From assembly GCF_008520305.1 (NCBI RefSeq), contig NZ_ML703264.1:85966-149965 (forward strand): a DNA stretch of 64,000 nucleotides, in the 5' to 3' direction. The notes beneath the pieces were generated by a model that made no database searches, was not told the origin of the DNA, and was given only the letters and a program-made list of their open reading frames with translations. The position numbers were made by a program, and so were the translations under genes. Positions 1 through 64,000 of this stretch are shown here, piece by piece. The stretch comes from Mesorhizobium sp. SARCC-RB16n (GTDB taxonomy: Bacteria; Pseudomonadota; Alphaproteobacteria; Rhizobiales; Rhizobiaceae). Position 1 is the first letter of the stretch. Every line of letters begins with the position of its first letter.

Positions 1-308
1 GCGAATAGGATTCGCCCGACCTGCTGTAAGCTTCTGTTTTATGCACGTCGTTATCCCGGAACCGAGGACGCTTCCGGGCGACATGCATTGGCTTTCGTCA
101 CATTCACGTTCTATGCTGCAACTGCGAAAGCTTGCGGCAGTCGTCGCTTGTCGACAAGCCTCCGGCTGGCGCCAGTGTCAAGCGCGCACATGTGGACCCA
201 ATCAATATCCAGGGATGGTCCTCGATGTGACACCGTGGCACTGGAAAATTTAAATCGATTAGAATATATCAGCCGCGTACTCGCGACCGGCGTCAGAGCG
301 GACAGACC
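1..308. other. Intergenic region upstream of zwf
   Basis: No convincing gene is seen here. Short ORFs exist on both strands but show no recognisable domain or good ribosome-binding site. The last 70 bases before zwf are AT-richer than the surroundings (about 245-275) and may hold the operon promoter, but I cannot assign -35/-10 boxes with confidence. Confidence 0.4.
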
Positions 309-1781
309 ATGACCAGCCAGATCATCCCCGTCGACCCTTTCGACTTCATCATCTTCGGCGGCACCGGCGACCTGTCGGAACGCAAGCTGCTGCCGTCGCT
401 CTACTATCGCCAACGCGACCATCAATTCTCGGAGCCGACGCGCATTATCGGCACATCGCGCTCGAAAATGAGCGACGAGGAATTCCGGGCCTTCGCCAAG
501 CAGGCGATTTCGGACCACGTCAAGCCGGCCGACATCGACGCCAAGGAATTGAAGACCTTCCTCGCCCGGCTTTCCTACGTCTCGGCCGATGCGACGAACG
601 GTGCCGGCTTCGACAAGCTGAAAAAGGCTATCGGCGAGAGCGACCAAATCCGCGCCTTCTACCTGGCGGTGGCGCCGGCGCTGTTCGGCGATATCTCGCA
701 CAAGCTCAAAGAGCACAATCTGATCACGCCGAATTCGCGCATCGTGCTGGAGAAGCCGATCGGCCGCGACCTCGCCTCGGCGCGGGCGCTCAACGACTTG
801 GTCGGCGACGACTTCCACGAAAGCCAGATTTTCCGCATCGACCATTATCTCGGCAAGGAGACGGTGCAGAACCTGATGGCGCTGCGCTTTGCCAATGCGC
901 TCTACGAGCCGCTGTGGAATTCCGCCCATATCGACCACGTGCAGATCACCGTCGCCGAGACCGTGGGCCTGGAAGATCGCGTCACCTATTACGACAAGGC
1001 CGGTGCGCTGCGCGACATGGTGCAGAACCATATGCTGCAGCTGCTTTGCCTCGTCGCCATGGAGGCGCCGTCGTCGATGGACGCCGACGCCGTGCGCGAC
1101 GAGAAGCTGAAGGTGCTGCGGGCGCTGAAGCGCATCAACGGCAACGAAGCGCCAAAGCACACCGTGCGTGGCCAATATCGCGCCGGCGCCTCGGCCGGCG
1201 GACCTGTGAAAGGTTACGTCGAGGAGCTCGGCAAGGACAGCAACACCGAGACCTTCGTCGCCATCAAGGCCGAGATCGGCACCTGGCGCTGGGCAGGTGT
1301 TCCGTTTTATCTCAGGACCGGAAAGCGGCTGGCGACCCGGGTTTCGGAAATCGTCATCGAGTTCAAGCCGATCCCGCATTCGATCTTCGGCGATAGCGGC
1401 GCGGGGCCGATCTTCGCCAATCAGCTGGTCATCCGGCTGCAGCCGGATGAAGGCGTCAAGCAGTTCATCATGATCAAGGATCCAGGTCCGGGCGGCATGC
1501 GGCTGCGCCAGATCTCGCTCGACATGAGTTTCGCGCAGTCTTTCGACGGCCGCGCGCCCGACGCCTATGAACGGCTGATCATGGATGTCATCCGTGGCAA
1601 CCAGACCCTGTTCATGCGTCGCGACGAGGTGGAAGCCGCCTGGAAGTGGATCGACCCGATCCAGAATGCCTGGGAAGGCGCCAAGCAGGAAGCACAGGGG
1701 TATACGGCAGGCACATGGGGGCCGTCGGCCTCGATAGCGCTGATCGAACGTGACGGGCGGACATGGCACGAGAGCAATTGA
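309..1781 (+). CDS. zwf: Glucose-6-phosphate 1-dehydrogenase
   Basis: Oxidises glucose-6-phosphate to 6-phosphogluconolactone with NADP+, feeding the cytosolic Entner-Doudoroff and pentose phosphate routes. The 490-aa product has the family's usual length. The N-terminal nucleotide-binding motif GGTGDLS is at residues 17-23, EKPIGRD at 148-154, and the active-site block RIDHYLGKE at 176-184 with catalytic His179. It is the first gene of a zwf-pgl-edd operon and overlaps pgl by 19 bases, which suggests translational coupling. Rhizobia break down hexoses mainly by Entner-Doudoroff, which fits this arrangement. The start at 309 matches the family N-terminus, where the dinucleotide motif begins after about 15 residues. 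Confidence 0.97.
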   Translation: MTSQIIPVDPFDFIIFGGTGDLSERKLLPSLYYRQRDHQFSEPTRIIGTSRSKMSDEEFRAFAKQAISDHVKPADIDAKELKTFLARLSYVSADATNGAGFDKLKKAIGESDQIRAFYLAVAPALFGDISHKLKEHNLITPNSRIVLEKPIGRDLASARALNDLVGDDFHESQIFRIDHYLGKETVQNLMALRFANALYEPLWNSAHIDHVQITVAETVGLEDRVTYYDKAGALRDMVQNHMLQLLCLVAMEAPSSMDADAVRDEKLKVLRALKRINGNEAPKHTVRGQYRAGASAGGPVKGYVEELGKDSNTETFVAIKAEIGTWRWAGVPFYLRTGKRLATRVSEIVIEFKPIPHSIFGDSGAGPIFANQLVIRLQPDEGVKQFIMIKDPGPGGMRLRQISLDMSFAQSFDGRAPDAYERLIMDVIRGNQTLFMRRDEVEAAWKWIDPIQNAWEGAKQEAQGYTAGTWGPSASIALIERDGRTWHESN

Positions 1782-2479
1782 CCAGCGCCGGCTACAACTG
1801 GAACGCTTTTCCCGACCGTCCGCAACTGGCCTCGGCGCTGGCTGGCCGCGTCGCCGACCGCCTGACAAAGGCGATCGGCGAGCGCGGGACGGCGTTGCTG
1901 GCTGTCTCCGGCGGCACGACTCCGGCAAAGTTCTTCGCCGCGCTCTCGGCGGCGCCGATCGCCTGGGACAAGGTGGTCGTGACGCTTGTCGACGAACGCT
2001 TCGTGCCGGCCTCCTCGCCGCGATCCAATGCCGGGCTGGTTGCCGCGAACCTGCTGCAGAACGCGGCCAAGGCTGCCCGTTTCGTTCCACTCTACCACGA
2101 GGCGGCCGGCATCGAGGATGCTGCCGCATCGGACGATGCGGCACTGCGATCCCTGCCCTGGCCGCTCGATGTCGTGATTCTCGGCATGGGGCCTGACGGC
2201 CACACTGCCTCGTTCTTTCCCGATGCCGACGATCTGCCGAAGCTGCTCGACCCGGCCTCCGACAGGATGATCCTGCCCGTTCATGCCAAAAGCGCCGGAG
2301 AGCCGCGGCTGACCCTGACACTCGCCCGCATCATCGACGCGGGTTTCCTCGCCTTGCACATAGAGGGCGAGGACAAGCGCATCGCCTTCGACAACGCTGT
2401 CGCGCCCGGACCGCGCAAGCCGATCCGCGCCGTGCTCGACGCATCGCCCAAGCCCGTGGAGGTTTTCTGGGCGCCCTGA
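1763..2479 (+). CDS. pgl: 6-phosphogluconolactonase
   Basis: Hydrolyses 6-phosphogluconolactone, the product of zwf, to 6-phosphogluconate. The 238-aa protein belongs to the DevB/SOL-type NagB-fold lactonases: it has the phosphate-binding stretch [16 protein letters not shown] near residues 46-61, [10 protein letters not shown] near 73-82 and the substrate-site motif [13 protein letters not shown] around residue 140. Its start lies inside zwf and its end is 73 bases before the edd start, so it is the middle gene of the operon. Identity is firm from motifs and context. Confidence 0.95.
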
Positions 2480-2552
2480 CTACAAGTTTATGAGTGGTCC
2501 CGGCAACGGCGGGAGGATGTTTCCGGGACCTCGCCTGAAAGGACCTGATGCC

Positions 2553-4376
2553 ATGACCGCAAGACGCGATATCGAAGCCATCACGGAGCGGATTCGCCAG
2601 CGCTCCAAACCGGGTCGAGAGCGCTACCTCAGCCGTATCGCCGAAGCGTCGAACCAGACCGCCAACCGGTCGGTGTTGTCCTGCGGCAACCTCGCCCACG
2701 GCTTCGCGGTGTGCAGCCCTTCGGAAAAGCTGGCGCTCGGCGCCGACAAGGTGCCCAATCTTGGCATCATCACCTCCTACAACGACATGCTGTCGGCGCA
2801 TCAGCCCTTCGAGACCTTCCCCGCCGTGATCAAGGAGGCAGCGCGCGAGGCCGGAGGCATCGCCCAGGTCGCAGGCGGCGTGCCTGCGATGTGCGATGGC
2901 GTGACACAGGGCCAGCCCGGCATGGAGCTGTCGCTGTTTTCGCGCGATGTCATTGCCATGGCTGCGGCGATCGGCCTGTCGCACAACATGTTCGATGCCG
3001 CCGTCTATCTCGGCGTCTGCGACAAGATCGTGCCCGGACTGGTGATCGCCGCACTTACCTTCGGCCATCTGCCGGCGGTGTTCATCCCGGCCGGACCGAT
3101 GACGACGGGCCTGCCCAACGACGAGAAGGCCAAGGTCCGCCAGCTCTATGCCGAGGGCAAGGCAGGTCGCGCCGAACTCTTGGAAGCCGAGTCCAGATCG
3201 TACCACGGGCCAGGTACCTGCACCTTCTACGGCACGGCCAATTCCAACCAGATGCTGATGGAGATCATGGGCCTGCACACCCCGGGCGCTTCCTTCGTCA
3301 ACCCCGGAACGCCATTGCGCGACGCCTTGACCCGCGAAGCGACGAAGCGGGCGCTGGCGATCACCGCGCTCGGCAATGCTTATACGCCGGTCGGGCGGAT
3401 GATCGACGAACGCTCGTTCGTCAATGGCGTTGTGGGGCTGCACGCCACCGGGGGCTCGACCAACCACACGATCCACCTGATCGCCATGGCGGCGGCGGCC
3501 GGCATCGCGCTGACCTGGCAGGACATTTCCGACCTCTCGGAAGCGGTGCCCCTGCTGGCACGGGTTTATCCGAACGGGCTTGCCGATGTGAACCACTTCC
3601 ACGCCGCGGGTGGGCTCGGCTTCCTGATCCGCGAACTGCTCGACGAAGGCGTCCTGCACGAGGATGTGCAGACGGTGTGGGGCGAAGGCCTGCGGCCCTA
3701 TGCGGTCGAGGCAAAACTTGGCGCCGACGGCAGCGTGGTGCGCGAGGCGTCACCGCGTGCCAGCGGCGACGAAAAGGTGCTGGCGCCGTTCAACAAAGCG
3801 TTCCAGCCGACCGGCGGTCTCAAGGTGCTTTCAGGCAATCTTGGCCATGCTGTTATCAAGACTTCGGCCGTCAAGCCGGAGCGACGCGTCATCGAGGCGC
3901 CGGCCAAGGTGTTCGACAGCCAGCAGGGGCTGAACGACGCTTTCAAGGCCGGTACGCTCACCGGTGATTTCATCGCCGTCATCCGCTTCCAGGGGCCGAA
4001 GGCCAACGGCATGCCGGAACTGCACAAGCTGACCACCGTGCTTGGCATCCTGCAGGATCGCGGCCAGCGTGTCGCGCTGGTCACCGACGGACGCATGTCC
4101 GGGGCCTCCGGCAAGGTGCCCGCGGCGATCCACGTGACACCGGAAGCGGTCGAGGAAGGACCGATCGCGCGTATCCATGACGGCGACGTCATCCGCCTCG
4201 ATGCCGATGCCGGCACGCTGGAGGTGCTGGTGCCCGGAACGGAGTTCGCGCTGCGCCGCACCGCCGAAGCCGATCTCATCGGCAACGAATTCGGCTTCGG
4301 CCGCGAGCTTTTCGCCGGCTTCCGGCAGTTGGTGGGCCGCGCCGACCACGGGGGCAGCGCCTTCGGAACCGCCTGA
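2553..4376 (+). CDS. edd: 6-phosphogluconate dehydratase
   Basis: Dehydrates 6-phosphogluconate to 2-keto-3-deoxy-6-phosphogluconate, the committed Entner-Doudoroff step. The 607-aa product belongs to the IlvD/Edd Fe-S dehydratases; cysteine-containing segments such as [14 protein letters not shown] and [14 protein letters not shown] are intact, as is the C-terminal [19 protein letters not shown]. An in-frame start exists at 2490, but the family N-terminus and the AAAGGA-like ribosome site about 10 bases upstream favour ATG 2553. No eda aldolase gene is in the window, so the last step of the pathway is encoded elsewhere. Confidence 0.96.
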
Positions 4377-4394
4377 CGCATTCCATGCGGCATG

Positions 4395-4423
4395 AAAAAG
4401 GGCGGCTCGCGGCCGCCCTTTTT
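4395..4423. terminator. Bidirectional intrinsic terminator after edd
   Basis: A 12-bp perfect stem (4395-4406 with 4412-4423) encloses the loop TCGCG. The stem has a GC core flanked by A5 on the left and T5 on the right, so it can act as a Rho-independent terminator for edd on the plus strand and for the convergent von Willebrand gene on the minus strand. Confidence 0.85.
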
Positions 4424-4443
4424 GCTGGTCAAAATCGCAATCT

Positions 4444-6096
4444 CTATTGCACCGTCAGTTCGACCCGCTCTCCAGCCTTCACGGTCACGGCGCCCTCCTT
4501 CTTGGTGTTGTCCGATTTCTCCGAGACCACCGTGTAGTCGCCAGCCGCTAGCGCGGCCTGATACTTCTCGTCATAGGCGTAGCCGATCGACTTGCGATTG
4601 CCATTGATGTCCTTCTTCGCCTCGAAAATCTCGATCTTGGAGGTGCCGGGCGCCGTGATCGCCAGCACGCCGGCATTCATGGCGGCCTTGAGGTCCTGGA
4701 ACTCGCCGACCTTGACGCTGAAAGGCTGTTCCACGACGGCGAGGTCAACCGTCGCGATCAATACATAGTCATCGGGCGGCAGGTCGAACTTGCTGTCGGG
4801 GCCATAGGCATAAGTGACCTCGTCGCGGGTGCCATCGATCTTCTTCTTGGCCTTGAGCACCTTGAAGCCGATGCCTGAACCGTCGGCCTTGTCGCCGCCG
4901 GCCGTATAATATGCGTTGGCAACGACATGGCCGATGCCGACGATAATGTCCTTGTCGATCACCCTGCCGGCAGCGAGCGGGATCGTTTCTGTAACCACGC
5001 CCTGTCCGATCGTGACGGTCACTTTCTCGTCGCCGGCCGGCAACACGACTTTGGTGTCTCCATAATAGGTCGGAGGGTTGTCGGCCCCCGGATAAGCGAT
5101 CACGACAGCCGCACCGCCGGCCACATCGGCACCTTGGCTGGGGCGCGGATGCAGGATGAGCGTGCCGGCATTCAGGGTGAAAAGCGGCTTGTAGACCTGG
5201 CCTGCTTCGATCTTGATCTTCTGCTCGACCTTGGCCTCGCCGTCGCGCGCGACGATGACGTAGTCGCCCGGTTCCAGATTGGCTTTGTAGTCGCCGTATT
5301 CGGTGGTGATGTTGTTGCCGCGCGTGCCGTCCGATTTGGCCTTGTAGACTTCCCAGGCATTGCCGTCGGTGACGGGATCGCCGCCCTCGGCCAGCACCAC
5401 GGTCGGCATGAAATTGAACTCGGGCTTTGCCGGCTCCGGCGCTGGTGCCGGTGCTGGCTCGGGCGCCGGTGTCGGCGCCGCGACGGTCTCGACCAGCGCT
5501 TCCTGCAGCGCCTTCTCGTCGGAGGCCTGGATGTACTTGCCCCCGGTGTTATCGGCGAGGCAAGCGATCTGCTTGCCTTCGTCGGCGGTCAGGCCGAAGC
5601 CGACCACATCGGCGGTGAAATCGACGCCCGAGGCCTTGAGTTCCTTGCCAAGCGCGCAAGGATCGCCGCCGCAGGTTTCGAGCCCATCGGTGATGAGGAC
5701 GACCGTCGCCTTGTCCTCGGTGTATCTCAGCGCTTCGGCCGCCTGCTTGACGGCTGCCGTCAGCGGCGTCTTGCCGAGGAACTTCATACTGTCGGCGGCG
5801 GCCGAGATGGCGCTTGCCGAACCCGGCTGAGGCGGCACGATGAGCTGGATGTCGTCGCAACTGCCCTTTTCACGATGGCCATAGGCCATGAAGCCGATCT
5901 CGTCGTCGGCGGGAACCGATTGAAGCACGGTCCTCAGCGATTCACGGGCGATTTCCAGCTTGGGCTTGCCATCGATCTGCGCCCACATCGAACCGGAGGC
6001 ATCGAGAATGATGATGACCTTGTTGGCCGCGAAGCCGAATGTCGTCATCGACAAAAGGACGATCGCCGCAGCGACGCTCCGTGCAAGTCCCGCCAT
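4444..6096 (-). CDS. Exported von Willebrand factor A domain protein
   Basis: A 550-aa secreted or periplasmic protein of unknown specific role. ATG 6096 is chosen because it is preceded by CAGGAGATTTCG and begins a clear signal peptide (hydrophobic core [17 protein letters not shown]). The mature part opens with a VWA domain carrying the metal-ion-dependent adhesion motif DASGSM, followed by the conserved threonine and ITDG segments. An Ala/Pro/Glu-rich linker (around residues 205-225) joins it to about 300 residues of repeated beta-rich modules, several ending in patterns such as [13 protein letters not shown] or LAAGDYTVV. Such proteins usually bind ligands or partners in the envelope. It is convergent with edd and shares its terminator. 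Confidence 0.8.
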
Positions 6097-6168
6097 CGAA
6101 ATCTCCTGAGTAGCCACCCCGTCCGCGATGGGGAGGCTATTTGACCTCTCATCGGGACACAAGCCTGC

Positions 6169-7188
6169 TCAGTACGTCGTGCGGCGCTCTTCAGAAGGCG
6201 GGCGGCCAAACTGCAGCCGATAGCTCTGGGCAAAATAGGAATGCGAGGTGAAGCCCGTCGCGATCGCCACATCGAGGATCGGCATGTTGGTCTGACGCAG
6301 CAATTCGCGCGCCCGCTCCAGCCGCAGCCGCATATAGTAACGCCCGGGCGTGACGTTGAGATGGCGCAAGAACAGCCGCTCCACCTGGCGCACCGAAAGG
6401 CCGGCCGACTTGGCGAGTTGCACCGCCGACAGCGGCTCGTCGAGATGGTCGGCCATCAGTTCGACGATGCGCCTGAGCTTCTCCGACTTGCCCGTCAGGT
6501 CGCGCTCCGGCCCGACGCGCTGGCGATCTCCGGCGGAGCGGATGCGTTCATGCTGGAACTGGTTGGCGACGCCATTGGCGAGGTTGGAGCCGAAATCGCC
6601 ACGCACGATCTCCAGCATCAAGTCGATCGAGGTGGTGCCGCCGGCGCAGGTGTAGCGCTTGCGGTCGATCTCGAAGACATTGCCCGTGCAGTTGATGTCG
6701 GGAAAGCGCTCGACGAAGCCGGCGCGGTTTTCCCAATGGATGGTGCAGCGATAGCCTTCGAGCTGGCCCGCCTCGGCCAGCAGGTAGGATCCGACCGACA
6801 AGGCACCAAGCGCGTTGCCGCGCCGGCCCCAGCTGCGCAAGGCCGCCAGAACCTTGCTCTTGCCGGGAAATTCGGTGGTCAGGCCAACCGAAACGAAAAG
6901 AATATCGACCGGCGGCAGATCGGCGACCGCGTAGTCGATCTTGAGCGGCAGGCCGTTGGAGGCCATCACCGAATCGCCATCGGCGGACACCGTCGTCCAG
7001 CCATAGAAATCGCGGCCAAGCAGGCGGTTCGCCGACCGGAACGTGTCGATCGCGGCGGCCAAGGAGAACATGGAGAACTTGTCGACCAGCAGGAAAGCGA
7101 ACTGCCGGCCGCCTTGAACGGGATCATTCGTGACCGGCCGTTCCGGAGAAACAGGGGGATTCGGCAATGCTGCGGCTTTCAGGGTCAA
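6169..7188 (-). CDS. GlxA-family AraC-type transcriptional regulator
   Basis: A 339-aa regulator with an N-terminal DJ-1/PfpI-like domain (roughly residues 28-190) and a C-terminal AraC-type double helix-turn-helix (about 235-330, including LSVRQVERLFLRHL and IATGFTSHSYFAQSYRLQFG). This is the GlxA/GbdR layout; relatives respond to small nitrogenous metabolites and usually activate catabolic operons. The ligand here is unknown. The longest frame begins with TTG seven bases after the folD stop, so it may be co-transcribed with folD. An internal start is possible, because the PfpI domain begins only near residue 28. Confidence 0.85.
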   Translation of the reverse strand: MTLKAAALPNPPVSPERPVTNDPVQGGRQFAFLLVDKFSMFSLAAAIDTFRSANRLLGRDFYGWTTVSADGDSVMASNGLPLKIDYAVADLPPVDILFVSVGLTTEFPGKSKVLAALRSWGRRGNALGALSVGSYLLAEAGQLEGYRCTIHWENRAGFVERFPDINCTGNVFEIDRKRYTCAGGTTSIDLMLEIVRGDFGSNLANGVANQFQHERIRSAGDRQRVGPERDLTGKSEKLRRIVELMADHLDEPLSAVQLAKSAGLSVRQVERLFLRHLNVTPGRYYMRLRLERARELLRQTNMPILDVAIATGFTSHSYFAQSYRLQFGRPPSEERRTTY

Positions 7189-7195
7189 CCCGGGC

Positions 7196-8095
7196 TCAGA
7201 AGGAAGGCCGCTTCAATCCGGCCGCAAGGTAGGCCGAAGCTAACGTATTGGCCATCAACATGGCAATGGTCATCGGCCCGACACCGCCGGGCACCGGCGT
7301 GACCGCGCCAGCCGCCTTGGCCGCTTCGGCATAGGCGACATCGCCGACGAGGCGCGATTTACCCTCGCCCTTCTCGGGAGCGGGAATGCGGTTGATGCCG
7401 ACATCGATGACGGTGGCGCCGGGCTTTACCCAATCGCCCCTGATCATCTCCGGCTTGCCGACGGCGGCGACAAGGATGTCGGCCGTGCGGGCAAGCGCCG
7501 GCAGGTCCTTGGTGCGGCTGTGAGCGATGGTGACGGTGCAGTTGGCGGCAAGCAGCAGATTGGCCATCGGCTTGCCGACGATGTTGGAGCGGCCGACGAC
7601 GACGGCGTTGAGACCCGACAGGTCCTTGCCGCGCACGCGCTCGATCAGGAGCATCGAGCCGGCGGGTGTGCAGGGAACAAAGGCCGTGTCGAGTTCACCG
7701 GTGCCGAGCTTGCCGACATTGATGAAATGGAACCCGTCGACGTCCTTCTGCGGCGCGATCGCCTGGATGATCTTGCCTGCATCGACATGGGCGGGCAGAG
7801 GAAGCTGGACCAGGATGCCATTGATGGCCGGATCGGCGTTGAGTTCGGCGATGAGCTCGAGCAGCGCCTGCTCTGACGTTTCCATCGGCAGCGTGTGCTG
7901 AAGCGAATGAAAGCCGCATTCCTTGGCGGTGCGGGATTTGGAGGCGACATAGACCTGGCTCGCCGGATCCTCGCCGACGATGACAACGGCGAGACCTGGC
8001 TTGGCCTTGCCCCTGGCGACCAGTTCGGCGGTCAGCGCCTTGACTGTTCCCACTACGTCTTCCGCAACGCTCTTTCCGTCAATCACTTCGGCCAT
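7196..8095 (-). CDS. folD: Bifunctional methylenetetrahydrofolate dehydrogenase/cyclohydrolase
   Basis: Interconverts 5,10-methylene-, 5,10-methenyl- and 10-formyl-tetrahydrofolate in the cytosol, supplying one-carbon units for purines and formyl-Met-tRNA. The 299-aa length and motifs are typical: substrate region [20 protein letters not shown] with the catalytic Lys, QLPLPAH, the NADP-binding segment [17 protein letters not shown] and the C-terminal signature [20 protein letters not shown] ribosome site lies just before ATG 8095. It reads away from the frameshifted hypothetical gene across about 180 bases without an evident gene. Confidence 0.96.
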
Positions 8096-8275
8096 GAACC
8101 ACCCTCAACATCGTTCCGCCTGCCGCCTTCGGAAAACACAAAGCAGCGGCGCCGGCAATCTGCAGCGCGGCATTGTCACGAAAATACAAGCCCGCAATCC
8201 CGTCAAAGCGCCTTCCCATGCCGTTTACGCGAAACCGGCACGGTTTTGTTCGGCCTCCGCAACTTATCTGGTGGC

Positions 8276-9303
8276 TCAGAAGTAGCGGCGACGGGTGCGG
8301 CTTTCCGTGAGTTCGCGGACCGCTTCGCGGAATTCGCGCAGGCTGGCGCGAATCTCTTCGACCGATGATTGTTCGCCACCCTCCTCGACCGGGAGTGGCC
8401 TTGCATGCGGAGCGGCTGGATGGGCCGGCGACTGCGTCGGAGCGGGCGGTGGCGGATACGGCATCCGTGCTGCATAAGGCCCCGCCGCGGCTTGCACGTA
8501 GGGATGGCCCGTCTGCGACCGAGGCTGCCCCTGGGGATAGCCCAGCGGCTGCGCATAGGGAGAGGACGGCAAGGGCGGAGCTGGATACGGCGCTTGTCGC
8601 GGCATCAGGGGCGAACGCGAGGGCGAGGCCATCTGGCGCCCATACCCGGCATCGGTGCCTGGCTGGAAAGATGATTGCGAATAATCCAGGCCAGCCGCCT
8701 GCCGAGGCCCGAAACCGGACTCCGGATAGCCAGGGAATATCGGAGCGTTGGCCGGCCGGCCGTTGTCGGCAAAGGCGGGTAAGGCGAACTCGCTGGACAT
8801 GTCGTCGTCGGCTTCGGCCGACGGCTTGCGGGACATGGCCTTTCGCAATTTCGATATGAGTGTGCCGATCCTCCCGGGGCTTTCGTCCGCACCGCCATTG
8901 GAGGACGGGTCGGCTCTGCCCGTTGCGCGGGATCTGGTTGCATCATGAGCGCGACCCCCCGCTGGAGGCCTTCCGGAGCCAGCCTTGCGCGCGGCATGTC
9001 GGGTGGCAGATCGCTGGTGCCGATCTGCCCCCGCGAACGCCAGGCGTCGTCGGCTTCAAACGGCTGCTCCTCGTCAGGGGGGAACCGCGAAGCGCCACCG
9101 GCGACAGACTGCGGCGGGCTCGGCTTCGTCTCGCGCCGGGAACGGGCCAGGCGATGTCGGGTGGCGGCATCCTGGCGCCATGAGGGGTCCGCGCGGTCTC
9201 CTATCGACACCAGCGACGCGTCGTCCTCGCCACGCAAGGCCTCGCCAAGCGCCAATAAGGAGCGCTCGCGCTTCCAGCCCTCACGGTTTTCCCTGTCAAC
9301 CAT
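8276..9303 (-). pseudogene. Pro/Gln-rich hypothetical gene with a single-base frameshift
   Basis: Two overlapping frames make one plausible protein. The first begins at ATG 9303 (MVDRENREGWKRERSLLALG) and reads well to a homopolymer of six G on the coding strand (plus-strand C6 at 8955-8960). One extra G there moves the reading into the downstream frame, which continues smoothly through ADPSSNGGADESPGRIGTLI and SKLRKAMSRKP to a Pro/Tyr/Gln-rich middle and the helical C-terminus SVEEIRASLREFREAVRELT, ending at 8276. The fused product would be about 342 aa. No known domain is seen. The lesion may be a genuine mutation, phase variation in a homopolymer, or a base-calling error. I cannot tell which from this sequence. 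Confidence 0.65.
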
Positions 9304-9672
9304 TGTCGTGGAGCTTTACCCTTCAGTCGCTTGGCAGCGACGGCCGGCCATTCGTTAAGCCACGCTAAACAGGCATAGGAAACAAAAGGTTAATTTCCGG
9401 AAGATGATGGCAAGGATTCACGCCATGGCTGCAAGAGCTTTCAACACCTTTCTTCATCGCACCATTGCGCGACTCTATGCGCATTCCGCCTCGAGAGCTT
9501 CTTCTTCCATCGTGGCGATCCGGTCTGGCTGTTCTTCGTGCTCGGCGTGCTGGGCCTCAGGCAAGTGTCGCTGCGACCGATCGCGGTGCGCACGCCTGCT
9601 CATCGGCCCTGAGAGGGCTTTCCCACCGGTCCGCGAGCGTCTATGTCATGCCTTTCCTCGGAGGGGCTCTCG
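9304..9672. other. Gene-poor region before proC
   Basis: No supported gene is seen. Plus-strand frames here are short and lack recognisable domains. One short stretch ending near 9610 would encode a hydrophobic WLFFVLGVLGLR segment but has no credible start, so it may be a gene remnant. The first 100 bases are AT-richer and presumably hold the promoters of the neighbouring divergent genes. Confidence 0.35.
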
Positions 9673-10488
9673 ATGACGATCAGGCTTGTTCTCGCCGGCT
9701 GCGGCAATATGGGTTACGCCATGCTCTCGGGTTGGCTGAAGTCCAGCAAGCTTGCACCGTCGACCGTTTTCGTGATCGAACCCAACGCCGACCTGCGCAA
9801 TCGGGCCGCCGCGATCGGCTGCGGCACGGCGGTGGAAGCCGGCGCGATTCCGGCCGATGCCGTGCCTGAACTCGTCGTCATCGCCGTGAAGCCCCAGGTG
9901 ATCCGTGACGTCACCGCCGCCTACAAGCGTTTCGGCGACGGCCGCACCACTTTTGTAAGCATCGCCGCCGGCACGCCCGTCGCTACCTTCGAGGAAATCC
10001 TCGGCCACCGCGCGCCGATCGCGCGCTGCATGCCCAACACGCCCGCGGCAATCGGCAAGGGCATGATGGTGGTGTTTTCCAATCCCCTGGTTTCCAACGA
10101 CGCCAGGCGTTTCGTCGCCGACCTCTTGTCGGCCAACGGCGAAGTGGCCACCATCGATGACGAGGGCCTGATGGATGCGGTGACCGCCGTGTCCGGATCG
10201 GGTCCGGCCTACATCTTCCATTTCATCGAGGCGCTGACCATGGCTGCCGAGAAGGCCGGCTTGCCGGCGGCGACCGCCAGGCTGCTCGCCATGCAGACCG
10301 TCTACGGCGCCGCATCGCTCGCCGCCGAAAGCCGCGAGGATCCGGGCGTGCTGCGCCAGCAAGTGACCAGCCCCAACGGCACGACGGCAGCCGCGCTTGG
10401 CGTGCTGATGGGCGAGGACCGGCTGACCAACCTGCTCACCGATGCGGTGGAAGCGGCACGGCTGAGGTCGATCGAACTGGGGAAATAA
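9673..10488 (+). CDS. proC: Pyrroline-5-carboxylate reductase
   Basis: Reduces 1-pyrroline-5-carboxylate to proline with NAD(P)H, the last step of proline synthesis. The 271-aa protein has the N-terminal Rossmann motif LAGCGNMGYAMLSGWL, the middle MPNTPAAIGKG, and the C-terminal family signature VSGSGPAYIFHFIEALT followed by QVTSPNGTTAAAL. ATG 9673 follows GAGGGG and gives the standard N-terminus; an in-frame ATG at 9643 would add ten atypical residues. It stands alone and converges on the vapBC pair. Confidence 0.95.
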   Translation: MTIRLVLAGCGNMGYAMLSGWLKSSKLAPSTVFVIEPNADLRNRAAAIGCGTAVEAGAIPADAVPELVVIAVKPQVIRDVTAAYKRFGDGRTTFVSIAAGTPVATFEEILGHRAPIARCMPNTPAAIGKGMMVVFSNPLVSNDARRFVADLLSANGEVATIDDEGLMDAVTAVSGSGPAYIFHFIEALTMAAEKAGLPAATARLLAMQTVYGAASLAAESREDPGVLRQQVTSPNGTTAAALGVLMGEDRLTNLLTDAVEAARLRSIELGK

Positions 10489-10500
10489 GCGGAATGTCCG

Positions 10501-10893
10501 CTAGGCGAGATCGGTGTACGAAAAGTCGTTGCCTTTGTAGAGCAACACCGAGCCGTGGCTCTTTGCGCAAGCATAGGACAGGCAATCGGCAAGGTTGAGC
10601 TGCGCGGGATGCCCACTTCCCTTTCCGTAGTCTGAAAACGCCTGGATCGCGAGCTTGGCGTCGCCGGCGTCGATCGACACAATTTCGATTTCAGCCTCGT
10701 GCAGAAGCGCCTCTATCGCCTTTTCCGCGACCACCGGCTCGATAGCAAGCATCGTAGAAAGCCGCATTGACGCTTCGAGCACCACCAGCGCGGACGTAAT
10801 CTTGCGAGGTGCAGCCGCGATCCGATTGCTCCACTCGCCGGCATCCCCTTCTCCTGAAAGAATTGCGACGACTACGGAGGTGTCGACGACCAT
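10501..10893 (-). CDS. vapC: PIN-domain ribonuclease toxin (VapC)
   Basis: A 130-aa PIN-domain protein, the toxin half of a type II toxin-antitoxin pair. Acidic residues expected to hold the catalytic metals are present: Asp4 (VVDTS), Glu40 (VLEAS), Asp103 (LADCLSYA) and Asp123 (GNDFSYTD). VapC toxins cleave RNAs, often initiator tRNA or rRNA; the target here is unknown. ATG 10893 shares its A with the antitoxin's TGA stop, the usual tight coupling, and is preferred over an upstream in-frame start at 10908 inside vapB. Confidence 0.9.
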   Translation of the reverse strand: MVVDTSVVVAILSGEGDAGEWSNRIAAAPRKITSALVVLEASMRLSTMLAIEPVVAEKAIEALLHEAEIEIVSIDAGDAKLAIQAFSDYGKGSGHPAQLNLADCLSYACAKSHGSVLLYKGNDFSYTDLA

Positions 10894-11135
10894 CAGGGAT
10901 GTCCCCACATGTCGTCGATTTCATCCTTGCTCATAGGTCGGCCGCCGTGGCCGGCTTTGGCTTTAAGTTCATCGGCGATGGCAGCCAGCCGTTTCGCCAG
11001 GGGAATGTGCCGGCTCTCCCGTTTCAATTCAGACTCGAGCGCTTCGATAACCGCTTCGGTCATCGAAATCTTGCGTTTGGCGGCGAGCCGCTGTGCCAGT
11101 TCACGTGCACGCGGGTCTCTAATCTGGAGGTTCAT
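10893..11135 (-). CDS. vapB: VapB-type antitoxin
   Basis: An 80-aa antitoxin predicted to bind VapC and repress its own operon. The N-terminus (MNLQIRDPRARELAQRLAAK) is a Rv0623-type antitoxin ribbon-helix-helix-like segment, and the C-terminal tail (GRPMSKDEIDDMWGHP) resembles the part that wraps the toxin active site. The start at 11135 gives the standard N-terminus; the frame is open to 11177 but that would add atypical residues. It overlaps vapC by one base. A palindrome just upstream is a likely operator. Confidence 0.85.
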   Translation of the reverse strand: MNLQIRDPRARELAQRLAAKRKISMTEAVIEALESELKRESRHIPLAKRLAAIADELKAKAGHGGRPMSKDEIDDMWGHP

Positions 11136-11159
11136 TGGTCGATCCTCAGCGACATTTGC

Positions 11160-11174
11160 CACTACAATGTAGTG
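11160..11174. promoter_or_regulatory. Palindromic operator candidate of vapBC
   Basis: CACTACAATGTAGTG is a perfect 7-bp inverted repeat around one central base, 25-39 bases upstream of the vapB start. Its position and symmetry fit a site for an autoregulating VapB-VapC complex. This is inferred from position only. Confidence 0.55.
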
Positions 11175-11201
11175 CATTTGTCATGACAGCGCCACAACGA
11201 C

Positions 11202-12515
11202 CTATTTTCCGTACAGCATTTCATCCTGCAGCCGGCGCAAGGCGAACAGCCGTGTCGTCTGGTCGGGCGCCGCATTGTCGGCGGTCAGCAACTCGCCTTT
11301 CCTGACCGGTTGCAGCACCTTGCCGCCCTCGAGCAGGCCGACCGGTATCGCGCTCTGGGCGCGGGCTTCGCCGACGGTCATCGTCCAGGAGCGGTAGCAG
11401 GTTTCGCCGATCGCATCGAAGGTCTCGCCGGCCGCGAGATCGCGCTTGGCAACGGCGCAAACCTCGGCAACCGGCCGCGGCAACGGCACCATGTCGGGTT
11501 TGCCGAACAGCACGATACGGGCCGCTGTCAGCGGCACTTCCAGCGACGTCAGATGGTAGGGCCGGAACAGGCTGTAATAAGGACCGTGGCCGATATGCAG
11601 GTCGTCCATGCGCTCGATGATGCGCTGATGCGTCGCCTCGACGATGACGAAGACGCCGGGCGCCACACCCTTGCCGATGGTGTAATCGACGACGCCCTTC
11701 TTCAGCAGGAGGCCACCGTCCTCGCGCGGGATCAGCACCTTGACGAGGTCGTCGCGATCGGCCTTGGGACCGTGCATGCCAGGCACGTCAGGCACCAGCC
11801 CGGTGGCGTTGGCGATGGCGCACATCTCGACCATGGTCTTGGAGCCGTCGACGAACTCGACCAACATGCGCGGGTTCATATTGCGGCGGGCCGCTTCCTC
11901 GCGATAGTCGTCGGGCACGGCATCATGGTTGAGCGGATTGTTCTTGCCCTTGCCGGCCGAGACGATGGTCAGGCCGAGCGCGGAGGCGAACTCGATCAGT
12001 TCCATGCAGCTCGACGGCTCGTCGCCGGCACCGACCGAATAGACGACGCCAAGCCGGTCGGCCTGCTGCTTGAGGTAGCAGCCGATGGTGACGTCGGCCT
12101 CGACATTCATCATCACCAGATGCTTGCCATGCTCCATCGCCATCAGATCGAAATCGGCGGCGACGCCAGGGTTTCCCGTGGCGTCGATGACGACGTCGAT
12201 CAGTGGATTGGTCACCAGCATCTCGCTCGAGGTGATGGCTATTTTTCCCGCTTCGATCGCGCCGGTGATTTTCGATGCGGTGTCGGCTTCGACCGCCATC
12301 GCCTCGTCACCATAGGCGATGCGGATGGCGTCGCGTGCGGTGTGCGGGCGACGGGTGGAGACGGCGCAGACCGAAATGCCCGGCATCAGCATGCCTTGCG
12401 TGACGAGGTCGGTTCCCATTTCGCCGGAGCCGATGACGCCAATACGCACGGGCCGGCCCTCGGCGGAGCGTCTGGCGAGATCGCGGGCAAGTCCCGTCAA
12501 GGCGACATTGGTCAT
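11202..12515 (-). CDS. NAD(P)-dependent dehydrogenase with C-terminal SAF domain
   Basis: A 437-aa cytosolic oxidoreductase. The N-terminal Rossmann fold resembles homoserine dehydrogenase (IGVIGSGEMGTDLV near residue 24; VVIDATGNPGVAADFD near 108). The C-terminal third (VCAVAKRDLAAGETFDAIGE onward) is a SAF-type domain of the kind also found in FlgA and sialic acid synthases, so automatic annotation may wrongly suggest flagellar function. It is divergent from a sugar PTS operon with about 340 bases between them. That suggests it processes a PTS-imported sugar- or polyol-phosphate, or a breakdown product, but the substrate is not visible in the sequence. Confidence 0.75.
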   Translation of the reverse strand: MTNVALTGLARDLARRSAEGRPVRIGVIGSGEMGTDLVTQGMLMPGISVCAVSTRRPHTARDAIRIAYGDEAMAVEADTASKITGAIEAGKIAITSSEMLVTNPLIDVVIDATGNPGVAADFDLMAMEHGKHLVMMNVEADVTIGCYLKQQADRLGVVYSVGAGDEPSSCMELIEFASALGLTIVSAGKGKNNPLNHDAVPDDYREEAARRNMNPRMLVEFVDGSKTMVEMCAIANATGLVPDVPGMHGPKADRDDLVKVLIPREDGGLLLKKGVVDYTIGKGVAPGVFVIVEATHQRIIERMDDLHIGHGPYYSLFRPYHLTSLEVPLTAARIVLFGKPDMVPLPRPVAEVCAVAKRDLAAGETFDAIGETCYRSWTMTVGEARAQSAIPVGLLEGGKVLQPVRKGELLTADNAAPDQTTRLFALRRLQDEMLYGK

Positions 12516-12665
12516 GCAGGGATGTCCACAGCTTCTTGATTTAGGGCCGGATTAGCAGGGACAGGTCGCCTGTGCCAACGAAACCACTCGCGGGCGGCGA
12601 TTCCCAGCGAAAATCCTCCGGGAAAAACGCCTTCACTTTGGCCGATTGGCCCAAAGGGTTGGCAA

Positions 12666-12694
12666 TTGACATTTTTGTGGACAATCGGAATAAA
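12666..12694 (+). promoter_or_regulatory. Sigma70-like promoter of the PTS operon
   Basis: A consensus -35 TTGACA (12666-12671) is followed after exactly 17 bases by AATAAA (12689-12694). Transcription would start near 12702, leaving a leader of about 150 bases before the EIIC gene. Downstream, ACATTCG (about 12694) and CGAATGT (about 12735) form an inverted pair with further ATTCC copies, a possible operator. The regulator gene is not in the window. Confidence 0.6.
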
Positions 12695-12852
12695 ACATTC
12701 GTTTCCTGAGAAAGGCAAATGTTCATTCCGTGTTCGAATGTGCATTCCGCCTCTCGTTAGGTTTGGGGAGGCCTTTCCGCCAAGGCGCGGCAAAGGCGTG
12801 GGAGATCAACGGAGCATTTCGGGCAGGGCCCCGCGGCTCCAGGGGAGGAAGA

Positions 12853-14259
12853 ATGGATACTCTACTCGCTGGCCTCAAGGGGGCCATCGATACGCTCGGT
12901 GCGACAATCCTGCTGCCGATCGTCATTTTCATCATTGCCGTGGTTTTGGGCGCCAAGGTCAGCAAGGCCTTTCGCGCCGCCATCACCATCGGCGTCGCCT
13001 TCATCGGTATCAACCTTGTGCTTGGCCTGATGTTCACGTCGATCGGCGACGTGGCCAAGGCCATCGTCACCAACACCGGCATCCATCGCGACATCATCGA
13101 TGTCGGCTGGCCCTCGGCGGCCGCGATCGCATTCGGCTCCTCGGTCGGGCTGTGGGTCATCCCGGTCGGCATCCTGGTCAACATCGTGCTGCTGCTGACA
13201 CGCATGACGCGCACGCTCAATGTCGACGTCTGGAATTTCTGGCATTTCGCCTTCGTCGGCTCGCTTGTCGTGGCCGCTACCGACAATCTGGCCTACGGCA
13301 TTGCGATCGCTGCCCTCGTCGCGGCGCTTTCGCTGCTTTTCGCCGACTGGTCGGCGCGCGCGGTGCAGCAATTCTACGGCGTTCCCGGCATCTCGGTGCC
13401 GCACCTCGCCTCGGCGCAGATCCTGCCGATCGCCATCATCCTGAACTGGATCATGGACCGCATTCCCGGCATCAACCGCATCAACATCAACACCGAAACC
13501 ATCGAGCGCCGCTTCGGCGTGTTTGGTGAACCTGTCGTGCTCGGCCTCATCATCGGCCTCGTGCTTGGCGCCATCGCCTTCTACAATGCCGGCGACCTCG
13601 GCACTGTGCTGGCCAAAGTGCTGGGCACCGGCATGACACTTGCCGCGGTCATGCTGCTGCTGCCGCGCATGGTGAAGATCCTGATGGAGGGCCTGCTTCC
13701 GGTTTCCGACGCGGCGCAGGAATTCGTGCGCAAGCGCACCGGCGACCGTGAGCTTCTCGTCGGCCTCGATTCGGCGATCCTGATCGGCCATCCCGCCGCG
13801 ATCTCGTCGTCGCTGATCCTGGTGCCGATCGCGATCATCCTGTCGGTGATCCTTCCGGGCAACCGCGTCATCCTGTTCGCCGACCTGGCGGTCATCCCGT
13901 TCATCGTCGCCATGACCGCGCCGCTGGTCAAAGGCAATGTGTTCCGCATGGTGGTGATCGGCACGGTGACCTTGGCGATCGGCTTCTATGTCGCCAACGC
14001 GCTGGCGCCGCTGTTCACCAGTGCGGCCGTCGCGTCGGGCTTCAAGCTGCCGGCGGATGCGCTGCAGATCACCTCGGTCGTGGACGGCTTCTTGTGGGTG
14101 CCCTACGTGATCATCGAGGCGATCCAGGGACTTGGCCTCGCCGGCATCATCGTCATCGCGGTGATCATCGCCGCGCTGTTCGTACTGTACCGCCGCAATA
14201 CGCTCGGCTGGGAGCGGGCAGCGGGCGCCGAGGACGAGCCGGTCGAAGGCACCGCCTGA
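12853..14259 (+). CDS. PTS galactitol-type permease EIIC
   Basis: A 468-aa polytopic inner-membrane permease of the galactitol/GatC family, importing a sugar or polyol while EIIB phosphorylates it. Many hydrophobic helices are visible (for example LGATILLPIVIFIIAVVLGA near residue 17), as is the family block VPHLASAQILPIAIILNWIMD. The start at 12853 is preceded by GGGGAGGAAGA; the frame is open to 12730 but the extra residues are polar and have no family counterpart. It leads an EIIC-EIIA-EIIB operon. Sugar-type PTS permeases are uncommon in rhizobia, so acquisition by transfer is possible. The substrate is uncertain. Confidence 0.88.
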   Translation: MDTLLAGLKGAIDTLGATILLPIVIFIIAVVLGAKVSKAFRAAITIGVAFIGINLVLGLMFTSIGDVAKAIVTNTGIHRDIIDVGWPSAAAIAFGSSVGLWVIPVGILVNIVLLLTRMTRTLNVDVWNFWHFAFVGSLVVAATDNLAYGIAIAALVAALSLLFADWSARAVQQFYGVPGISVPHLASAQILPIAIILNWIMDRIPGINRININTETIERRFGVFGEPVVLGLIIGLVLGAIAFYNAGDLGTVLAKVLGTGMTLAAVMLLLPRMVKILMEGLLPVSDAAQEFVRKRTGDRELLVGLDSAILIGHPAAISSSLILVPIAIILSVILPGNRVILFADLAVIPFIVAMTAPLVKGNVFRMVVIGTVTLAIGFYVANALAPLFTSAAVASGFKLPADALQITSVVDGFLWVPYVIIEAIQGLGLAGIIVIAVIIAALFVLYRRNTLGWERAAGAEDEPVEGTA

Positions 14260-14284
14260 GCGTCAGCGGCTTCAATCTGAAACA

Positions 14285-14312
14285 ATCGTGCGCCTCCCCC
14301 GGGGCGCACGAT
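14285..14312 (+). promoter_or_regulatory. Intercistronic hairpin between EIIC and EIIA
   Basis: A perfect 10-bp stem (ATCGTGCGCC at 14285-14294 with its complement at 14303-14312) with an 8-base C/G loop lies between the EIIC stop and the EIIA start. There is no T tract, so it is more likely an mRNA-stabilising or partial attenuating element than a full terminator. It could make EIIC and EIIA/B levels differ. Confidence 0.6.
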
Positions 14313-14330
14313 TCATCGACGGAGCAAGAC

Positions 14331-14792
14331 ATGTCCGACGGCCTCATGCAGCTTCTGGATCCCGAAGCGATCGTGCTCGGGTCCGATGCCTCGACCAATG
14401 AGGAGATCATCCGCATCCTCGCCGGCCGGCTCGAGGCCCTTGGCTATGTCAAAAGCTCCTACGCCGACGCGGTCGTGCGCCGCGAAATGACCATCCCGAC
14501 GGGACTGCCGCTGGAGCGCGCCGACAATGTCGCGGTGCCGCACACCGATCCCGAACATGTGCTGAAGCCCGGCATCGCAATGGGCACTCTCAGAAAGCCG
14601 GTGACCTTCGCCAACATGGAAGACCCCGACGAGACGCTACCTGTCGGCTTCGTCTTCCTGCTTGCCATCAATGACAAGGACAAGCAGATTGAGGCGCTGC
14701 AGTCCGTCATGGCCACTATCCAGAATCCAGATGCATTGGACGGCTTGAGGTCGGCGAGGACGCTCGACGACGTGCGTGCCGTACTCGGCTGA
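14331..14792 (+). CDS. PTS sugar EIIA component
   Basis: A 153-aa cytosolic phosphocarrier of the fructose/mannitol-type EIIA fold. It takes phosphate from HPr and passes it to EIIB. The phosphorylatable histidine is His71 in DNVAVPHTDPEHV, and TGLPLERADNVAVPH is the typical lead-in. Start ATG 14331 follows GGAGCAAGAC. It lies between EIIC and EIIB in one operon. The general PTS proteins (EI, HPr) are not in the window and may be those of the nitrogen PTS. Confidence 0.88.
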   Translation: MSDGLMQLLDPEAIVLGSDASTNEEIIRILAGRLEALGYVKSSYADAVVRREMTIPTGLPLERADNVAVPHTDPEHVLKPGIAMGTLRKPVTFANMEDPDETLPVGFVFLLAINDKDKQIEALQSVMATIQNPDALDGLRSARTLDDVRAVLG

Positions 14793-14811
14793 TAACCAAG
14801 GAGAAGCAAAG

Positions 14812-15099
14812 ATGGCCAGACAGAAGACAATTCTCTTTGCCTGCGGCACCGGCATCGCCACCTCGACGGCGGTCAATGTCGCCGTCACCGAAGCGATGAA
14901 AGCGCGCGGTCTTACCTTCAACGCGCAGCAGGCCAAGGCAACCGAAGTGCCGGGGCTGGCCGATAGCGTCGACTTCATCGTCGCCACCACGCCGATCTCG
15001 GCCTCGGTGACCAAGCCGGTAATCAAGGGCCTCGCCTTCCTCACCGGCGTCGGCAAGGACAAGGTGCTCGACGAAATCGAGGCGCAACTGCGCAAGTAG
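14812..15099 (+). CDS. PTS galactitol-type EIIB component
   Basis: A 95-aa cytosolic EIIB of the galactitol/GatB type that carries phosphate on a cysteine to the incoming sugar. The P-loop-like active site FACGTGIATST places the phosphocysteine at residue 11. ATG 14812 is preceded by AAGGAGAAGCAAAG, an excellent ribosome site; an upstream in-frame start at 14776 overlaps the EIIA end and is less likely. It is the last gene of the PTS operon, 35 bases before the convergent multicopper oxidase stop. Confidence 0.88.
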   Translation: MARQKTILFACGTGIATSTAVNVAVTEAMKARGLTFNAQQAKATEVPGLADSVDFIVATTPISASVTKPVIKGLAFLTGVGKDKVLDEIEAQLRK

Positions 15100-15134
15100 G
15101 CAGCGGACAACGCAAGCTATCGATGGCCTGGCTT

Positions 15135-16523
15135 TCAGACCACCCTGACGTAGCTCGTCATGCCTGATTTCTGGTGCTCGATGATGTGGCAATGCAGCAG
15201 CCAGTCACCGGGATTGTCGGCGACGAAGCCAAGGCTCACCTTCTCATTGGGCTGGATGAGGTAGGTGTCCGAAATCAACGGCTGCACCGGACGCGTCGAG
15301 GACGACAGGACCTTGAAGCTCATGCCGTGCAAATGCATCGGATGCGACTGCGGCGTCAGGTTCTCCATGTCGATGATGTAACTTTTGCCCAGCTTCAATT
15401 CGGCCAGCGGCGCGGTCGGATCGGGCGTATCGCCCGGCCACGGCACTTTGTTGATCGCCCAGAAACTGTAGCCGAGTGAACCGCATATGCTGTCGCTCGG
15501 GACGTTCTCCGCCGTGGCGCTGAGCGCCAGCGAAATATGCTGGGCAGCGGTGAGATCGACCTCGGCCACGGGATTGGCCTCCAGCGATGCAAGATCGCGA
15601 CTATCGCGCTTGAGCGAGTTGCCCGTCGCGCGCAGCGTCGCCAGCACCTTTGGCCTGGTGCCCCTGACGTCCCGCAGGCTGACGATCGCGCCCTCTTCAT
15701 CGGGCATGCGGATGACGAGTTCCATGCGTTGCCCCGGCCCCAGCAGCAAGGCGTCGGGCGAAAAGCGCTGTGGCACCGGATTGCCGTCCAGTGCGATGAC
15801 GTCAGCTTCGGCGCCGTCGACGCGAAAGGCGTAGATTCGGGTGACATCGGTGATTGCAACGCGCAGCCGCACCAACCCGCCGGCCGGAGCGTCATATTGC
15901 GGCTGGTCGAGCCAGTTCGCGGTGCGCATCGTGCCGTAGGTACCGGTTCTCGCCGCATCGCGCGGCCGGAACTGGTCGATGAACTGAGCGTCGTCGCCAA
16001 GGCGCCAGTCGCGCAGATTGAGGGCATATTCGGCGTCGAATTTCGGATCGTTCGGGTTCTCGACCACGATCACACCGGTCAGGCCGTGCCCCATCTGCTC
16101 CAGTGTGTTGCAATGCGGATGGTACCAGAAGGTGCCAGCGTCGGGCGGCGTGAAGGCATAGTCAAAATGATCGCCGGTGTAGACATAGGGCTGCACCAGG
16201 AAGGGCACGCCATCCATCTTGTTCGGCAGGCGAATGCCATGCCAATGGATGGTCGTCGGATCGTCGATGGCATTGACGAGACGCGCGGCGAAGGGTTCGC
16301 CTTTTTTCATTCGCAGCACCGGAGGCATTCCGGCGTTGCCGTAGGTCAGCACATTGTTGGTCTGGCCGACATCCATGAGCCTCGCCTGGATTTTCGCCGT
16401 CTGCAGCACCACCGGCTCAGGCGTGGCCGCGGTCCAGCCGCCACTCCTGCCCATGGCGGCAAGCCCGACCCCGCTCACGCCGGCGATGGCGGCCGTTTTG
16501 AGAAGTGCGCGGCGTGTGATCAT
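15135..16523 (-). CDS. Tat-exported multicopper oxidase
   Basis: A 462-aa periplasmic oxidase coupling one-electron oxidation of a substrate to reduction of O2 to water. The N-terminus MITRRALLKTAAIAG is a twin-arginine signal. All copper-ligand motifs are present: HWHG at 93-96, HPH at 135-137, HPMHLHG near residue 400 and HCHIIEHQKSGM near 445 (type 1 Cys, with the axial Met at the end). This is the CueO/laccase-like layout, but the long Met-rich insert of CueO is not evident, so copper detoxification is only one option. ATG 16523 follows GGAG and gives the expected Tat leader; an in-frame start at 16598 is rejected. Confidence 0.9.
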   Translation of the reverse strand: MITRRALLKTAAIAGVSGVGLAAMGRSGGWTAATPEPVVLQTAKIQARLMDVGQTNNVLTYGNAGMPPVLRMKKGEPFAARLVNAIDDPTTIHWHGIRLPNKMDGVPFLVQPYVYTGDHFDYAFTPPDAGTFWYHPHCNTLEQMGHGLTGVIVVENPNDPKFDAEYALNLRDWRLGDDAQFIDQFRPRDAARTGTYGTMRTANWLDQPQYDAPAGGLVRLRVAITDVTRIYAFRVDGAEADVIALDGNPVPQRFSPDALLLGPGQRMELVIRMPDEEGAIVSLRDVRGTRPKVLATLRATGNSLKRDSRDLASLEANPVAEVDLTAAQHISLALSATAENVPSDSICGSLGYSFWAINKVPWPGDTPDPTAPLAELKLGKSYIIDMENLTPQSHPMHLHGMSFKVLSSSTRPVQPLISDTYLIQPNEKVSLGFVADNPGDWLLHCHIIEHQKSGMTSYVRVV

Positions 16524-16647
16524 GTTGCGCTCCAACGGAAAAGCTGACTGCCCTCCACATCTTTTCCGTTCATAGCCGGACTGGCGCCCGTTTGCCAACG
16601 ACCGGTCAGGCGGCTTCTCGTAGCCAGTGAAAGGATGCGCTCCAGCT

Positions 16648-18273
16648 TTATTTGAAGCTGGCGATGGGCAGGAATTTCACAGCGGAGCCGGTGAAGCGGC
16701 GGTGATCGGACGTCTGTCCTCGTGGCTTGAACCCATCGAGATAGACCTGCTCGGGCGCCGTGCGGATGAGATTGGCGGCAATGATAGTCGCCGCTGCCGA
16801 CGCGGTTCCGCCGGTGATGCGGCGACCTGTCTCAAGCGGCACAATGACGGCGGTGGTTTCGGGATCGAGACGTGGCTGGACACGGTCGGCCTTCGGGCTG
16901 GTCCTGGCACGATCTTCGGGTTTCGACGCAGGAACTGCAATCCGCTGGCCAGCCAGCGGATCGAGACCATCATCGGCGTGATGCATGGCCAGCAAGGCAC
17001 CGATGGCATCGGCGGGTTTGGCTTCCGGCTGGTGCGCCGCACTTGCCTGGTCCTGCGGTCGCCACGTCGGCACTGGGATGTTGAGCGCCACCATCTCCGG
17101 TGCGCCGGCCGCGGCAGCGGCATCCACCTTGGCCGGAGGAATTTCGGCATTGGCTGCCGCCGGCTCAGCCCGCGCTGGAGATGCGCTGGCTACGGCGAGC
17201 GGCACGGTTTGCTGGGTTGGAATGCTGGCCGCGAGCCCGGTGCGCGGTGCGAAAGCGGGTAGCGGCACCGTGCCGGGCGCCATCGCCATGACGATCGCTT
17301 CAGGCGTCTTCGCAGGCGTTTCTTCGGCCTGACCGGCGGAAGCGATCTGGATATCCGCCCGCTGGGCTGCCTCCGGCGCCACGATGGCGGTGCCCTGTCC
17401 GGTCGTCTTGGGTTCACCGGCCTGTTTGGGTTCAACCGACTTGGCCGGCTTGCGTGGCGCAGGCACCGCTTGCGCGGCATCATTCGCTTCGTCCGCCCCG
17501 CGCCCACCCAACAGCGACGCCAGCAGACCGCGCGCCGGCCTGCGCTGGCCGCTGTCGGCGCTTGCCAGTTCGATGTTGGGCGTGCCGGCGGCCTTGCGCG
17601 ATTTGTAGGCCGCAAACGCCTGCTCGTAGCCAGGCAACGGTTTGCCATCGCTCGGCACATGCAGCGTATTGCCGTTCGGGAAGACCCTGGCGAGTTCCTG
17701 GCGGCTGATGCCCGGCCAATGCCGCACATTGCCGACGTCCATGTGGATGAAGGGCGAACCGGAGGTCGGGTAATAGCCGACGCCGCCGCCCTGCATCTTG
17801 AGGCCGATGTCGCGCAGCTTCTTCAGCGGCACATCCGGCAGGAAGAAGTCCATGGCGCGGCCGACCATGTGCTGGCTTTCCCGGGCCACGCCCTTCGAGC
17901 GGCCGCGCAGCATGGCGTTGGTCGCCGGCGAGCGATAGGCGCTGACCACATGGATATAGGCTGTCGAGCCGCTGGCGCGGTAAGCCTGCCAGACCAGGTC
18001 GAGCAGGCGCGGGTCCATCCTGGTCGGCTCGTTGCGGCGCCAGTCGCGCAACATGAAGTTGATCTTCTTCAATCCGGCCTGATCGTAACGCCCGTTGCGC
18101 TTGAAGACGATCTCGGCCTTCTCGCCCGTATGCAGATGCTGAATTCGCAGAGCGCGCGTTTCGGCGAACGCATCGGTGATGCACATGCAGAAGAAGGCGA
18201 CCATGAAGGCCGGCAACCGTGTCCACCAGCGGAAACCGCCGGGCGCGTTTTGTTCGCTTTCAATCACGTTCAT
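16648..18273 (-). CDS. DUF882 / M15-like envelope peptidase with long C-terminal extension
   Basis: A 541-aa protein. An N-terminal hydrophobic segment (LPAFMVAFFCMCITDAFA, about residues 20-37) exports or anchors it. The DUF882/YcbK M15-type zinc domain spans about residues 40-190, with VVSAYRSPATNAML, SQHMVGRAMDFFLP and FIHMDVGNVRHW supplying the His/Asp/His metal ligands. M15 enzymes cleave or trim peptidoglycan stem peptides. The remaining 350 residues are Ala/Pro-rich and low in complexity, except for a final block (IIAANLIRTAPEQVYLDGFK) that recurs in rhizobial homologues as I recall them. ATG 18273 is chosen because the in-frame extension to 18411 is polar and would bury the signal segment. 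Confidence 0.85.
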   Translation of the reverse strand: MNVIESEQNAPGGFRWWTRLPAFMVAFFCMCITDAFAETRALRIQHLHTGEKAEIVFKRNGRYDQAGLKKINFMLRDWRRNEPTRMDPRLLDLVWQAYRASGSTAYIHVVSAYRSPATNAMLRGRSKGVARESQHMVGRAMDFFLPDVPLKKLRDIGLKMQGGGVGYYPTSGSPFIHMDVGNVRHWPGISRQELARVFPNGNTLHVPSDGKPLPGYEQAFAAYKSRKAAGTPNIELASADSGQRRPARGLLASLLGGRGADEANDAAQAVPAPRKPAKSVEPKQAGEPKTTGQGTAIVAPEAAQRADIQIASAGQAEETPAKTPEAIVMAMAPGTVPLPAFAPRTGLAASIPTQQTVPLAVASASPARAEPAAANAEIPPAKVDAAAAAGAPEMVALNIPVPTWRPQDQASAAHQPEAKPADAIGALLAMHHADDGLDPLAGQRIAVPASKPEDRARTSPKADRVQPRLDPETTAVIVPLETGRRITGGTASAAATIIAANLIRTAPEQVYLDGFKPRGQTSDHRRFTGSAVKFLPIASFK

Positions 18274-18612
18274 GCCTTGCACATCGTTCCTGTTTCGGGC
18301 GATTTGACGTCTTCGCCGGATCCAGAGCCTTTTTTCAGCGCTCCCCCCGGCGGCGGCTTGGCCAGGCGCACAGGCAGCCATCCGACAACACGTCATGTCG
18401 AAGAACAGCATCTTGGTTAATGAATCGTGTCACGCGGGGAACGCGTTTCGACTGGAGATTGCCTAATGCCACTTTTTGGCGGAGGCCATGTCGTCTTCCG
18501 GCCGATCACGGCGCGCCAACGGCAGGCGCCGTCGGACTGTCCACATTTCTGGCGGCTGCCGATCGGTACGGACAGACCTGAAGTGCCAGCACAAGGGATG
18601 GTTTCGGAAAAT

Positions 18613-18640
18613 CTGGTGCTGCGAGAGAGGATTGAACTCT
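18613..18640. repeat. Left attachment-site repeat of the island
   Basis: 28 bases identical to 59117-59144. The right copy is the 3' end (CCA end and 3' half of the T arm) of an intact tRNA-Thr gene; this left copy is only the fragment. Identity stops at 18641 (G against C at 59145) and at 18612 (T against A at 59116). This is the direct repeat left when an integrase recombines into a tRNA 3' end. Confidence 0.92.
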
Positions 18641-18924
18641 GAGTAACTTCAGTAAAATCAACCACTTACGTCATCATTTGTAACGCTGTGACGGTCGAAA
18701 AATGACCGGGAAAATCACTCCTATCCCGTGGCTTTTTCTGGGCGCCAAAGACCGAAAACCCTCTCTGATTCTTAAAGGCGTTCTAGATCAAGCCTCTATT
18801 TAAGAGACCCTGCTTCATGTCCCCAAGCACGACGAATGGAAATCCAATTACGACGAGCCATACGCGCCGTGGTGGTAGATCAGCGCCCGTTGCAAGGCTG
18901 GCCAGCGAACTCCCTCGGACTGTG
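18641..18924. other. Left end of the island, no gene seen
   Basis: This stretch between the left repeat and the stop of the first island gene contains no ORF I can support. It has a lower GC content than the flanking core genes. Confidence 0.4.
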
Positions 18925-21900
18925 TTATCGCGCTCCGTCGGGCGCCATGAGAGCATCATTGATCACTTCTGCCAAATCGTTTCCGACTCGCTGAAATCCC
19001 AAGAGCCGCGCTACCGCGCGGGTTAGGTCCTCGGGCGGCATGCCCCCACTTTCCGAACGAATTCGCTGAGCTGCGGCGGCTATTTCCATGGGTGGGAGAT
19101 AGGCGGCCTTAAGCAGACTGCCGGTTTCGGCACAGCGGTCCCGGATGGGCGGGTTTTGGGCTTGGTCAGATGTTAAAAGGAATGATCCTGTCCATCTCAC
19201 CGCGTGGTCTCTCTGCGTAGCGAGACGGGCGGCCCGCCCGGCCGTTTCGACGATACGATTGCCGGCCCGCGATTTGCCGAAAGCAGAAGTAATGCGCCGC
19301 GCCACCTCGTCGATGTGGATCGGGCCTTCGATCCCGACGATTTTCACAACTAGGTCCGCAAGCTGGGCAATGGGAGCCTCGTGCGGCTCAAGGCTGGACC
19401 GCACGGAAAGCTCGGCGCGGACATAGGCCGGGGCCGTCAAGGTAAGGTGGGCGATTTCGACCGATTGGTCCGCAATTTCCTGCTCCAGCGGAGCTGGCCG
19501 GAAAGCCCCGTGATTTGCACCACGCACGCGAATGCCGTCCTCAACCGTCAGCCTCGCCTGGTCAAGTGCTGCGGACAGCCGTTGCATCTCGCGGACACGA
19601 TGATGGAACCAGTCGGTGCTCCAGATGCGATGGAAACCCCAGCCGAGGTTCTCCAGGACATCCTGACGCAAACGATCACGCTCACGTGCCCACAGGGCGG
19701 CATGGTAGGTGGCACCATCGCACTCCACCGCCAACAGATACTGCCCCGGACGATCGGGATGACGCACACCAAGGTCGATCCGGAACCCAGCCGTCCCGAC
19801 CTGTGCATCAGCCAGATAGCCGAGTGAGCGGATTGCCGCGGCTACATCTTCCTCGAACGGGCTGTCGGCATCGAGGGCGCTGGCCACGCGCTCCTCCATG
19901 ATTCCGGTCTTGGCAAAGTCGAGGAAGCGTTTCAGAACCCGCGGACCTTCACGTTTGCTGCGCGTTGGGTCGATATGACCTGGGTCGAAGGAGGCGAAGA
20001 CTTCGCAGCGAACTCTCGCACGGGAGAAGAGGACGTTTAACCGCCGTTCACCACCTTCGCCATTCACTGGTCCGAAAGACATAGAAGCGAGCGGACCGTT
20101 GGGCTCCTGCGGTCCATAGCCCACTGAGATCAGGATGACATCGCGCTCGTCACCCTGCACGTTTTCGATGTTTTTGACGAACACATCCTCATGTCGTCCC
20201 TCGCGCAGGAAGCCATCCAGCACAGGATCGTGACGGCGCTCGAGTTCGAGCAGCTCAGTCAACATGTCGGCCTGCGCCTTTGAGAAGGCGACGACTCCGA
20301 GAGAAAGGTCGGGCCATGCTCGAGCGTGTTCCGCCATCCCTCGCACGAGGGCTTGTGCCTCGATCCGATTGGTGCCCTGGCGGCCAAGTCCGCTGCCACC
20401 GCGTGCGTATACGCCTGGAACGCGTCGAAACTTCAATCCGTAGTCATCGTCGAGTTGCAGCGGTGATGGTGGCAGAACAAGGTTATCACCGTAGAATTCG
20501 GCATTCGACACCCTGATCAACGATGGATCGCGCGACCGATAGTGCCATTCCAACATTCGCGAACGGAGGCCACGTGCCTCACACAGCGACAGGATGCTTT
20601 CCATGTCAGCTGCGGTGGCGCCGAGCGGCGCATCCTCGTCCTCGTCCTCAATATCTTCAACATCGTCGACCAAACGGTCGAAGAACGAAGTCGGGGGTAG
20701 TTGCTTCTGGTCGCCCACCACCACGATCTGACGGGCTCGGGCGACGACGCCCAAGGCATCTTCGGGGCGAATCTGGGATGCTTCATCAATCACCAGAAGG
20801 TCGACGGTCACACTGTTGGGCGGCAGGAACTGGGCGACCGAAATCGGACTCATCAGCATTACCGGCTTGATGCGTTGCACCATGCTACCCGCATTCTTCA
20901 TCACCCAGCGGATAGGTTTATGGCCACGCTTGCGTCCGATTTCGCCGCGGATGATACCCATCTCTCCCATCGTGCCGCGCGGCATCTGCTCGAAATGGCG
21001 TGACAAGATCAGGGTCTTGGCGGTCTCAATGCGATCTTTCTCCAGCTTGCCGAAAAGATGCACGAGGTCGTGCCGATCGAGCTGAGGTAGCATGTTCAAT
21101 TGAGGTCGTGCGGCACGTGCCGCGTTCCAGCGGTCCTCTGCGCAGGCATAGGCAAACTCGCGTTCGGCTTCGTGGGACGCGAGACGTTCCTCGTCGACCG
21201 CGTTGACGATCGCCCCGGCTCCATTGCCGAATACCGCGGTGATGCTGCGCGCAAGTGCCGCCCAGTTCCCATAACGTCCGGTGTCCGCCGCCATCTGGGC
21301 AAAAGCGCTGGCCAGTTCAGGCAGCGGAGCCGTTTCGAGCGAATCGCCGATTCCTGCTTGCGCAAGATCAAGCCGCAATCGGAAAATCGGTGCCCGCAAA
21401 CTGGCGCTGCAAGCCTCGATGCGGGCCCTTAGGTCGCGCGCAGTGCCGCGCGGATCGGGAAATGCGGCAAGCGCTTCCGTAACGTGAGCTGCCTCGGTAA
21501 CGGCCCCCGACTGCTTGATCCCTGCCAACCATTCGCTGATGGCGAGCAGGGCCGCGAAAGGTGTGCGCTCACCGCGCCACTCGGCGCCAAGGGCCGTCTC
21601 CAGCCAACCTTCTTCCTCGGCCAGGCGTTTGCGTCGATTCTGGACTTCCGCCAGTTCGTCGACCAGCGCCAGTCGCTCTGCGGGTGCTTTAGGCAGCGAG
21701 CCTGATAGAAGGCTCGCCAATTCACCGGAAGCGCGGCGATAGGAACCAAAAAGTCGCGCAAAGAAGGAGTTTTGGCCGCGCACGATTGCCTGCCGCACCG
21801 CGCCGATACTGGCGTTCCAAGCCGGAGTTGCAAACTTTCCTGCTGCGGTAGCTTGAGCCGCCGCCCAGTCTGCACCAGCCCGCAACGCTTCGGCCTGCCG

Positions 21901-23625
21901 GGGTTGGTTCGCATTCGGAAACAGCGAAACTACTGATGCCGCTGCCCCAGAGGGGGCCGATCCGAACGCCTCGATCCCTGCGCTAATAGCCGAGATCTCG
22001 GCCAGGGTGCGCGGTTTCGGTTGGTGAAGTGTCTGCACAAGGTGCGCCGACGCGCTGCAGAGCTCCGAGATCGCGTTCGTCGCTGCGGCCAATTCGTTCC
22101 CAAGGCGCACCAAATCAGTGGGTTGCAGATCGAGATCCATGGTTCCCCGGAATGGATGCGCTTCAGACGGCCCCGCCGTTTCCAGCGCCGCGACGAAACT
22201 GGATATCGCCGCCAGCGCGCGCTGGCGTTCCTCCCGTGTCAGAGTCCCCAAACCTTCCTCGGAAATCGAGGGTGCCTTTGCCCCCTGACCGATGAAGCCA
22301 ATGATTTCCGAGATTGCGCGGAAGGGGCTTTCGTTGCTCGGCGGAAGAGGTGTGTGCAACAGCGCCGTGATCCGGTTCAGCTCGTCACGGGTGAGGCGAA
22401 GCTGGGCGGGATCGGCGGCCCCCGGCAAAGCACGCGCACTGGCCATGAGCGTTCGGCCGAGTTCCTGCGCCAGGGCCTTCTTGTTGGCCGTGCGCGAGTG
22501 CAGTTCAAGGCAGATGTCGCGCAGTCCTGCCTTTACCAGACGGTCATGCACAACCGAAAGCGCAGCCATCTTCTCGGCGACGAAAAGCACTGACTTTCCA
22601 TCGTAAGCCGCCGCTGCGATGATGTTGGTAATGGTCTGGGACTTGCCAGTTCCTGGTGGTCCTTGCACCACCAGGCTTGCGCCTCTCCGGACCTCTTCGA
22701 TCACCTTGGTCTGCGAGGCGTCGGCGTCGATCACCTGGATGATTTGCGACGGATCGAGGTGGTCGTCGAGCTTGTCCTCGGGTCCAAAGAGCGGTGTATC
22801 GGCCTCGAACCCCTCGGCCAGAAGCCCGGCAAGCAAGTCATTGTCGGAGAGCGTGCCATCCGGCCAATTCGCCTGGTCGAGGTCACGGTGCATAAGTAGC
22901 TTGGCGAAGGAGAAGAAGCCGATCTGCATGCCGTCGGCATCGATTGACCAGCCCGATTGTGCTGAAACCGTTTCGGCCACGAGCGCGAAATACTGCGACG
23001 GGCTCCAGCCTTCGATCTCATCGATCTCCGGCAGGACGATCCCGAAATCCTGCCTCAGCCGCTCCTGCAGGGGAAGGTTCGTGGTGATATCATCGTCGCG
23101 AGACAAGATATCGAAGGTCGAGGTCCGCTCGTTCCGCACCAGTTGCACCGGCAGGAGGACCAGCGGCGCCTCACGCTGGATCTCGGATGTCGGGCTCTCG
23201 CGCCAACGCAGGAAGCCCATGGCCAGATAGAGGATGTTGAGACCCTGTTCTTCTTCCGCCGACTTTGCATCATGAGCCAGTCGCAGGAGACGCCGCGCCA
23301 GCGCTTCCGGTCCAAGGGGCGTCTCGATGAAATTGTCGCCATACCTTTCGGAACCGGCTTCGCGATCATCGTCGGACGAGGCGAGCAGCATTTCCTGCCC
23401 TTCCTCCACCTTGTCCTTCCCCATCGCCTTGAAGCGCATCCGCTTACCCTGAAGGCGCAGGAGTGCGAAAATGTCGTCCGAGCGTTCGTTGATCGCATTC
23501 AGGCAATTCGCGCGCTGATTGGCCCGATTGACGTGGATCAGCCGGTTTCGCGTTCCGGTTTCGAGGAGCTTGCGCCTCGCCGCCTCCAGAACTTTGGAAA
23601 TCGCCTTTGTGTTGACTTCAAGCAT
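18925..23625 (-). CDS. DUF4011-SF1 helicase-PD-(D/E)XK-DUF3320 defence-type protein
   Basis: A 1566-aa multidomain protein. The N-terminus (about 10-60, AARRKLLETGTRNRLIHV) is DUF4011. An SF1 helicase follows, with Walker A GPPGTGKS at 322-329, a long insert, then motif II LLVIDEASQI and VVGDQKQLPP. The region near 1250-1330 is a VSR/MTES_1575-like nuclease with FEEDVAAAIRSLGY, RIDLGV, ECDGATYH and a WSTDWF ending. The last 200 residues hold DUF3320. Such proteins are common single-gene members of defence islands; from memory, a relative named Hhe is reported as antiphage. The longest frame starts at GTG 23685, but ATG 23625 fits the family N-terminus. It is transcribed toward the island's left end, divergent from the WYL operon. 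Confidence 0.85.
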   Translation of the reverse strand: MLEVNTKAISKVLEAARRKLLETGTRNRLIHVNRANQRANCLNAINERSDDIFALLRLQGKRMRFKAMGKDKVEEGQEMLLASSDDDREAGSERYGDNFIETPLGPEALARRLLRLAHDAKSAEEEQGLNILYLAMGFLRWRESPTSEIQREAPLVLLPVQLVRNERTSTFDILSRDDDITTNLPLQERLRQDFGIVLPEIDEIEGWSPSQYFALVAETVSAQSGWSIDADGMQIGFFSFAKLLMHRDLDQANWPDGTLSDNDLLAGLLAEGFEADTPLFGPEDKLDDHLDPSQIIQVIDADASQTKVIEEVRRGASLVVQGPPGTGKSQTITNIIAAAAYDGKSVLFVAEKMAALSVVHDRLVKAGLRDICLELHSRTANKKALAQELGRTLMASARALPGAADPAQLRLTRDELNRITALLHTPLPPSNESPFRAISEIIGFIGQGAKAPSISEEGLGTLTREERQRALAAISSFVAALETAGPSEAHPFRGTMDLDLQPTDLVRLGNELAAATNAISELCSASAHLVQTLHQPKPRTLAEISAISAGIEAFGSAPSGAAASVVSLFPNANQPRQAEALRAGADWAAAQATAAGKFATPAWNASIGAVRQAIVRGQNSFFARLFGSYRRASGELASLLSGSLPKAPAERLALVDELAEVQNRRKRLAEEEGWLETALGAEWRGERTPFAALLAISEWLAGIKQSGAVTEAAHVTEALAAFPDPRGTARDLRARIEACSASLRAPIFRLRLDLAQAGIGDSLETAPLPELASAFAQMAADTGRYGNWAALARSITAVFGNGAGAIVNAVDEERLASHEAEREFAYACAEDRWNAARAARPQLNMLPQLDRHDLVHLFGKLEKDRIETAKTLILSRHFEQMPRGTMGEMGIIRGEIGRKRGHKPIRWVMKNAGSMVQRIKPVMLMSPISVAQFLPPNSVTVDLLVIDEASQIRPEDALGVVARARQIVVVGDQKQLPPTSFFDRLVDDVEDIEDEDEDAPLGATAADMESILSLCEARGLRSRMLEWHYRSRDPSLIRVSNAEFYGDNLVLPPSPLQLDDDYGLKFRRVPGVYARGGSGLGRQGTNRIEAQALVRGMAEHARAWPDLSLGVVAFSKAQADMLTELLELERRHDPVLDGFLREGRHEDVFVKNIENVQGDERDVILISVGYGPQEPNGPLASMSFGPVNGEGGERRLNVLFSRARVRCEVFASFDPGHIDPTRSKREGPRVLKRFLDFAKTGIMEERVASALDADSPFEEDVAAAIRSLGYLADAQVGTAGFRIDLGVRHPDRPGQYLLAVECDGATYHAALWARERDRLRQDVLENLGWGFHRIWSTDWFHHRVREMQRLSAALDQARLTVEDGIRVRGANHGAFRPAPLEQEIADQSVEIAHLTLTAPAYVRAELSVRSSLEPHEAPIAQLADLVVKIVGIEGPIHIDEVARRITSAFGKSRAGNRIVETAGRAARLATQRDHAVRWTGSFLLTSDQAQNPPIRDRCAETGSLLKAAYLPPMEIAAAAQRIRSESGGMPPEDLTRAVARLLGFQRVGNDLAEVINDALMAPDGAR

Positions 23626-24223
23626 TTGTCTGATCGCGAAATTCAGAATTGCGGATCGAAACAAATCCGGCCCCGGCAGCAGCACAGTTGCCGTCGCACT
23701 TCGCGCGCATCATTAAGGCGTTGACCATCCCAAGCCCCTTTTTCTTTTTGTCTGATCTAGACTAGGTTGTTGCCGCTGTTGGAATCAAGAGTTTGCAAGA
23801 ATGATCACAGGTGAATTGCGTTCAAAAAGCGATACTTTCTAGGAGGCGGCATCGCGAATTTGTTCGAGGTGATCAAGCAGATAACTTTACCCGCTGTTTA
23901 TGCGCGGGCTGGACGAGGCCGAGCAACATGAGTTTGGCGGTGATTGGTTCATATTTTTGAGCCGTCAGCCATTCTTGATAGTCGTTTCGCACCGGAAGCC
24001 CCTCGGGTGGCAGAAAATTTGACCTCACTGGCCCGCACTTACGTCCCCAAAGCCGCTAAAGACAGACTCGAAATCCATAGTCCAAGTGCTGCGAAGAAAA
24101 ATTCTCTGGGGATAACAGTGGTCGCGCTGCTGTTTGAAGCACGATCTGCCTGTGTATTGTAGAACGGCCGATTCTCGTCACCCGTTGGGCTATTCGAGCA
24201 TTGGGTCTGTTGTTGGAAACACC
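23626..24223. other. Divergent intergenic region between the DUF4011 gene and the WYL operon
   Basis: About 600 bases with no supported gene; small plus-strand ORFs lack domains. It is AT-richer than its surroundings and must contain the promoters of the two divergent units. A short dyad, CTAGACTAG, lies near 23757-23765. The WYL protein may bind in this region, but no clear operator can be assigned by eye. Confidence 0.4.
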
Positions 24224-25201
24224 ATGTCCTATTCCAAGGCAAACGAGCTTCTCAGACTGGCTGATTTCGCTTGCTCAAGGTTCCGCGGCGTCACGCTTAC
24301 AGATATTTGTGAGCATTTCGAGGTAAGCCATCGAACTGCGCAGCGCATGACCTCAGCGCTCTCCGAGGCATTTCCACACGCTGTAGATGTCGTCGAAGAT
24401 CAAACGAGAGAACGGCGCTGGATTGTTCGCGAGATCCCACTTGCTAGATTGCGGCTCTCCGGGGATGAGGAGCTCGAGGGGCTCGAATTCGCCATTTCTC
24501 GCCTTCGCGAAAGCGGTGATTCAAGGCAGGCTCGCGCTTTGGCGAGTCTTCGTGATCGTCTTCTGGCAGCGCTGCCGGTCACGGAGGCACGGCGCGCGGA
24601 AGCTGATGCGGAAGCGATGCTGGAAGTTCATGGAGTTGCCGCAAGGCCTGGGCCATTCGTTGCCGTTGCCCAGGCCGTTACAGACGCAGTGACCGAAGCG
24701 CTTCGCGGACCATACAAGCTTCGCTTCAGCTACAATGACAGTCTCCGTGTTGTCGAACCTTACGGCGTTCTTCTCGGAGCACGGCGCTACCTCGTCGGTA
24801 GGCAGCCTGACAAAGGACTGAAGCTTCGGCATTTCCGCTTTGACCGAATTAGAGCAGTTGAAGTGACCGACGAATGGTTTGCGCGAGACTTCGATTTTGA
24901 TCTTGCAGCGCATGCAGCGCGAGCGTTCGGATCATTCCAAGACGATAGCCAGTTCGGTGAGGTCGTGTGGCGCTTCGCTCCTGAAGCGGCCGATCGCGCT
25001 GCGGAATGGCGCTTTCATCCTAACCAACGAGTGCGCGTAACTGAAGATGGCGCACTTGAAGTGCGGTTCGAGGCCTCTGGCTGGCTTGAGATGGCCTGGC
25101 ACCTTTACCAATGGGGGGACACTGTCCAGGTCATCAAACCCAAAGAGCTTGCAGATATCGTTCACGCCGCCCGGAGGGATGATTTTGATGCACTCCCCTG
25201 A
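24224..25201 (+). CDS. WYL-domain transcriptional regulator
   Basis: A 325-aa regulator. A winged helix-turn-helix (about residues 5-65, including CEHFEVSHRTAQRMTSAL) is followed by a WYL domain (about 155-225, with KLRFSYNDSLRVVEPYGVLL, RRYLVGRQPD and the HFRFDRI strand) and a WCX-type C-terminal dimerisation segment. WYL proteins sense nucleic acid or nucleotide ligands and often control defence operons such as BREX or CBASS. It sits immediately upstream of and collinear with the SbcCD-like genes, 149 bases before the next start, so it is the likely regulator of that operon. ATG 24224 gives the normal N-terminus; an in-frame start at 24134 is less likely. Confidence 0.88.
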   Translation: MSYSKANELLRLADFACSRFRGVTLTDICEHFEVSHRTAQRMTSALSEAFPHAVDVVEDQTRERRWIVREIPLARLRLSGDEELEGLEFAISRLRESGDSRQARALASLRDRLLAALPVTEARRAEADAEAMLEVHGVAARPGPFVAVAQAVTDAVTEALRGPYKLRFSYNDSLRVVEPYGVLLGARRYLVGRQPDKGLKLRHFRFDRIRAVEVTDEWFARDFDFDLAAHAARAFGSFQDDSQFGEVVWRFAPEAADRAAEWRFHPNQRVRVTEDGALEVRFEASGWLEMAWHLYQWGDTVQVIKPKELADIVHAARRDDFDALP

Positions 25202-25350
25202 TTGATGTTCACACTTTGTTCGATAATTCAACCTTTCAACGTTCGCGATCACTCCTCTGCATGACAGCTTCTGACACCCTCGCATGATAGCTCATTTGAA
25301 TTCGGATCGCACTGTTGGGTCCGCCTCAATCTGGCTCTGGTGATCTTCAC

Positions 25351-26478
25351 ATGTTTCGTTTTATTCATTCGTCCGATCTGCACCTCGGTCGCAGGTTCGG
25401 CAACCTTCCGGAAGACGCGCGCGGTCGCCTGGTAGAGGCGAGGCACGCGGCGATAGGACGTCTGGCCGCTTCCGCACAAGATCACGGCGCAAGCCACGTG
25501 ATGCTTGCTGGAGACGTTTTTGACACGGAAACGCCGTCCGACGCCGTTTGGCGTCACGCTTTGGCTGCGATGAGTTCCGTGCAAAGCCTTCAATGGTGGA
25601 TTCTCCCTGGAAATCACGACAGCCTGGCGGCTGAGGCACTCTGGGGTCGCGTCCGCGCCCACGCCCCCGCGAACGTTCATCTTCTTGATGCGCCGGAACC
25701 AATCGAGATCGCGCCGCGGGTGGTTGTCCTGCCCGCTCCGGTGCCTCGCCGCTTTCCCGGCCGCGACCTGACTGAGTGGATGCCCCTTTGCGCTACTCCT
25801 GAGGACTACCTCCGGATTGGGCTTGCACATGGCGGAGTCCTTACATTTGGGTCCGAGGACGGCGGCGCCGAAATTATCCCCCCCGATCGTGCCAAGTCTG
25901 CTCGGCTCGACTACCTAGCGCTTGGTGATTGGCACGGACTGAAGCAGTTCGGCGATCGCACCTTCTACTCTGGCACGCCTGAGCGCGATCGATTCAAGCA
26001 CGGCGGCCCCGGCACTTGCCTCGCTGTTACTCTCCTGGCTCCGGGCGCGGTGCCGGAGGTCAACACCATTCAGACCGGTCAGTTCGACTGGCAGGAAGCA
26101 CCACTTCCACTCACACCTGCACAAGATGCAGTAGCTGCCCTGGAGATGCTGTTGCCGGCCGAAGGCAAGGCGAGGCGGGACATGCTTCTCAGAATTCGAG
26201 CCACCGGTTGGCTGGGCCTGCCAGCGCGCATGGCGCTGACACGTGCAGCAGAGCTTGCAAAGCCCGAGTTCTGGCATTTCGAATTCGACGATGCAGATCT
26301 CGCGACCGAATGCAGCCTGGAGGATCTCGACGGAATTGCGTTGAACGGCGCACTTCGGTTGGCAGCTGAAGGGCTCCATCAGAGGTCTGAAGACGCGGCA
26401 ACGCCCCCCACGGATCGGGTGATCGCCGCGGCGGCACTTAGGCGCCTTTACAACTATGTGCAGGGAGAGACGCAATGA
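25351..26478 (+). CDS. Mre11/SbcD-like DNA repair exonuclease
   Basis: A 375-aa calcineurin-like metallophosphoesterase. Metal-binding motifs are intact: SSDLHLG (Asp9, His11), LAGDVFDTE (Asp55), LPGNHDS (Asn88, His89) and the later HGG and GDWHG. This is the Mre11/SbcD layout, normally an Mn2+-dependent DNA end and hairpin nuclease working with a Rad50/SbcC ATPase. The next gene encodes such an ATPase and overlaps by ATGA (26475-26478). The sequence is too far from the housekeeping SbcD type to be called sbcD; I infer a specialised defence or repair version. Start ATG 25351 places the first motif at residue 7, as expected. Confidence 0.88.
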   Translation: MFRFIHSSDLHLGRRFGNLPEDARGRLVEARHAAIGRLAASAQDHGASHVMLAGDVFDTETPSDAVWRHALAAMSSVQSLQWWILPGNHDSLAAEALWGRVRAHAPANVHLLDAPEPIEIAPRVVVLPAPVPRRFPGRDLTEWMPLCATPEDYLRIGLAHGGVLTFGSEDGGAEIIPPDRAKSARLDYLALGDWHGLKQFGDRTFYSGTPERDRFKHGGPGTCLAVTLLAPGAVPEVNTIQTGQFDWQEAPLPLTPAQDAVAALEMLLPAEGKARRDMLLRIRATGWLGLPARMALTRAAELAKPEFWHFEFDDADLATECSLEDLDGIALNGALRLAAEGLHQRSEDAATPPTDRVIAAAALRRLYNYVQGETQ

Positions 26479-29090
26479 AGCTCCTCGCGATACGCCTCGA
26501 TAATGTCCGACGGTTCACCGACCCTGTTGAGATCACGGGTATCGGAACCGGGCTGAACGTCCTTTCGGCCCCGAATGAGAGCGGCAAGTCGACCATCGTT
26601 GATGCGCTCCACGCGCTCTTTTTCAAAGGCTACAGGTCTTGGGACAAAGAGGTCGCGAGTCTTGCGCCGCATTCCGGCGGTGATCCTCAAGTGGCGGTCG
26701 AAATTGAGATTAACGACAACCGCTTCAAGGTGGAAAAACGTTGGAGCAAGACGCGCAAGGGCGAAGCCAAGGTCTTCCGCGGCGGGCACCTGATCAAGCA
26801 GGCGGACGATGCCGAGACATGGCTCGCCGAGGTGCTGAAAGCGCCGAAGGAAGGGGGGCCGGCCGGTCTCCTCTGGGTGCGACAGGGCTTGACCAGTCTC
26901 GACGAAGGCGAATCCGCCCACTCAGCACGGCGCGACTTGCTCTCTTCAGTCACCGGCGAGGTCGAAGCAATGACTGGCGGGCGTCGCATGGACGCGACGC
27001 GGGACCGTTGTCGGAGGGAACTTGACCGCTACTTGACCAGCAGCGGAAAAGCGAGAGTTGGCGGCCCACTAAAGTCCACGGAAGACGAGGTCTCGGCTCT
27101 CGATCTCCGACGCGATGGGCTTGCCGCCAAGGCGGCGTCTCTATGGGCGGAACTTGATCGCCGGCGCAATCTAAGGCGCGAACTCGCCAGTCTTGAAGAC
27201 GGCGAGCAGGATTCGGGAAGGATGACGCGGCTCGCAGAGGCGGAGGCCGCCCATGACGAGGCATCCCGTCATGCAGAAGCACTTGAGCGAGCGATCGAAG
27301 CAGAAAGATCGAAAAGCCTTGAGATGGAACGAGCCCAGGAGAGGCTTGCGACAATCGAGGCCGCGCTTGCTGAAGAACGGAGTGCCGGAGCTGCCCTTGA
27401 GTTGGCCAAGGCTGACGCCGCAATCAAGGACGAGCGGCACCGCCAAGCTGAGGGTGTATTCATCGAGGCGAGAAGGAGTTTCGACAAGGCGTTCTCATCT
27501 GCCGAGACTGCCTCTGAAATCCTTCGAAGGGCACTACGTGCTCAGACATGCGCTGCGACAGCAGAGCGGCGAGCGGAGCTTACGCTTCGACTGGCCCAAG
27601 CCGAAGGCTTGCGGACCGAGCTTGAGAAAGCCGTAGCGGACGCCAAGGTTGGCCTCACAGACAAGGTGCTGCGTCAATTGGAGGACCGGGTTGGAGAGGT
27701 CCGGGTTCTACGAAAGGCACGCGAGATAGAGGCCGTCGCTCTCACGATGAAGTATGCCGTTGGGCGGAAAGATGGTGTCGCGCTCAACGGTAAGCCGATG
27801 CCCAATGGAAATCGTGTCGCAATACCCGATGGCGCCACGCTGGAGATTGACGGCATTGGACACCTAACGGTCCATCCCGGTGCACAGTCTGCCGCCGATA
27901 CACTTGCGGTAGCCGAGAAAGCTCTTGCCGACGCACTTGAAGCGTCTGGCTACGAGACTATGGAGACCGCTCGAGCAGCCGCGCATCTCCGTCTCGAGGC
28001 CGAAGCTCGATACCGGAGTGCCGAGCACCAGTTAAACGGGGCGGCGCCGCATGGAATCGAAGCCCTGCGGGAAAGTATCGCGCGCCTGCCTGAACCCGTG
28101 GAGACGGAACCCGAACTTCCGAGCGCAAGAGAGGCTCAGGAGGCCGAGGTAGCAGCAAAACACGCTCTTGCAGAAGCAACCAGCACACTTGAGAAAGCCC
28201 GCTGTGCGTTCCAAATAGCGCAGACGGCCGCGGCCCGTGTTGCCGCAGCCGCAGAAAGCGCAGCGGAGAGGGTCTCCAGGGCGCTCTCCGCAGTCAGCGG
28301 CCTCCAAGATGCCGAGGCCGAAAAGACGCGCCTTATGAACGAGCTTCTTGTGCATCGGGCCGCGTTGGCCGAAGCGATTGGACAGCGCCAAGCAATCTTG
28401 GCCGTGGCGCCTGATCTTGAAGCGGCGAAGGCTGCATTACAACGTGCACGATCGGTCATCACACGCGCCGAACAGGACCGCCAACGCATTTGCGTTGATC
28501 TCGGAAAGTTGGATACGGCGATCGAGATGCATGCTGCGGAGGCCGTCGAGGAAGAGCTGGCCGACGTCGAGATCCGACTGAAAGCAGCGAGGCGCAGACT
28601 TGATGAGATCATGTTCGAGGTCTCAGTCCTGCAGATAGTGGACGAGGCACTTGAATCCGCCAGAACTGCTGCACGAGACCGCTACGTTGAGCCCGTCCTG
28701 CGGGAGCTTACACCACTCATCCGACTGCTCTGGCCCGAGGCTGAGCTTCGCTTCGATGCCGAGAAAGTCCTGCCGACGGCTCTGGTTCGAGCCGGAACGG
28801 AGGAAGACTTTGACATCCTGTCAGGCGGCACCAAGGAGCAGATAGCGCTTCTCGTGCGGCTGGCCTTTGCTCGAATGCTAGCGAAGGCAGGTAATCCCGC
28901 GCCAGTGATTCTCGATGATGCGATCGTTTACACCGACGACGACCGCATCGAGCGTATCTTCGACGCCTTGACGCGACAGGCACAAGATCTGCAGATCATT
29001 GTGTTTTCATGCCGACAGAGAGCCTTCCGAGATCTTGGAGGTCGGGGCCTCGCAATTATCGGCCAGGAATCTGTATTGGATGCCGCGTAA
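26475..29090 (+). CDS. Rad50/SbcC-like coiled-coil ATPase
   Basis: An 871-aa SMC-like ABC ATPase. Walker A APNESGKST is at residues 32-40. Long Ala/Glu/Arg-rich coiled-coil arms run from about 190 to 370 and 490 to 740, and the C-terminal lobe carries the signature LSGGTKEQIALLVRLAFARM and Walker B PVILDDAIVYTDDDR. No zinc-hook CxxC is visible at the arm apex; instead a compact region (KYAVGRKDGVALNGKPMPNG, about 420-460) separates the arms, as in YhaN-type ATPases. It overlaps the nuclease gene by four bases and the next gene by one (TAATG), so a complex with both neighbours is likely. It would hold DNA ends and gate the nuclease. Confidence 0.88.
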   Translation: MKLLAIRLDNVRRFTDPVEITGIGTGLNVLSAPNESGKSTIVDALHALFFKGYRSWDKEVASLAPHSGGDPQVAVEIEINDNRFKVEKRWSKTRKGEAKVFRGGHLIKQADDAETWLAEVLKAPKEGGPAGLLWVRQGLTSLDEGESAHSARRDLLSSVTGEVEAMTGGRRMDATRDRCRRELDRYLTSSGKARVGGPLKSTEDEVSALDLRRDGLAAKAASLWAELDRRRNLRRELASLEDGEQDSGRMTRLAEAEAAHDEASRHAEALERAIEAERSKSLEMERAQERLATIEAALAEERSAGAALELAKADAAIKDERHRQAEGVFIEARRSFDKAFSSAETASEILRRALRAQTCAATAERRAELTLRLAQAEGLRTELEKAVADAKVGLTDKVLRQLEDRVGEVRVLRKAREIEAVALTMKYAVGRKDGVALNGKPMPNGNRVAIPDGATLEIDGIGHLTVHPGAQSAADTLAVAEKALADALEASGYETMETARAAAHLRLEAEARYRSAEHQLNGAAPHGIEALRESIARLPEPVETEPELPSAREAQEAEVAAKHALAEATSTLEKARCAFQIAQTAAARVAAAAESAAERVSRALSAVSGLQDAEAEKTRLMNELLVHRAALAEAIGQRQAILAVAPDLEAAKAALQRARSVITRAEQDRQRICVDLGKLDTAIEMHAAEAVEEELADVEIRLKAARRRLDEIMFEVSVLQIVDEALESARTAARDRYVEPVLRELTPLIRLLWPEAELRFDAEKVLPTALVRAGTEEDFDILSGGTKEQIALLVRLAFARMLAKAGNPAPVILDDAIVYTDDDRIERIFDALTRQAQDLQIIVFSCRQRAFRDLGGRGLAIIGQESVLDAA

Positions 29091-32000
29091 TGAGACGCGA
29101 CCGCAACGGGCTTCGCCTATCGGCCTCGGACTTGATGCGATTCATGGCCTGCTCGCACGCAGCACGCTTAGACCTCGCACATCTTGCAGGCGAGGGCCCG
29201 AAGCCGGCGGTTGACAGTGAAGACGCGGCCCTACTTCAAAGATATGGCGATGCGCACGAAGCGGCCCATCTGGCGCGGCTCGAAGGAAGCGGAAAGAGCA
29301 TTACCAAGATTCAAAAGGATGGGATCGCCTTTGATGATGCTGTCGAAGCCACTCTCGACGCGCTTCGAACTGGCCCGGACATTGTTTTCCAGGGAGCGCT
29401 CGAAGGAGGCATGTGGGGCGGATACTCCGATTTCCTCGAGCGGGTTGATTTGCCCTCGAAACTCGGGGGATTTTCTTACGAGGTTACAGACACCAAGCTG
29501 AAGCGCAAACCTGCCCCGGCTCATGTCTTGCAACTCGTCCTTTATTCCGACCTGCTAGCAACTGCCCAGGGCCGTAGTCCAGAACATGCACATGTGGAGC
29601 TTGGTGACGGCAAGCGTTTCAGTTTCCGTCTCGCTGAATACGCTGCGTATGCTCGCGCGGCGCGGGAGAGGCTCGAGTCTTTCGTAGTCGAACCAACGAA
29701 GACCCGGCCTGTGCCTTGCGCGACTTGTAGCCTCTGCCGATGGCGCGAACACTGCGCGGAAGAGTGGGAGCAAGAGGACAGCCTTTTTCGCGTTGCCGGC
29801 ATGACAAGAGCTCAAGTCGAAAAGCTTGAGGCCACCGGCATCACAACGATGGCCAATCTCGCCCAACAACGCGGCCGCGTGCCGAAAATGGCCGAGGCGA
29901 CACTTGAGAAGCTCAGGACTCAGGCAGCACTGCAGCATGAGCGAAAGACTGGCGAACCGACCTATGCGCTGCGGCCTCCCCTTCCCGGCAAAGGCTTCGA
30001 CCTGATGCCCCGGCCACATCCGGGCGATCTTTACTACGACATTGAAGGTGACCCGTTTTATGCTGAAACCAACACCGAGGGCCTCGAATACCTACACGGG
30101 GTCTGGGATGGGAAGGCTTTCAAAGCGTTCTGGGCTCATGATTTTGCGGAGGAGAAGGAGGCGATTGTCGCCCTTTTTGCCCTCTTCGAACAGAGGATAG
30201 CGCAGAACCCGCAAGCTCATATCTACCACTACGCATCGTATGAAATCAGCGCTCTTCGCAAGCTCGCCACTCGGCATGGCGTCGGCGAAGCGCAACTCGA
30301 CCGGTGGCTGAGGGAGCGCCGTTTCATCGACCTCTATGCCGTTGTTCGGGGAGGCGTCTACGCATCTGAGCCATCCTATTCAATCAAGGACATGGAGGCT
30401 TTCTACGATCTTTCGCGCACAGGCGAGGTGACGACTGCAGGTGGATCCGTTGTCGCTTACGAGAAGTGGCGTGAAAGCCATGACGCCGCAATCTTGGACG
30501 AGATCGAGGACTACAATCGCATCGACTGCGTCTCGACGGAGCGGCTGCGCGATTGGCTACTCGCAATCCGGCCGGAAGGGCGCTGGCTGGAAGTCGGCGA
30601 AGGCCACACCGAGAAGTCAGTGGAGGCAGAAACCGAGGTTGACGACCTCACCGAGTTGCTGCTCGAATCCACTCTGCCCGAGGACCGTCGGCGGCTCTTG
30701 TATGACCTCGGCGTTTTCCATTGGCGCGAGCGCAAACCTGCTGCGTGGGCTGTCTTCGACGCCGCTGCGAAGGATTTCGACGAGCTCTGCGATGATATGG
30801 AATGCCTTGGCGGCCTCGTCGCTGACGGGCCGCAACGGCCGGTAAAGAGGTCGTATGAGCGAGATTACCGATACCCGCCGCAGGAGACGAAGCTCAGGCC
30901 TGGCAAATCCTCGCAGTTTGCTCTCGAAGGCGGTTTCGGACAGGTCGGCATCACATCGCTTGACCGGGGTGCTCGCCGGGTAACGCTGAAAATGGGGCCT
31001 AGCTCCGGCGAGACGCTCCCGGACCGTCTTGACCTTATTCCAACCTTCGCACGAGATGCCAAACCAATTCCCTCCGCAGTTCGCAAGGTTATCGGAGACC
31101 AATGCGGAAAGCGCACGAACAAGGCGGCCGAGGATCTCCTCTCACGCAATCCGCCGCGCTTCAAAAGTGTATCACCGCTTCCCCTGAATGAGGCGGCAGA
31201 TCCCCTCCGAGGGACCATAGCAGCCATTCGGGCGATGGATGCGACCGTCCTGCCAGTCCAGGGCCCGCCCGGCACAGGCAAAACCTATGTCGCCGCGCGT
31301 GCCATCTTGGCACTCGTCAAGGACGGCCATCGTGTCGCCGTCACATCCAATAGCCACGAAGCCATCCGCAACGTCCTTATAGCCTGCGTAGATGCGCTTC
31401 GGGATGACGCCGACGTTGGCCTGACACTTGCGCAGGTCCAGTTCGCCCACAAGATTGGGGCCGACACTGGCGAGGCACCGGTTGGTTACGAGGCCATCGC
31501 CAGCGTGAGGAACAACGACGATTCTGCACTTGAAACAGCACAGGTAGTCGGCGGGACGGCCTGGCTGCTTTCGAGAGGCCAACTTGAAGGTGCATTCGAA
31601 TACCTCTTTGTCGATGAGGCTGGGCAGGTTTCCCTCGCAAATGCGGTCGCAATGTCGAATGCGGCTAAGAATCTTGTTCTTGTTGGTGACCCGCGCCAAC
31701 TTCCTCAGGTGATTCAGGGAGCGCATCCTGATCCGGCAAATCTCTCCTGCCTCGAGTGGGTTCTAGGCGAAGGGCAGAACGTTGCGCCGGACCGGGGGAT
31801 TTTTCTTCCTGTCACTCGTCGCATGCATCCCGATCTCTGCAGCTTCATTTCATCGCAGTTCTACGAAGGTCGGCTGCATCCACACGAAACGACATCGCGG
31901 CAAGCAATCCATTCATTGGGGCTGCCGATTGCCGGCGCATGGCGGATTCCGGTAACCCACCAAGGGCGCGCGCAGGAATGTCCTGAAGAGGTCATTGCAA

Positions 32001-32422
32001 TCCGTGAGAAGATTGACCTTCTGCTTGCCGGAAAATGGACCAACAGTGACGGTTTGGTGCGCACGCTACGGAAGGACGATATCATCGTTGTCGCTCCTTA
32101 CAACGCGCAGGTGAACGCTCTGGTCGAAGCTTTGCCCGACATCAGAGCAGGAACCGTCGATAAGTTTCAGGGGCAGGAAGCTCCAGTTGCCATTGTCTCA
32201 ATGACTGTGTCTTCAGCGGAAGAAACATCACGGGGCATCGAGTTCCTTTTTTCCCGCGAGCGGCTCAATGTCGCCGTTAGTCGCGGCAAGGCCCTGAGCC
32301 TCGTATTTTTTTCGCCTCGACTTCTGCAAACCTCGTGTTCGACGGTCGAGCAGATTCGTCTCGTGAACACGCTCTGCGCACTTCCCGATATGCCTGCGGA
32401 ATACGATGAACGGACGGAATGA
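29090..32422 (+). CDS. TM0106-family RecB-like nuclease / SF1 helicase
   Basis: An 1110-aa three-part enzyme. Residues 1-230 form a RecB/Cas4-like PD-(D/E)XK nuclease: Asp114, DTK at 134-136 and the QLVLY helix at 148-152, with Cys21 plus Cys210, 213, 216 and 222 placed as in Fe-S-cluster nucleases. The middle (from LYYDIEGDPFY, about 320-500) is an RNase H-like TM0106 domain ending in YNRIDCVST. The C-terminus is an SF1 helicase with VQGPPGTGKTYVAARA, YLFVDEAGQ, LVGDPRQLPQV, FQGQEAPVAIVS and RLNVAVSRGKAL. The ATG shares an A with the previous stop. Combined with the Mre11/Rad50 pair, it suggests a DNA-processing machine, probably anti-invader. Confidence 0.88.
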   Translation: MRRDRNGLRLSASDLMRFMACSHAARLDLAHLAGEGPKPAVDSEDAALLQRYGDAHEAAHLARLEGSGKSITKIQKDGIAFDDAVEATLDALRTGPDIVFQGALEGGMWGGYSDFLERVDLPSKLGGFSYEVTDTKLKRKPAPAHVLQLVLYSDLLATAQGRSPEHAHVELGDGKRFSFRLAEYAAYARAARERLESFVVEPTKTRPVPCATCSLCRWREHCAEEWEQEDSLFRVAGMTRAQVEKLEATGITTMANLAQQRGRVPKMAEATLEKLRTQAALQHERKTGEPTYALRPPLPGKGFDLMPRPHPGDLYYDIEGDPFYAETNTEGLEYLHGVWDGKAFKAFWAHDFAEEKEAIVALFALFEQRIAQNPQAHIYHYASYEISALRKLATRHGVGEAQLDRWLRERRFIDLYAVVRGGVYASEPSYSIKDMEAFYDLSRTGEVTTAGGSVVAYEKWRESHDAAILDEIEDYNRIDCVSTERLRDWLLAIRPEGRWLEVGEGHTEKSVEAETEVDDLTELLLESTLPEDRRRLLYDLGVFHWRERKPAAWAVFDAAAKDFDELCDDMECLGGLVADGPQRPVKRSYERDYRYPPQETKLRPGKSSQFALEGGFGQVGITSLDRGARRVTLKMGPSSGETLPDRLDLIPTFARDAKPIPSAVRKVIGDQCGKRTNKAAEDLLSRNPPRFKSVSPLPLNEAADPLRGTIAAIRAMDATVLPVQGPPGTGKTYVAARAILALVKDGHRVAVTSNSHEAIRNVLIACVDALRDDADVGLTLAQVQFAHKIGADTGEAPVGYEAIASVRNNDDSALETAQVVGGTAWLLSRGQLEGAFEYLFVDEAGQVSLANAVAMSNAAKNLVLVGDPRQLPQVIQGAHPDPANLSCLEWVLGEGQNVAPDRGIFLPVTRRMHPDLCSFISSQFYEGRLHPHETTSRQAIHSLGLPIAGAWRIPVTHQGRAQECPEEVIAIREKIDLLLAGKWTNSDGLVRTLRKDDIIVVAPYNAQVNALVEALPDIRAGTVDKFQGQEAPVAIVSMTVSSAEETSRGIEFLFSRERLNVAVSRGKALSLVFFSPRLLQTSCSTVEQIRLVNTLCALPDMPAEYDERTE

Positions 32423-32426
32423 ACCG

Positions 32427-33110
32427 ATGAAGGACAACGCGGCAGCTCGGCTTAAATTCGAGGCGCTCAAGGAAAAGCAGCGTCAACTTCGGGCGGGTTT
32501 CCCCGAGAATTTCGGGCTTCGCGTCCATCGGTCGATCAGTTGGATTGGACGGGCTGAAGCCGAAGCCAACGATCCTGCTGCCGCGTTCCTCTTCCTCTGG
32601 ATCGCATTTAACGCGGCCTACGCGGACGAGCGCGACGTGCGAGGTGAACGTGAAGCGTTCGCATGGTTCTTCGGAATGCTTCGCGACCTCGACAAAGACC
32701 GCCGCATCTATGACGCGGTCTGGACACGCTTTCCCGGCCCTATCCGCTTGTTTCTAGAGAATTGCTTCGTCTTTGGTCCGTTTTGGTCCCATCAGAACGG
32801 GATCGATGGCTACGACGATTGGGAGCAACGATTCAATGCCGCCAGGCGCGCCTTCCACGGCGCCCTTATGGCCCGCGATACCGCCAACATCCTGTCGATG
32901 CTGTTCGACCGCCTCTATGTGCTCCGCAACCAGCTTGTCCACGGGGGTGCAACTTGGAACTCGAGCACCAACCGCAACCAACTTCGTGACGGCGCGGACA
33001 TCCTCGGGTTTCTCATTCCGATCATGATCGACGTCATGATGGACAACTCCGGCGAGGATTGGGGACGACCATTCTATCCAGTTGTAGAGAACTCGACCGT
33101 GTTGCGCTGA
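32427..33110 (+). CDS. HEPN-domain protein, candidate RNase effector
   Basis: A 227-aa helical protein ending the operon, four bases after the previous stop. The segment VLRNQLVHGG contains the HEPN catalytic pattern R-x4-H (Arg167, His172), followed by helices typical of HEPN/Apea-like proteins. HEPN proteins are metal-independent RNases in many abortive-infection and toxin systems, although some are inactive adaptors. I infer an RNA-cutting effector controlled by the DNA-sensing genes upstream. An in-frame ATG at 32406 would overlap the previous gene by 17 bases; ATG 32427 follows a GGACGGA-like site. No further gene lies on this strand for 250 bases. Confidence 0.72.
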   Translation: MKDNAAARLKFEALKEKQRQLRAGFPENFGLRVHRSISWIGRAEAEANDPAAAFLFLWIAFNAAYADERDVRGEREAFAWFFGMLRDLDKDRRIYDAVWTRFPGPIRLFLENCFVFGPFWSHQNGIDGYDDWEQRFNAARRAFHGALMARDTANILSMLFDRLYVLRNQLVHGGATWNSSTNRNQLRDGADILGFLIPIMIDVMMDNSGEDWGRPFYPVVENSTVLR

Positions 33111-33362
33111 CAAAATGGCCTGCTGCCGGCCGCAAGAAGCTGTTGTGAATAAACTGCGCGACCCGGCTGCGCCACTGCCGCGATAAATCCAACGCGCATA
33201 TTGTTAATTGCAGGCAGGCTGAATGTATCTATCGCGATGTTCCGGTCCTTCGGGCCGTCATATGCCGTCCGGTCTGCAGTTGGCCTAGGCACTCAATTTC
33301 CCCCGTTCGCCTACGGTTGGCGAGACCTCAAAGGCGCCGACTAGGATCACAGAGGAGTTGAT

Positions 33363-33923
33363 TTAAAGGAATAAGCCGCTCGGATATGCCTTCATCATTC
33401 GACCGGCTTCAGCATGCGTGATAACACGTTGAAAATGCGAAAGTCTTTGATCTGAACGCGACTCAGCACCGCAGAAAAGTATAGTTGTCCAATCGTCGTG
33501 TGCGTTCAGAGTGGGCCGATCTTGGTGGGTTTTGACAAAGCAGCTTGCACGGAGAGGGTAAGCCTCGGGCTGCCCAAAACGGAAAGGCTCTCCCTGATGC
33601 TTGAATTCGATGTGAACCGCCAGAACACGATCTAATGAGTTTCGAAAGAAGAAGATGGCATCGGATTCAAGCCCCTTGCTGCCCTCGATCCGACAACTGC
33701 AGCGGCTATCACGACCGCACCAGTAGTTGGCCCAAAAAGGTTGGCTTGTAGGCCGAATTCGCCACCGCACGGCACGCTGCTCATCAATCAGAACGTGACT
33801 GCCGGTGTAACTCCCCTCAACAGCCGTGCCTCTGAGCAGCCAATCTCTTACCTCTTGGGAGGTAAATACACTCTCGGCGATCGCATCCAAATAGGGTTGG
33901 GCCTTTCCGGAATAGGCAGGCAT
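33363..33923 (-). CDS. Small protein with PD-(D/E)XK-like nuclease pattern
   Basis: A 186-aa protein with no family I can name. Its middle has the order expected of a PD-(D/E)XK nuclease: Asp88 in ESDAIFFF, then the strand VHIEFKHQ with Glu106-x-Lys108, then a helix with QPEAY (118-122) resembling the QxxxY motif. Start ATG 33923 has a strong GAGGGAGG site about nine bases upstream, so the gene is probably expressed. It converges on the HEPN operon and may be a separate single-gene element. The nuclease call is motif-level inference only. Confidence 0.5.
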   Translation of the reverse strand: MPAYSGKAQPYLDAIAESVFTSQEVRDWLLRGTAVEGSYTGSHVLIDEQRAVRWRIRPTSQPFWANYWCGRDSRCSCRIEGSKGLESDAIFFFRNSLDRVLAVHIEFKHQGEPFRFGQPEAYPLRASCFVKTHQDRPTLNAHDDWTTILFCGAESRSDQRLSHFQRVITHAEAGRMMKAYPSGLFL

Positions 33924-34082
33924 AGTGCAACCTCCCTCGGAACTATGACGTTACCCGGTCACATCAAATCTCAAAGCCGAGCCTAATCACGTCGTCTTCC
34001 TCGCCTGTGGCAATGCGCGTAACGGGACGAAATTCCTGATTACGTCAGCCGGGCGCTTGTGGCCTCTAGGTCCGGTGGGCAT

Positions 34083-34430
34083 CTATTCGCTCCAGTCAAT
34101 TGTAATGGTTACCCCATCTAGCAGATCGATGTCATCGATAAGCGTCTGGTCGCGATTCGATTTCAGATTGCCGTTGGCGATGCTGGCCATATACCCAAAG
34201 TTACTTGCCACTGTGCCCCCGCGTTGGCCCCATTCGGTATCGACGCCACTACCGTCCCCATAGGTCCAAGTCTGCTTACCAACCGGCACGCGATCATATT
34301 TCAGGTATTTGGCCATCTGCTTCGCGCGCCGCACAAACTCGGCACGCGAAGCGAATGAAAGTGTCTCCATCCGACCTGCTCCAAAGCTTTCCGCCAAAAC
34401 ATACAAATCATATAGGAATTCGGCCGGCAT
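34083..34430 (-). CDS. Hypothetical protein
   Basis: About 115 aa from ATG 34430 (MPAEFLYDLYVLAE), or up to 124 aa if TTG 34457 is used. No known domain is recognised. The N-terminal half is helical and charged (SFASRAEFVRRAKQMAKYLK); the C-terminal half is Gly/Ser/Asn-rich and ends in TITIDWSE. It lies between the PD-(D/E)XK-like gene and the helicase operon, on the same strand as both. A strong ribosome site is lacking, so it could be a remnant. Confidence 0.4.
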   Translation of the reverse strand: MPAEFLYDLYVLAESFGAGRMETLSFASRAEFVRRAKQMAKYLKYDRVPVGKQTWTYGDGSGVDTEWGQRGGTVASNFGYMASIANGNLKSNRDQTLIDDIDLLDGVTITIDWSE

Positions 34431-34536
34431 CGCGACAAGCGAAGCGTCAAATTTCAAATTGAGACACTAGCCCCTTTTCCAGGCATCGCGAAGTGAGACA
34501 GACCTACATTTCAGTCCCTCGCTCAGCCCAGCGATG

Positions 34537-37500
34537 CTACGAGCTGGCGTCCACTTCGGTGGGTCGGCGCAACCCTAAAGCTGACAGATCAAGCGCGAGC
34601 GGCTGAAGGTGATCCAGGGCCGCTTTGCCGCTCCTGGTCAAGATATCTAGGAAGTCCTCCTGGTTGGGCTGCCCAAGGGCCAATCGGTAGATGAACCTTT
34701 GTTCGCGCAATGCAGCGAAACGGCTGACGTCTCGGCCGAAAGGGCGCTCGAATATGTAGCGGGTTATCTCTGCACCGTCGAAGATCCACCACGGGCGAAG
34801 CCCGGACCAGTCGCTGTGGTCAGCGTCAGCGATAGCAGCCAACCGAAGCCAGGGCGACCTGCGATCCTCCCCGTTCCACAGCATCGGCTCGATCTCCCGA
34901 GCTAGCCCGCGGCGCACAGCAAGGCCTGCATAGCGTTGAATGCGTCCTTCCCGTTGTTCCAGATCCAGCGGATTGGACGAGAGATCCCAATGCGCAACTC
35001 GTGAGCACCATGGGTGGAAGTCCAATCCCTCCTGGCCGACAGAGGTCGTGACCAGCACGTGGGGCCAAAACGGAGTGTTGAAACTCCTTCGCACCTCGTC
35101 CGGGCGGACAGGCGTCCGATCCTCCTCACCGGGTTCGGCTGCAGCGGCTTCCGAGTCGCCAAAAGGCACCGCGACGTGACAGCGAAACCTGATACGGTCG
35201 CCCCCGCCGATAGGGTGGAAATTGAAGCCGCCAGCCACTAGAGTCAGGGTAGCGCGTAGGTCGTCTGCCATGCCCTGAGCCGTGGACAAGCTCTGGGACT
35301 GGATCCAGAAATGCTCGTCCAGAACGCTTTCAAGATTGCCGTCCCAAGCGGCCCTCATAACGCCCTCGACACTGCTAGCGCCGCCCAGCGCCGCGAGCAT
35401 CACTGGATTATCGAGGTAAGCCCGAAGGCCCTGCCAGCACAGCCTGACTAGTGCTTGATAACCATCACCAAGTGCGCCGCCGGCATGGCGGAGAAGCGCC
35501 CGTCCAGCGATGACGCCCGGCGCTGACAAGGCATATTCAGCAAGGTCGGCCAGTTCTAGTGGCGAGATGGAGGTGAGAGCTGGGGTGGCCCTCCAGGCCT
35601 CTATGGCCAACTTTGCCTTCGCATCGGCGCCGACGACTCTTTCCCACGCGTCCGCCGAGGTCTCCGCTGTCCCGACCCGCTTCTCAAGGGCGGGCAAGAG
35701 ACGTCCAATCGGCTGGTGTCGTCGGCGCGCCTTTGCCGTCCCACGATCCACATGGATAGCCGGTCTCAATTCCCTTAGCGCTTTAGCAATTTGCTCTCGC
35801 ATGCGGCGCCGCACGTTCGCGAGACTCGCGCCAACTCCGGCGACCGCCAAAGGATCGGTGTTTCGGATCAGCCACGGCGACGGATGGAAGGCAGCCATGA
35901 CCGGATTTGGAGTGTCCGACAGCTTTAGCCTGCGCCGTTTGACATATATCCCATAGCCCCCGCGGTCTCCCTTCAGCCACCGCGACTCCACACCGAAGCT
36001 CAACAAGGCCGCAACGCTTGGGGGCGTCGCCTTAAACCGACTGAACATAAGTAGCTTCGGATCAGCCCCCTCCCCGGCCCAGCCGCCCTGAAGGGGCCAC
36101 CAAGCGAGAGACGGTGCTACCCAAGGCATTGCGAGTTGCTCTGGAGGTGCGGCCGCACCTAGTGCTCGGAGCTTGGCGTCGGGCCAATCGGCCGGCGCGT
36201 CCAGCTTGCGCTTCATAGTCTCGTTGACTGTCACGAGGCCCTTCATTGGCTTGAACTCGCGCCCGCGCCAAGCTGCATACCCCACGCCCAGGGACTGGGC
36301 CGGCAGGGGCACGGATGACCAATACGCCAAGGCCTCGCTGCGCTGCTTGTCGTCGAACGAACCAACAAGATGTCTATAGGCAGTTACATCCATAGTTGAC
36401 AGGGGTGCGCGCAGCGGTGTTGTGCCCGTATCAATGCGGTTCAGTGCCAGTCCACCCACCCGCTCAGTGCGAGCCATTACGGGCTCAAGCAACGCCTTCA
36501 GCTGATCGCGCAGCCCGGCCGCCTTGCGGACGCCGGCCTCCATTGCAGCGGCATCGCCGTCTCCCGAAGAAACGATCTCATGTAATGCCTCGCCGAAAGA
36601 CCCAAACAACCTTTCCGACTCGCCGCGCAGGTCTGCTCCGGCGAGGAACTCGATGAGATCGAATAGTTCCTTGTGCGCTTGGGCGCCCCGGCTCTCCTCC
36701 CATCGCGTCGCGAATAGTTTGTAGGGCGTCGCGGACAGGAACAGCAGGGCCGGCCCGCGCCGGCCCGACGCCAGAAGCGCCTTCACCAGCGGATTTGCCT
36801 GGCCGCCTTTGTCTAGGATGTGCCGATAGCGCTGGAACTCGTCGAAGATGACGATGTCCGGCGGCTGGTGCCGCAGGCTGGCAAGGGCGAGCGCCCGTCG
36901 AAGCCGCCCGATGAAGGCGCGTGGCGGCTTCCCCTGTATATGGGCGCGCATTGTGGCGGACACAGGCGCCTCGAACTCATCGGCGAGGGCCTCGCGAAAA
37001 CGGGCGAGCAGGCCTACGGGCGCGGCCTCCAGCCTTTCCCGCGCGCGCTCAAGGGCACCTGCCCAGCCCGAAGTGGCATCAAGTCGCATGTAATCAGAAC
37101 CCATCGCCCTCCACGCCGATGGAAAAGCCTTCTCCATCAGCAAGGAGATGTAGGCGCGCTCGCCGATGCGCCCGCCCGTAAGAGCCGAGCCCACTCTCGG
37201 AAACGAAGTATGCGGTGTCAGGGCGTAAACCACGACCGGGGTCGTTGGAGGGGCGAGAACCGCGATTAGGGATAGGCGGTCTGGAGTATCGATCGCCCGC
37301 TTCCGCTCCGCTTCCGGCAAGAACTCAACCACACGGGTCTTGTTCTGGGTAGCGACCGAAGTCCCGTTCGAGACGTAGAATACGACGAGTGGCTTACTCT
37401 TCCGCTTAGCCAACCGTCCGACGATCTCGCGCGCAACCACGGTCTTGCCCAAGCCGACCTCGTCCGCGACTAGGAAACGCCTGAGTCCGGTTTTGGAGGA

Positions 37501-37557
37501 GAATGCTGTGAGGGCTCGGTCCACCGTTGCAGTCTGGAACCGTTTGGGAGGTCTCAT
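34537..37557 (-). CDS. SF2 (DEAD/SNF2-like) helicase of a PLD/DUF6361 operon
   Basis: A 1006-aa SF2 helicase. Motif I is DEVGLGKTV (32-40), motif II the variant IVIFDEFQRYRH near 235, motif III LFLSATPYKLF near 270, and the C-terminal lobe has VTTSVGQEGLDFHPWC and QREGRIQRYAG. The long region between the lobes is family-specific and unrecognised. ATG 37557 overlaps the stop of the PLD gene (ATGA), so it is translated as the third gene of a DUF6361-PLD-helicase operon; a TTG-initiated extension to 37593 is not needed. It probably remodels or tracks DNA for the PLD nuclease. Confidence 0.82.
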   Translation of the reverse strand: MRPPKRFQTATVDRALTAFSSKTGLRRFLVADEVGLGKTVVAREIVGRLAKRKSKPLVVFYVSNGTSVATQNKTRVVEFLPEAERKRAIDTPDRLSLIAVLAPPTTPVVVYALTPHTSFPRVGSALTGGRIGERAYISLLMEKAFPSAWRAMGSDYMRLDATSGWAGALERARERLEAAPVGLLARFREALADEFEAPVSATMRAHIQGKPPRAFIGRLRRALALASLRHQPPDIVIFDEFQRYRHILDKGGQANPLVKALLASGRRGPALLFLSATPYKLFATRWEESRGAQAHKELFDLIEFLAGADLRGESERLFGSFGEALHEIVSSGDGDAAAMEAGVRKAAGLRDQLKALLEPVMARTERVGGLALNRIDTGTTPLRAPLSTMDVTAYRHLVGSFDDKQRSEALAYWSSVPLPAQSLGVGYAAWRGREFKPMKGLVTVNETMKRKLDAPADWPDAKLRALGAAAPPEQLAMPWVAPSLAWWPLQGGWAGEGADPKLLMFSRFKATPPSVAALLSFGVESRWLKGDRGGYGIYVKRRRLKLSDTPNPVMAAFHPSPWLIRNTDPLAVAGVGASLANVRRRMREQIAKALRELRPAIHVDRGTAKARRRHQPIGRLLPALEKRVGTAETSADAWERVVGADAKAKLAIEAWRATPALTSISPLELADLAEYALSAPGVIAGRALLRHAGGALGDGYQALVRLCWQGLRAYLDNPVMLAALGGASSVEGVMRAAWDGNLESVLDEHFWIQSQSLSTAQGMADDLRATLTLVAGGFNFHPIGGGDRIRFRCHVAVPFGDSEAAAAEPGEEDRTPVRPDEVRRSFNTPFWPHVLVTTSVGQEGLDFHPWCSRVAHWDLSSNPLDLEQREGRIQRYAGLAVRRGLAREIEPMLWNGEDRRSPWLRLAAIADADHSDWSGLRPWWIFDGAEITRYIFERPFGRDVSRFAALREQRFIYRLALGQPNQEDFLDILTRSGKAALDHLQPLALDLSALGLRRPTEVDASS

Positions 37558-39365
37558 CGTCGTGTCCCTAGTCCGTGGCGGACCATTGTCCAAAGTTCCT
37601 TGAAGGCTTCGAGCTGAGCGTGGCCGGCGGGGTCGTCGACGACTGCCTGTTCAAGCACGGCGGGGAGGTAGTCCCTGATGCGCCTATCTGCCCGGTCAAA
37701 GCCGTTCCGGTCTCGCGCCCAGGCGCCCAAGATTTCCTCTAGGGTTGGCAATGCCTGGTCGACCCGCCACGCCGGTAGGGTCGAGGGCGGTCTGGCAGGC
37801 GGGAGTTCGTCCGATGTCCAGCTGTCGTCATCGCCGGCATTGGCTATCCCAACGAGAAGGCCGGCGATCCAGAGTAGGAAGCCTCGGACCCCGAGAAGAC
37901 GGACGAAGGCGGCACGGTCCCGGTCGGGGCCTAAGGGCGGTTCCGCTGGCGCGCGCTGCATCCACTCCCGCCGCAACCCATCTTTCGATACGGCGAGTTG
38001 TATGAGTTCGGTCTGCTGATCCCGGGGCACCTGACCGAAGGCGATCTCTTGCTGCCCGCGCGGCCAGGGCGCGAAGTCTCCCGTGATAAGCCCGACCTCG
38101 AGGTGAATCGTGAGGTCATGAGGATGCGGGGTCGCCGCAGCGTGCACGAGGGTGAGCCCGGTGTCATCGATGCGGATACCGGCCCGCCAGGCGGATGCGA
38201 CTTGGCTTCGCGCGACGTCCAACACGTCCGCCTCCAACGCGACATCCACAAGTTTCTCATGTGCAATGGGATCGACTGTCCGAGCAGATCCCAGAAGCAC
38301 GAGAAGGCCTGCCTCTATCGTCTCAGTGATAGAGGCCTGGACGATGATCTCAACGTTCCGGCCTGTCCATGCCCGTGCCGTCGCATTGGCACTCCCAAGC
38401 CAGAGCTTGCGTTTCGTCCCCATCCGAAAGTGGAGTAGTTTAGCGTGAAGGCCCGCGTTCAATGTCTCCGTCTCAAGGAGGGCGGCGCCCGCCGTCTCAG
38501 CGACGGGAGAGCCAGGGTCGGAGGAAGGGTAGTCGGGCGCATCAAGGGCGTAAAGCGCTCCAAAGCGGGCTGTTGTCGCGGCAAGGCGCTCGATCTCGCG
38601 GGTCGTCGACAGGAGGATGCGCCGCCCATCGGCGACTTCGGTCTTGGCAACGTGGTTTAGGAAGGTGGCATCGATGAATGGACTGACCACGGTGAGTGCG
38701 TCGACGCGCCTCGGCAGTGTCGGCAATTTCGACCGGCCGTCTCCCTTGGCCATGAAGATGCTGTCGATCCGGGTGCCTGCCGGCGCCCGCCAGCGTAGCG
38801 CGGCCACCTCAGCGGCGAGGTGATCGGGCCGGACGCCTGGCAGATCCGCCTGGACGGCTAGAGCGTGGGCGATCCCCTCCACACCTGGGATCACCCGACC
38901 CTGGCGGCCGCCTCCGACTAAGACCAAACCGACGTCCAGGTTCTCTGGCGCTGTCAGATTCCGGCTACCGACCCACAGCCGCCATTCCGACGCCTTAACG
39001 CCGCAGAACCTGATCAGGGCGGCCTTGGGATGCCAGCTCCCCTCGCGCTCGTCGAACGGGACTTCCCGCAAGAACTGGTCGAGCACGCCGGTGAGTCGCG
39101 GCGTGTGGCGCATTTTGGCGAGCCGTCCGCGCTGAACCACGATCCTGGCTTTGCCGCGGAGGGTCTCAATGGCGTCGGCGAGGTCTCTTCGGCTGCCGTC
39201 GGTGTCGTCATTGTCACGCGCCACCAGCGCCAACAGGGCCGCCACAATCGCAACCGGGTCCGCGGAATAGGCAGCAAGCAGCGCGAGTTCGACGCCTGCG
39301 CCGGGCTCCGGCCGCAGGGCCTTCAGGTATGACTGGCTTGGCCAAGGCGTCGATGTAATCTTCAT
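37554..39365 (-). CDS. Phospholipase D-like (two HKD motifs) nuclease-type protein
   Basis: A 603-aa protein with two PLD catalytic half-sites. The first is HPK (His112, Lys114) followed by GSRNLT at 133-138. The second is HAK (His307, Lys309) followed by GSANAT at 324-329. Paired HxK-GSxN sites are the signature of PLD-superfamily nucleases and phosphodiesterases, and in helicase operons they usually cut DNA. The C-terminal 250 residues are unrecognised. It overlaps the DUF6361 gene upstream and the helicase downstream by ATGA, giving strict coupling and probably fixed stoichiometry. The longer frame to 39458 overlaps the upstream gene and is rejected. Confidence 0.85.
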   Translation of the reverse strand: MKITSTPWPSQSYLKALRPEPGAGVELALLAAYSADPVAIVAALLALVARDNDDTDGSRRDLADAIETLRGKARIVVQRGRLAKMRHTPRLTGVLDQFLREVPFDEREGSWHPKAALIRFCGVKASEWRLWVGSRNLTAPENLDVGLVLVGGGRQGRVIPGVEGIAHALAVQADLPGVRPDHLAAEVAALRWRAPAGTRIDSIFMAKGDGRSKLPTLPRRVDALTVVSPFIDATFLNHVAKTEVADGRRILLSTTREIERLAATTARFGALYALDAPDYPSSDPGSPVAETAGAALLETETLNAGLHAKLLHFRMGTKRKLWLGSANATARAWTGRNVEIIVQASITETIEAGLLVLLGSARTVDPIAHEKLVDVALEADVLDVARSQVASAWRAGIRIDDTGLTLVHAAATPHPHDLTIHLEVGLITGDFAPWPRGQQEIAFGQVPRDQQTELIQLAVSKDGLRREWMQRAPAEPPLGPDRDRAAFVRLLGVRGFLLWIAGLLVGIANAGDDDSWTSDELPPARPPSTLPAWRVDQALPTLEEILGAWARDRNGFDRADRRIRDYLPAVLEQAVVDDPAGHAQLEAFKELWTMVRHGLGTRR

Positions 39366-40573
39366 GCCTGGGACATCCGGATATCGCTGAGAAGTCGTCG
39401 GACCTGGCCCCACCGATAATGGAGTGGCTCGGCAAAAGGATGATCTTGCGAACGCCACTCCAGCCGTCGGTTGCGTCCGTCTCCGGTTTGGGGCAGCCGA
39501 GCCCGACCTCGCTTGCGACCCTCGGCCATGGCATACACTTCGAGCAGGTTGTCGGGCTGTCGCTTACCAATGTCCAGCCAGGCCAGAGTGGTGACGAGCA
39601 CGTCGCGAAGTGCGGCAGGCAAAGAGCCTATGTCGTCCTCGACGAGGTTTATGACATGCCGCCCAAGCGAGAGGGCGGGCTCGCGGTGTTCGTGTAGGAT
39701 CCGGAGTAGATCGTCCCGATGGATGCGAGGCGTATCCTCTTTGCCGTCCTTTCGGTCACGGAGCTCTTCCACCAGGGCGGCGTAGATTGCTCGACCGATC
39801 GCGGCAAGGTGGGACATCGCCTCTGCGCGCTCAAGCGGACCGCGGTCACGCCCCGCCCGACTCCTGACAATTGGCTGCGACGTGAACAAGGAGGATGGAG
39901 GCTTTATCCCGTCCTTGGTCAATCGGGCAAGCAGTGACAGAGTGTTCGATGTGGGTGGGCTACAGACCTGACTCAGGCGCTCTTTTAGGAAGCTCCCCTC
40001 GTCAGCGGTAAGGTCAAACGTAAGCGGGGTATTGGCTGTCCAATTGGCGGGCCGAGCCGGCAGAGTCACGAAGGGCGCGGTGAACCCCATGAGCGGCTCG
40101 TTGTCCGCATCCACGGTCCGCCTGGACGGACCCAGGAGTGCACGCACCTTCTGTCGCGTCGGCGGGCGGTCCAGCGGATCGCGGCGCAGAATCCCCCAAG
40201 CCGAGAGCGCGGTCCAGTAGATGGTGGACGGTGGGATATCCGCAGGATTGGGATGCACCTGCCCGCCGATAACTCCGCCCTGGCCCGATTCCTTCAAGCG
40301 CCCTGCTAGCCTCAGTTCAGCCTGCACGAGCGCACGCTTCGCATCCGCCTCGGGGCGGCCCTGCTGGTCTTCGAACTGCCATGGCACAAACAAAGCGTAT
40401 CGGGCACGAGTGTGCAGAACCGAGGTGCCGGGGAAAAACCGGTCCGCATATCGCTGATGCAAAGTGAGAAAGCCTACCTCGTCGCGCACACCCTGGCTGC
40501 CGTCGTCGAGATGTGCTCGCGCCCGCGCCAATGCGTTGGCCGACAAATACGACCATCCGAACTCAGGATCCAA
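39362..40573 (-). CDS. DUF6361-family protein
   Basis: A 403-aa protein resembling DUF6361: the N-terminus FGWSYLSANALARARAHL, then DRFFPGTSVLHTRARYALFVPW, are typical of the family as I recall it. Its biochemical role is unknown. It is the first gene of a three-gene operon with the PLD protein and the helicase. TTG 40573 is a likely start because AGGGGGG lies just upstream and the conserved N-terminus begins immediately; no ATG fits. From memory, an unknown protein with a PLD protein and a helicase recalls the Azaca (ZacABC) antiphage system, but I could not check this. Confidence 0.7.
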   Translation of the reverse strand: MDPEFGWSYLSANALARARAHLDDGSQGVRDEVGFLTLHQRYADRFFPGTSVLHTRARYALFVPWQFEDQQGRPEADAKRALVQAELRLAGRLKESGQGGVIGGQVHPNPADIPPSTIYWTALSAWGILRRDPLDRPPTRQKVRALLGPSRRTVDADNEPLMGFTAPFVTLPARPANWTANTPLTFDLTADEGSFLKERLSQVCSPPTSNTLSLLARLTKDGIKPPSSLFTSQPIVRSRAGRDRGPLERAEAMSHLAAIGRAIYAALVEELRDRKDGKEDTPRIHRDDLLRILHEHREPALSLGRHVINLVEDDIGSLPAALRDVLVTTLAWLDIGKRQPDNLLEVYAMAEGRKRGRARLPQTGDGRNRRLEWRSQDHPFAEPLHYRWGQVRRLLSDIRMSQA

Positions 40574-40756
40574 GTAACCCCCCTAACCCGATTACCATGT
40601 GAGCATTTTTCGGTTTGGAATACAATCTCCGATAAGCATCACCGGCGAAATTCAACCCACAAGCATTAATTGCTCTTCTCGCGCAAGATCACGGTCGTTA
40701 GATGAGCAGGACTCGTGGATTTCCTGTTGTCAGGATGCTCGGCCGTTCTATGGCGC

Positions 40757-41074
40757 CTAAGAAGATCTCTTGACCTGAGACCCTTGTTCCCTCCATTTCA
40801 ATGGAGAGTCCGGCGCTTCATTTCTGGCCTCATGCGGCCTGTTTTCTAGCGCCATTTTTATGGCGAATTCGATGGGCGTGATGTTACCCAGGGCTGAGTG
40901 TGGTCTGTTGCGGTTGTAGTCTTCCTTCCATAGTTCGATTGCTGCCCGCGTTTGCGTGAGAGTGGAGAACGCTCGAGCGATCGACGAAAAGAGCCTTGCA
41001 CGCCCGACGCTGGCTCACCCATGCCGCTCGCAGGCGTGGGCCACAGCGCATCGCTTGGCATCGGGCGTCACCAT
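40757..41074 (-). pseudogene. IS3-family transposase OrfB remnant, core deleted
   Basis: Begins MVTPDAKRCAVAHACERHG and then stops because one G is missing from the expected GGGGTG, after which VSQRRACKALFVDRS continues in the next frame. It then jumps straight to the C-terminal part AAIELWKEDYNRNRPHSALG and TPIEFAIKMALENRPHE. The roughly 200-residue DDE catalytic core is absent. The remaining frame runs out of the element and stops at 40757-40759 in flanking DNA. Confidence 0.75.
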
Positions 41075-41384
41075 TTTTTTGCAGCGATATCCTTCAGGAT
41101 GGCATTGTCCAGCAGCTTCTTCAGCTTGGCGTTCTCCTCCTCCAAAGCCTTCAGCTTGCGGGCGTCGGAAACGTCCATGCCACCGAACTTGGCCTTGTAT
41201 TTGTAGAAGGTCGCTTCCGAGACCCCGTGCTTGCGGCACACATCGGCGGTCTTCATTCCCGCCTCCTGCTCCTTCAAAATCGCGATGACTTGTTCTTCCG
41301 TGAACCGTGAACGCTTCATTCGTCCGTCTCCTTGAGCGGGGCAGACTCTACCAAAAACTGGAGGAGCTTCAGGGTCTCAGGTCA
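40771..41384 (-). mobile_element. Internally deleted IS3-family insertion sequence
   Basis: Terminal inverted repeats TGACCTGAGACCCT are at both ends (40771-40784 and, inverted, 41371-41384). Inside are an orfA of the IS3/IS407-like type and the two ends of orfB with the catalytic core missing. The element is 614 bases, against roughly 1.2-1.3 kb for intact relatives. Flanks (CTCT on the left, CTCC on the right) do not form a perfect target duplication. It cannot transpose by itself. Confidence 0.88.
41068..41319 (-). pseudogene. IS3-family transposase OrfA (near-complete)
   Basis: An 83-aa protein: MKRSRFTEEQVIAILKEQEA, a helix-turn-helix (TADVCRKHGVSEATFYKYKA) and a C-terminal leucine-zipper-like segment (LEEENAKLKKLLDNAILKDI). 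Compared with typical members, about five residues appear to be missing after KKLL. It normally guides binding to the inverted repeats. Here it has no functional OrfB partner. Confidence 0.75.
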
Positions 41385-41695
41385 CTCCCTATAATGCGGG
41401 CGACGGCGCGGACGAGCCGATCATTCAGACTGGACATCTGCTCCCGCCCCCTCTCCAGGCGTTCGAAGATCGGCAGATAGGCGAGGCCGTGTTCCACCTG
41501 CGCCTGCGTCAGCAGCGCGACCGTGGCTAGGGCATCGTCGATCTGCTCAAGGATGATTTTTGTATTGGCCCCTATCCTGTTCGACGCCGACATATCGTTG
41601 ACGTCACTCAGACTGCCGGCCCCTCCGAAGCCCGCGTTTAGCACGACACAGGCGAGAAAATAGGACTCTCGCTTGAGTTCTCCATCTATAAACAC
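41369..41695 (-). pseudogene. Hypothetical gene truncated by the IS3 element
   Basis: A 108-codon frame, starting at GTG 41695 if that is real, whose stop lies inside the IS terminal repeat: the last residues SDLRP are read from the IS end. The original C-terminus was therefore lost or displaced, and I do not see it on the other side of the element. The visible part is helical (NTKIILEQIDDALATVALLT) and of unknown function. No good ribosome site precedes it. Confidence 0.4.
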
Positions 41696-42209
41696 AGGCT
41701 TATTTCAAATGAGTGAGTGACCGATCGTCGCCAGATTCTGCTGGAGGGTCGAGCTCGGCTAACAGGCCCCCCACCGGCGCTACTCTCATTGATGAGCTTT
41801 CCCTGATACTCGGGCATGCGATTAGATGCCCGGTGCCTTTCGCCTCTAAACTCACCAATTCCAAGACATCGGATAGTTGGGTTTCTCTCTGCGGTCTCCC
41901 AGAGAAGATCGTTGGCGTCTCCGAAGTAAGCTCGGTAATGACTAATGATCGGAGAACTCTGCAGATCTTGAGCGCAGAAAGGGCACTATTGGTGTCCCTG
42001 CGCGGCCAACCGATCCACTATTTCCATGCCTTCTCCGACCCAAGCCTCGCCGCTGCGCCCGAGGTGGCCGAGATGGCCGAGATGGCCGAGATGGCCGAGA
42101 TGTTCTTGCGCGGAAAGCACCTGTCCAAGCACCGAGCAGGCAAATGGCTAGAGTTTCTGGTGGGAAAAACCTGCCAAATAGGAATCGACGACAGATGCCC
42201 GCAGGCGGA
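41696..42209. other. Region between truncated ORF and type III res, no supported gene
   Basis: About 510 bases without a convincing gene. A plus-strand frame from GTG 41713 to 42288 is open for 191 codons, but it lacks a ribosome site and domains and runs 79 bases antisense into res. The region contains a 9-bp tandem repeat. It may be remnant DNA brought together by IS activity. Confidence 0.35.
42061..42102. repeat. 9-bp tandem repeat (GAGATGGCC)
   Basis: Four full units, GAGGTGGCC then three copies of GAGATGGCC, plus a partial GAGATG. The unit is a multiple of three, so it would encode repeated Ala-Glu-Met if translated on the plus strand. Slipped-strand expansion is the likely origin. Confidence 0.85.
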
Positions 42210-44888
42210 TCAGGCCAACCTGTGCTTTGCCATCAGGCCGGCAAGCGTCGCGCTTTCGAGAAGCGCGCTTTCGGGCACGATCGCGTAGCCCCAGGGCTTC
42301 GAGGCAGTATCCGTCGACATCCGATTGGCATGTTTAACCCACTCGCAAGCCGCGCGTGATTTGTCCTGAACCGTCTGGTCACTCACCTCACCGTCGGCCT
42401 TAATCTCAACGATCATTTTGTGCGCCGACATCTCTACGACGAAGTCCGGCTCGTAGGCCTTGCCTGATCGATATTCGATCTGGAATTGGCCAGGGCCTGG
42501 CTTCACCCAGCGCAGCACGTCTTTCTCGAATTCGCTGTCGATCAGCGCAGCGAAGCGGCGCTCGGTATCAGACTGGAACTTGTGAAAATTGTAGGGACTC
42601 TTGCGGGTGCCTTTGAAGACGTAACTTCTGGTCTCCGACAGTGGCCTCGCAGCCGAGCTTATGTCGAGCATCTTCGCGATGCTGGTTATGCTGACGCTCA
42701 GCGGCTTCAGCGACCGAAATGACCTTACAAGCTTTGCCTGGTAGTCCGCCGGCGTCTCGCGATAGTGGCCCTTCATCTGCGCAAAGATGAACTCGGCAAT
42801 CGCCTTTCCATGCGCGAGCGCGACATTCTCTACATCGTCCTCGGTCGCGAGGTATGTTCGCAGATGTGACACTGCCTGACCGGCGAGCCGATAGAGAAGA
42901 TCGGATTGTGAGTCGTAGTCGACCTGGTCGTAGTCGATGAGGTGCTTGACGACATAGTTTTCGAGCAGGCCTTCCTTCGGTCCGGAGATCGAGCGGGCTA
43001 GTTCGCGCTGGTTTTGGTCCCGTAGGTTCCGGATCAGGATCCGATCGGACAGCGGTTGATATCGGATTGTCTGTAGGCCCGTCAGATCGAAGGCGTCGAA
43101 CCAGAAATTTACCTCTCGGCTTGGGATGACGACGATCTCAGGAATATCGATCGTATTCTCGGCAACGCTTGCGGTGACGATGCCGACGATCTCTTCGACT
43201 CGCGGCTGGGCGACTATGCCCTCCAGCGAGCCCTGGGCAGGCTGCAGGGCACGCCTAATGTCCGCAGCGAGCTGCTTTCGCACTTCGGGCGTCAACAGTT
43301 CGTGAACGCCCCCCTTGAGCTGTCGCTCATACTTGCGGGTGATGAAATCGAGCGCTGACTCAACGACCTTCCGGTCATCGACATGTTCGAAGATGGCAGC
43401 TTGTTCCTGCATCCCTTGGAATGCTGAGTCTCTGCCGAGCAGGGCTACCTCGAACGAGACAGGAATATCGATCACTCGTTCTGTTTCAGCCGGAACGTCC
43501 CCGCCTTTGCCGATCGTCAGCGTCTTGATCTGCACAAGCGAGTCAGCTTCCCTAGCTCGCTTGATCACTTCATCGAAGCGGTCATGCGCAATCACGGTCA
43601 GCGTGTCCACCGACTCGACGCCAGTGCGTTCGCCGTAGGGCAGGCGAAGTCCGCGGCCGAGCGTCTGCTCGGTTAGAATGTCGGAAGCAGACGCGCGGAG
43701 TGGGATGATCGTGTAAAGGTTGTTGACGTCCCACCCTTCCTTTAGTTTGTTCACATGGATGACGATCTCGGTGAGATTGTCGGTCTCCAGCCCGACCATG
43801 CGCTGGATTGCCTCGTCGCTTTCATCACCCCGAAGATTTGAATGAACCTCCGCGACCCGGCCCTTATAGGCACCCTTGAAAAACTCATCGCTTTCGATCC
43901 GAGTGCGTAGCGCGCTTGCATGGGTCGTATCCTGGGCGACGACCAGCACGAAGGGATGCACTCGGCTCCGACCTGATTGACGGGCGTAAAGGTCGAGTTC
44001 CACCTTCACATGTTCATGATAGTGAATGCCGTCTTCGAGCATTATGAGCTCGAGCTGGTGGTCGTTGAAATCGGCCCGGTTAAAGTCCGCTCGGGTCGCC
44101 ACTGCAGGTTCTTTCACCATCCCGTCGGCCATGGCGTTGCCGAGCCCATATTCAAAGACGACGTTGCGAAACGCGGTTGACTTGGCGCCGACGGATTTCG
44201 GCGTTGCCGTCAGTTCCAGGCCGAGCGCCGGCTTCAATTCGTTTACTGCCCTCATGCCGCCACTTGCGCGATAGCGGTGGGCTTCGTCCATTAGCAGCAC
44301 AAGATCGGGGAGTGCTGCCAGATAGTCGAAGTAGGATTCGCCGATGGTCTCGCGCATTGTGCGGATGCGCCCCTTGTCCTTGTTGATCTTGTCGACGTTG
44401 AAGATGTTGACGATGGCCTCACCGCCGAAGAGGTCGGAGCCTCGCACGCCTCGCCCCTCCTCCCAGGTATCGCCGGTGACTATGACAGGTGGCGTTTGGG
44501 CAAACTGGGCAATGCCGCGAAAAACATATTTCGGCGACGCCTGTTTCGAGAAATCGCCGACCAGCTTGTCATAGATCGTCGTATTTGGAGCCAGCACAAA
44601 GAAATTCTTCGAGCGGCCCGCTAGGTAGAGCCAAGCAATAAAGGCGCCCATCAAGCGGGTCTTGCCAACGCCAGTGGCGATGGCGAAGCAGAGAGAGGGA
44701 AAGTCGCGCTCGAAATCCTGCACAGAAGGATAGGCGACCTGGATTGCATCGAGTGCTGCGACTGAGTCACCGCCCTTCGCAAGGCCAATGCGGCCGACGA
44801 TGTCAGCCAAGATATCGAGCGACTGCTCCTGTGGCGCGCGCAGCGACAGGCGCTGTGCGATCTGGCGGCGAATTCGGTCCTCACTCAT
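42210..44888 (-). CDS. res: Type III restriction enzyme Res subunit
   Basis: An 892-aa translocase-endonuclease. Helicase motif I ATGVGKT is at 71-77, DEAHRYRA (motif II) at 201-208, LTATPK follows, and motif VI is EQTLGRGLRLPYGERT. The C-terminal PD-(D/E)XK nuclease near 805-830 contains YEPDFVVEM and MIVEIKADG, so cleavage should be possible. With Mod it cuts DNA carrying unmethylated recognition sites in suitable relative orientation. ATG 44888 comes one base after the mod stop; the frame is open to 44993 but that lies inside mod. It is the last gene of the SNF2-coiled coil-mod-res operon. Confidence 0.92.
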   Translation of the reverse strand: MSEDRIRRQIAQRLSLRAPQEQSLDILADIVGRIGLAKGGDSVAALDAIQVAYPSVQDFERDFPSLCFAIATGVGKTRLMGAFIAWLYLAGRSKNFFVLAPNTTIYDKLVGDFSKQASPKYVFRGIAQFAQTPPVIVTGDTWEEGRGVRGSDLFGGEAIVNIFNVDKINKDKGRIRTMRETIGESYFDYLAALPDLVLLMDEAHRYRASGGMRAVNELKPALGLELTATPKSVGAKSTAFRNVVFEYGLGNAMADGMVKEPAVATRADFNRADFNDHQLELIMLEDGIHYHEHVKVELDLYARQSGRSRVHPFVLVVAQDTTHASALRTRIESDEFFKGAYKGRVAEVHSNLRGDESDEAIQRMVGLETDNLTEIVIHVNKLKEGWDVNNLYTIIPLRASASDILTEQTLGRGLRLPYGERTGVESVDTLTVIAHDRFDEVIKRAREADSLVQIKTLTIGKGGDVPAETERVIDIPVSFEVALLGRDSAFQGMQEQAAIFEHVDDRKVVESALDFITRKYERQLKGGVHELLTPEVRKQLAADIRRALQPAQGSLEGIVAQPRVEEIVGIVTASVAENTIDIPEIVVIPSREVNFWFDAFDLTGLQTIRYQPLSDRILIRNLRDQNQRELARSISGPKEGLLENYVVKHLIDYDQVDYDSQSDLLYRLAGQAVSHLRTYLATEDDVENVALAHGKAIAEFIFAQMKGHYRETPADYQAKLVRSFRSLKPLSVSITSIAKMLDISSAARPLSETRSYVFKGTRKSPYNFHKFQSDTERRFAALIDSEFEKDVLRWVKPGPGQFQIEYRSGKAYEPDFVVEMSAHKMIVEIKADGEVSDQTVQDKSRAACEWVKHANRMSTDTASKPWGYAIVPESALLESATLAGLMAKHRLA

Positions 44889-44889
44889 C

Positions 44890-46569
44890 TCAGGCCTCGT
44901 CTTCGTCGGCGCTGAGGTTGAAAAGCGGCAGACCTGAATCCTTCTTGCGGGAACGTCCGAGCGTCCGTGGCTCCTCCGGCTCGTCCAGTGCAAGCGGCAG
45001 GTTTCGGATGTTCAGCGAATAGTCGTCGCGGCCCCATTCGCATCTCGACAAGATCGCAGTCGGGATCTTCACCAGCGTCAGATTTTCAAAGGAGTCCGGA
45101 CTCGCATTGAACGCCTTGCAGCAGATCAGTAGCGAGCGGTCTGGCCCGACGTCTTCCGAGATTTTCCGACACGCATCATGTGTCAGGTTCTGCGTAGTGA
45201 CGTAAATGAAGTCGGTCTCGGTCGAGAAGCCGTGGTTCCAATATTCGTCGGCGTTCTGAGAAGGCGCGTAGGTAAAACTCATGTGCTTGCACAGCGCCTC
45301 GGCGAGCATTGCGGCGTTGTAGTCCTTCGCGATGATCCAGTTGCCATATTTGTCGTGGATGAGAAGTGAGGGTGCGAGCCGGTAGAAACGGAACCCTCCG
45401 CCACCCTTCCAACCGACCGTTTCAGTGATACCGCCGGAATCGTCGCCGTCGATTACCTTCTTCAGGCGTGGCACGACGTGGGTCTCGGCGTGATTGCCGA
45501 GTTCGATCATTATCCAGCGCCGACCCATCTTGTGCGCGACTGCACCGGTTGTGCCCGAGCCGGCAAAGGAGTCTAGAACCAGGTCCCCGGGTGCAGTAGC
45601 AAGGCCTACAATTCGGGCTAAAAGCCGCTCAGGTTTTGGCGTGCTAAATGGGTCTGCGCCAAAAAGTTTGATAGATTCTTGCTTTGCTTCTTGAGTATGA
45701 CCGACCTCTTCGTGTGACCAAAATGTCTGTGGCGTTATCCCTTCTTTCAACTCAGACAAGAACCTCTTTATCTGAGGAATTGCTGTCCCGTCTTTCCCCC
45801 ACCATATCCTATTGTCTCTGTGCAAAGCCCAAAATTTACTCTCCTCCACGCGCCAATAATTCTTATTCGGCGGCCCGGCAATTACTCGTCCGGACGGAGA
45901 CGTAATCGAATATATACCTTTACTGTAGAAATTTCTGGCCGACAAGTCACCTGGCTTCCATCGCCCTCGCGGATCATTGTCAGGGTTTCTATATGCAGCG
46001 TTTTGCTTATCTGACCTTGCCATTTGGTTTGGTGACCAACGGTCACCATTTTTTGCATAAACAATTACGTAGTCATGATCTTCGGAAAAGTGGCGAGCTG
46101 TTGATTTTGGCGAATAATTCTTGCGCCATATTATTGTGGCCACGAAATTGGCACGCCCAAACACCTCATCGCACAGCACCTTAAGATAATGCGCCTCGTT
46201 GTCGTCAATGGTGATCCAAAGCGAGCCGTCGTCTGACAACAGCGTTCTGATCATCTCTAAACGATCGCGCATCAGGTTAAGCCAGAGAGAGTGCTCAACG
46301 CCGTCATCATAATGCGTGAAAGCGCTCCCGGTGTTGTATGGCGGGTCGATGAATACGCATTTGATCTTGCCCGCAAAATTCGCTTCCAGCGCCTTCAGTG
46401 CCAGTAGGTTGTCGCCATGAACCAGCATGTTGTCGAAAATGTCGGCTTCCGACCTGCGCGCTGCCGCGTAATGCGACAGCGACGGATCTTCGATCAGGAT
46501 TCGCGGCTCGAGCTTCGGTCGGTCGTCCTTGCCGATCCAGGTCAGTTCAAGCTTCTGTTTTTTCGACAT
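44890..46569 (-). CDS. mod: Type III DNA-adenine methyltransferase Mod subunit
   Basis: A 559-aa beta-class N6-adenine methyltransferase that sets sequence specificity for the type III system. Catalytic motif IV DPPYNT is at 75-80. A target-recognition region follows, and the AdoMet-binding motif LDSFAGSGTTGAVA appears near residue 345, the order expected for the beta class. ATG 46569 begins MSKKQKLELTW and gives a normal N-terminus; it overlaps the coiled-coil gene's end by 23 bases. The frame to 46659 is open but unlikely. The recognition sequence cannot be deduced. Confidence 0.92.
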   Translation of the reverse strand: MSKKQKLELTWIGKDDRPKLEPRILIEDPSLSHYAAARRSEADIFDNMLVHGDNLLALKALEANFAGKIKCVFIDPPYNTGSAFTHYDDGVEHSLWLNLMRDRLEMIRTLLSDDGSLWITIDDNEAHYLKVLCDEVFGRANFVATIIWRKNYSPKSTARHFSEDHDYVIVYAKNGDRWSPNQMARSDKQNAAYRNPDNDPRGRWKPGDLSARNFYSKGIYSITSPSGRVIAGPPNKNYWRVEESKFWALHRDNRIWWGKDGTAIPQIKRFLSELKEGITPQTFWSHEEVGHTQEAKQESIKLFGADPFSTPKPERLLARIVGLATAPGDLVLDSFAGSGTTGAVAHKMGRRWIMIELGNHAETHVVPRLKKVIDGDDSGGITETVGWKGGGGFRFYRLAPSLLIHDKYGNWIIAKDYNAAMLAEALCKHMSFTYAPSQNADEYWNHGFSTETDFIYVTTQNLTHDACRKISEDVGPDRSLLICCKAFNASPDSFENLTLVKIPTAILSRCEWGRDDYSLNIRNLPLALDEPEEPRTLGRSRKKDSGLPLFNLSADEDEA

Positions 46570-47902
46570 CGCACTCAATCTGTTTGACGTTTGCTGTGGC
46601 GGAGACGTGCTCTTGCTCGTCCTCTGGACGCCGACGCGCAAGCAAATCTTCTCGTTCATCCGAAGAAGAATGACTTGCCGACGGCTGCGATCTGACCTGC
46701 ACGTCTGGCGCCGCTTGGACTGGCGATTGGTCTATTGCTACTTTGACCTCCATTGCCATTTTCAGCTCGTCGGCAAGCCGAGTCCGTCTCAATTCTGCTT
46801 GGCGGCGGCTTCGTTCGCGATGTCTCAACGCAATTGCCCGTTTCCGTTCCATTTCTGCGAGGAATTCCTCCGGATTGCGGTTTTCCGGATGGATGCTGAT
46901 CAGTAGTGAATGGCCCGCAAAATCGCCGTCGCGTGTTGATTTGGCGCCAACATCGCTGACACGCTGCTCCGGCATTGCCTTCGCCGGGATAACTTTGGCA
47001 CCTCGGACGATCGCGGCCAATTTCTCGCCGCGTCGTTCTTCTAGCGGAATGCGATCCACCTGTTTGCTTCCAAGAGTGTCACTGGCATCCTGTGAGCGCC
47101 AACGCACCCGCTGATGGGCATGGACATCACGGTTAACGTGAGCTTGGCGAATGTGGTCGGTCGGTGAAAGAAACGACGGTGTCGACCTCGGCACCGAATC
47201 CCGGGCATCTCGGCCATGCCGGACGTTCCAATGCATGGTATAGAGATGCTCGATTTCTCCATGGCAACAGAGAGCGTCCATCACCTCTGCTTCAAAACTG
47301 TCCCGAGCCTCTCGGATTTTCATCACCCTAGCTTGCATCCATCTCTGAGCATCCATCTGCTTTCGTTCTAACAGATCGATCTGAGCACTCACACGCGCCT
47401 TTTGCTCTCCATCGCGAGGCTCGATCCGTAGCCAACGCCTGAGATTTTCGATGTAACCGTCGACCTGTTCAAGACTGTTGCGGCCACGGTTTTCTAGCCT
47501 GCTAACAGCGCGATCGAGATCGGCATCGGACTGTTCAAGCATGGATAGATGCTCAAGATCGCATGCACCCAAGAAATCCCAATAGAGCGCCTCAGACGCC
47601 CACTCGAGTTCAACTGGTGGCGAGTCTTCGGGATCTCTTGGAAGTGAGCACCCTAATTCAAAAAACTTAGCAGATAGCCATGGTGAGATTGACTCACCAT
47701 CGTCGTCGATACAGGCGATTAGCGGAGCAGTCCAAGAACTGAATGACGTTTCCATCGTAGCCCGCGAAACCATTAGCCAGCCCGAACGATATCGAAGAGA
47801 CCGGACCTCCCAGGCTGGGCCTGAAAAAGAATCAAGATACAAATCGCAAGCAATCGGCAGGCTGGCGAACTCACCGTAACTCGAGCTCGGCGCCCTTCTC
47901 AT
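46547..47902 (-). CDS. Unknown coiled-coil protein within the type III R-M operon
   Basis: A 451-aa protein with no family I recognise. The first 110 residues are globular with hydrophobic strands (IACDLYLDSFSGPAWEVRSL). Residues about 120-215 form an Arg/Glu-rich coiled coil (LDRAVSRLENRGRNSLEQVD). Another highly charged helix lies near 360-410 (EEFLAEMERKRAIALRHRER), and the tail is Ser/Glu-rich and probably disordered. It starts five bases after the helicase stop and overlaps mod by 23 bases, so it is a true operon member. It may be a scaffold linking the SNF2 helicase to Mod/Res, but that is inference. Confidence 0.65.
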   Translation of the reverse strand: MRRAPSSSYGEFASLPIACDLYLDSFSGPAWEVRSLRYRSGWLMVSRATMETSFSSWTAPLIACIDDDGESISPWLSAKFFELGCSLPRDPEDSPPVELEWASEALYWDFLGACDLEHLSMLEQSDADLDRAVSRLENRGRNSLEQVDGYIENLRRWLRIEPRDGEQKARVSAQIDLLERKQMDAQRWMQARVMKIREARDSFEAEVMDALCCHGEIEHLYTMHWNVRHGRDARDSVPRSTPSFLSPTDHIRQAHVNRDVHAHQRVRWRSQDASDTLGSKQVDRIPLEERRGEKLAAIVRGAKVIPAKAMPEQRVSDVGAKSTRDGDFAGHSLLISIHPENRNPEEFLAEMERKRAIALRHRERSRRQAELRRTRLADELKMAMEVKVAIDQSPVQAAPDVQVRSQPSASHSSSDEREDLLARRRPEDEQEHVSATANVKQIECDVEKTEA

Positions 47903-47907
47903 ATTAG

Positions 47908-50745
47908 CTACTCGACCGACCAGCGAATAGTGAAAAGCAGGTTCTTCTGCGGTTGCTGGTTCAAGCTCTCGGCCACCTCGTCGAGCATGTCGGATACTTG
48001 TTTTCGCACCTCGCGGCGTCGCTCGTGTTTGGAGAGCTTCAGGTCATCCATCTGGCCTTCCAGCTTCTTTATTTTGCGTCCCAGGTCGAGTTTCTGCTCC
48101 ATTGACGCATCAGGCGAACGGCGCTCCTTGCGCAGCCCTTTGATCTCGGTGTCGAGCACGCCGATCTGCGCATCTAGCTCGATTTCGATGTCCTTGGCGT
48201 AGTTGTCCAGCCGAGTTTCCTCTTCCTCAAGCCAGCGGAAGTTCTGTCTCTTCACCCGATCCGAGAAAGCCGAAAACTGGTTGTCTTCGATGCCCTGAAG
48301 GCCAGAAGCATCAATGGGGTCCCGCAATTCCTGAGCTTTTGACGGAATCATAAGCATGCGGTCAGCTGTTTCCGGGGGTATCGCAACTCCATCATCCGTC
48401 ACGCATGAAAGCAGGAGCTCCTCCCGTGCTGAGTTGCGCGTTTGAATTTGCGCCTTCGAAACACGCAGCAGACCTGATTTCCCTACCAAATTCCTGACGT
48501 CGGCGAGCTGTCCGGGAAACGCATAGTCGGCCAGCGTGAAAAGCACCGATGTCGGGCTAGACGGCTCACCTCGCGCCTTTGCCTTTTCGACAATCTCCGT
48601 CGCGAGATTTCCGTCTGAGAGCCGAAAGAACTGCCAGTCGTGGTCATCAGCGTCGGGCCATTTGGTCGTCCAGGTCTTGCCTTCGTAGTCGAACCTAAAG
48701 ATTGCGTCGTGGTGGAACCTGGCGCCTGACAACTCGGCTTGGGCCACAATGATGAGGCGCCGTGTGAAATCATTCACGGCGTTATCGAGTTCGCCTTTGC
48801 GACCCTTCAGCCGAGCGACGACATCTTGATCGAGATGCTCCAAAACCTTCGCGCGGGCAGACTGCATGTCCGAATCGATGCGATCCTGCAGCGTGGCTGT
48901 CAGAGCGTCGAACTGCTGAACAATTTCGGCCTCGGTTCGGCTGGACTGGACGATACCCAGGACTCGCTGCTCGAAGTCGACGCCGCGTTCGATGGTGCCG
49001 AGAACCTCGTCGCTTGATCCGAATACGCCACTGAATAGCTTGAATTTTTGATCGAGCAGCTCGTAGATTCGCTGCTCGGCCTGGTTCTTGCGGTTAAGCA
49101 TATTGACCACGGTGACGTCGATCTTTTGACCATAGCGATGGCACCGACCAATGCGCTGTTCGACGCGCTGCGGGTTCCATGGAAGATCGAAGTTAATCAC
49201 GAGCGAGCAAAATTGGAGGTTGATGCCCTCGGCGCCGCTCTCTGTTGCGATGAGGATCGTCTTGTCCTTGCTGCGGAAGGCATCGACAATCGCCGCTTTC
49301 ATATCTGCGGTCCGCGAGCCGGATACCCTGTCAGTGCCGGCGTGTTCTTCCCGCCAAGCCTGGTAGAGAAACTTGCTGACGGGATCGCTGTTCGACCCGT
49401 TCAGAAGCGCGATCTGGCCGTTGTAGCCATTGGCAGCCAACAGCTCGCTCAGGTATTTCTGTGTGCGAACGCTTTCCGTGAAGATTACGGCTTTGCGCTG
49501 CCCCCCCTTGCCTGAGATTGCATCGAGAATGCCGGGGAGTTGTGTGAGGAGTTTTTCGCCCTTCGCGTTTTGGCCTATCGACTCTGCTAGGGCCAGGAAC
49601 GACTTCAGCTCGTCCAACTCGACAGCCAACAAAGCCGCATCAATGACTTGTTCTTCGCCATCCTCTTTGTCCTCCAGTTCCTCAGCGATCTCCGCGATCG
49701 TCTCGATGTCGTCGGTAACGGTCTCGTCGACGCGTTGGCGTTTCTCCAGACGTTCTATCAGCGACCGAAGGTAACCGGTGACGGCAAAAGTCGAAGACCC
49801 TAGGATTTTGCGGACCTGAAGCACCACGAGTTGGTTGGCACGGTCACCATAGGAGATGGTGTCCTTGCGCTGCAGGAAGCTCGACACCTTCTCGTAGAGT
49901 TGGACTTCGAGGCTGGGCGGTTCGAAGTCGAAGACGACAGCGTTACGCTTGGTGAAGTTTATGTGACCGGCCTCCTGAACCTGCCGGCGCAGCGTGCGGT
50001 AGCAGACCGGTATAAGGCGCTCGCGCAGCGCCTCGAGAGAGGCAGGCGTGGCGCGAGCGCCAGTGTAGAGGGTCTTGAAGGCCTCCTCGCCGCCAAAATG
50101 ATTGTCATCAATCATCGACACGATGCCAAAGAGTTCCATAAGGGAGTTCTGTAGCGGCGTTGCCGTTAGCAGCACCTTGAACGGATCCTTCAAGGCGTCT
50201 TTCAAGAGCTTCGATCGGAGAGCACCTGGTTTGTAGACGTTGCGCAACCGGTGTGCTTCGTCGAACACCACCAAGTCCCACTTGGTCAATGCGAGTTCAT
50301 CGGCACATCGCGCCGCGAACTCATAGCTTGAGATAATGATTCCAGGAGCATCGCGGAACGGCTTGGCTCGCCCCTCCTTTTTCAAGATCTTGTAGGTAGC
50401 GGACTCCAAGATCGTTGCAGGCAGCGAAAACTTCTCCCGCAGCTCCTGCTCCCACTGCTTGCGCAGTGAGGCCGGGACAATCAGAAGGATACGGCGTTTC
50501 TGCTCCGCCCATTTCTGGCCCATAACGAGCCCAGCCTCGATCGTCTTGCCGAGACCCACCTCATCGGCAAGCAGCACACCTTTCGAGAGCGGTGACTTCA
50601 AGGCGAACAAAGAGGCTTCGACCTGATGCGGATTCATTTCGACCCGCGCCGCTGTCAGAGACCGTGTGAATGCGTCCTGCTCGAAGCCATCCAACGTTAT
50701 GCGATGGCTGTGATAGTGCCCCTGAACTTGCGCGTAAGAACCCAA
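47908..50745 (-). CDS. SNF2/RapA-like helicase leading the type III R-M operon
   Basis: A 945-aa SNF2-family ATPase. Motif I is DEVGLGKT (61-68), motif II VVFDEAHRLRN near 160, motif III LLTATPLQNSL near 193, and the C-terminal lobe has ATESGAEGINLQFCSLVINF and RVEQRIGRCHRYGQK. The last 120 residues are a coiled coil (LDNYAKDIEIELDAQIGVLD onward). It resembles RapA-like ATPases and the SNF2 component (DrmD) of some DISARM loci. The start is TTG 50745 preceded by GGGGGAA, with no better ATG. It heads the operon, and the 222-base gap upstream presumably holds the promoter (a TAAAAT box is visible near 50915). Confidence 0.85.
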   Translation of the reverse strand: MGSYAQVQGHYHSHRITLDGFEQDAFTRSLTAARVEMNPHQVEASLFALKSPLSKGVLLADEVGLGKTIEAGLVMGQKWAEQKRRILLIVPASLRKQWEQELREKFSLPATILESATYKILKKEGRAKPFRDAPGIIISSYEFAARCADELALTKWDLVVFDEAHRLRNVYKPGALRSKLLKDALKDPFKVLLTATPLQNSLMELFGIVSMIDDNHFGGEEAFKTLYTGARATPASLEALRERLIPVCYRTLRRQVQEAGHINFTKRNAVVFDFEPPSLEVQLYEKVSSFLQRKDTISYGDRANQLVVLQVRKILGSSTFAVTGYLRSLIERLEKRQRVDETVTDDIETIAEIAEELEDKEDGEEQVIDAALLAVELDELKSFLALAESIGQNAKGEKLLTQLPGILDAISGKGGQRKAVIFTESVRTQKYLSELLAANGYNGQIALLNGSNSDPVSKFLYQAWREEHAGTDRVSGSRTADMKAAIVDAFRSKDKTILIATESGAEGINLQFCSLVINFDLPWNPQRVEQRIGRCHRYGQKIDVTVVNMLNRKNQAEQRIYELLDQKFKLFSGVFGSSDEVLGTIERGVDFEQRVLGIVQSSRTEAEIVQQFDALTATLQDRIDSDMQSARAKVLEHLDQDVVARLKGRKGELDNAVNDFTRRLIIVAQAELSGARFHHDAIFRFDYEGKTWTTKWPDADDHDWQFFRLSDGNLATEIVEKAKARGEPSSPTSVLFTLADYAFPGQLADVRNLVGKSGLLRVSKAQIQTRNSAREELLLSCVTDDGVAIPPETADRMLMIPSKAQELRDPIDASGLQGIEDNQFSAFSDRVKRQNFRWLEEEETRLDNYAKDIEIELDAQIGVLDTEIKGLRKERRSPDASMEQKLDLGRKIKKLEGQMDDLKLSKHERRREVRKQVSDMLDEVAESLNQQPQKNLLFTIRWSVE

Positions 50746-50967
50746 AATTCCCCCAAATTGATCTTACTCGAAACCAGACTGGCAAGTCGGATCGAGGATG
50801 CCCCAACGATTTCTACTAAGCCGATTCAAATCTCGCAACCTGGTGATACACAATTCGAGCACTCCCATTTGCTCGCAAAGATGCCAAGGCTATTTTGCTT
50901 GTTTGGTATCTATTTTATCCGTTCGAGAGGACAGTGCAGTCGCGGTCTGTCAGAGCCCGGTCAAAAC

Positions 50968-51600
50968 TCATTCCGGGAGCAAGGTCCCGCGCGCCTGGGT
51001 GACCGCTATCAAGGCTTTTTTGGAGCGTCGACGGCGCTGTGCCTGCTTGTCCTGCTCGGCCTTTCGCGCCTTGCGTTCCTCGGGGGACATGCCGGCGAGT
51101 GACCGGTGCCGCCTAACGGGCCGGCCTTCAGCTTCCTCTCGGTCGAGTTTGGCCGCGTATCTCGCGCGCCGCTGTTCGGCCTTGCGGGCGAGGCGTTGAC
51201 TGCGGGCCTTTTCCCACGCGTCGGACGGAGGCGAGCGCTCATCGTCCTGCCAAGCGGCACCGCTGCGCTGATATCTCGACGCCATCTTATTGATGGTGGC
51301 GAGGCGCTTCTCTGCGGCAGTCTGTTCAACTTGGGGCGTCATGTCGAAGTGATAGGCGGCTGCCGGCGCGGCCAAGCACCCATTGATCTCTTTAAGCTTC
51401 ACCCGGCACCCAATCTCTGCGTCGGTAAAGGGGCCGTCGATATTGTCGAGCGCTGCCACCACCGGGTCGACGTCGCCGGACGTATCACGGTTGGTCTCAT
51501 CCAGCGGCGTGCCGGGATTGATATCGTCGTGGAACAGGACGACGTTGTGCAGGAACCGTGCTTCCATTTCGTCGTCAGTGAGAGATCGATCAAGTTCCAT
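50968..51600 (-). CDS. Hypothetical protein with basic, charged C-terminus
   Basis: A 210-aa protein of unknown function. The N-terminus is acidic (MELDRSLTDDEMEARFLHNV). From residue 110 on it is very rich in Arg, Lys, Glu and Ala (SQRLARKAEQRRARYAAKLD), suggesting a long charged helix able to bind nucleic acid. ATG 51600 follows AGGAAG about nine bases upstream; an in-frame start at 51639 is less likely. Similar small charged proteins occur on rhizobial plasmids and integrative elements, but I cannot name a family. Confidence 0.55.
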   Translation of the reverse strand: MELDRSLTDDEMEARFLHNVVLFHDDINPGTPLDETNRDTSGDVDPVVAALDNIDGPFTDAEIGCRVKLKEINGCLAAPAAAYHFDMTPQVEQTAAEKRLATINKMASRYQRSGAAWQDDERSPPSDAWEKARSQRLARKAEQRRARYAAKLDREEAEGRPVRRHRSLAGMSPEERKARKAEQDKQAQRRRRSKKALIAVTQARGTLLPE

Positions 51601-51639
51601 GTTTGGCTTCCTATGGGTGTCGAGTTTGTGCGGCCACAC

Positions 51640-52191
51640 GCGTGCGCCTGTCGTTATAGGGAGGGCGATTGCCAGCAGTCGGTCAAAGTTTGTTCAACGA
51701 TTGTGACATTCCGCAACGAGATACAAACTGCTTCAGCGTATCTAATGCCCGAGGTTATCCCGCCGTCGGCGGTCGGGCCGGAGGATGATTGGGACATTAA
51801 GTCAGAAAGCCTGTCGCCTGCTTCGTATATATTCTATTCTTATCTATTCTATGTTACATATATACTAAACAGGCGACAGGCTTTCTGACTCTACACGGCC
51901 CTTTCCGGAAAATGGAATGCGGCTACCATTCGACCGGCCCAGCAGTATAGACGTGCGCCCTGCTGACCCGTCGAGATTCGCCTTGTATGCGATCCCACCA
52001 TTCGACGGATTTTGTTCATCTTCAAGGTAGAGCTCCTGCAGAATAGGCGCGGCTAGGATATGAGCACACCAATACTGCTCATTCACTGAACGTGATCGAG
52101 CCTAACCCCGGGCTCGATCATAGAGCGTCGCAAATAGAGCCCGCCCAAGGACCGGCAGGCTTGTTTCTCGTGTCATTCCGCCGGCCGAAGC
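51640..52191. other. Gene-poor stretch with a large inverted repeat
   Basis: No confident gene. A 73-codon minus-strand frame (51865-52086, GTG start MNEQYWCAHILAAPILQE) ends inside the right arm of the inverted repeat and might be a truncated gene, but it lacks a ribosome site. The main content is the dyad at 51800-51890. Confidence 0.4.
51800..51890. repeat. Perfect 21-bp inverted repeat with AT-rich centre
   Basis: Arms 51800-51820 and 51870-51890 are perfectly complementary (outer end AGTCAGAAAGCCTGTC). The 49-base centre is AT-rich and contains a second inner dyad, GTATATAT near 51825 and ATATATAC near 51858, plus repeated TTCTAT words. The arms have no adjoining T tract, so it is not a typical terminator. 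It could be a cruciform-forming site, an origin-like element, or the ends of a small non-autonomous element. Confidence 0.8.
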
Positions 52192-53200
52192 TAAGCCGCC
52201 TGCTTATTCGGTTGTGGCTGTGTCTCGGCCTTTTTCAGCGCTTCGGTCATAGCCTTTCGGAACACCTCGTGATCGGAACACCTCGTGACCGGCGATGTGG
52301 TAGAGCGTGGCGAACCTTGGCAGAACGCTTGCAAGTATTTTCATCAACCTGGTCGCCGCCTCGTCCGGGGACATAGACGCCGTTGAATTCGATGGTGCCG
52401 GTTTCGAGGTGGTCGACGGTGTTTCTGTCCATGGCGATTCAGCCGTAGCCACCGTCGGGCTTGTGGTTCCTAGCGTTAGTGTGGCCCCTGAGGCCACGGC
52501 CGACGTCACGTCATTGGCCGCCGTTCTGCTGGGCGCGTCCTTTGCCGGTGCCATGCCCTCATCCTTGGCATTGGCGATTATGTCCCTTTTTGACGTTGGC
52601 ACCGGAGATCTTGCGCTTTCTGGTGCACCTCCAGCCGATGCCTTTGTCTTGCCGTTGGATTCAGCGATTGCCTGCTTGATGGCCTTCGATGTCGGCACTG
52701 GCTTTCCGGCCTTGAGATCAGCGACAATCTTGTTGCGGACCGGGGCAGCGTTCGGGGCAGCTAGAAGCCGCAAGCTCCCATCAGACAGATCGAGCGCGAC
52801 GTCAGTGGTCTCGACCATGCGCGCTATGTTCATGAAGTTCTGTGCGTGCGGTCATAGCGAATTCCGCTTCCAGCCACTTGCCGAAATGGCCATGAGCTAG
52901 TTTGTCTTTGACTGACAGCAATTCCTTGCCGATTTCAGCGGCGCAGCGTCTGGCGCTTCCGATGTGGCCATGAATACGGCCGGCCGCTTCCTCAGCAAGC
53001 TTGGCAACCGCTGGCTTGAAAGCCTTGTAAATGGGGAGCCTAACCGATGCCGATCGCGGCAGGGTCTTGCCTATCGTATGATCAGATGACTTTCCGCCTG
53101 CGTCATTTTCGAGGTCGGCCTCGACCTGGCCGAGATCGGCGGAGCCAAGGTCGAGGTCTTCAATCGTCTCTTCGATCGTTTTCGGTGCAAGTTCAGTCAT
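52192..53200 (-). pseudogene. DUF3102-like gene inactivated by two lesions
   Basis: The start is ATG 53200 with GGAG upstream, overlapping the previous gene's stop by ATGA. The first frame reads MTELAPKTIEETIEDLDLGS to KWLEAEFAMTARTELHEHSA and stops at 52802. The expected continuation AQNFMNIARMVETTDVALDL is in the next frame, so about 5 bases are missing near 52841-52850. Near the 3' end a 16-bp tandem duplication (52258-52289) shifts the frame again. Removing one copy restores HEVFRKAMTEALKKAETQPQ and a stop at 52192. DUF3102 proteins are frequent on alphaproteobacterial plasmids, phages and integrative elements. The double damage indicates decay after integration, unless the sequence is wrong. 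Confidence 0.75.
52258..52289. repeat. 16-bp tandem duplication inside the DUF3102 pseudogene
   Basis: CGGAACACCTCGTGAT (52258-52273) is followed directly by CGGAACACCTCGTGAC (52274-52289), 15 of 16 identical. Sixteen is not a multiple of three, so it changes the reading frame of the C-terminus. Confidence 0.9.
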
Positions 53201-53691
53201 TTTGAATCTCCTCTTGTTTTCCATTGCGGGAGCGACCAGCGCACTTGCTTATCGAGTTGGTCGCGTATTCGGTTGAGGCGCACGATTTCAGCGAGCGCCT
53301 CTTTCTTTGTCGCCGCGTTGGTCATGTCTGCGGATTCGAGCTCGGCAATCGCCCGGTCAATCTCTTTGCGCTTAAAACGGGCAATGGCATCGGCAAGACC
53401 GGAGGCGGCATCGAGGAAAGCACCAACCATGCGTTCTGCTCGGCCAATTGAGCCGCGGTAGGGTTCGTCCCATGCCTCCTGCCACTGATCGTCAGTGTCA
53501 GCGTCAAAGGTCGGCGGCATGACACCAACGCAATCGAGCACTTCCTCGATCACGGCCCAATTGCCGTCGTGGGGCAGAAATTCATTGAACGGCTCCTTCG
53601 CAAGGTTGTCAGTGGGATCACCTCCAAGCCTCGCAAGTTCGGCTTTTCGCTGTCGGTAGGCGCGCTGATATTCCGCGGGTGTCTTCACCAT
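53197..53691 (-). CDS. Hypothetical protein, integrative-element type
   Basis: A 164-aa protein starting at ATG 53691 (MVKTPAEYQRAYRQRKAELA), which follows GGGGAG eight bases upstream; the frame to 53718 is not needed. The N-terminus resembles short plasmid-encoded proteins with an AYRQRKA helix, the middle is acidic (TFDADTDDQWQEAWDEPY) and the C-terminal half is a charged helix (RFKRKEIDRAIAELESADMT). No domain name can be given. It overlaps the DUF3102 gene by ATGA, and the two form an operon driven by the palindromic promoter just upstream. Confidence 0.6.
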   Translation of the reverse strand: MVKTPAEYQRAYRQRKAELARLGGDPTDNLAKEPFNEFLPHDGNWAVIEEVLDCVGVMPPTFDADTDDQWQEAWDEPYRGSIGRAERMVGAFLDAASGLADAIARFKRKEIDRAIAELESADMTNAATKKEALAEIVRLNRIRDQLDKQVRWSLPQWKTRGDSK

Positions 53692-53723
53692 GTGTGGCTC
53701 CCCAATTCGACGTGGCATTCTCT

Positions 53724-53750
53724 ATTTAACACTTAACTGTTAAATGTCAA
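53724..53750 (-). promoter_or_regulatory. Promoter with overlapping palindromic operator
   Basis: On the minus strand a consensus -35 TTGACA (plus 53745-53750) is followed after 16-17 bases by a TAAATA-like -10. An 8-bp inverted repeat, ATTTAACA (53724-53731) and TGTTAAAT (53738-53745), fills the space between the boxes. A repressor bound there would block RNA polymerase, so this operon is probably tightly controlled. The ribosome site and ATG 53691 follow about 33 bases downstream. Confidence 0.7.
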
Positions 53751-55300
53751 TCCACGGTCTAGAAGTTTAGTGAGCTTTGTCGCTCGCGGCTGGCGCCGGA
53801 AGAAAAAGGCGATTGCCGTAGCTAATGGAGACTGGCCACATGCACTGGACGGCCGCCTACGCGCCACCAGAGGGACCGTCTTCCACATTGGGAAAGCAGG
53901 CCCATGCAGACGAGAGACTTTCGAGTCTGGTCACGCCCAACTCCGCAGTCGCGAAAAACGAAACTGTTTCGCTTATGGCGTTGGGGGCCATGCTGATAGG
54001 CTGAGTTTTCCGGCCACTTCCAGGTCATTTCTCGGCCAACTAGTGCCGAGCTTCAATGGTCAGTCACCTTGGCTGCGTTCGCAAACGCCGATTAGGTGGT
54101 GGATGGGCATACCCGGGAATTAAAGTGGATTTTCCCACCATAGGAGTGCGGAATTCTAACGCTACAGTCACTCTTCAAACCTATTCGCACCTTCTACGCC
54201 TTGCTCGTCGCTGAGCCGCCACCTGACTGCGAAGAGGACCACCCGTTGCACTTTGGGTTGATCGGCATTCGGGATCCGAGCGCTTCCCCTTACGGCCTAG
54301 GCATCACCCGACCCCCCTCTACAGTGACCTGCACATCGGTCGAATATGTATTCGTCCTTGCGATGCTTGGGTTTCCGATTGGCTGGGAACTTGGGTGTGC
54401 CCGCTGTCGGGTGGCTCTGTGGCTTGGTGCCGTCAACGTTGCGGTATGTCTCGTCGCAGGGAGTGATGGCGCTGTATGCCGCGTTTGCCCCGAGCCTTTT
54501 GAGGCGGCGGCGCGCATGTTTCCCTCGCGACCATTTTTCAATCGGGTGTTTGAGAGGGAACGTTTCGTCAACTTAGGGTGGACATATTGGCTTTGGTCGA
54601 AAGCTGACTTTATGGAATATGTCCCCCTCCACGTGGACATGGACCACTTAGCTGGAGATGGCCGAGCCCGGGAGCAGTCTCGTGATCAGATTTGAATTAG
54701 GGCATTCAAGCGTCGAGCATCCCACCAGGAGGGGTGGTTCTGGAATTTTCGTATCTGGTGGCGCCATAAGGCATCCCCATGAACGGACGCGGGTAAACCT
54801 AGGACTTCGATCGGCTGGAGATCAATGACGACCGATGTCGATTGGTTCCTAAGGCGCTGAAACAAGGGAGTTCCATTGCTGCCGCCCCGTTGCGGTTCGG
54901 ATCGGGGTGGAGTTTGGCGAAGGAAGGCTATCAACTTTGAGATACCCTGCCGCGCGCTGAACGCATTGCAGGACGGGCCTGTCCGAGACATCTGTTCTGC
55001 ACGGCCGATCAGCTTATGCACTGGACGGCGTCTGGCAAATCCCATCGGCTTGCCGCCGTCCAGCACGGTTCCAGATTGGAGAGATCCCGCGCGAACAAGC
55101 CCGATCTTGTCCTCGGAATAGCTATTCACCATGACATGGCGATCGAATTGACCGATCGATCAGCTCAAGTCTGTTCGACCCTCGTAGAAATGAACGCCAT
55201 TTCCCGTGCCTCCCGGCGTGAGTTCGCGGCTATTCTGCCTGATGATCTGAATCGGCTCCATCGCTCGTTATAACCGCGCGGCTGCTGGCACATCGCGCCT
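53751..55300. other. 1.5-kb gene-poor block, probable remnants
   Basis: No gene can be supported with confidence. The longest frames are 54201-54695 (+, 164 codons, Cys-rich and without a domain) and 54686-55132 (-, 148 codons, including SVVIDLQPIEVLGLPASVHG). They overlap end to end, lack strong ribosome sites and resemble nothing I know. The base composition differs less from random than in the neighbouring genes. Eroded mobile-element DNA is a likely explanation. Confidence 0.35.
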
Positions 55301-55465
55301 TCACTGGGCGCGATGATCGTTACCGGTGTCGGGCTGAGACTTCCTATCTCTGAATGCTGCTTCATCGGCACGCAACTTCCTCATGCGCTTCTGGAAGTCC
55401 CACTTCGACACATACGAGGCCGTCACCACGAGCCCGCCGACGACCATCACTAACAAGATCATCAT
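55301..55465 (-). CDS. Small membrane-anchored protein
   Basis: A 54-aa protein beginning MMILLVMVVGGLVVTASYVS, a single transmembrane helix, followed by a charged cytosolic tail (KRMRKLRADEAAFRDRKSQP). GGAGG lies eight bases before ATG 55465, a strong ribosome site that supports translation although the frame is open further upstream to 55651. Function unknown. It is collinear with the NYN gene, about 200 bases downstream of it. Confidence 0.55.
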   Translation of the reverse strand: MMILLVMVVGGLVVTASYVSKWDFQKRMRKLRADEAAFRDRKSQPDTGNDHRAQ

Positions 55466-55663
55466 TGGAGCGCCTCCTTCCGGATGATTCGTCCATTTAA
55501 ATACAGGGGCAGGCGAAAGGAAGGAGCATCGATGTTCTGAAGCACGTCCCAACGGCCAGGTCTGGGCGCCTATAGCAAACGGCCCGATGAGACCGGCGCG
55601 CCTTCCAAAGTAACGCCCATACCGATCTGCCTGACAAACACTGGCGGCCATGCCGGGGACGCA

Positions 55664-56476
55664 TTAGCGCACACGACAGCCAACAGGCATTGCGCGTGGC
55701 ACTCTTCCCGAAGGCGCTGCGCTGCCGATCGTGCTGGTCCCCGCTGGCTGTGGTTTCGAGACTTTCCGTTTCAGTCGTAGTCTAGGCCCCGTATCATCGC
55801 GAAGATCGACATCAAGCCCCTTTATGCGGCGCACCAATTCGAGCAGGCTATCGAATCCGTAGGTTCGAGGATCGAAATCTGGTCTCATTCGGATGAGTTG
55901 CACCTCTACCTCCCCGATGAGTGCCCAACTGTCCTGGATCTCGGTGTGCGCTATCGCACGTCGGAGCAGAGTGACTGCTTCTTCGACCGGTTGGAGCGAT
56001 GTCTTGGACGAGCGCCAAGGCATGGTTCGGGGCAGGATGCCGAGGTTCTCGAGATAGCTGAATTTCTTGCATGCGTTGCGAAGCCGTTCGGGGGATTTGG
56101 CGTTTCCATATCCAAAGAGTGGGACGCCCTGTTCGCGAATTCTCAGAGCAAGAGGCGTAAAATCGCTATCGCCCGAGACAAGGCATATTGCGCCAATACC
56201 ACCCTGGTTCAAAAGGTCCATGGCATCGATAACCAAAGCGATGTCGGCGGAATTCTTTCCCCTCCCCGCGCTGAACTGTTGACGTGGCGTGATGGCGTGC
56301 CGCTCGAAAGCCCTAGCCCAGGACGCAGACCAAAGCCCTGTGAAGTCGCCATAGCCTCGTCTTACAGTAGCGCACCCGATGGATGCGACTTGATCGAATA
56401 ACCGATCTGCATATCCGGCTGAAACGTTCTCGGCATCTATAAGCACTGCGACGTTGGGAAGTTGGTGATCGTTCAT
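55664..56476 (-). CDS. NYN-domain RNase-like protein with LOTUS/OST-HTH domain
   Basis: A 270-aa protein of the LabA/DUF88 group. The N-terminal NYN (PIN-like) nuclease domain has the acidic residues Asp14 (VLIDAENVS), Asp78 (NSADIALVIDAMD), and Asp103/Asp105 (VSGDSDFTPLALRIRE). Residues about 165-235 (LRRAIAHTEIQDSWALIGEV, YGFDSLLELVRRIKGL) form an OST-HTH/LOTUS domain, which binds RNA in related proteins. This architecture predicts a cytosolic RNA-processing or RNA-degrading enzyme. ATG 56476 starts the conserved block; a longer frame to 56494 exists. It lies 42 bases after the XRE regulator gene on the same strand, so the two are probably co-transcribed. Confidence 0.85.
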   Translation of the reverse strand: MNDHQLPNVAVLIDAENVSAGYADRLFDQVASIGCATVRRGYGDFTGLWSASWARAFERHAITPRQQFSAGRGKNSADIALVIDAMDLLNQGGIGAICLVSGDSDFTPLALRIREQGVPLFGYGNAKSPERLRNACKKFSYLENLGILPRTMPWRSSKTSLQPVEEAVTLLRRAIAHTEIQDSWALIGEVEVQLIRMRPDFDPRTYGFDSLLELVRRIKGLDVDLRDDTGPRLRLKRKVSKPQPAGTSTIGSAAPSGRVPRAMPVGCRVR

Positions 56477-56518
56477 CAATAGACCACAGGCCAAATGGAT
56501 CTCGGAGGCAGGCTGTCC

Positions 56519-56911
56519 TCAGTCCAGCAGGATCTCACGGAGACGCTTCGAGCGCTCATGAGTGAGCTCAGGATCAGCGCGCCCTGATATGCTCCGCAAA
56601 GCGGCGATCCACGCGCGTTCGTTCGGCGAATGGTCACGTGTGGAGATCTCTTGGATTTGTCGGAGAATCTCAGGCTTGAAGTATTGCTCGAGCGCAAGGA
56701 TCCAGAGCTCGTTGCCGTCGCACCCCAGCGCTCCAGCCAAGGCCGGAACACAATCTAAGGGAACCCTGCGTTCGCCGCTGATGAACATATAGATGATGTC
56801 GGATTTCGTGAACCCGGCCATGATGGCGATATCCTCATAGCTACACACTGAGGCATTTGCCCACTTTTCGATGTAGCTGGCGATTGGTCTCTTCGATTGC
56901 TCCGAAAACAT
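56519..56911 (-). CDS. XRE-like helix-turn-helix regulator
   Basis: A 130-aa protein with a Cro/XRE-type domain over roughly residues 8-65 (YEDIAIMAGFTKSDIIYMFI and VPLDCVPALAGALGC) and a helical C-terminus that may oligomerise. ATG 56911 follows AGGAG seven bases upstream. It is expressed from an AT-rich region with a perfect -10 and a 20-bp palindrome, facing away from the integrase. It may repress itself and the NYN gene, or control integration and excision; neither can be decided here. Confidence 0.72.
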   Translation of the reverse strand: MFSEQSKRPIASYIEKWANASVCSYEDIAIMAGFTKSDIIYMFISGERRVPLDCVPALAGALGCDGNELWILALEQYFKPEILRQIQEISTRDHSPNERAWIAALRSISGRADPELTHERSKRLREILLD

Positions 56912-56964
56912 TTCGTTCGAACTCCTGACACACATCTCGATTGCGATCAGATTAATATAGCAAA

Positions 56965-56970
56965 ATTATA
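56965..56970 (-). promoter_or_regulatory. Consensus -10 box of the XRE gene
   Basis: TATAAT on the minus strand, 54 bases upstream of the XRE start in an AT-rich segment. No matching -35 box is clear at 16-18 bases, so activity may depend on UP-like sequence or a regulator. Confidence 0.5.
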
Positions 56971-57033
56971 GTGGAATTCGAGTCTTTTCTTATCTAAATT
57001 TTTTATCAGCAACAAACATTCGCAAATTTCCCT

Positions 57034-57053
57034 AAATAGCTAATTAGCTATTT
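57034..57053. promoter_or_regulatory. Perfect 20-bp palindrome, candidate operator
   Basis: AAATAGCTAATTAGCTATTT is fully self-complementary and lies about 65 bases upstream of the XRE -10 box. It is AT-rich, as XRE/Cro operators often are, and may be the binding site of the adjacent regulator. Confidence 0.6.
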
Positions 57054-57450
57054 CGGTATTCGAGCGTATTCCCCATTTTATACTTTAATTAAAGGCTTTT
57101 GCCTGCGCCATGGACGCGATCCGGGCTGGCTCTTTCACGCCCTAAACATTAAATTTGCTGCGCCAGCTGGGACTCGGACGAGCTGAGGTTAACACTATCA
57201 AACCCGAGCAGTGCTGCAGGGCGGCGGTCTGGCCCGCATACGCGACCTTGCGGGGGCGCTGCCTTGGGGACCGCAAAGAGCGGTCAATGGCGGGCTTCCC
57301 TGATGCGGGAGCGTGTGGCAGAGGCGCCCGACGACTTTGCGACGATTATCGACGGCTGCGGGCATTCCTCGCGCCGCTTCTGGCTGAAGGACCGCACACC
57401 GGGCAGTGGCCGCTTGGCGGACAGTGGACTGAATAACGCCTCTGGCGCCA

Positions 57451-59025
57451 CTAAGGTGACAAATCGTAGCGAGGAAACTTATCCAAAGCCGCCTTCTTAG
57501 CGGCAATTGTCACGTCGCCGTAGTCATCGCCAGCAGTTCTACCTGCATGCCCTTGGATTGCGTCCAAGATTCGCCTTGAAATCTCCAGCTCTGTTCCGAC
57601 AGTTTTGAACCGATGCCGCCATGCGTGGTTGGGCGCAACACCCTCGGGGATTAAGTCCAGGGACTGAAGCCACTGGCTCACGCGACCTGCGACTGTGCGT
57701 GCGGCTGTGATCCCATCCTTGCCCTTTGTATGAAATAGAGGGCCATCCGGCGCGGCATCGACAAAACTCAGGAAGCCCATTTCGACCAACTGCAGGTGCA
57801 GTGGCACGTCCCGATAACCACCAGCCTTTACGGTGCCCGCGTCCGGGGTGATGCGCATGATATAGGTCTCACTTTCCTTGCGGAAGTCTTGCTTTCGCAG
57901 CTGGGTGATCTCGGCGATGCGCGCGCCGGTGAAAGCACATAAGATCGGCGACCATCTCTTCGCTGCTGTTGTCGGTGGTGCTTCAGTGGTGCGGGGATTG
58001 TCTGTTCTAGCGGGAACATAGTCTCGCGCCTTGCGAAGGATTGCTACGGCTTCAGGTAGGGTGAACCCTTTTTCTCGCGCAAGGGACCTTTTTGGAACCT
58101 CCTGCCGGACCTTCTCTGCTACGTTAGATTCCAGGCGATCATTGTCGACAGCCCACGACAGGACGGTGCGCACGCATGCGAGATGAACATCAGAAACCGT
58201 TTTGGCTGACAGTGTTTTTAGCAGTTCGTCGCGCCATTCCAAAACTTTCTGTCTCGTCAGACGTCTTGCATCATCGTGGCCGATGAACTTCGTCAGATTA
58301 GCGAAAACCGGCCTCCAACGCTTTTCGGTTTCCTTCGCCTTCCCGACCAGCTTCTTTGATGCGATATAGTCGGCGAATAGGCCCTTCAGCGAGACCGGTG
58401 GCAAAGGCTCCGGTTCCGGCTGCACGTTCGCCAACATTGGGTGTGATGGCGTTCCGGTGAAGTCGCCTTCATCGCGCTCGGCAACGCGAGCAAGAGCTTC
58501 AAACTCGGATATGCACATCGCACGCGCCAAGGTGCGCCAGTCATCAGAGCCTATTTCAGCAGCAGTGTTGCCGAGCTTGCGATATCGCTCAATCCGATCA
58601 CCGACCAACATCAACAGTTCTTCATCGTGCAGGCGGCCAGCAATTCCATCGCGAAGTTTGGCAATGAGGGCATCGTCCACATAGCCGAAAGAGGCGTAGC
58701 GCGAATCGGTGTTGCGCAACTGCTCGTCAAAGGTCAGCCGGGATTGATAGTTGCGTCGTGCTATCTGGTCGGGCGCAAGCGGATAGCGGCCAACGGTGAC
58801 GGCTCGCACACCGGCTTGCACAGCCCGACGTTCGCCAAGACTGATTTCGTGCTGAATGAGTGCGACTGCCCCTGGAAGCTTCTTCAGAGCCGTTCGATAG
58901 TCCGGACCGAGCGCCGTCCTCAGCTCCGTTTTGCCGTTCATGTAAGGCCGAAGCTCTTTAGGAATGACAAGCCGGGCGAAATACCTCCCGTCCCGGTTGA
59001 GGAGATTACGCACATCGCCGGCCAT
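57451..59025 (-). CDS. int: Tyrosine recombinase (island integrase)
   Basis: A 524-aa site-specific recombinase. The N-terminus (GRYFARLVIPKELRPYMNGK) is a DUF6538-like arm-binding region, a SAM-like core-binding domain lies near 210-300, and the catalytic domain has Arg369 (FTGARIAEITQL), His467-x-x-Arg470 (HAWR), His493 (QGHAG) and the nucleophile Tyr502 (GDDYGDV). All key residues are present, so it should be active. Its start is 93 bases from the tRNA-Thr 3' end, where it is expected to recombine. No excisionase-like gene is adjacent. Confidence 0.93.
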   Translation of the reverse strand: MAGDVRNLLNRDGRYFARLVIPKELRPYMNGKTELRTALGPDYRTALKKLPGAVALIQHEISLGERRAVQAGVRAVTVGRYPLAPDQIARRNYQSRLTFDEQLRNTDSRYASFGYVDDALIAKLRDGIAGRLHDEELLMLVGDRIERYRKLGNTAAEIGSDDWRTLARAMCISEFEALARVAERDEGDFTGTPSHPMLANVQPEPEPLPPVSLKGLFADYIASKKLVGKAKETEKRWRPVFANLTKFIGHDDARRLTRQKVLEWRDELLKTLSAKTVSDVHLACVRTVLSWAVDNDRLESNVAEKVRQEVPKRSLAREKGFTLPEAVAILRKARDYVPARTDNPRTTEAPPTTAAKRWSPILCAFTGARIAEITQLRKQDFRKESETYIMRITPDAGTVKAGGYRDVPLHLQLVEMGFLSFVDAAPDGPLFHTKGKDGITAARTVAGRVSQWLQSLDLIPEGVAPNHAWRHRFKTVGTELEISRRILDAIQGHAGRTAGDDYGDVTIAAKKAALDKFPRYDLSP

Positions 59026-59117
59026 CGCTTTTGCCCATTTTGTTACGAGATTTGTAACGTCAGTATGGACAGAACCCCTTGCTGGTCAAGGCATTGAGCA
59101 GTTTCAATGGGATAGAC

Positions 59118-59192
<75 letters not shown>

Positions 59193-59353
59193 CGCTGATG
59201 GCGGGGCTTCTGCCATATCGAACCGGCAAGCGCAAGGCCAAGAACAACGCTTCTGTGAAAGGCTTTGCCGGATAGCTTTCCATGACATGGCGGTGCCACA
59301 ATGTTGGCTATCCCTGAATGGCGGGTTGGCTGGTCGCCAGCCGGGGCGAGATG

Positions 59354-59530
59354 ATGAGCGACAAGACAAATCCACCGAAAAGCAGCGAGACAATCCGCAA
59401 GAACCGGCTCGCCGAGCAGTTGCGCGCCAATCTGCAGAAGCGCAAGGCGCAGTCGCGCTCGCGCCGCACAGGTGAGGCCGACCAGCGGCCCGACGGGCTC
59501 ACAGCTTCAAAGGAAATGCGGAAAGATTAA
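59354..59530 (+). CDS. Small basic protein upstream of murA
   Basis: A 58-aa, strongly charged protein (MSDKTNPPKSSETIRKNRLA, then LRANLQKRKAQSRSRRTGEA). GGGGCGAG precedes it; ATG 59354 is better spaced from that site than ATG 59351. As I recall, short proteins of this kind sit before murA in several rhizobia, which supports it being real. The function is unknown; basic content suggests RNA or DNA contact. Confidence 0.65.
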   Translation: MSDKTNPPKSSETIRKNRLAEQLRANLQKRKAQSRSRRTGEADQRPDGLTASKEMRKD

Positions 59531-59659
59531 CTCAAATCGGCCATTCTTGGACCGGGGTGGGCGAAATCCTATTTCTTGAACCAGATTGGTCAATGGTCTA
59601 GACGGGCCGCTACTCAAACGATTGAACCGGCCTTTTCTGGCCGAGAGGGACATTCTCTA

Positions 59660-60952
59660 ATGGATCGCATCAGAATTGTCGGCGGCAACAAGCTTGCCGG
59701 AAGCATTCCGATCTCGGGTGCGAAAAATGCCGCCCTGCCGCTGATGATCGCCTCGCTTCTGACCGACGACACGCTGACACTCGAAAACGTGCCGCATCTG
59801 GCCGATGTCGAGCAACTGATCCGCATCCTCGGCAATCATGGCGTCGACTATTCGGTCAATGGCCGCCGCGAGAAACAGAACGAGGGCTATTCGCGCACCA
59901 TCAACTTCTCCGCCCGCAACATCGTCGACACCACCGCCCCTTACGAGCTGGTGTCGAAGATGCGCGCCTCGTTCTGGGTGATCGGGCCGCTGCTGGCCCG
60001 GATGGGCGAGGCCAAGGTCTCTCTGCCCGGCGGCTGCGCCATCGGCACGCGCCCAGTCGATCTGTTCCTCGAAGGCCTGCAGGCGCTGGGCGCCGACATC
60101 GATGTCGACACCGGCTATGTCATCGCCAAGACCAGGAATGGCCGGCTCGCCGGCAACCGTTACGTCTTCCCGAAGGTCTCGGTCGGCGCCACCCACGTGC
60201 TGATGATGGCGGCATCCCTCGCCAAGGGCGAGACGGTGCTCGAAAATGCCGCCTGCGAGCCCGAGATCGTCAATCTCGCCGAGTGCCTCAACGCCATGGG
60301 CGCCAGGATTTCCGGCGCCGGCACGCCGACCATCACCATCGACGGCGTCGAAGCGTTGTCGGGCGCGCGCGTGCGCGTCATCCCCGACCGCATCGAGACC
60401 GGCACCTATGCCATGGCTGTGGCGATGACCGGCGGCGACGTCGTGCTGGAAGGCGCGCGTCCGGAACTGCTGCAGACGGCGCTCGACGTGATTTCGCAGA
60501 CAGGCGCGGAGATCACGCAGACCAATTCCGGGATCCGCGTGAAGCGCAATGGCGCCGGCATTTCGCCGGTCGACGTGACGACGGCGCCCTTCCCGGCCTT
60601 CCCGACCGATCTGCAGGCACAGTTCATGGGCCTGATGACCATGGCCAAGGGCAAGTCGCGCATCACCGAGACGATCTTCGAAAACCGCTTCATGCACGTC
60701 CAGGAGCTGGCTCGGCTCGGCGCCCACATCACGCTTTCGGGCCAGACGGCGATCGTCGACGGCGTGGCGAAGCTGAAGGGCGCGCCGGTGATGGCCACCG
60801 ATCTTCGCGCTTCCGTCTCGCTGGTCATCGCCGGCCTGGCTGCCGAAGGCGAGACCACGGTCAACCGTGTCTACCATCTCGACCGCGGCTTCGAGCGGCT
60901 GGAGGAAAAGCTTTCCAACTGCGGCGCGGTGATCGAGCGTATTTCAGCCTGA
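59660..60952 (+). CDS. murA: UDP-N-acetylglucosamine 1-carboxyvinyltransferase
   Basis: Transfers enolpyruvate from PEP to UDP-GlcNAc, the first committed step of peptidoglycan synthesis in the cytosol. The 430-aa protein has the N-terminal block [20 protein letters not shown] and the active-site loop [20 protein letters not shown] with Cys126, the residue modified by fosfomycin in this family. ATG 59660 gives the family N-terminus; an in-frame start at 59576 would add 28 atypical residues. It is followed by about 180 bases without a gene and then the DUF2948-hisD cluster. Confidence 0.96.
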
Positions 60953-61132
60953 CGATCCGAGGTCGCCTGGCGAAATCATCTGCGAGGCGTCCTTCTCCCA
61001 TCACCATAGGGCGATGAGGGGCAGCGCAAAGCTGAGGCAATTGCCTCCAGCAGGATCCCTGTCGCGGTTGCACCGATCGGAAAGACCGCCTAACAGAAAG
61101 GCTGATTGCCAACCGTTAGGTGTGAAATCCGC

Positions 61133-61564
61133 ATGGCCTTAAAACTCATTGCGCTCGACGATCAGGATCTGAGCATCGTCTCGGCCCATCTCCAGGACGC
61201 CGTGATGAAGGTCTCGGACCTCGAATTCCTGCCCAAGGCCAAGCGTTTCGTGCTGACCATGAACCGTTTCGTGTGGGAGGCCAAATCCGGCCTGTTTCGC
61301 CAACACAATGAGCGGCGGCAGGCCGTGCTGCATTTCGACAGGGTGCTGGGCGCCAAGACCAACGGCATCGCCCGCGACAAGCCGGCCGAGATCCTCTCCC
61401 TGCTGGCGATCAGCTTCATCGAGATCAGCAAGCCCGCCGGCATCGTCGAACTGATCTTTTCGGGCGGCGGCACGATCATGCTCGATGTCGAATGCATCGA
61501 GGCCCGCCTTGCCGATATTGGCGGCGCGTGGGAAGCCACCTCGCGCCCCGTCCACAGGGCTTGA
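61133..61564 (+). CDS. DUF2948 family protein
   Basis: A 143-aa alphaproteobacterial protein of unknown function (MALKLIALDDQDLSIVSAHL, then FVLTMNRFVWEAKSGLFRQH). The family is regularly found directly upstream of hisD, as here, with only seven bases between them. ATG 61133 gives the family N-terminus; an earlier in-frame start at 61106 is unlikely. Confidence 0.85.
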   Translation: MALKLIALDDQDLSIVSAHLQDAVMKVSDLEFLPKAKRFVLTMNRFVWEAKSGLFRQHNERRQAVLHFDRVLGAKTNGIARDKPAEILSLLAISFIEISKPAGIVELIFSGGGTIMLDVECIEARLADIGGAWEATSRPVHRA

Positions 61565-61571
61565 GCACACG

Positions 61572-62864
61572 ATGGCCATCACGCTTCGCCAGTCCGACGC
61601 CGATTTCGAGCAGCGTTTCGCCGCCTTTCTCACGACCAAGCGGGAAGTGTCCGCCGATGTCGACGCCGCGGTGCGCGAGATCATCGCGCACGTGCGCGCC
61701 GAGGGCGACGCGGCGCTGATCGACTATTCCAGGCGATTCGACCGCGCCGACCTCGAAAGCATCGGCATTGCCGTATCGAAGGACGAAATCGCCGGTGCCT
61801 ATGACGGCGCCGATGCCCAGACCATCGAGGCGCTCAAATTCGCGCGCGACCGCATTCGCGCCTACCATGAGCGGCAGCTTCCGAAGGACAACCGCTATAC
61901 GGATGCCGCGGGCGTCGAACTCGGCTGGCGCTGGACGGCAATCGAAGCCGTCGGGCTCTATGTGCCGGGCGGCACGGCGAGCTATCCGAGCTCGGTGTTG
62001 ATGAATGCCATACCGGCCGTGGTTGCCGGCGTCGAACGTATCGCGATTTGCGTGCCTGCCTCTGGCGGCGCAATACCGCCATTGGTGCTGGTGGCCGCCG
62101 ACATAGCCGGCGTGTCCGAAATCTACCGTGTCGGCGGCGCGCAGGCGATCGCTGCATTTGCCTATGGCACCGGGACGATAAAACCCGTCGCCAAGATCGT
62201 CGGGCCAGGCAATGCCTATGTCGCCGCGGCCAAAAGGCAGGTGTTCGGCACGGTCGGCATCGATATGATCGCCGGTCCTTCCGAAGTGCTCGTCGTGGCG
62301 GACGGTAACAACGATCCGGAGTGGATCGCCGCCGACCTGCTCGCCCAGGCCGAACATGACGTGTCGGCGCAGTCGATCCTGATCACCGACGATCCGGGGT
62401 TCGGCAAATCGGTCGAACGGGCGGTCGAGCGTCAGTTGCAAAACTTGTCGCGGGGCGATACGGCGGCGCAGAGCTGGCGCGATTTCGGCGCCGTCATCCT
62501 GGTTCCGACGATCGAAGCGTCGCTGCCGCTGGTCGACCGAATCGCGGCCGAGCATGTCGAACTGGCCATCGACGACGCCGAAGGCTTCCTCGCGAAGATG
62601 CGCAATGCCGGTGCCGTCTTTCTCGGCCGCCACACGCCGGAAGCTATCGGCGACTACGTCGGCGGCTCCAACCATGTTCTGCCGACGGCGCGCTCGGCGC
62701 GCTTCTCATCGGGCCTGTCCGTGCTCGACTTCGTCAAGCGAACCTCGGTCCTGAAGCTCGGGCCGGAGCAGCTGCGCATGCTGGCGCCGGCGGCGATCAC
62801 ACTGGCGCAGGCGGAAGGGCTCGACGCGCACGGCCGTTCCGTCGCCATACGGCTGAACATGTAG
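61572..62864 (+). CDS. hisD: Histidinol dehydrogenase
   Basis: Oxidises histidinol to histidine in two NAD+-dependent steps, the end of histidine synthesis. The 430-aa, zinc-dependent enzyme has the expected motifs: YVPGGTASYPSSVLMNAIPA, RVGGAQAIAAFAYGTGTI, VGPGNAYVAAAKRQVFGTVG, DMIAGPSEVLVVAD and the C-terminal RFSSGLSVLDFVKRTSVL. ATG 61572 is chosen over the longer open frame from 61485. It is coupled to the DUF2948 gene before it and the UPF0262 gene six bases after it. Confidence 0.96.
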   Translation: MAITLRQSDADFEQRFAAFLTTKREVSADVDAAVREIIAHVRAEGDAALIDYSRRFDRADLESIGIAVSKDEIAGAYDGADAQTIEALKFARDRIRAYHERQLPKDNRYTDAAGVELGWRWTAIEAVGLYVPGGTASYPSSVLMNAIPAVVAGVERIAICVPASGGAIPPLVLVAADIAGVSEIYRVGGAQAIAAFAYGTGTIKPVAKIVGPGNAYVAAAKRQVFGTVGIDMIAGPSEVLVVADGNNDPEWIAADLLAQAEHDVSAQSILITDDPGFGKSVERAVERQLQNLSRGDTAAQSWRDFGAVILVPTIEASLPLVDRIAAEHVELAIDDAEGFLAKMRNAGAVFLGRHTPEAIGDYVGGSNHVLPTARSARFSSGLSVLDFVKRTSVLKLGPEQLRMLAPAAITLAQAEGLDAHGRSVAIRLNM

Positions 62865-62870
62865 GCCGGC

Positions 62871-63356
62871 ATGACGGGCTCCGATCAAACCCGCGCAAAA
62901 CTGATCGATGTCGAACTCGATGAATCGATCGGCCGCTCGACGCCCGACGTCGAGCATGAGCGGGCGGTGGCGATCTTCGACCTGATCGAGGAGAACAGGT
63001 TTCAACCTGTCAACGACAGCGGCACAGGGCCTTACCGGCTGAAGCTGTCGCTGGCCGAGTCCCGTCTGGTTTTCGCCGTGGCGCGCGAGGACGGCGCCTC
63101 CGTCGTCACCCACATCCTGTCGCTGACGCCGCTCAGGCGCATCGTCAAGGATTACTACATGATCTGCGAGAGCTACTACGACGCCATTCGCTCCTCGACG
63201 CCGAGCCATATCGAGGCGATCGACATGGGCCGTCGTGGCCTGCACAATGAGGGCTCGCAGACACTGATGGATCGGCTCTCCGGCAAGATCGACATCGACT
63301 TCGACACGGCGCGACGGCTGTTCACGCTGGTCTGCGTGCTGCACTGGCGGGGCTGA
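62871..63356 (+). CDS. UPF0262 family protein
   Basis: A 161-aa protein of the alphaproteobacterial UPF0262 family ([40 protein letters not shown]). Function unknown. The hisD-UPF0262-phosphatase order is well conserved in rhizobia. Its stop overlaps the probable start of the next gene. Confidence 0.88.
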
Positions 63357-63814
63357 TCCTGGCCCCCGGCGCCCTGCCCCGCTCGATCCTGTTCGTCTGC
63401 GGCATGAATGCCGTGCGCTCGCCGATAGCAGAGCAGTTGGCGCGCCGGATGCTGCCCGCCACCATTTTCGTCGCCTCGGCCGGCGTGCGCGCCGGCGAGC
63501 GCGACCCGTTCGTCGATGCCGTGCTTGCCGAGGACGGCCTGACGCTGGGCGAACGTCATCCACGGACGCTGGACGATCTCGAGGACGACTATTTCGACCT
63601 GATCGTGACGCTCGCGCCGGAGGCGCATCATGCCGCGCTCGAACTCACCCGCTCGCTTGCCGTCGAGGTGGAATACTGGCCGACGCCGGACCCGACCGGT
63701 GCCGGCGGCACGCGCGAACAGATCATGGCCAGCTATCGCGACGTGCGCGAGCGGCTGAAGTTGCGCATAAGCCGACGTTTTTTACTTCCCGAAGCAAAAA
63801 ACGCGACGGATTAA
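63353..63814 (+). CDS. Low-molecular-weight phosphatase family protein, probable CTG start
   Basis: A cytosolic protein of the LMW protein-tyrosine phosphatase/arsenate reductase fold. The P-loop C-x5-R-S appears as CGMNAVRS, just after the strand SILFVC, and DPTGAGGT near the C-terminus may supply the acid/base Asp. The first ATG (63404) lies inside the P-loop and would remove the catalytic Cys, so translation must begin earlier. No ATG, GTG or TTG is available. The most likely start is CTG 63353, which overlaps the UPF0262 stop as CTGA, in the position where ATGA would be usual. CTG 63359 is an alternative. Confidence 0.75.
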
Positions 63815-63901
63815 GCGTGTTCACAAGCGAACGATTATCATATAGGTTCCGCCGAAATTCCAGCCGGGGCGCTGGAACTGCCATCCAAGCAAAGGTATCG
63901 A

Positions 63902-64000
63902 ATGCCGAAGGAAGAAGTCCTCGAGTTTCCGGGTATCGTCACGGAATTGTTGCCCAACGCGATGTTCAGGGTAAAGCTCGAAAACGAACACGAGATCATC
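63902..64000 (+). CDS. infA: Translation initiation factor IF-1 (partial, runs off window)
   Basis: The first 33 codons of IF-1: [20 protein letters not shown] followed by [13 protein letters not shown], the OB-fold S1-like domain that binds the 30S A site. The rest lies beyond the window. ATG 63902 follows an AGCAAAGGTATCGA leader. Confidence 0.93.

Follow-up and report, generated by a model that had tools for sequence, protein, structure and literature searches.

An unnamed, recurrent, WYL-led operon of probable defence function on an integrative element of Mesorhizobium

Introduction

The window considered here, a stretch of 64,000 nucleotides from Mesorhizobium sp. SARCC-RB16n, contains five intact and closely packed open reading frames (24224-33110, + strand), and raises the question of whether they constitute a new defence system, as a sequence-only reading had proposed, a DNA repair operon, or independent modules brought together. 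No name for the gene set was found in PADLOC 2023, NCBIfam June 2026, Pfam or the openly accessible literature searched, in agreement with the earlier claim that no named antiphage system has this composition.

Organization and genomic context of the operon

The ORF coordinates (Table 1) agree with the junctions proposed for the effector genes, namely an ATGA overlap between mre11 and rad50, TAATG between rad50 and the TM0106 gene, and a gap of 4 bases before the HEPN gene. The WYL gene does head the set, as expected of a WYL-led operon, although its junction with mre11 is loose, with 149 bases between the two. The operon sits within a 40.5-kb integrative element at tRNA-Thr, flanked by a perfect 28-bp direct repeat. 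The element also carries a type III restriction-modification system, PDC-S37 and the separate ZacC-ZacB-ZacA genes of the Azaca system. The PDC-S37 protein, encoded divergently beside the operon, scores 1806.8 bits with the PADLOC model and 1300.5 bits with NF058533, under the cut-off of 1500.

Table 1. Features of the operon and of the element that carries it
Feature	Position	Strand	Remarks
WYL-domain transcription regulator, 325 aa	24224..25201	+	WYL + WCX; N-terminal HTH weak
Predicted WYL operator TGACAGCTTCTGACACCC	25262..25279	+	71 bases upstream of mre11 start; matrix match
Mre11/SbcD-like nuclease, 375 aa	25351..26478	+	PF00149; GDWH replaces GHxH
Rad50-like coiled-coil ATPase, 871 aa	26475..29090	+	AAA_23, SMC_N; zinc hook absent
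TM0106-family protein, 1110 aa	29090..32422	+	TIGR03491, PF13482, PF13086, PF13087
HEPN RNase candidate, 227 aa	32427..33110	+	all helical; R-x4-H at 167-172
PDC-S37/ProA-like DUF4011-SF1-MTES_1575-DUF3320 protein	18925..23685	-	divergent neighbour of operon, possible partner
ZacC-ZacB-ZacA	34537..40573	-	separate system on same island
Probable tyrosine integrase of element	57451..59025	-	Phage_integrase + Phage_int_M, both under cut-off
Left attachment-site repeat	18613..18640		28 bp, identical to 59117-59144
Right attachment-site repeat	59117..59144		3' end of tRNA-Thr; 28 bp, perfect

Domains and active-site residues of the encoded proteins

The regulator matches PF13280 (WYL) and PF25583 (WCX) over their cut-offs, HTH_23 under its cut-off, and a WYL model of PADLOC. 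The Mre11-like protein matches Metallophos (PF00149) over the cut-off and the SbcD structure 4lty (E 8.7e-15), and reaches 49.2 bits with the SbcD profile TIGR00619, whose cut-off is 77.65; Asp9 and His11, singled out earlier for mutation, are present in 13 of 13 and 12 of 13 rows, respectively. Its partner has the ATPase motifs NESGKST (Walker A), LSGGTKEQ (signature) and ILDDA (Walker B). As in Mre11-Rad50/SbcCD, a calcineurin-like nuclease with all metal motifs but one stands beside a coiled-coil ABC ATPase, and the genes overlap; YhaO-YhaN is a further pair of this kind. The differences are GDWH in place of the GHIH of SbcD, an LDD Walker B, where LDE is usual, the lack of the CxxC zinc hook in 24 of 24 ATPases, and the location in a WYL-led operon with a nuclease-helicase. 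A canonical SbcCD identity is ruled out by the missing zinc hook, and the designation as a Mre11/Rad50-type pair holds for the domains, but the ATPase is not a canonical SbcC. Such a pair may sense DNA ends.

The 1110-aa protein belongs to the TM0106 family (TIGR03491, 253.9 bits against a curated cut-off of 97.45), with RNase_H_2, AAA_11 and AAA_12 all over cut-off. The sequence-only reading had described it as an Fe-S-like nuclease joined to an RNase H-like part and an SF1 helicase; the helicase was borne out, and the other two parts are better described as a Cas4/Dna2-type nuclease (about residues 3-264) and a DEDD 3'-5' exonuclease of the polymerase-proofreading type (310-490). The former has a PD-(D/E)XK core, four conserved cluster cysteines and a Cas4-like fold, and the latter the DxE, D and YxxxD motifs and a matching fold, both folds being taken from an AF2 model of residues 1-490; the UPF1/DNA2-type SF1 helicase (about 700-1071) matches DNA2, UPF1 and SMUBP-2 in sequence searches. 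The catalytic and cysteine residues are invariant in the aligned rows, with Asp134 and Lys136, also proposed as mutation targets, conserved in 32 of 32. No TM0106 protein was found among phage records at E 1e-30, and a literature search for TM0106 by name matched two papers, both on corrosion.

The HEPN assignment is the weakest label of the set. The R167-x4-H172 motif is invariant in 24 of 24 rows and in the 15 rows of another alignment, as the earlier reading of Arg167 and His172 implied, and the model is all-helical (pLDDT 86.3). By contrast, no Pfam or NCBIfam profile matches the window protein, the structure search with its model gave no match confirming a HEPN fold, and its profile gave none among solved structures. 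Among 24 relatives, 16 give weak matches to PF18735 (HEPN_RiboL-PSP), with E values of at most 1 and the lowest at 0.038, and of 25 plasmid relatives 15 carry the annotation of a HEPN domain-containing protein. RNA cutting by this protein is a putative activity.

Recurrence, linkage and modularity

WYL-Mre11-Rad50-TM0106 was found in 14 further loci in several gene orders, and this recurrence in other genomes rules out chance. Among 341 Rhodobacterales genomes, Mre11 lies near 5 of 29 TM0106 places against 0.05 expected, and the HEPN gene near 17 of 29 against 0.02, the expectations assuming 4.0 Mb per genome; extra gene copies may be missed, since the best 5 Mre11, 2 TM0106 and 8 HEPN candidates per genome were scored. 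The HEPN count overturned an impression, gained from L003 and L004, that this gene is unlinked. In the same genomes, 60 of 65 Mre11 places have no TM0106 and 12 of 29 TM0106 places no HEPN within 15 kb, some of them at contig edges. In 297 Hyphomicrobiales genomes, compared by eye, A2-type Mre11 was on the same contig as TM0106 in 0 of 18 places. Neither of the two outcomes that would have refuted the earlier reading, a lack of co-conservation or an existing name, emerged within the libraries covered, except that the sampled Hyphomicrobiales show no Mre11 link; in view of the counts in both orders, the notion of Mre11-Rad50 as an obligate part was dropped. In the smallest supported clade around the window TM0106 (L017, L018, L019, L024 and L056), WYL, Mre11, Rad50 and HEPN are lacking, the neighbourhood of L018 ending at a contig edge, and L192 has WYL-Mre11-Rad50 and a HEPN remnant without TM0106. 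The Mre11 link has been gained or lost repeatedly, involving deeply different Mre11 lineages.

The commonest core is WYL with TM0106, to which DNA modules (Mre11-Rad50, McrBC or Sacsin-NOV) and an effector module (HEPN, or TIR instead in a few loci) are added. A fixed gene set is contradicted, as there are DNA modules of at least three kinds, Mre11-Rad50 among them. These modules occur as alternatives or combined. The genome-contig survey covers the top 80 out of 428 confirmed stretches; of its 9 loci with Mre11, 3 encode McrC or Sacsin-NOV as well, and the same holds for L013, L186 and L187, which rules out strict alternatives. Absences in this survey are upper bounds, because many contigs end inside the neighbourhood. 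TM0106 relatives in the same survey are scattered across other phyla. The 16 plasmid neighbourhoods were hand-picked from longer match lists; the TM0106 tree holds 90 of 91 rows, one being too short, and its main clade of 50 members comprises 49 loci typed by the tree and the fragment L082 outside it. The Mre11 rows omit duplicate short loci, the truncated Mre11 of L189 and 31 of the 65 Rhodobacterales places.

The separate occurrence of the parts just described, together with HEPN genes among unrelated neighbours in L003 and L004, could also reflect independent modules (WYL-HEPN, Mre11-Rad50 and TM0106) assembled by defence-island traffic. Start-stop overlaps at the junctions, co-linearity of the operon in several genomes and a common motif upstream of the lead gene in each arrangement (see below) make this rather unlikely. 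A similarly low probability is given to a damage-inducible repair operon that has no role in immunity and benefits the host or the mobile element, as a bacterial counterpart of eukaryotic end resection, in which Mre11-Rad50 is paired with a Dna2-type nuclease-helicase. Besides this parallel, it would account for the deep tree branches of WYL-TM0106 without other partners, for L016, whose surroundings include dinB, imuA and an error-prone polymerase gene, and for some Mre11-Rad50 pairs among ordinary genes (L008); nevertheless, the patchy spread (28 of 341 Rhodobacterales genomes), the location on plasmids and islands, and the company of McrBC, Sacsin-NOV, HEPN, TIR and once Abi_2 follow the pattern of defence rather than of core repair.

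A predicted operator beside the WYL genes

A TGACAGNTTYTGWCACCC-like motif flanks 57 of 65 WYL genes, and 35 of 42 in a held-out set, in scans with a matrix derived from 19 WYL-flanking sites known beforehand; in these counts related loci are non-independent, the random control windows come from the same loci, and the chance rate is about 2.5% per WYL gene because each gene has two flanks. The site in Table 1 is the sole match in the window (0.16 expected), and comparable sites lie between WYL and mre11 in L020, L059, L072, L186, L187 and L192. Of the 65 genes, 8 have no motif or a weak one; one of these, L188, has a match at 8385, outside the gene limits used. Neither WYL-flanking gap contains inverted repeats, and a sigma-70 consensus scan gave one site (25261-25288, overlapping the motif) against a shuffled mean of 2.6. 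The motif is upstream of mre11 in the window-type order and of TM0106 in the divergent order, and this position before the lead gene in both suggests that the WYL-associated loci form one regulon under a common predicted operator. The WYL protein presumably binds the motif, and the sign of regulation is likewise presumed.

These sites also bear on a functional unit that would include the divergent PDC-S37/ProA-like helicase-nuclease, with the operon as its regulator and processing arm. A contiguous ProA-Mre11-Rad50 trio in Rhizobium (L006) and ProA-like genes near TM0106 in L072 and L190 are consistent with it; however, the motif was not found before that gene (best flank score 9.2, under threshold), PADLOC lists PDC-S37 as a stand-alone single model, and a ProA-like gene is near TM0106 in 1 of 80 loci (best 80 of 428 stretches), so that such a unit seems very improbable.

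Comparison with known systems

The TM0106 protein shares with Dna2 and Cas4 a Cas4-type PD-(D/E)XK nuclease with four conserved cysteines, and with Dna2 also the DNA2/UPF1-type SF1 helicase; unlike Dna2, it has an additional DEDD 3'-5' exonuclease between the two, and is bacterial, mobile and encoded next to a WYL gene. With Mokosh the protein shares an SF1 helicase domain: the best stretch of the MkoA match (E 2.2e-41) lies at 810-1069 and corresponds to profile positions 763-1069, or 307 of 1112, and that of MkoC lies at 901-1088. CoCoNuT type IV restriction likewise unites a UPF1-like SF1 helicase, McrBC and HEPN, and its main text contains neither 'Mre11' nor 'RecB' (PMC11090510). The helicase described here bears two nuclease domains, with Mre11-Rad50 as an alternative module. 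The window operon has no McrB; in related loci, McrB has NxxD (NTAD or NAAD) in 25 of 25 rows, including two duplicate pairs, in place of the NxD of CoCoNuT, which rules out membership. Lamassu (LmuABC) combines a Rad50-like ATPase with a nuclease effector, and hairpin or end sensing has been proposed (PMC10586767). LmuB profiles match weakly here (E 5.9e-10), none of the five proteins has a PADLOC match to LmuA or LmuC, and the ATPase has a dedicated Mre11 partner; Lamassu membership is thus also ruled out.

Proposed mechanism and implications

The domains, intact active-site residues, recurrent linkage, WYL-side motif and mobile defence-island location were observed directly, and the candidate new defence system is upheld in part: the operon has no name, recurs, is headed by a WYL gene, encodes the domains described and probably serves in defence, although as a modular rather than a fixed set. 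A WYL-controlled modular system, with a putative DNA-destroying nuclease machine and an RNase back-up, has about an even chance of being the correct reading. The WYL protein would bind 25262-25279 and repress mre11-rad50-TM0106-HEPN until a signal of invasion or damage; the Mre11-Rad50-type pair would then engage the invader's DNA at free, hairpin or blocked ends and open these, whereupon the Cas4/Dna2-like nuclease-exonuclease-helicase would load there, unwind and destroy the DNA, and the HEPN protein would cut RNA and halt the cell if this destruction fails or stalls. Complex formation, the substrate and antiphage or antiplasmid activity are what we infer from these features.

The plug-in sensors (Mre11-Rad50, McrBC, Sacsin-NOV) and effectors on one core suggest one destroyer with several sensors and several last-resort outputs, in an arrangement resembling the eukaryotic machinery that trims DNA ends. 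Tentatively, and with slightly less confidence than the modular system itself, the loci may be viewed as an immune version of Mre11-Rad50/Dna2 resection, in which a WYL-regulated Cas4-exonuclease-helicase core is combined with exchangeable sensors, one or several at a time, and suicide effectors (HEPN RNase, TIR) under a common predicted 18-bp operator. The common motif provides a sequence handle for locating members and the inducing signal. If these readings are true, an unnamed defence system would be added to those of Alphaproteobacteria, its plug-in architecture would give modules of the type IV, Mre11-Rad50 and GHKL kinds, which are separate in other respects, a common nuclease-helicase core, and the use of a eukaryotic-type Mre11-Rad50/Dna2 partnership in bacterial immunity would become testable.

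Operon genes and their genomic setting

The five open reading frames and their junctions, proposed in a sequence-only reading, were confirmed in the window sequence, and profile searches recovered the domains of the WYL-led set with its Mre11/Rad50-type pair and TM0106-family nuclease-helicase. The two copies of a perfect direct repeat, together with a probable integrase gene, mark out a defence-rich integrative element of 40.5 kb at tRNA-Thr. Besides the operon, its cargo comprises PDC-S37, ZacA-ZacB-ZacC, an SNF2 protein resembling DrmD and a pair of type III restriction-modification genes. In Rhizobium/Sinorhizobium plasmids (L005 and L006; L-numbers denote the other loci compared), related Mre11 and Rad50 genes directly follow a ProA-like gene.

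Coordinates and domains of features in the window and in compared loci
Feature	Locus	Position	Description
Direct repeat	window	18613-18640	28 bp, perfect
PDC-S37/ProA-like gene	window	18925-23685	divergent from the operon
Operon	window	24224-33110 (+)	five genes
First gene product, regulator	window		WYL and WCX domains
Second gene product	window		calcineurin-like nuclease, SbcD/Mre11 type
Third gene product	window		coiled-coil ATPase, Rad50-like
Fourth gene product	window		TIGR03491 (TM0106 family), far over cut-off; RNase_H_2 and AAA_11/AAA_12 helicase domains
Fifth gene product	window		HEPN candidate
GTTCACACTTTGTTC-like second stretch	window	25202-25240	just past WYL stop
Motif	window	25262-25279	TGACAGNTTYTGWCACCC-like, WYL-mre11 gap
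Probable integrase	window	57451-59025
Direct repeat	window	59117-59144	28 bp, perfect; 3' end of tRNA-Thr
TIR gene	L012	6801-7502	after WYL
Set with OmpA, EH_Signature and SNF2 helicase domains, leading into TM0106-HEPN-McrBC	L021 (= L197 region)	2167-9791	same strand
WYL-Mre11-Rad50, HEPN remnant, NOV_C gene	L192	45-5761	strong motif site, no TM0106
Extra motif site	L063, L064, L071, L091	13324	shortly past TM0106
Extra motif site	L066	13364	shortly past TM0106

The nuclease-ATPase pair is SbcCD-like by profile and motifs: the Mre11 profile retrieved the SbcD structure 4lty (E 8.7e-15), and the Walker A, signature and Walker B motifs were all found in the Rad50-like ATPase. The Mre11 motifs are intact except that GDWH replaces the GHIH of SbcD in 13 of 13 rows, and His11 is replaced by Gln in one of them. 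A canonical SbcCD identity was nevertheless rejected, since the CxxC zinc hook was found in none of 24 ATPase sequences and Walker B reads LDD.

The last gene probably encodes a HEPN protein, as had been suggested: Arg167-x4-His172 is unchanged in 24 of 24 sequences, the predicted model is all-helical (pLDDT 86.3), and 16 of the 24 relatives gave weak matches to PF18735 HEPN_RiboL-PSP (best E 0.038), although the window protein itself had no match in the PADLOC, Pfam and NCBIfam profile libraries and structure comparison gave no clear match to a HEPN fold. A TIR protein adjoins WYL or TM0106 in five loci (L012 and L037, which are identical; L062 and L065, near-identical; and L071), in none of which was a HEPN gene found. 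The L012 TIR gene occupies the position of HEPN in other loci and is preceded by a second motif site.

Co-conservation and gene orders

From a TM0106-alignment scan of genome_contigs the best 80 of 428 confirmed stretches were taken as loci, and in these the profiles detected WYL in 48, HEPN in 26, McrC in 19, Mre11 in nine and Sacsin-NOV (a protein with Sacsin and NOV_C domains) in seven; at least one of these three DNA modules (Mre11-Rad50, McrBC, Sacsin-NOV) was present in 27 of the 50 main-clade loci, compared with 4 of the other 30 (Fisher p 3e-4). In 341 Rhodobacterales genomes (29 TM0106, 65 Mre11 and 30 HEPN places), Mre11 lay within 15 kb of TM0106 at 5/29 places (0.047 expected), HEPN at 17/29 (0.022 expected) and both at 4/29. 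Against this co-conservation, 60 of the 65 Mre11 places had no TM0106 within 15 kb, and in 297 Hyphomicrobiales genomes, compared by eye, none of 18 TM0106 places shared a contig with an A2-type Mre11. Relatives occur in plasmid records for HEPN (25), Mre11 (119) and TM0106 (47).

Genes for WYL, Mre11, a Rad50-like ATPase and TM0106 are grouped in the window and in 14 further loci: nine of the best 80 genome_contigs loci (L020, L023, L028, L040, L041, L045, L055, L059, L072), two of ten TM0106 plasmid loci examined (L009, and L013, where the ATPase is of the AAA_27 type), and Rhodobacterales L186, L187 and L188. The one-strand order WYL-Mre11-Rad50-TM0106-HEPN-McrB-McrC is found in L020 and L186, and in L187 except that HEPN lies upstream on the opposite strand; HEPN is divergent in L072, and L059 has a shortened TM0106 and no HEPN found. 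TM0106-Mre11-Rad50 stands beside a divergent WYL in L009, L023, L040, L041, L045, L055 and L188, while Mre11-Rad50 follows WYL with TM0106 divergent in L013 and L028. Other loci carry McrBC or Sacsin-NOV in place of Mre11-Rad50; combinations are also seen, with a second DNA module in three of the nine Mre11-bearing genome_contigs loci. L189 combines WYL, TM0106 and HEPN with a shortened Mre11, no Rad50 being detected; on its contig, G315:C16 (also L144), TM0106 contains an internal stop codon and is probably a decaying copy. L192 represents either loss of TM0106 or a second type of system. In L021, the set with OmpA, EH_Signature and SNF2 helicase domains resembles a Zorya operon and continues directly into TM0106-HEPN-McrBC.

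In the TM0106 tree, the window row falls inside a 56-row clade with 100% support, and WYL-TM0106 loci lacking other partners occupy deeper branches. None of the five rows in its smallest supported clade has the operon partners, the members examined having unrelated neighbours (e.g., a DEAD-box helicase, a TsaD-family gene, a DUF4268 gene); the next nearest row by path length, L072, carries the whole set. The Mre11-TM0106 link has been gained or lost several times across deeply different Mre11 lineages, because in the 48-row Mre11 tree the TM0106-linked label requires eight changes, supported branches making at least four of these unavoidable, and the branches of L013 and of L009/L040/L041 are very long.

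A predicted operator

Sites like that of the window occur in the WYL-mre11 gaps of L020, L059, L072, L186, L187 and L192. The window site is its sole match (0.16 expected with one mismatch allowed), and 12 of 100 shuffles also had one; therefore the window alone is little proof of the motif. Across 2.17 Mb of loci, on both strands with at most one mismatch, there were 42 matches versus six in reversed sequence; read by eye, 28 lie in the gap beside WYL, five just past TM0106 and nine elsewhere. A matrix scan placed a site within a 250-base flank of 57/65 WYL genes, and of 35/42 in loci outside matrix building, a score reached by 1.2% of 2,100 random windows. Because the motif sits ahead of mre11 in window-type loci and in the WYL/TM0106 divergent gap in others, flanking WYL on both sides in L013 and L028, its placement suggests that Mre11-Rad50 and TM0106 form one regulon, with the WYL protein as the putative binder. 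The small open frames at or after the extra sites past TM0106 are conserved only in part. The putative second stretch, seen by eye, recurs in the corresponding position in L072, L187 and L192.

Proposed mode of action

The ingredients of the operon are of known kinds. As the sequence-only reading had claimed, no named system with the WYL-Mre11-Rad50-TM0106-HEPN set was found in PADLOC, NCBIfam, Pfam or the literature searched, and the accessible literature yielded no description of the combination, its modular make-up or the motif. Each DNA module joins an ATPase to a nuclease part (ABC ATPase/Mre11, McrB/McrC, GHKL-type Sacsin/NOV_C), which fits a shared role as sensor or loader; a parallel between paraMORC GHKL and SbcC/Rad50 ATPases is drawn, and a HEPN back-up logic put forward, in PMC3710099. 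The operon is most likely a WYL-gated immune nuclease, in which Mre11-Rad50 would recognise DNA ends and open them, the Dna2-like TM0106 protein would then degrade the DNA, and the HEPN protein would serve as a back-up.
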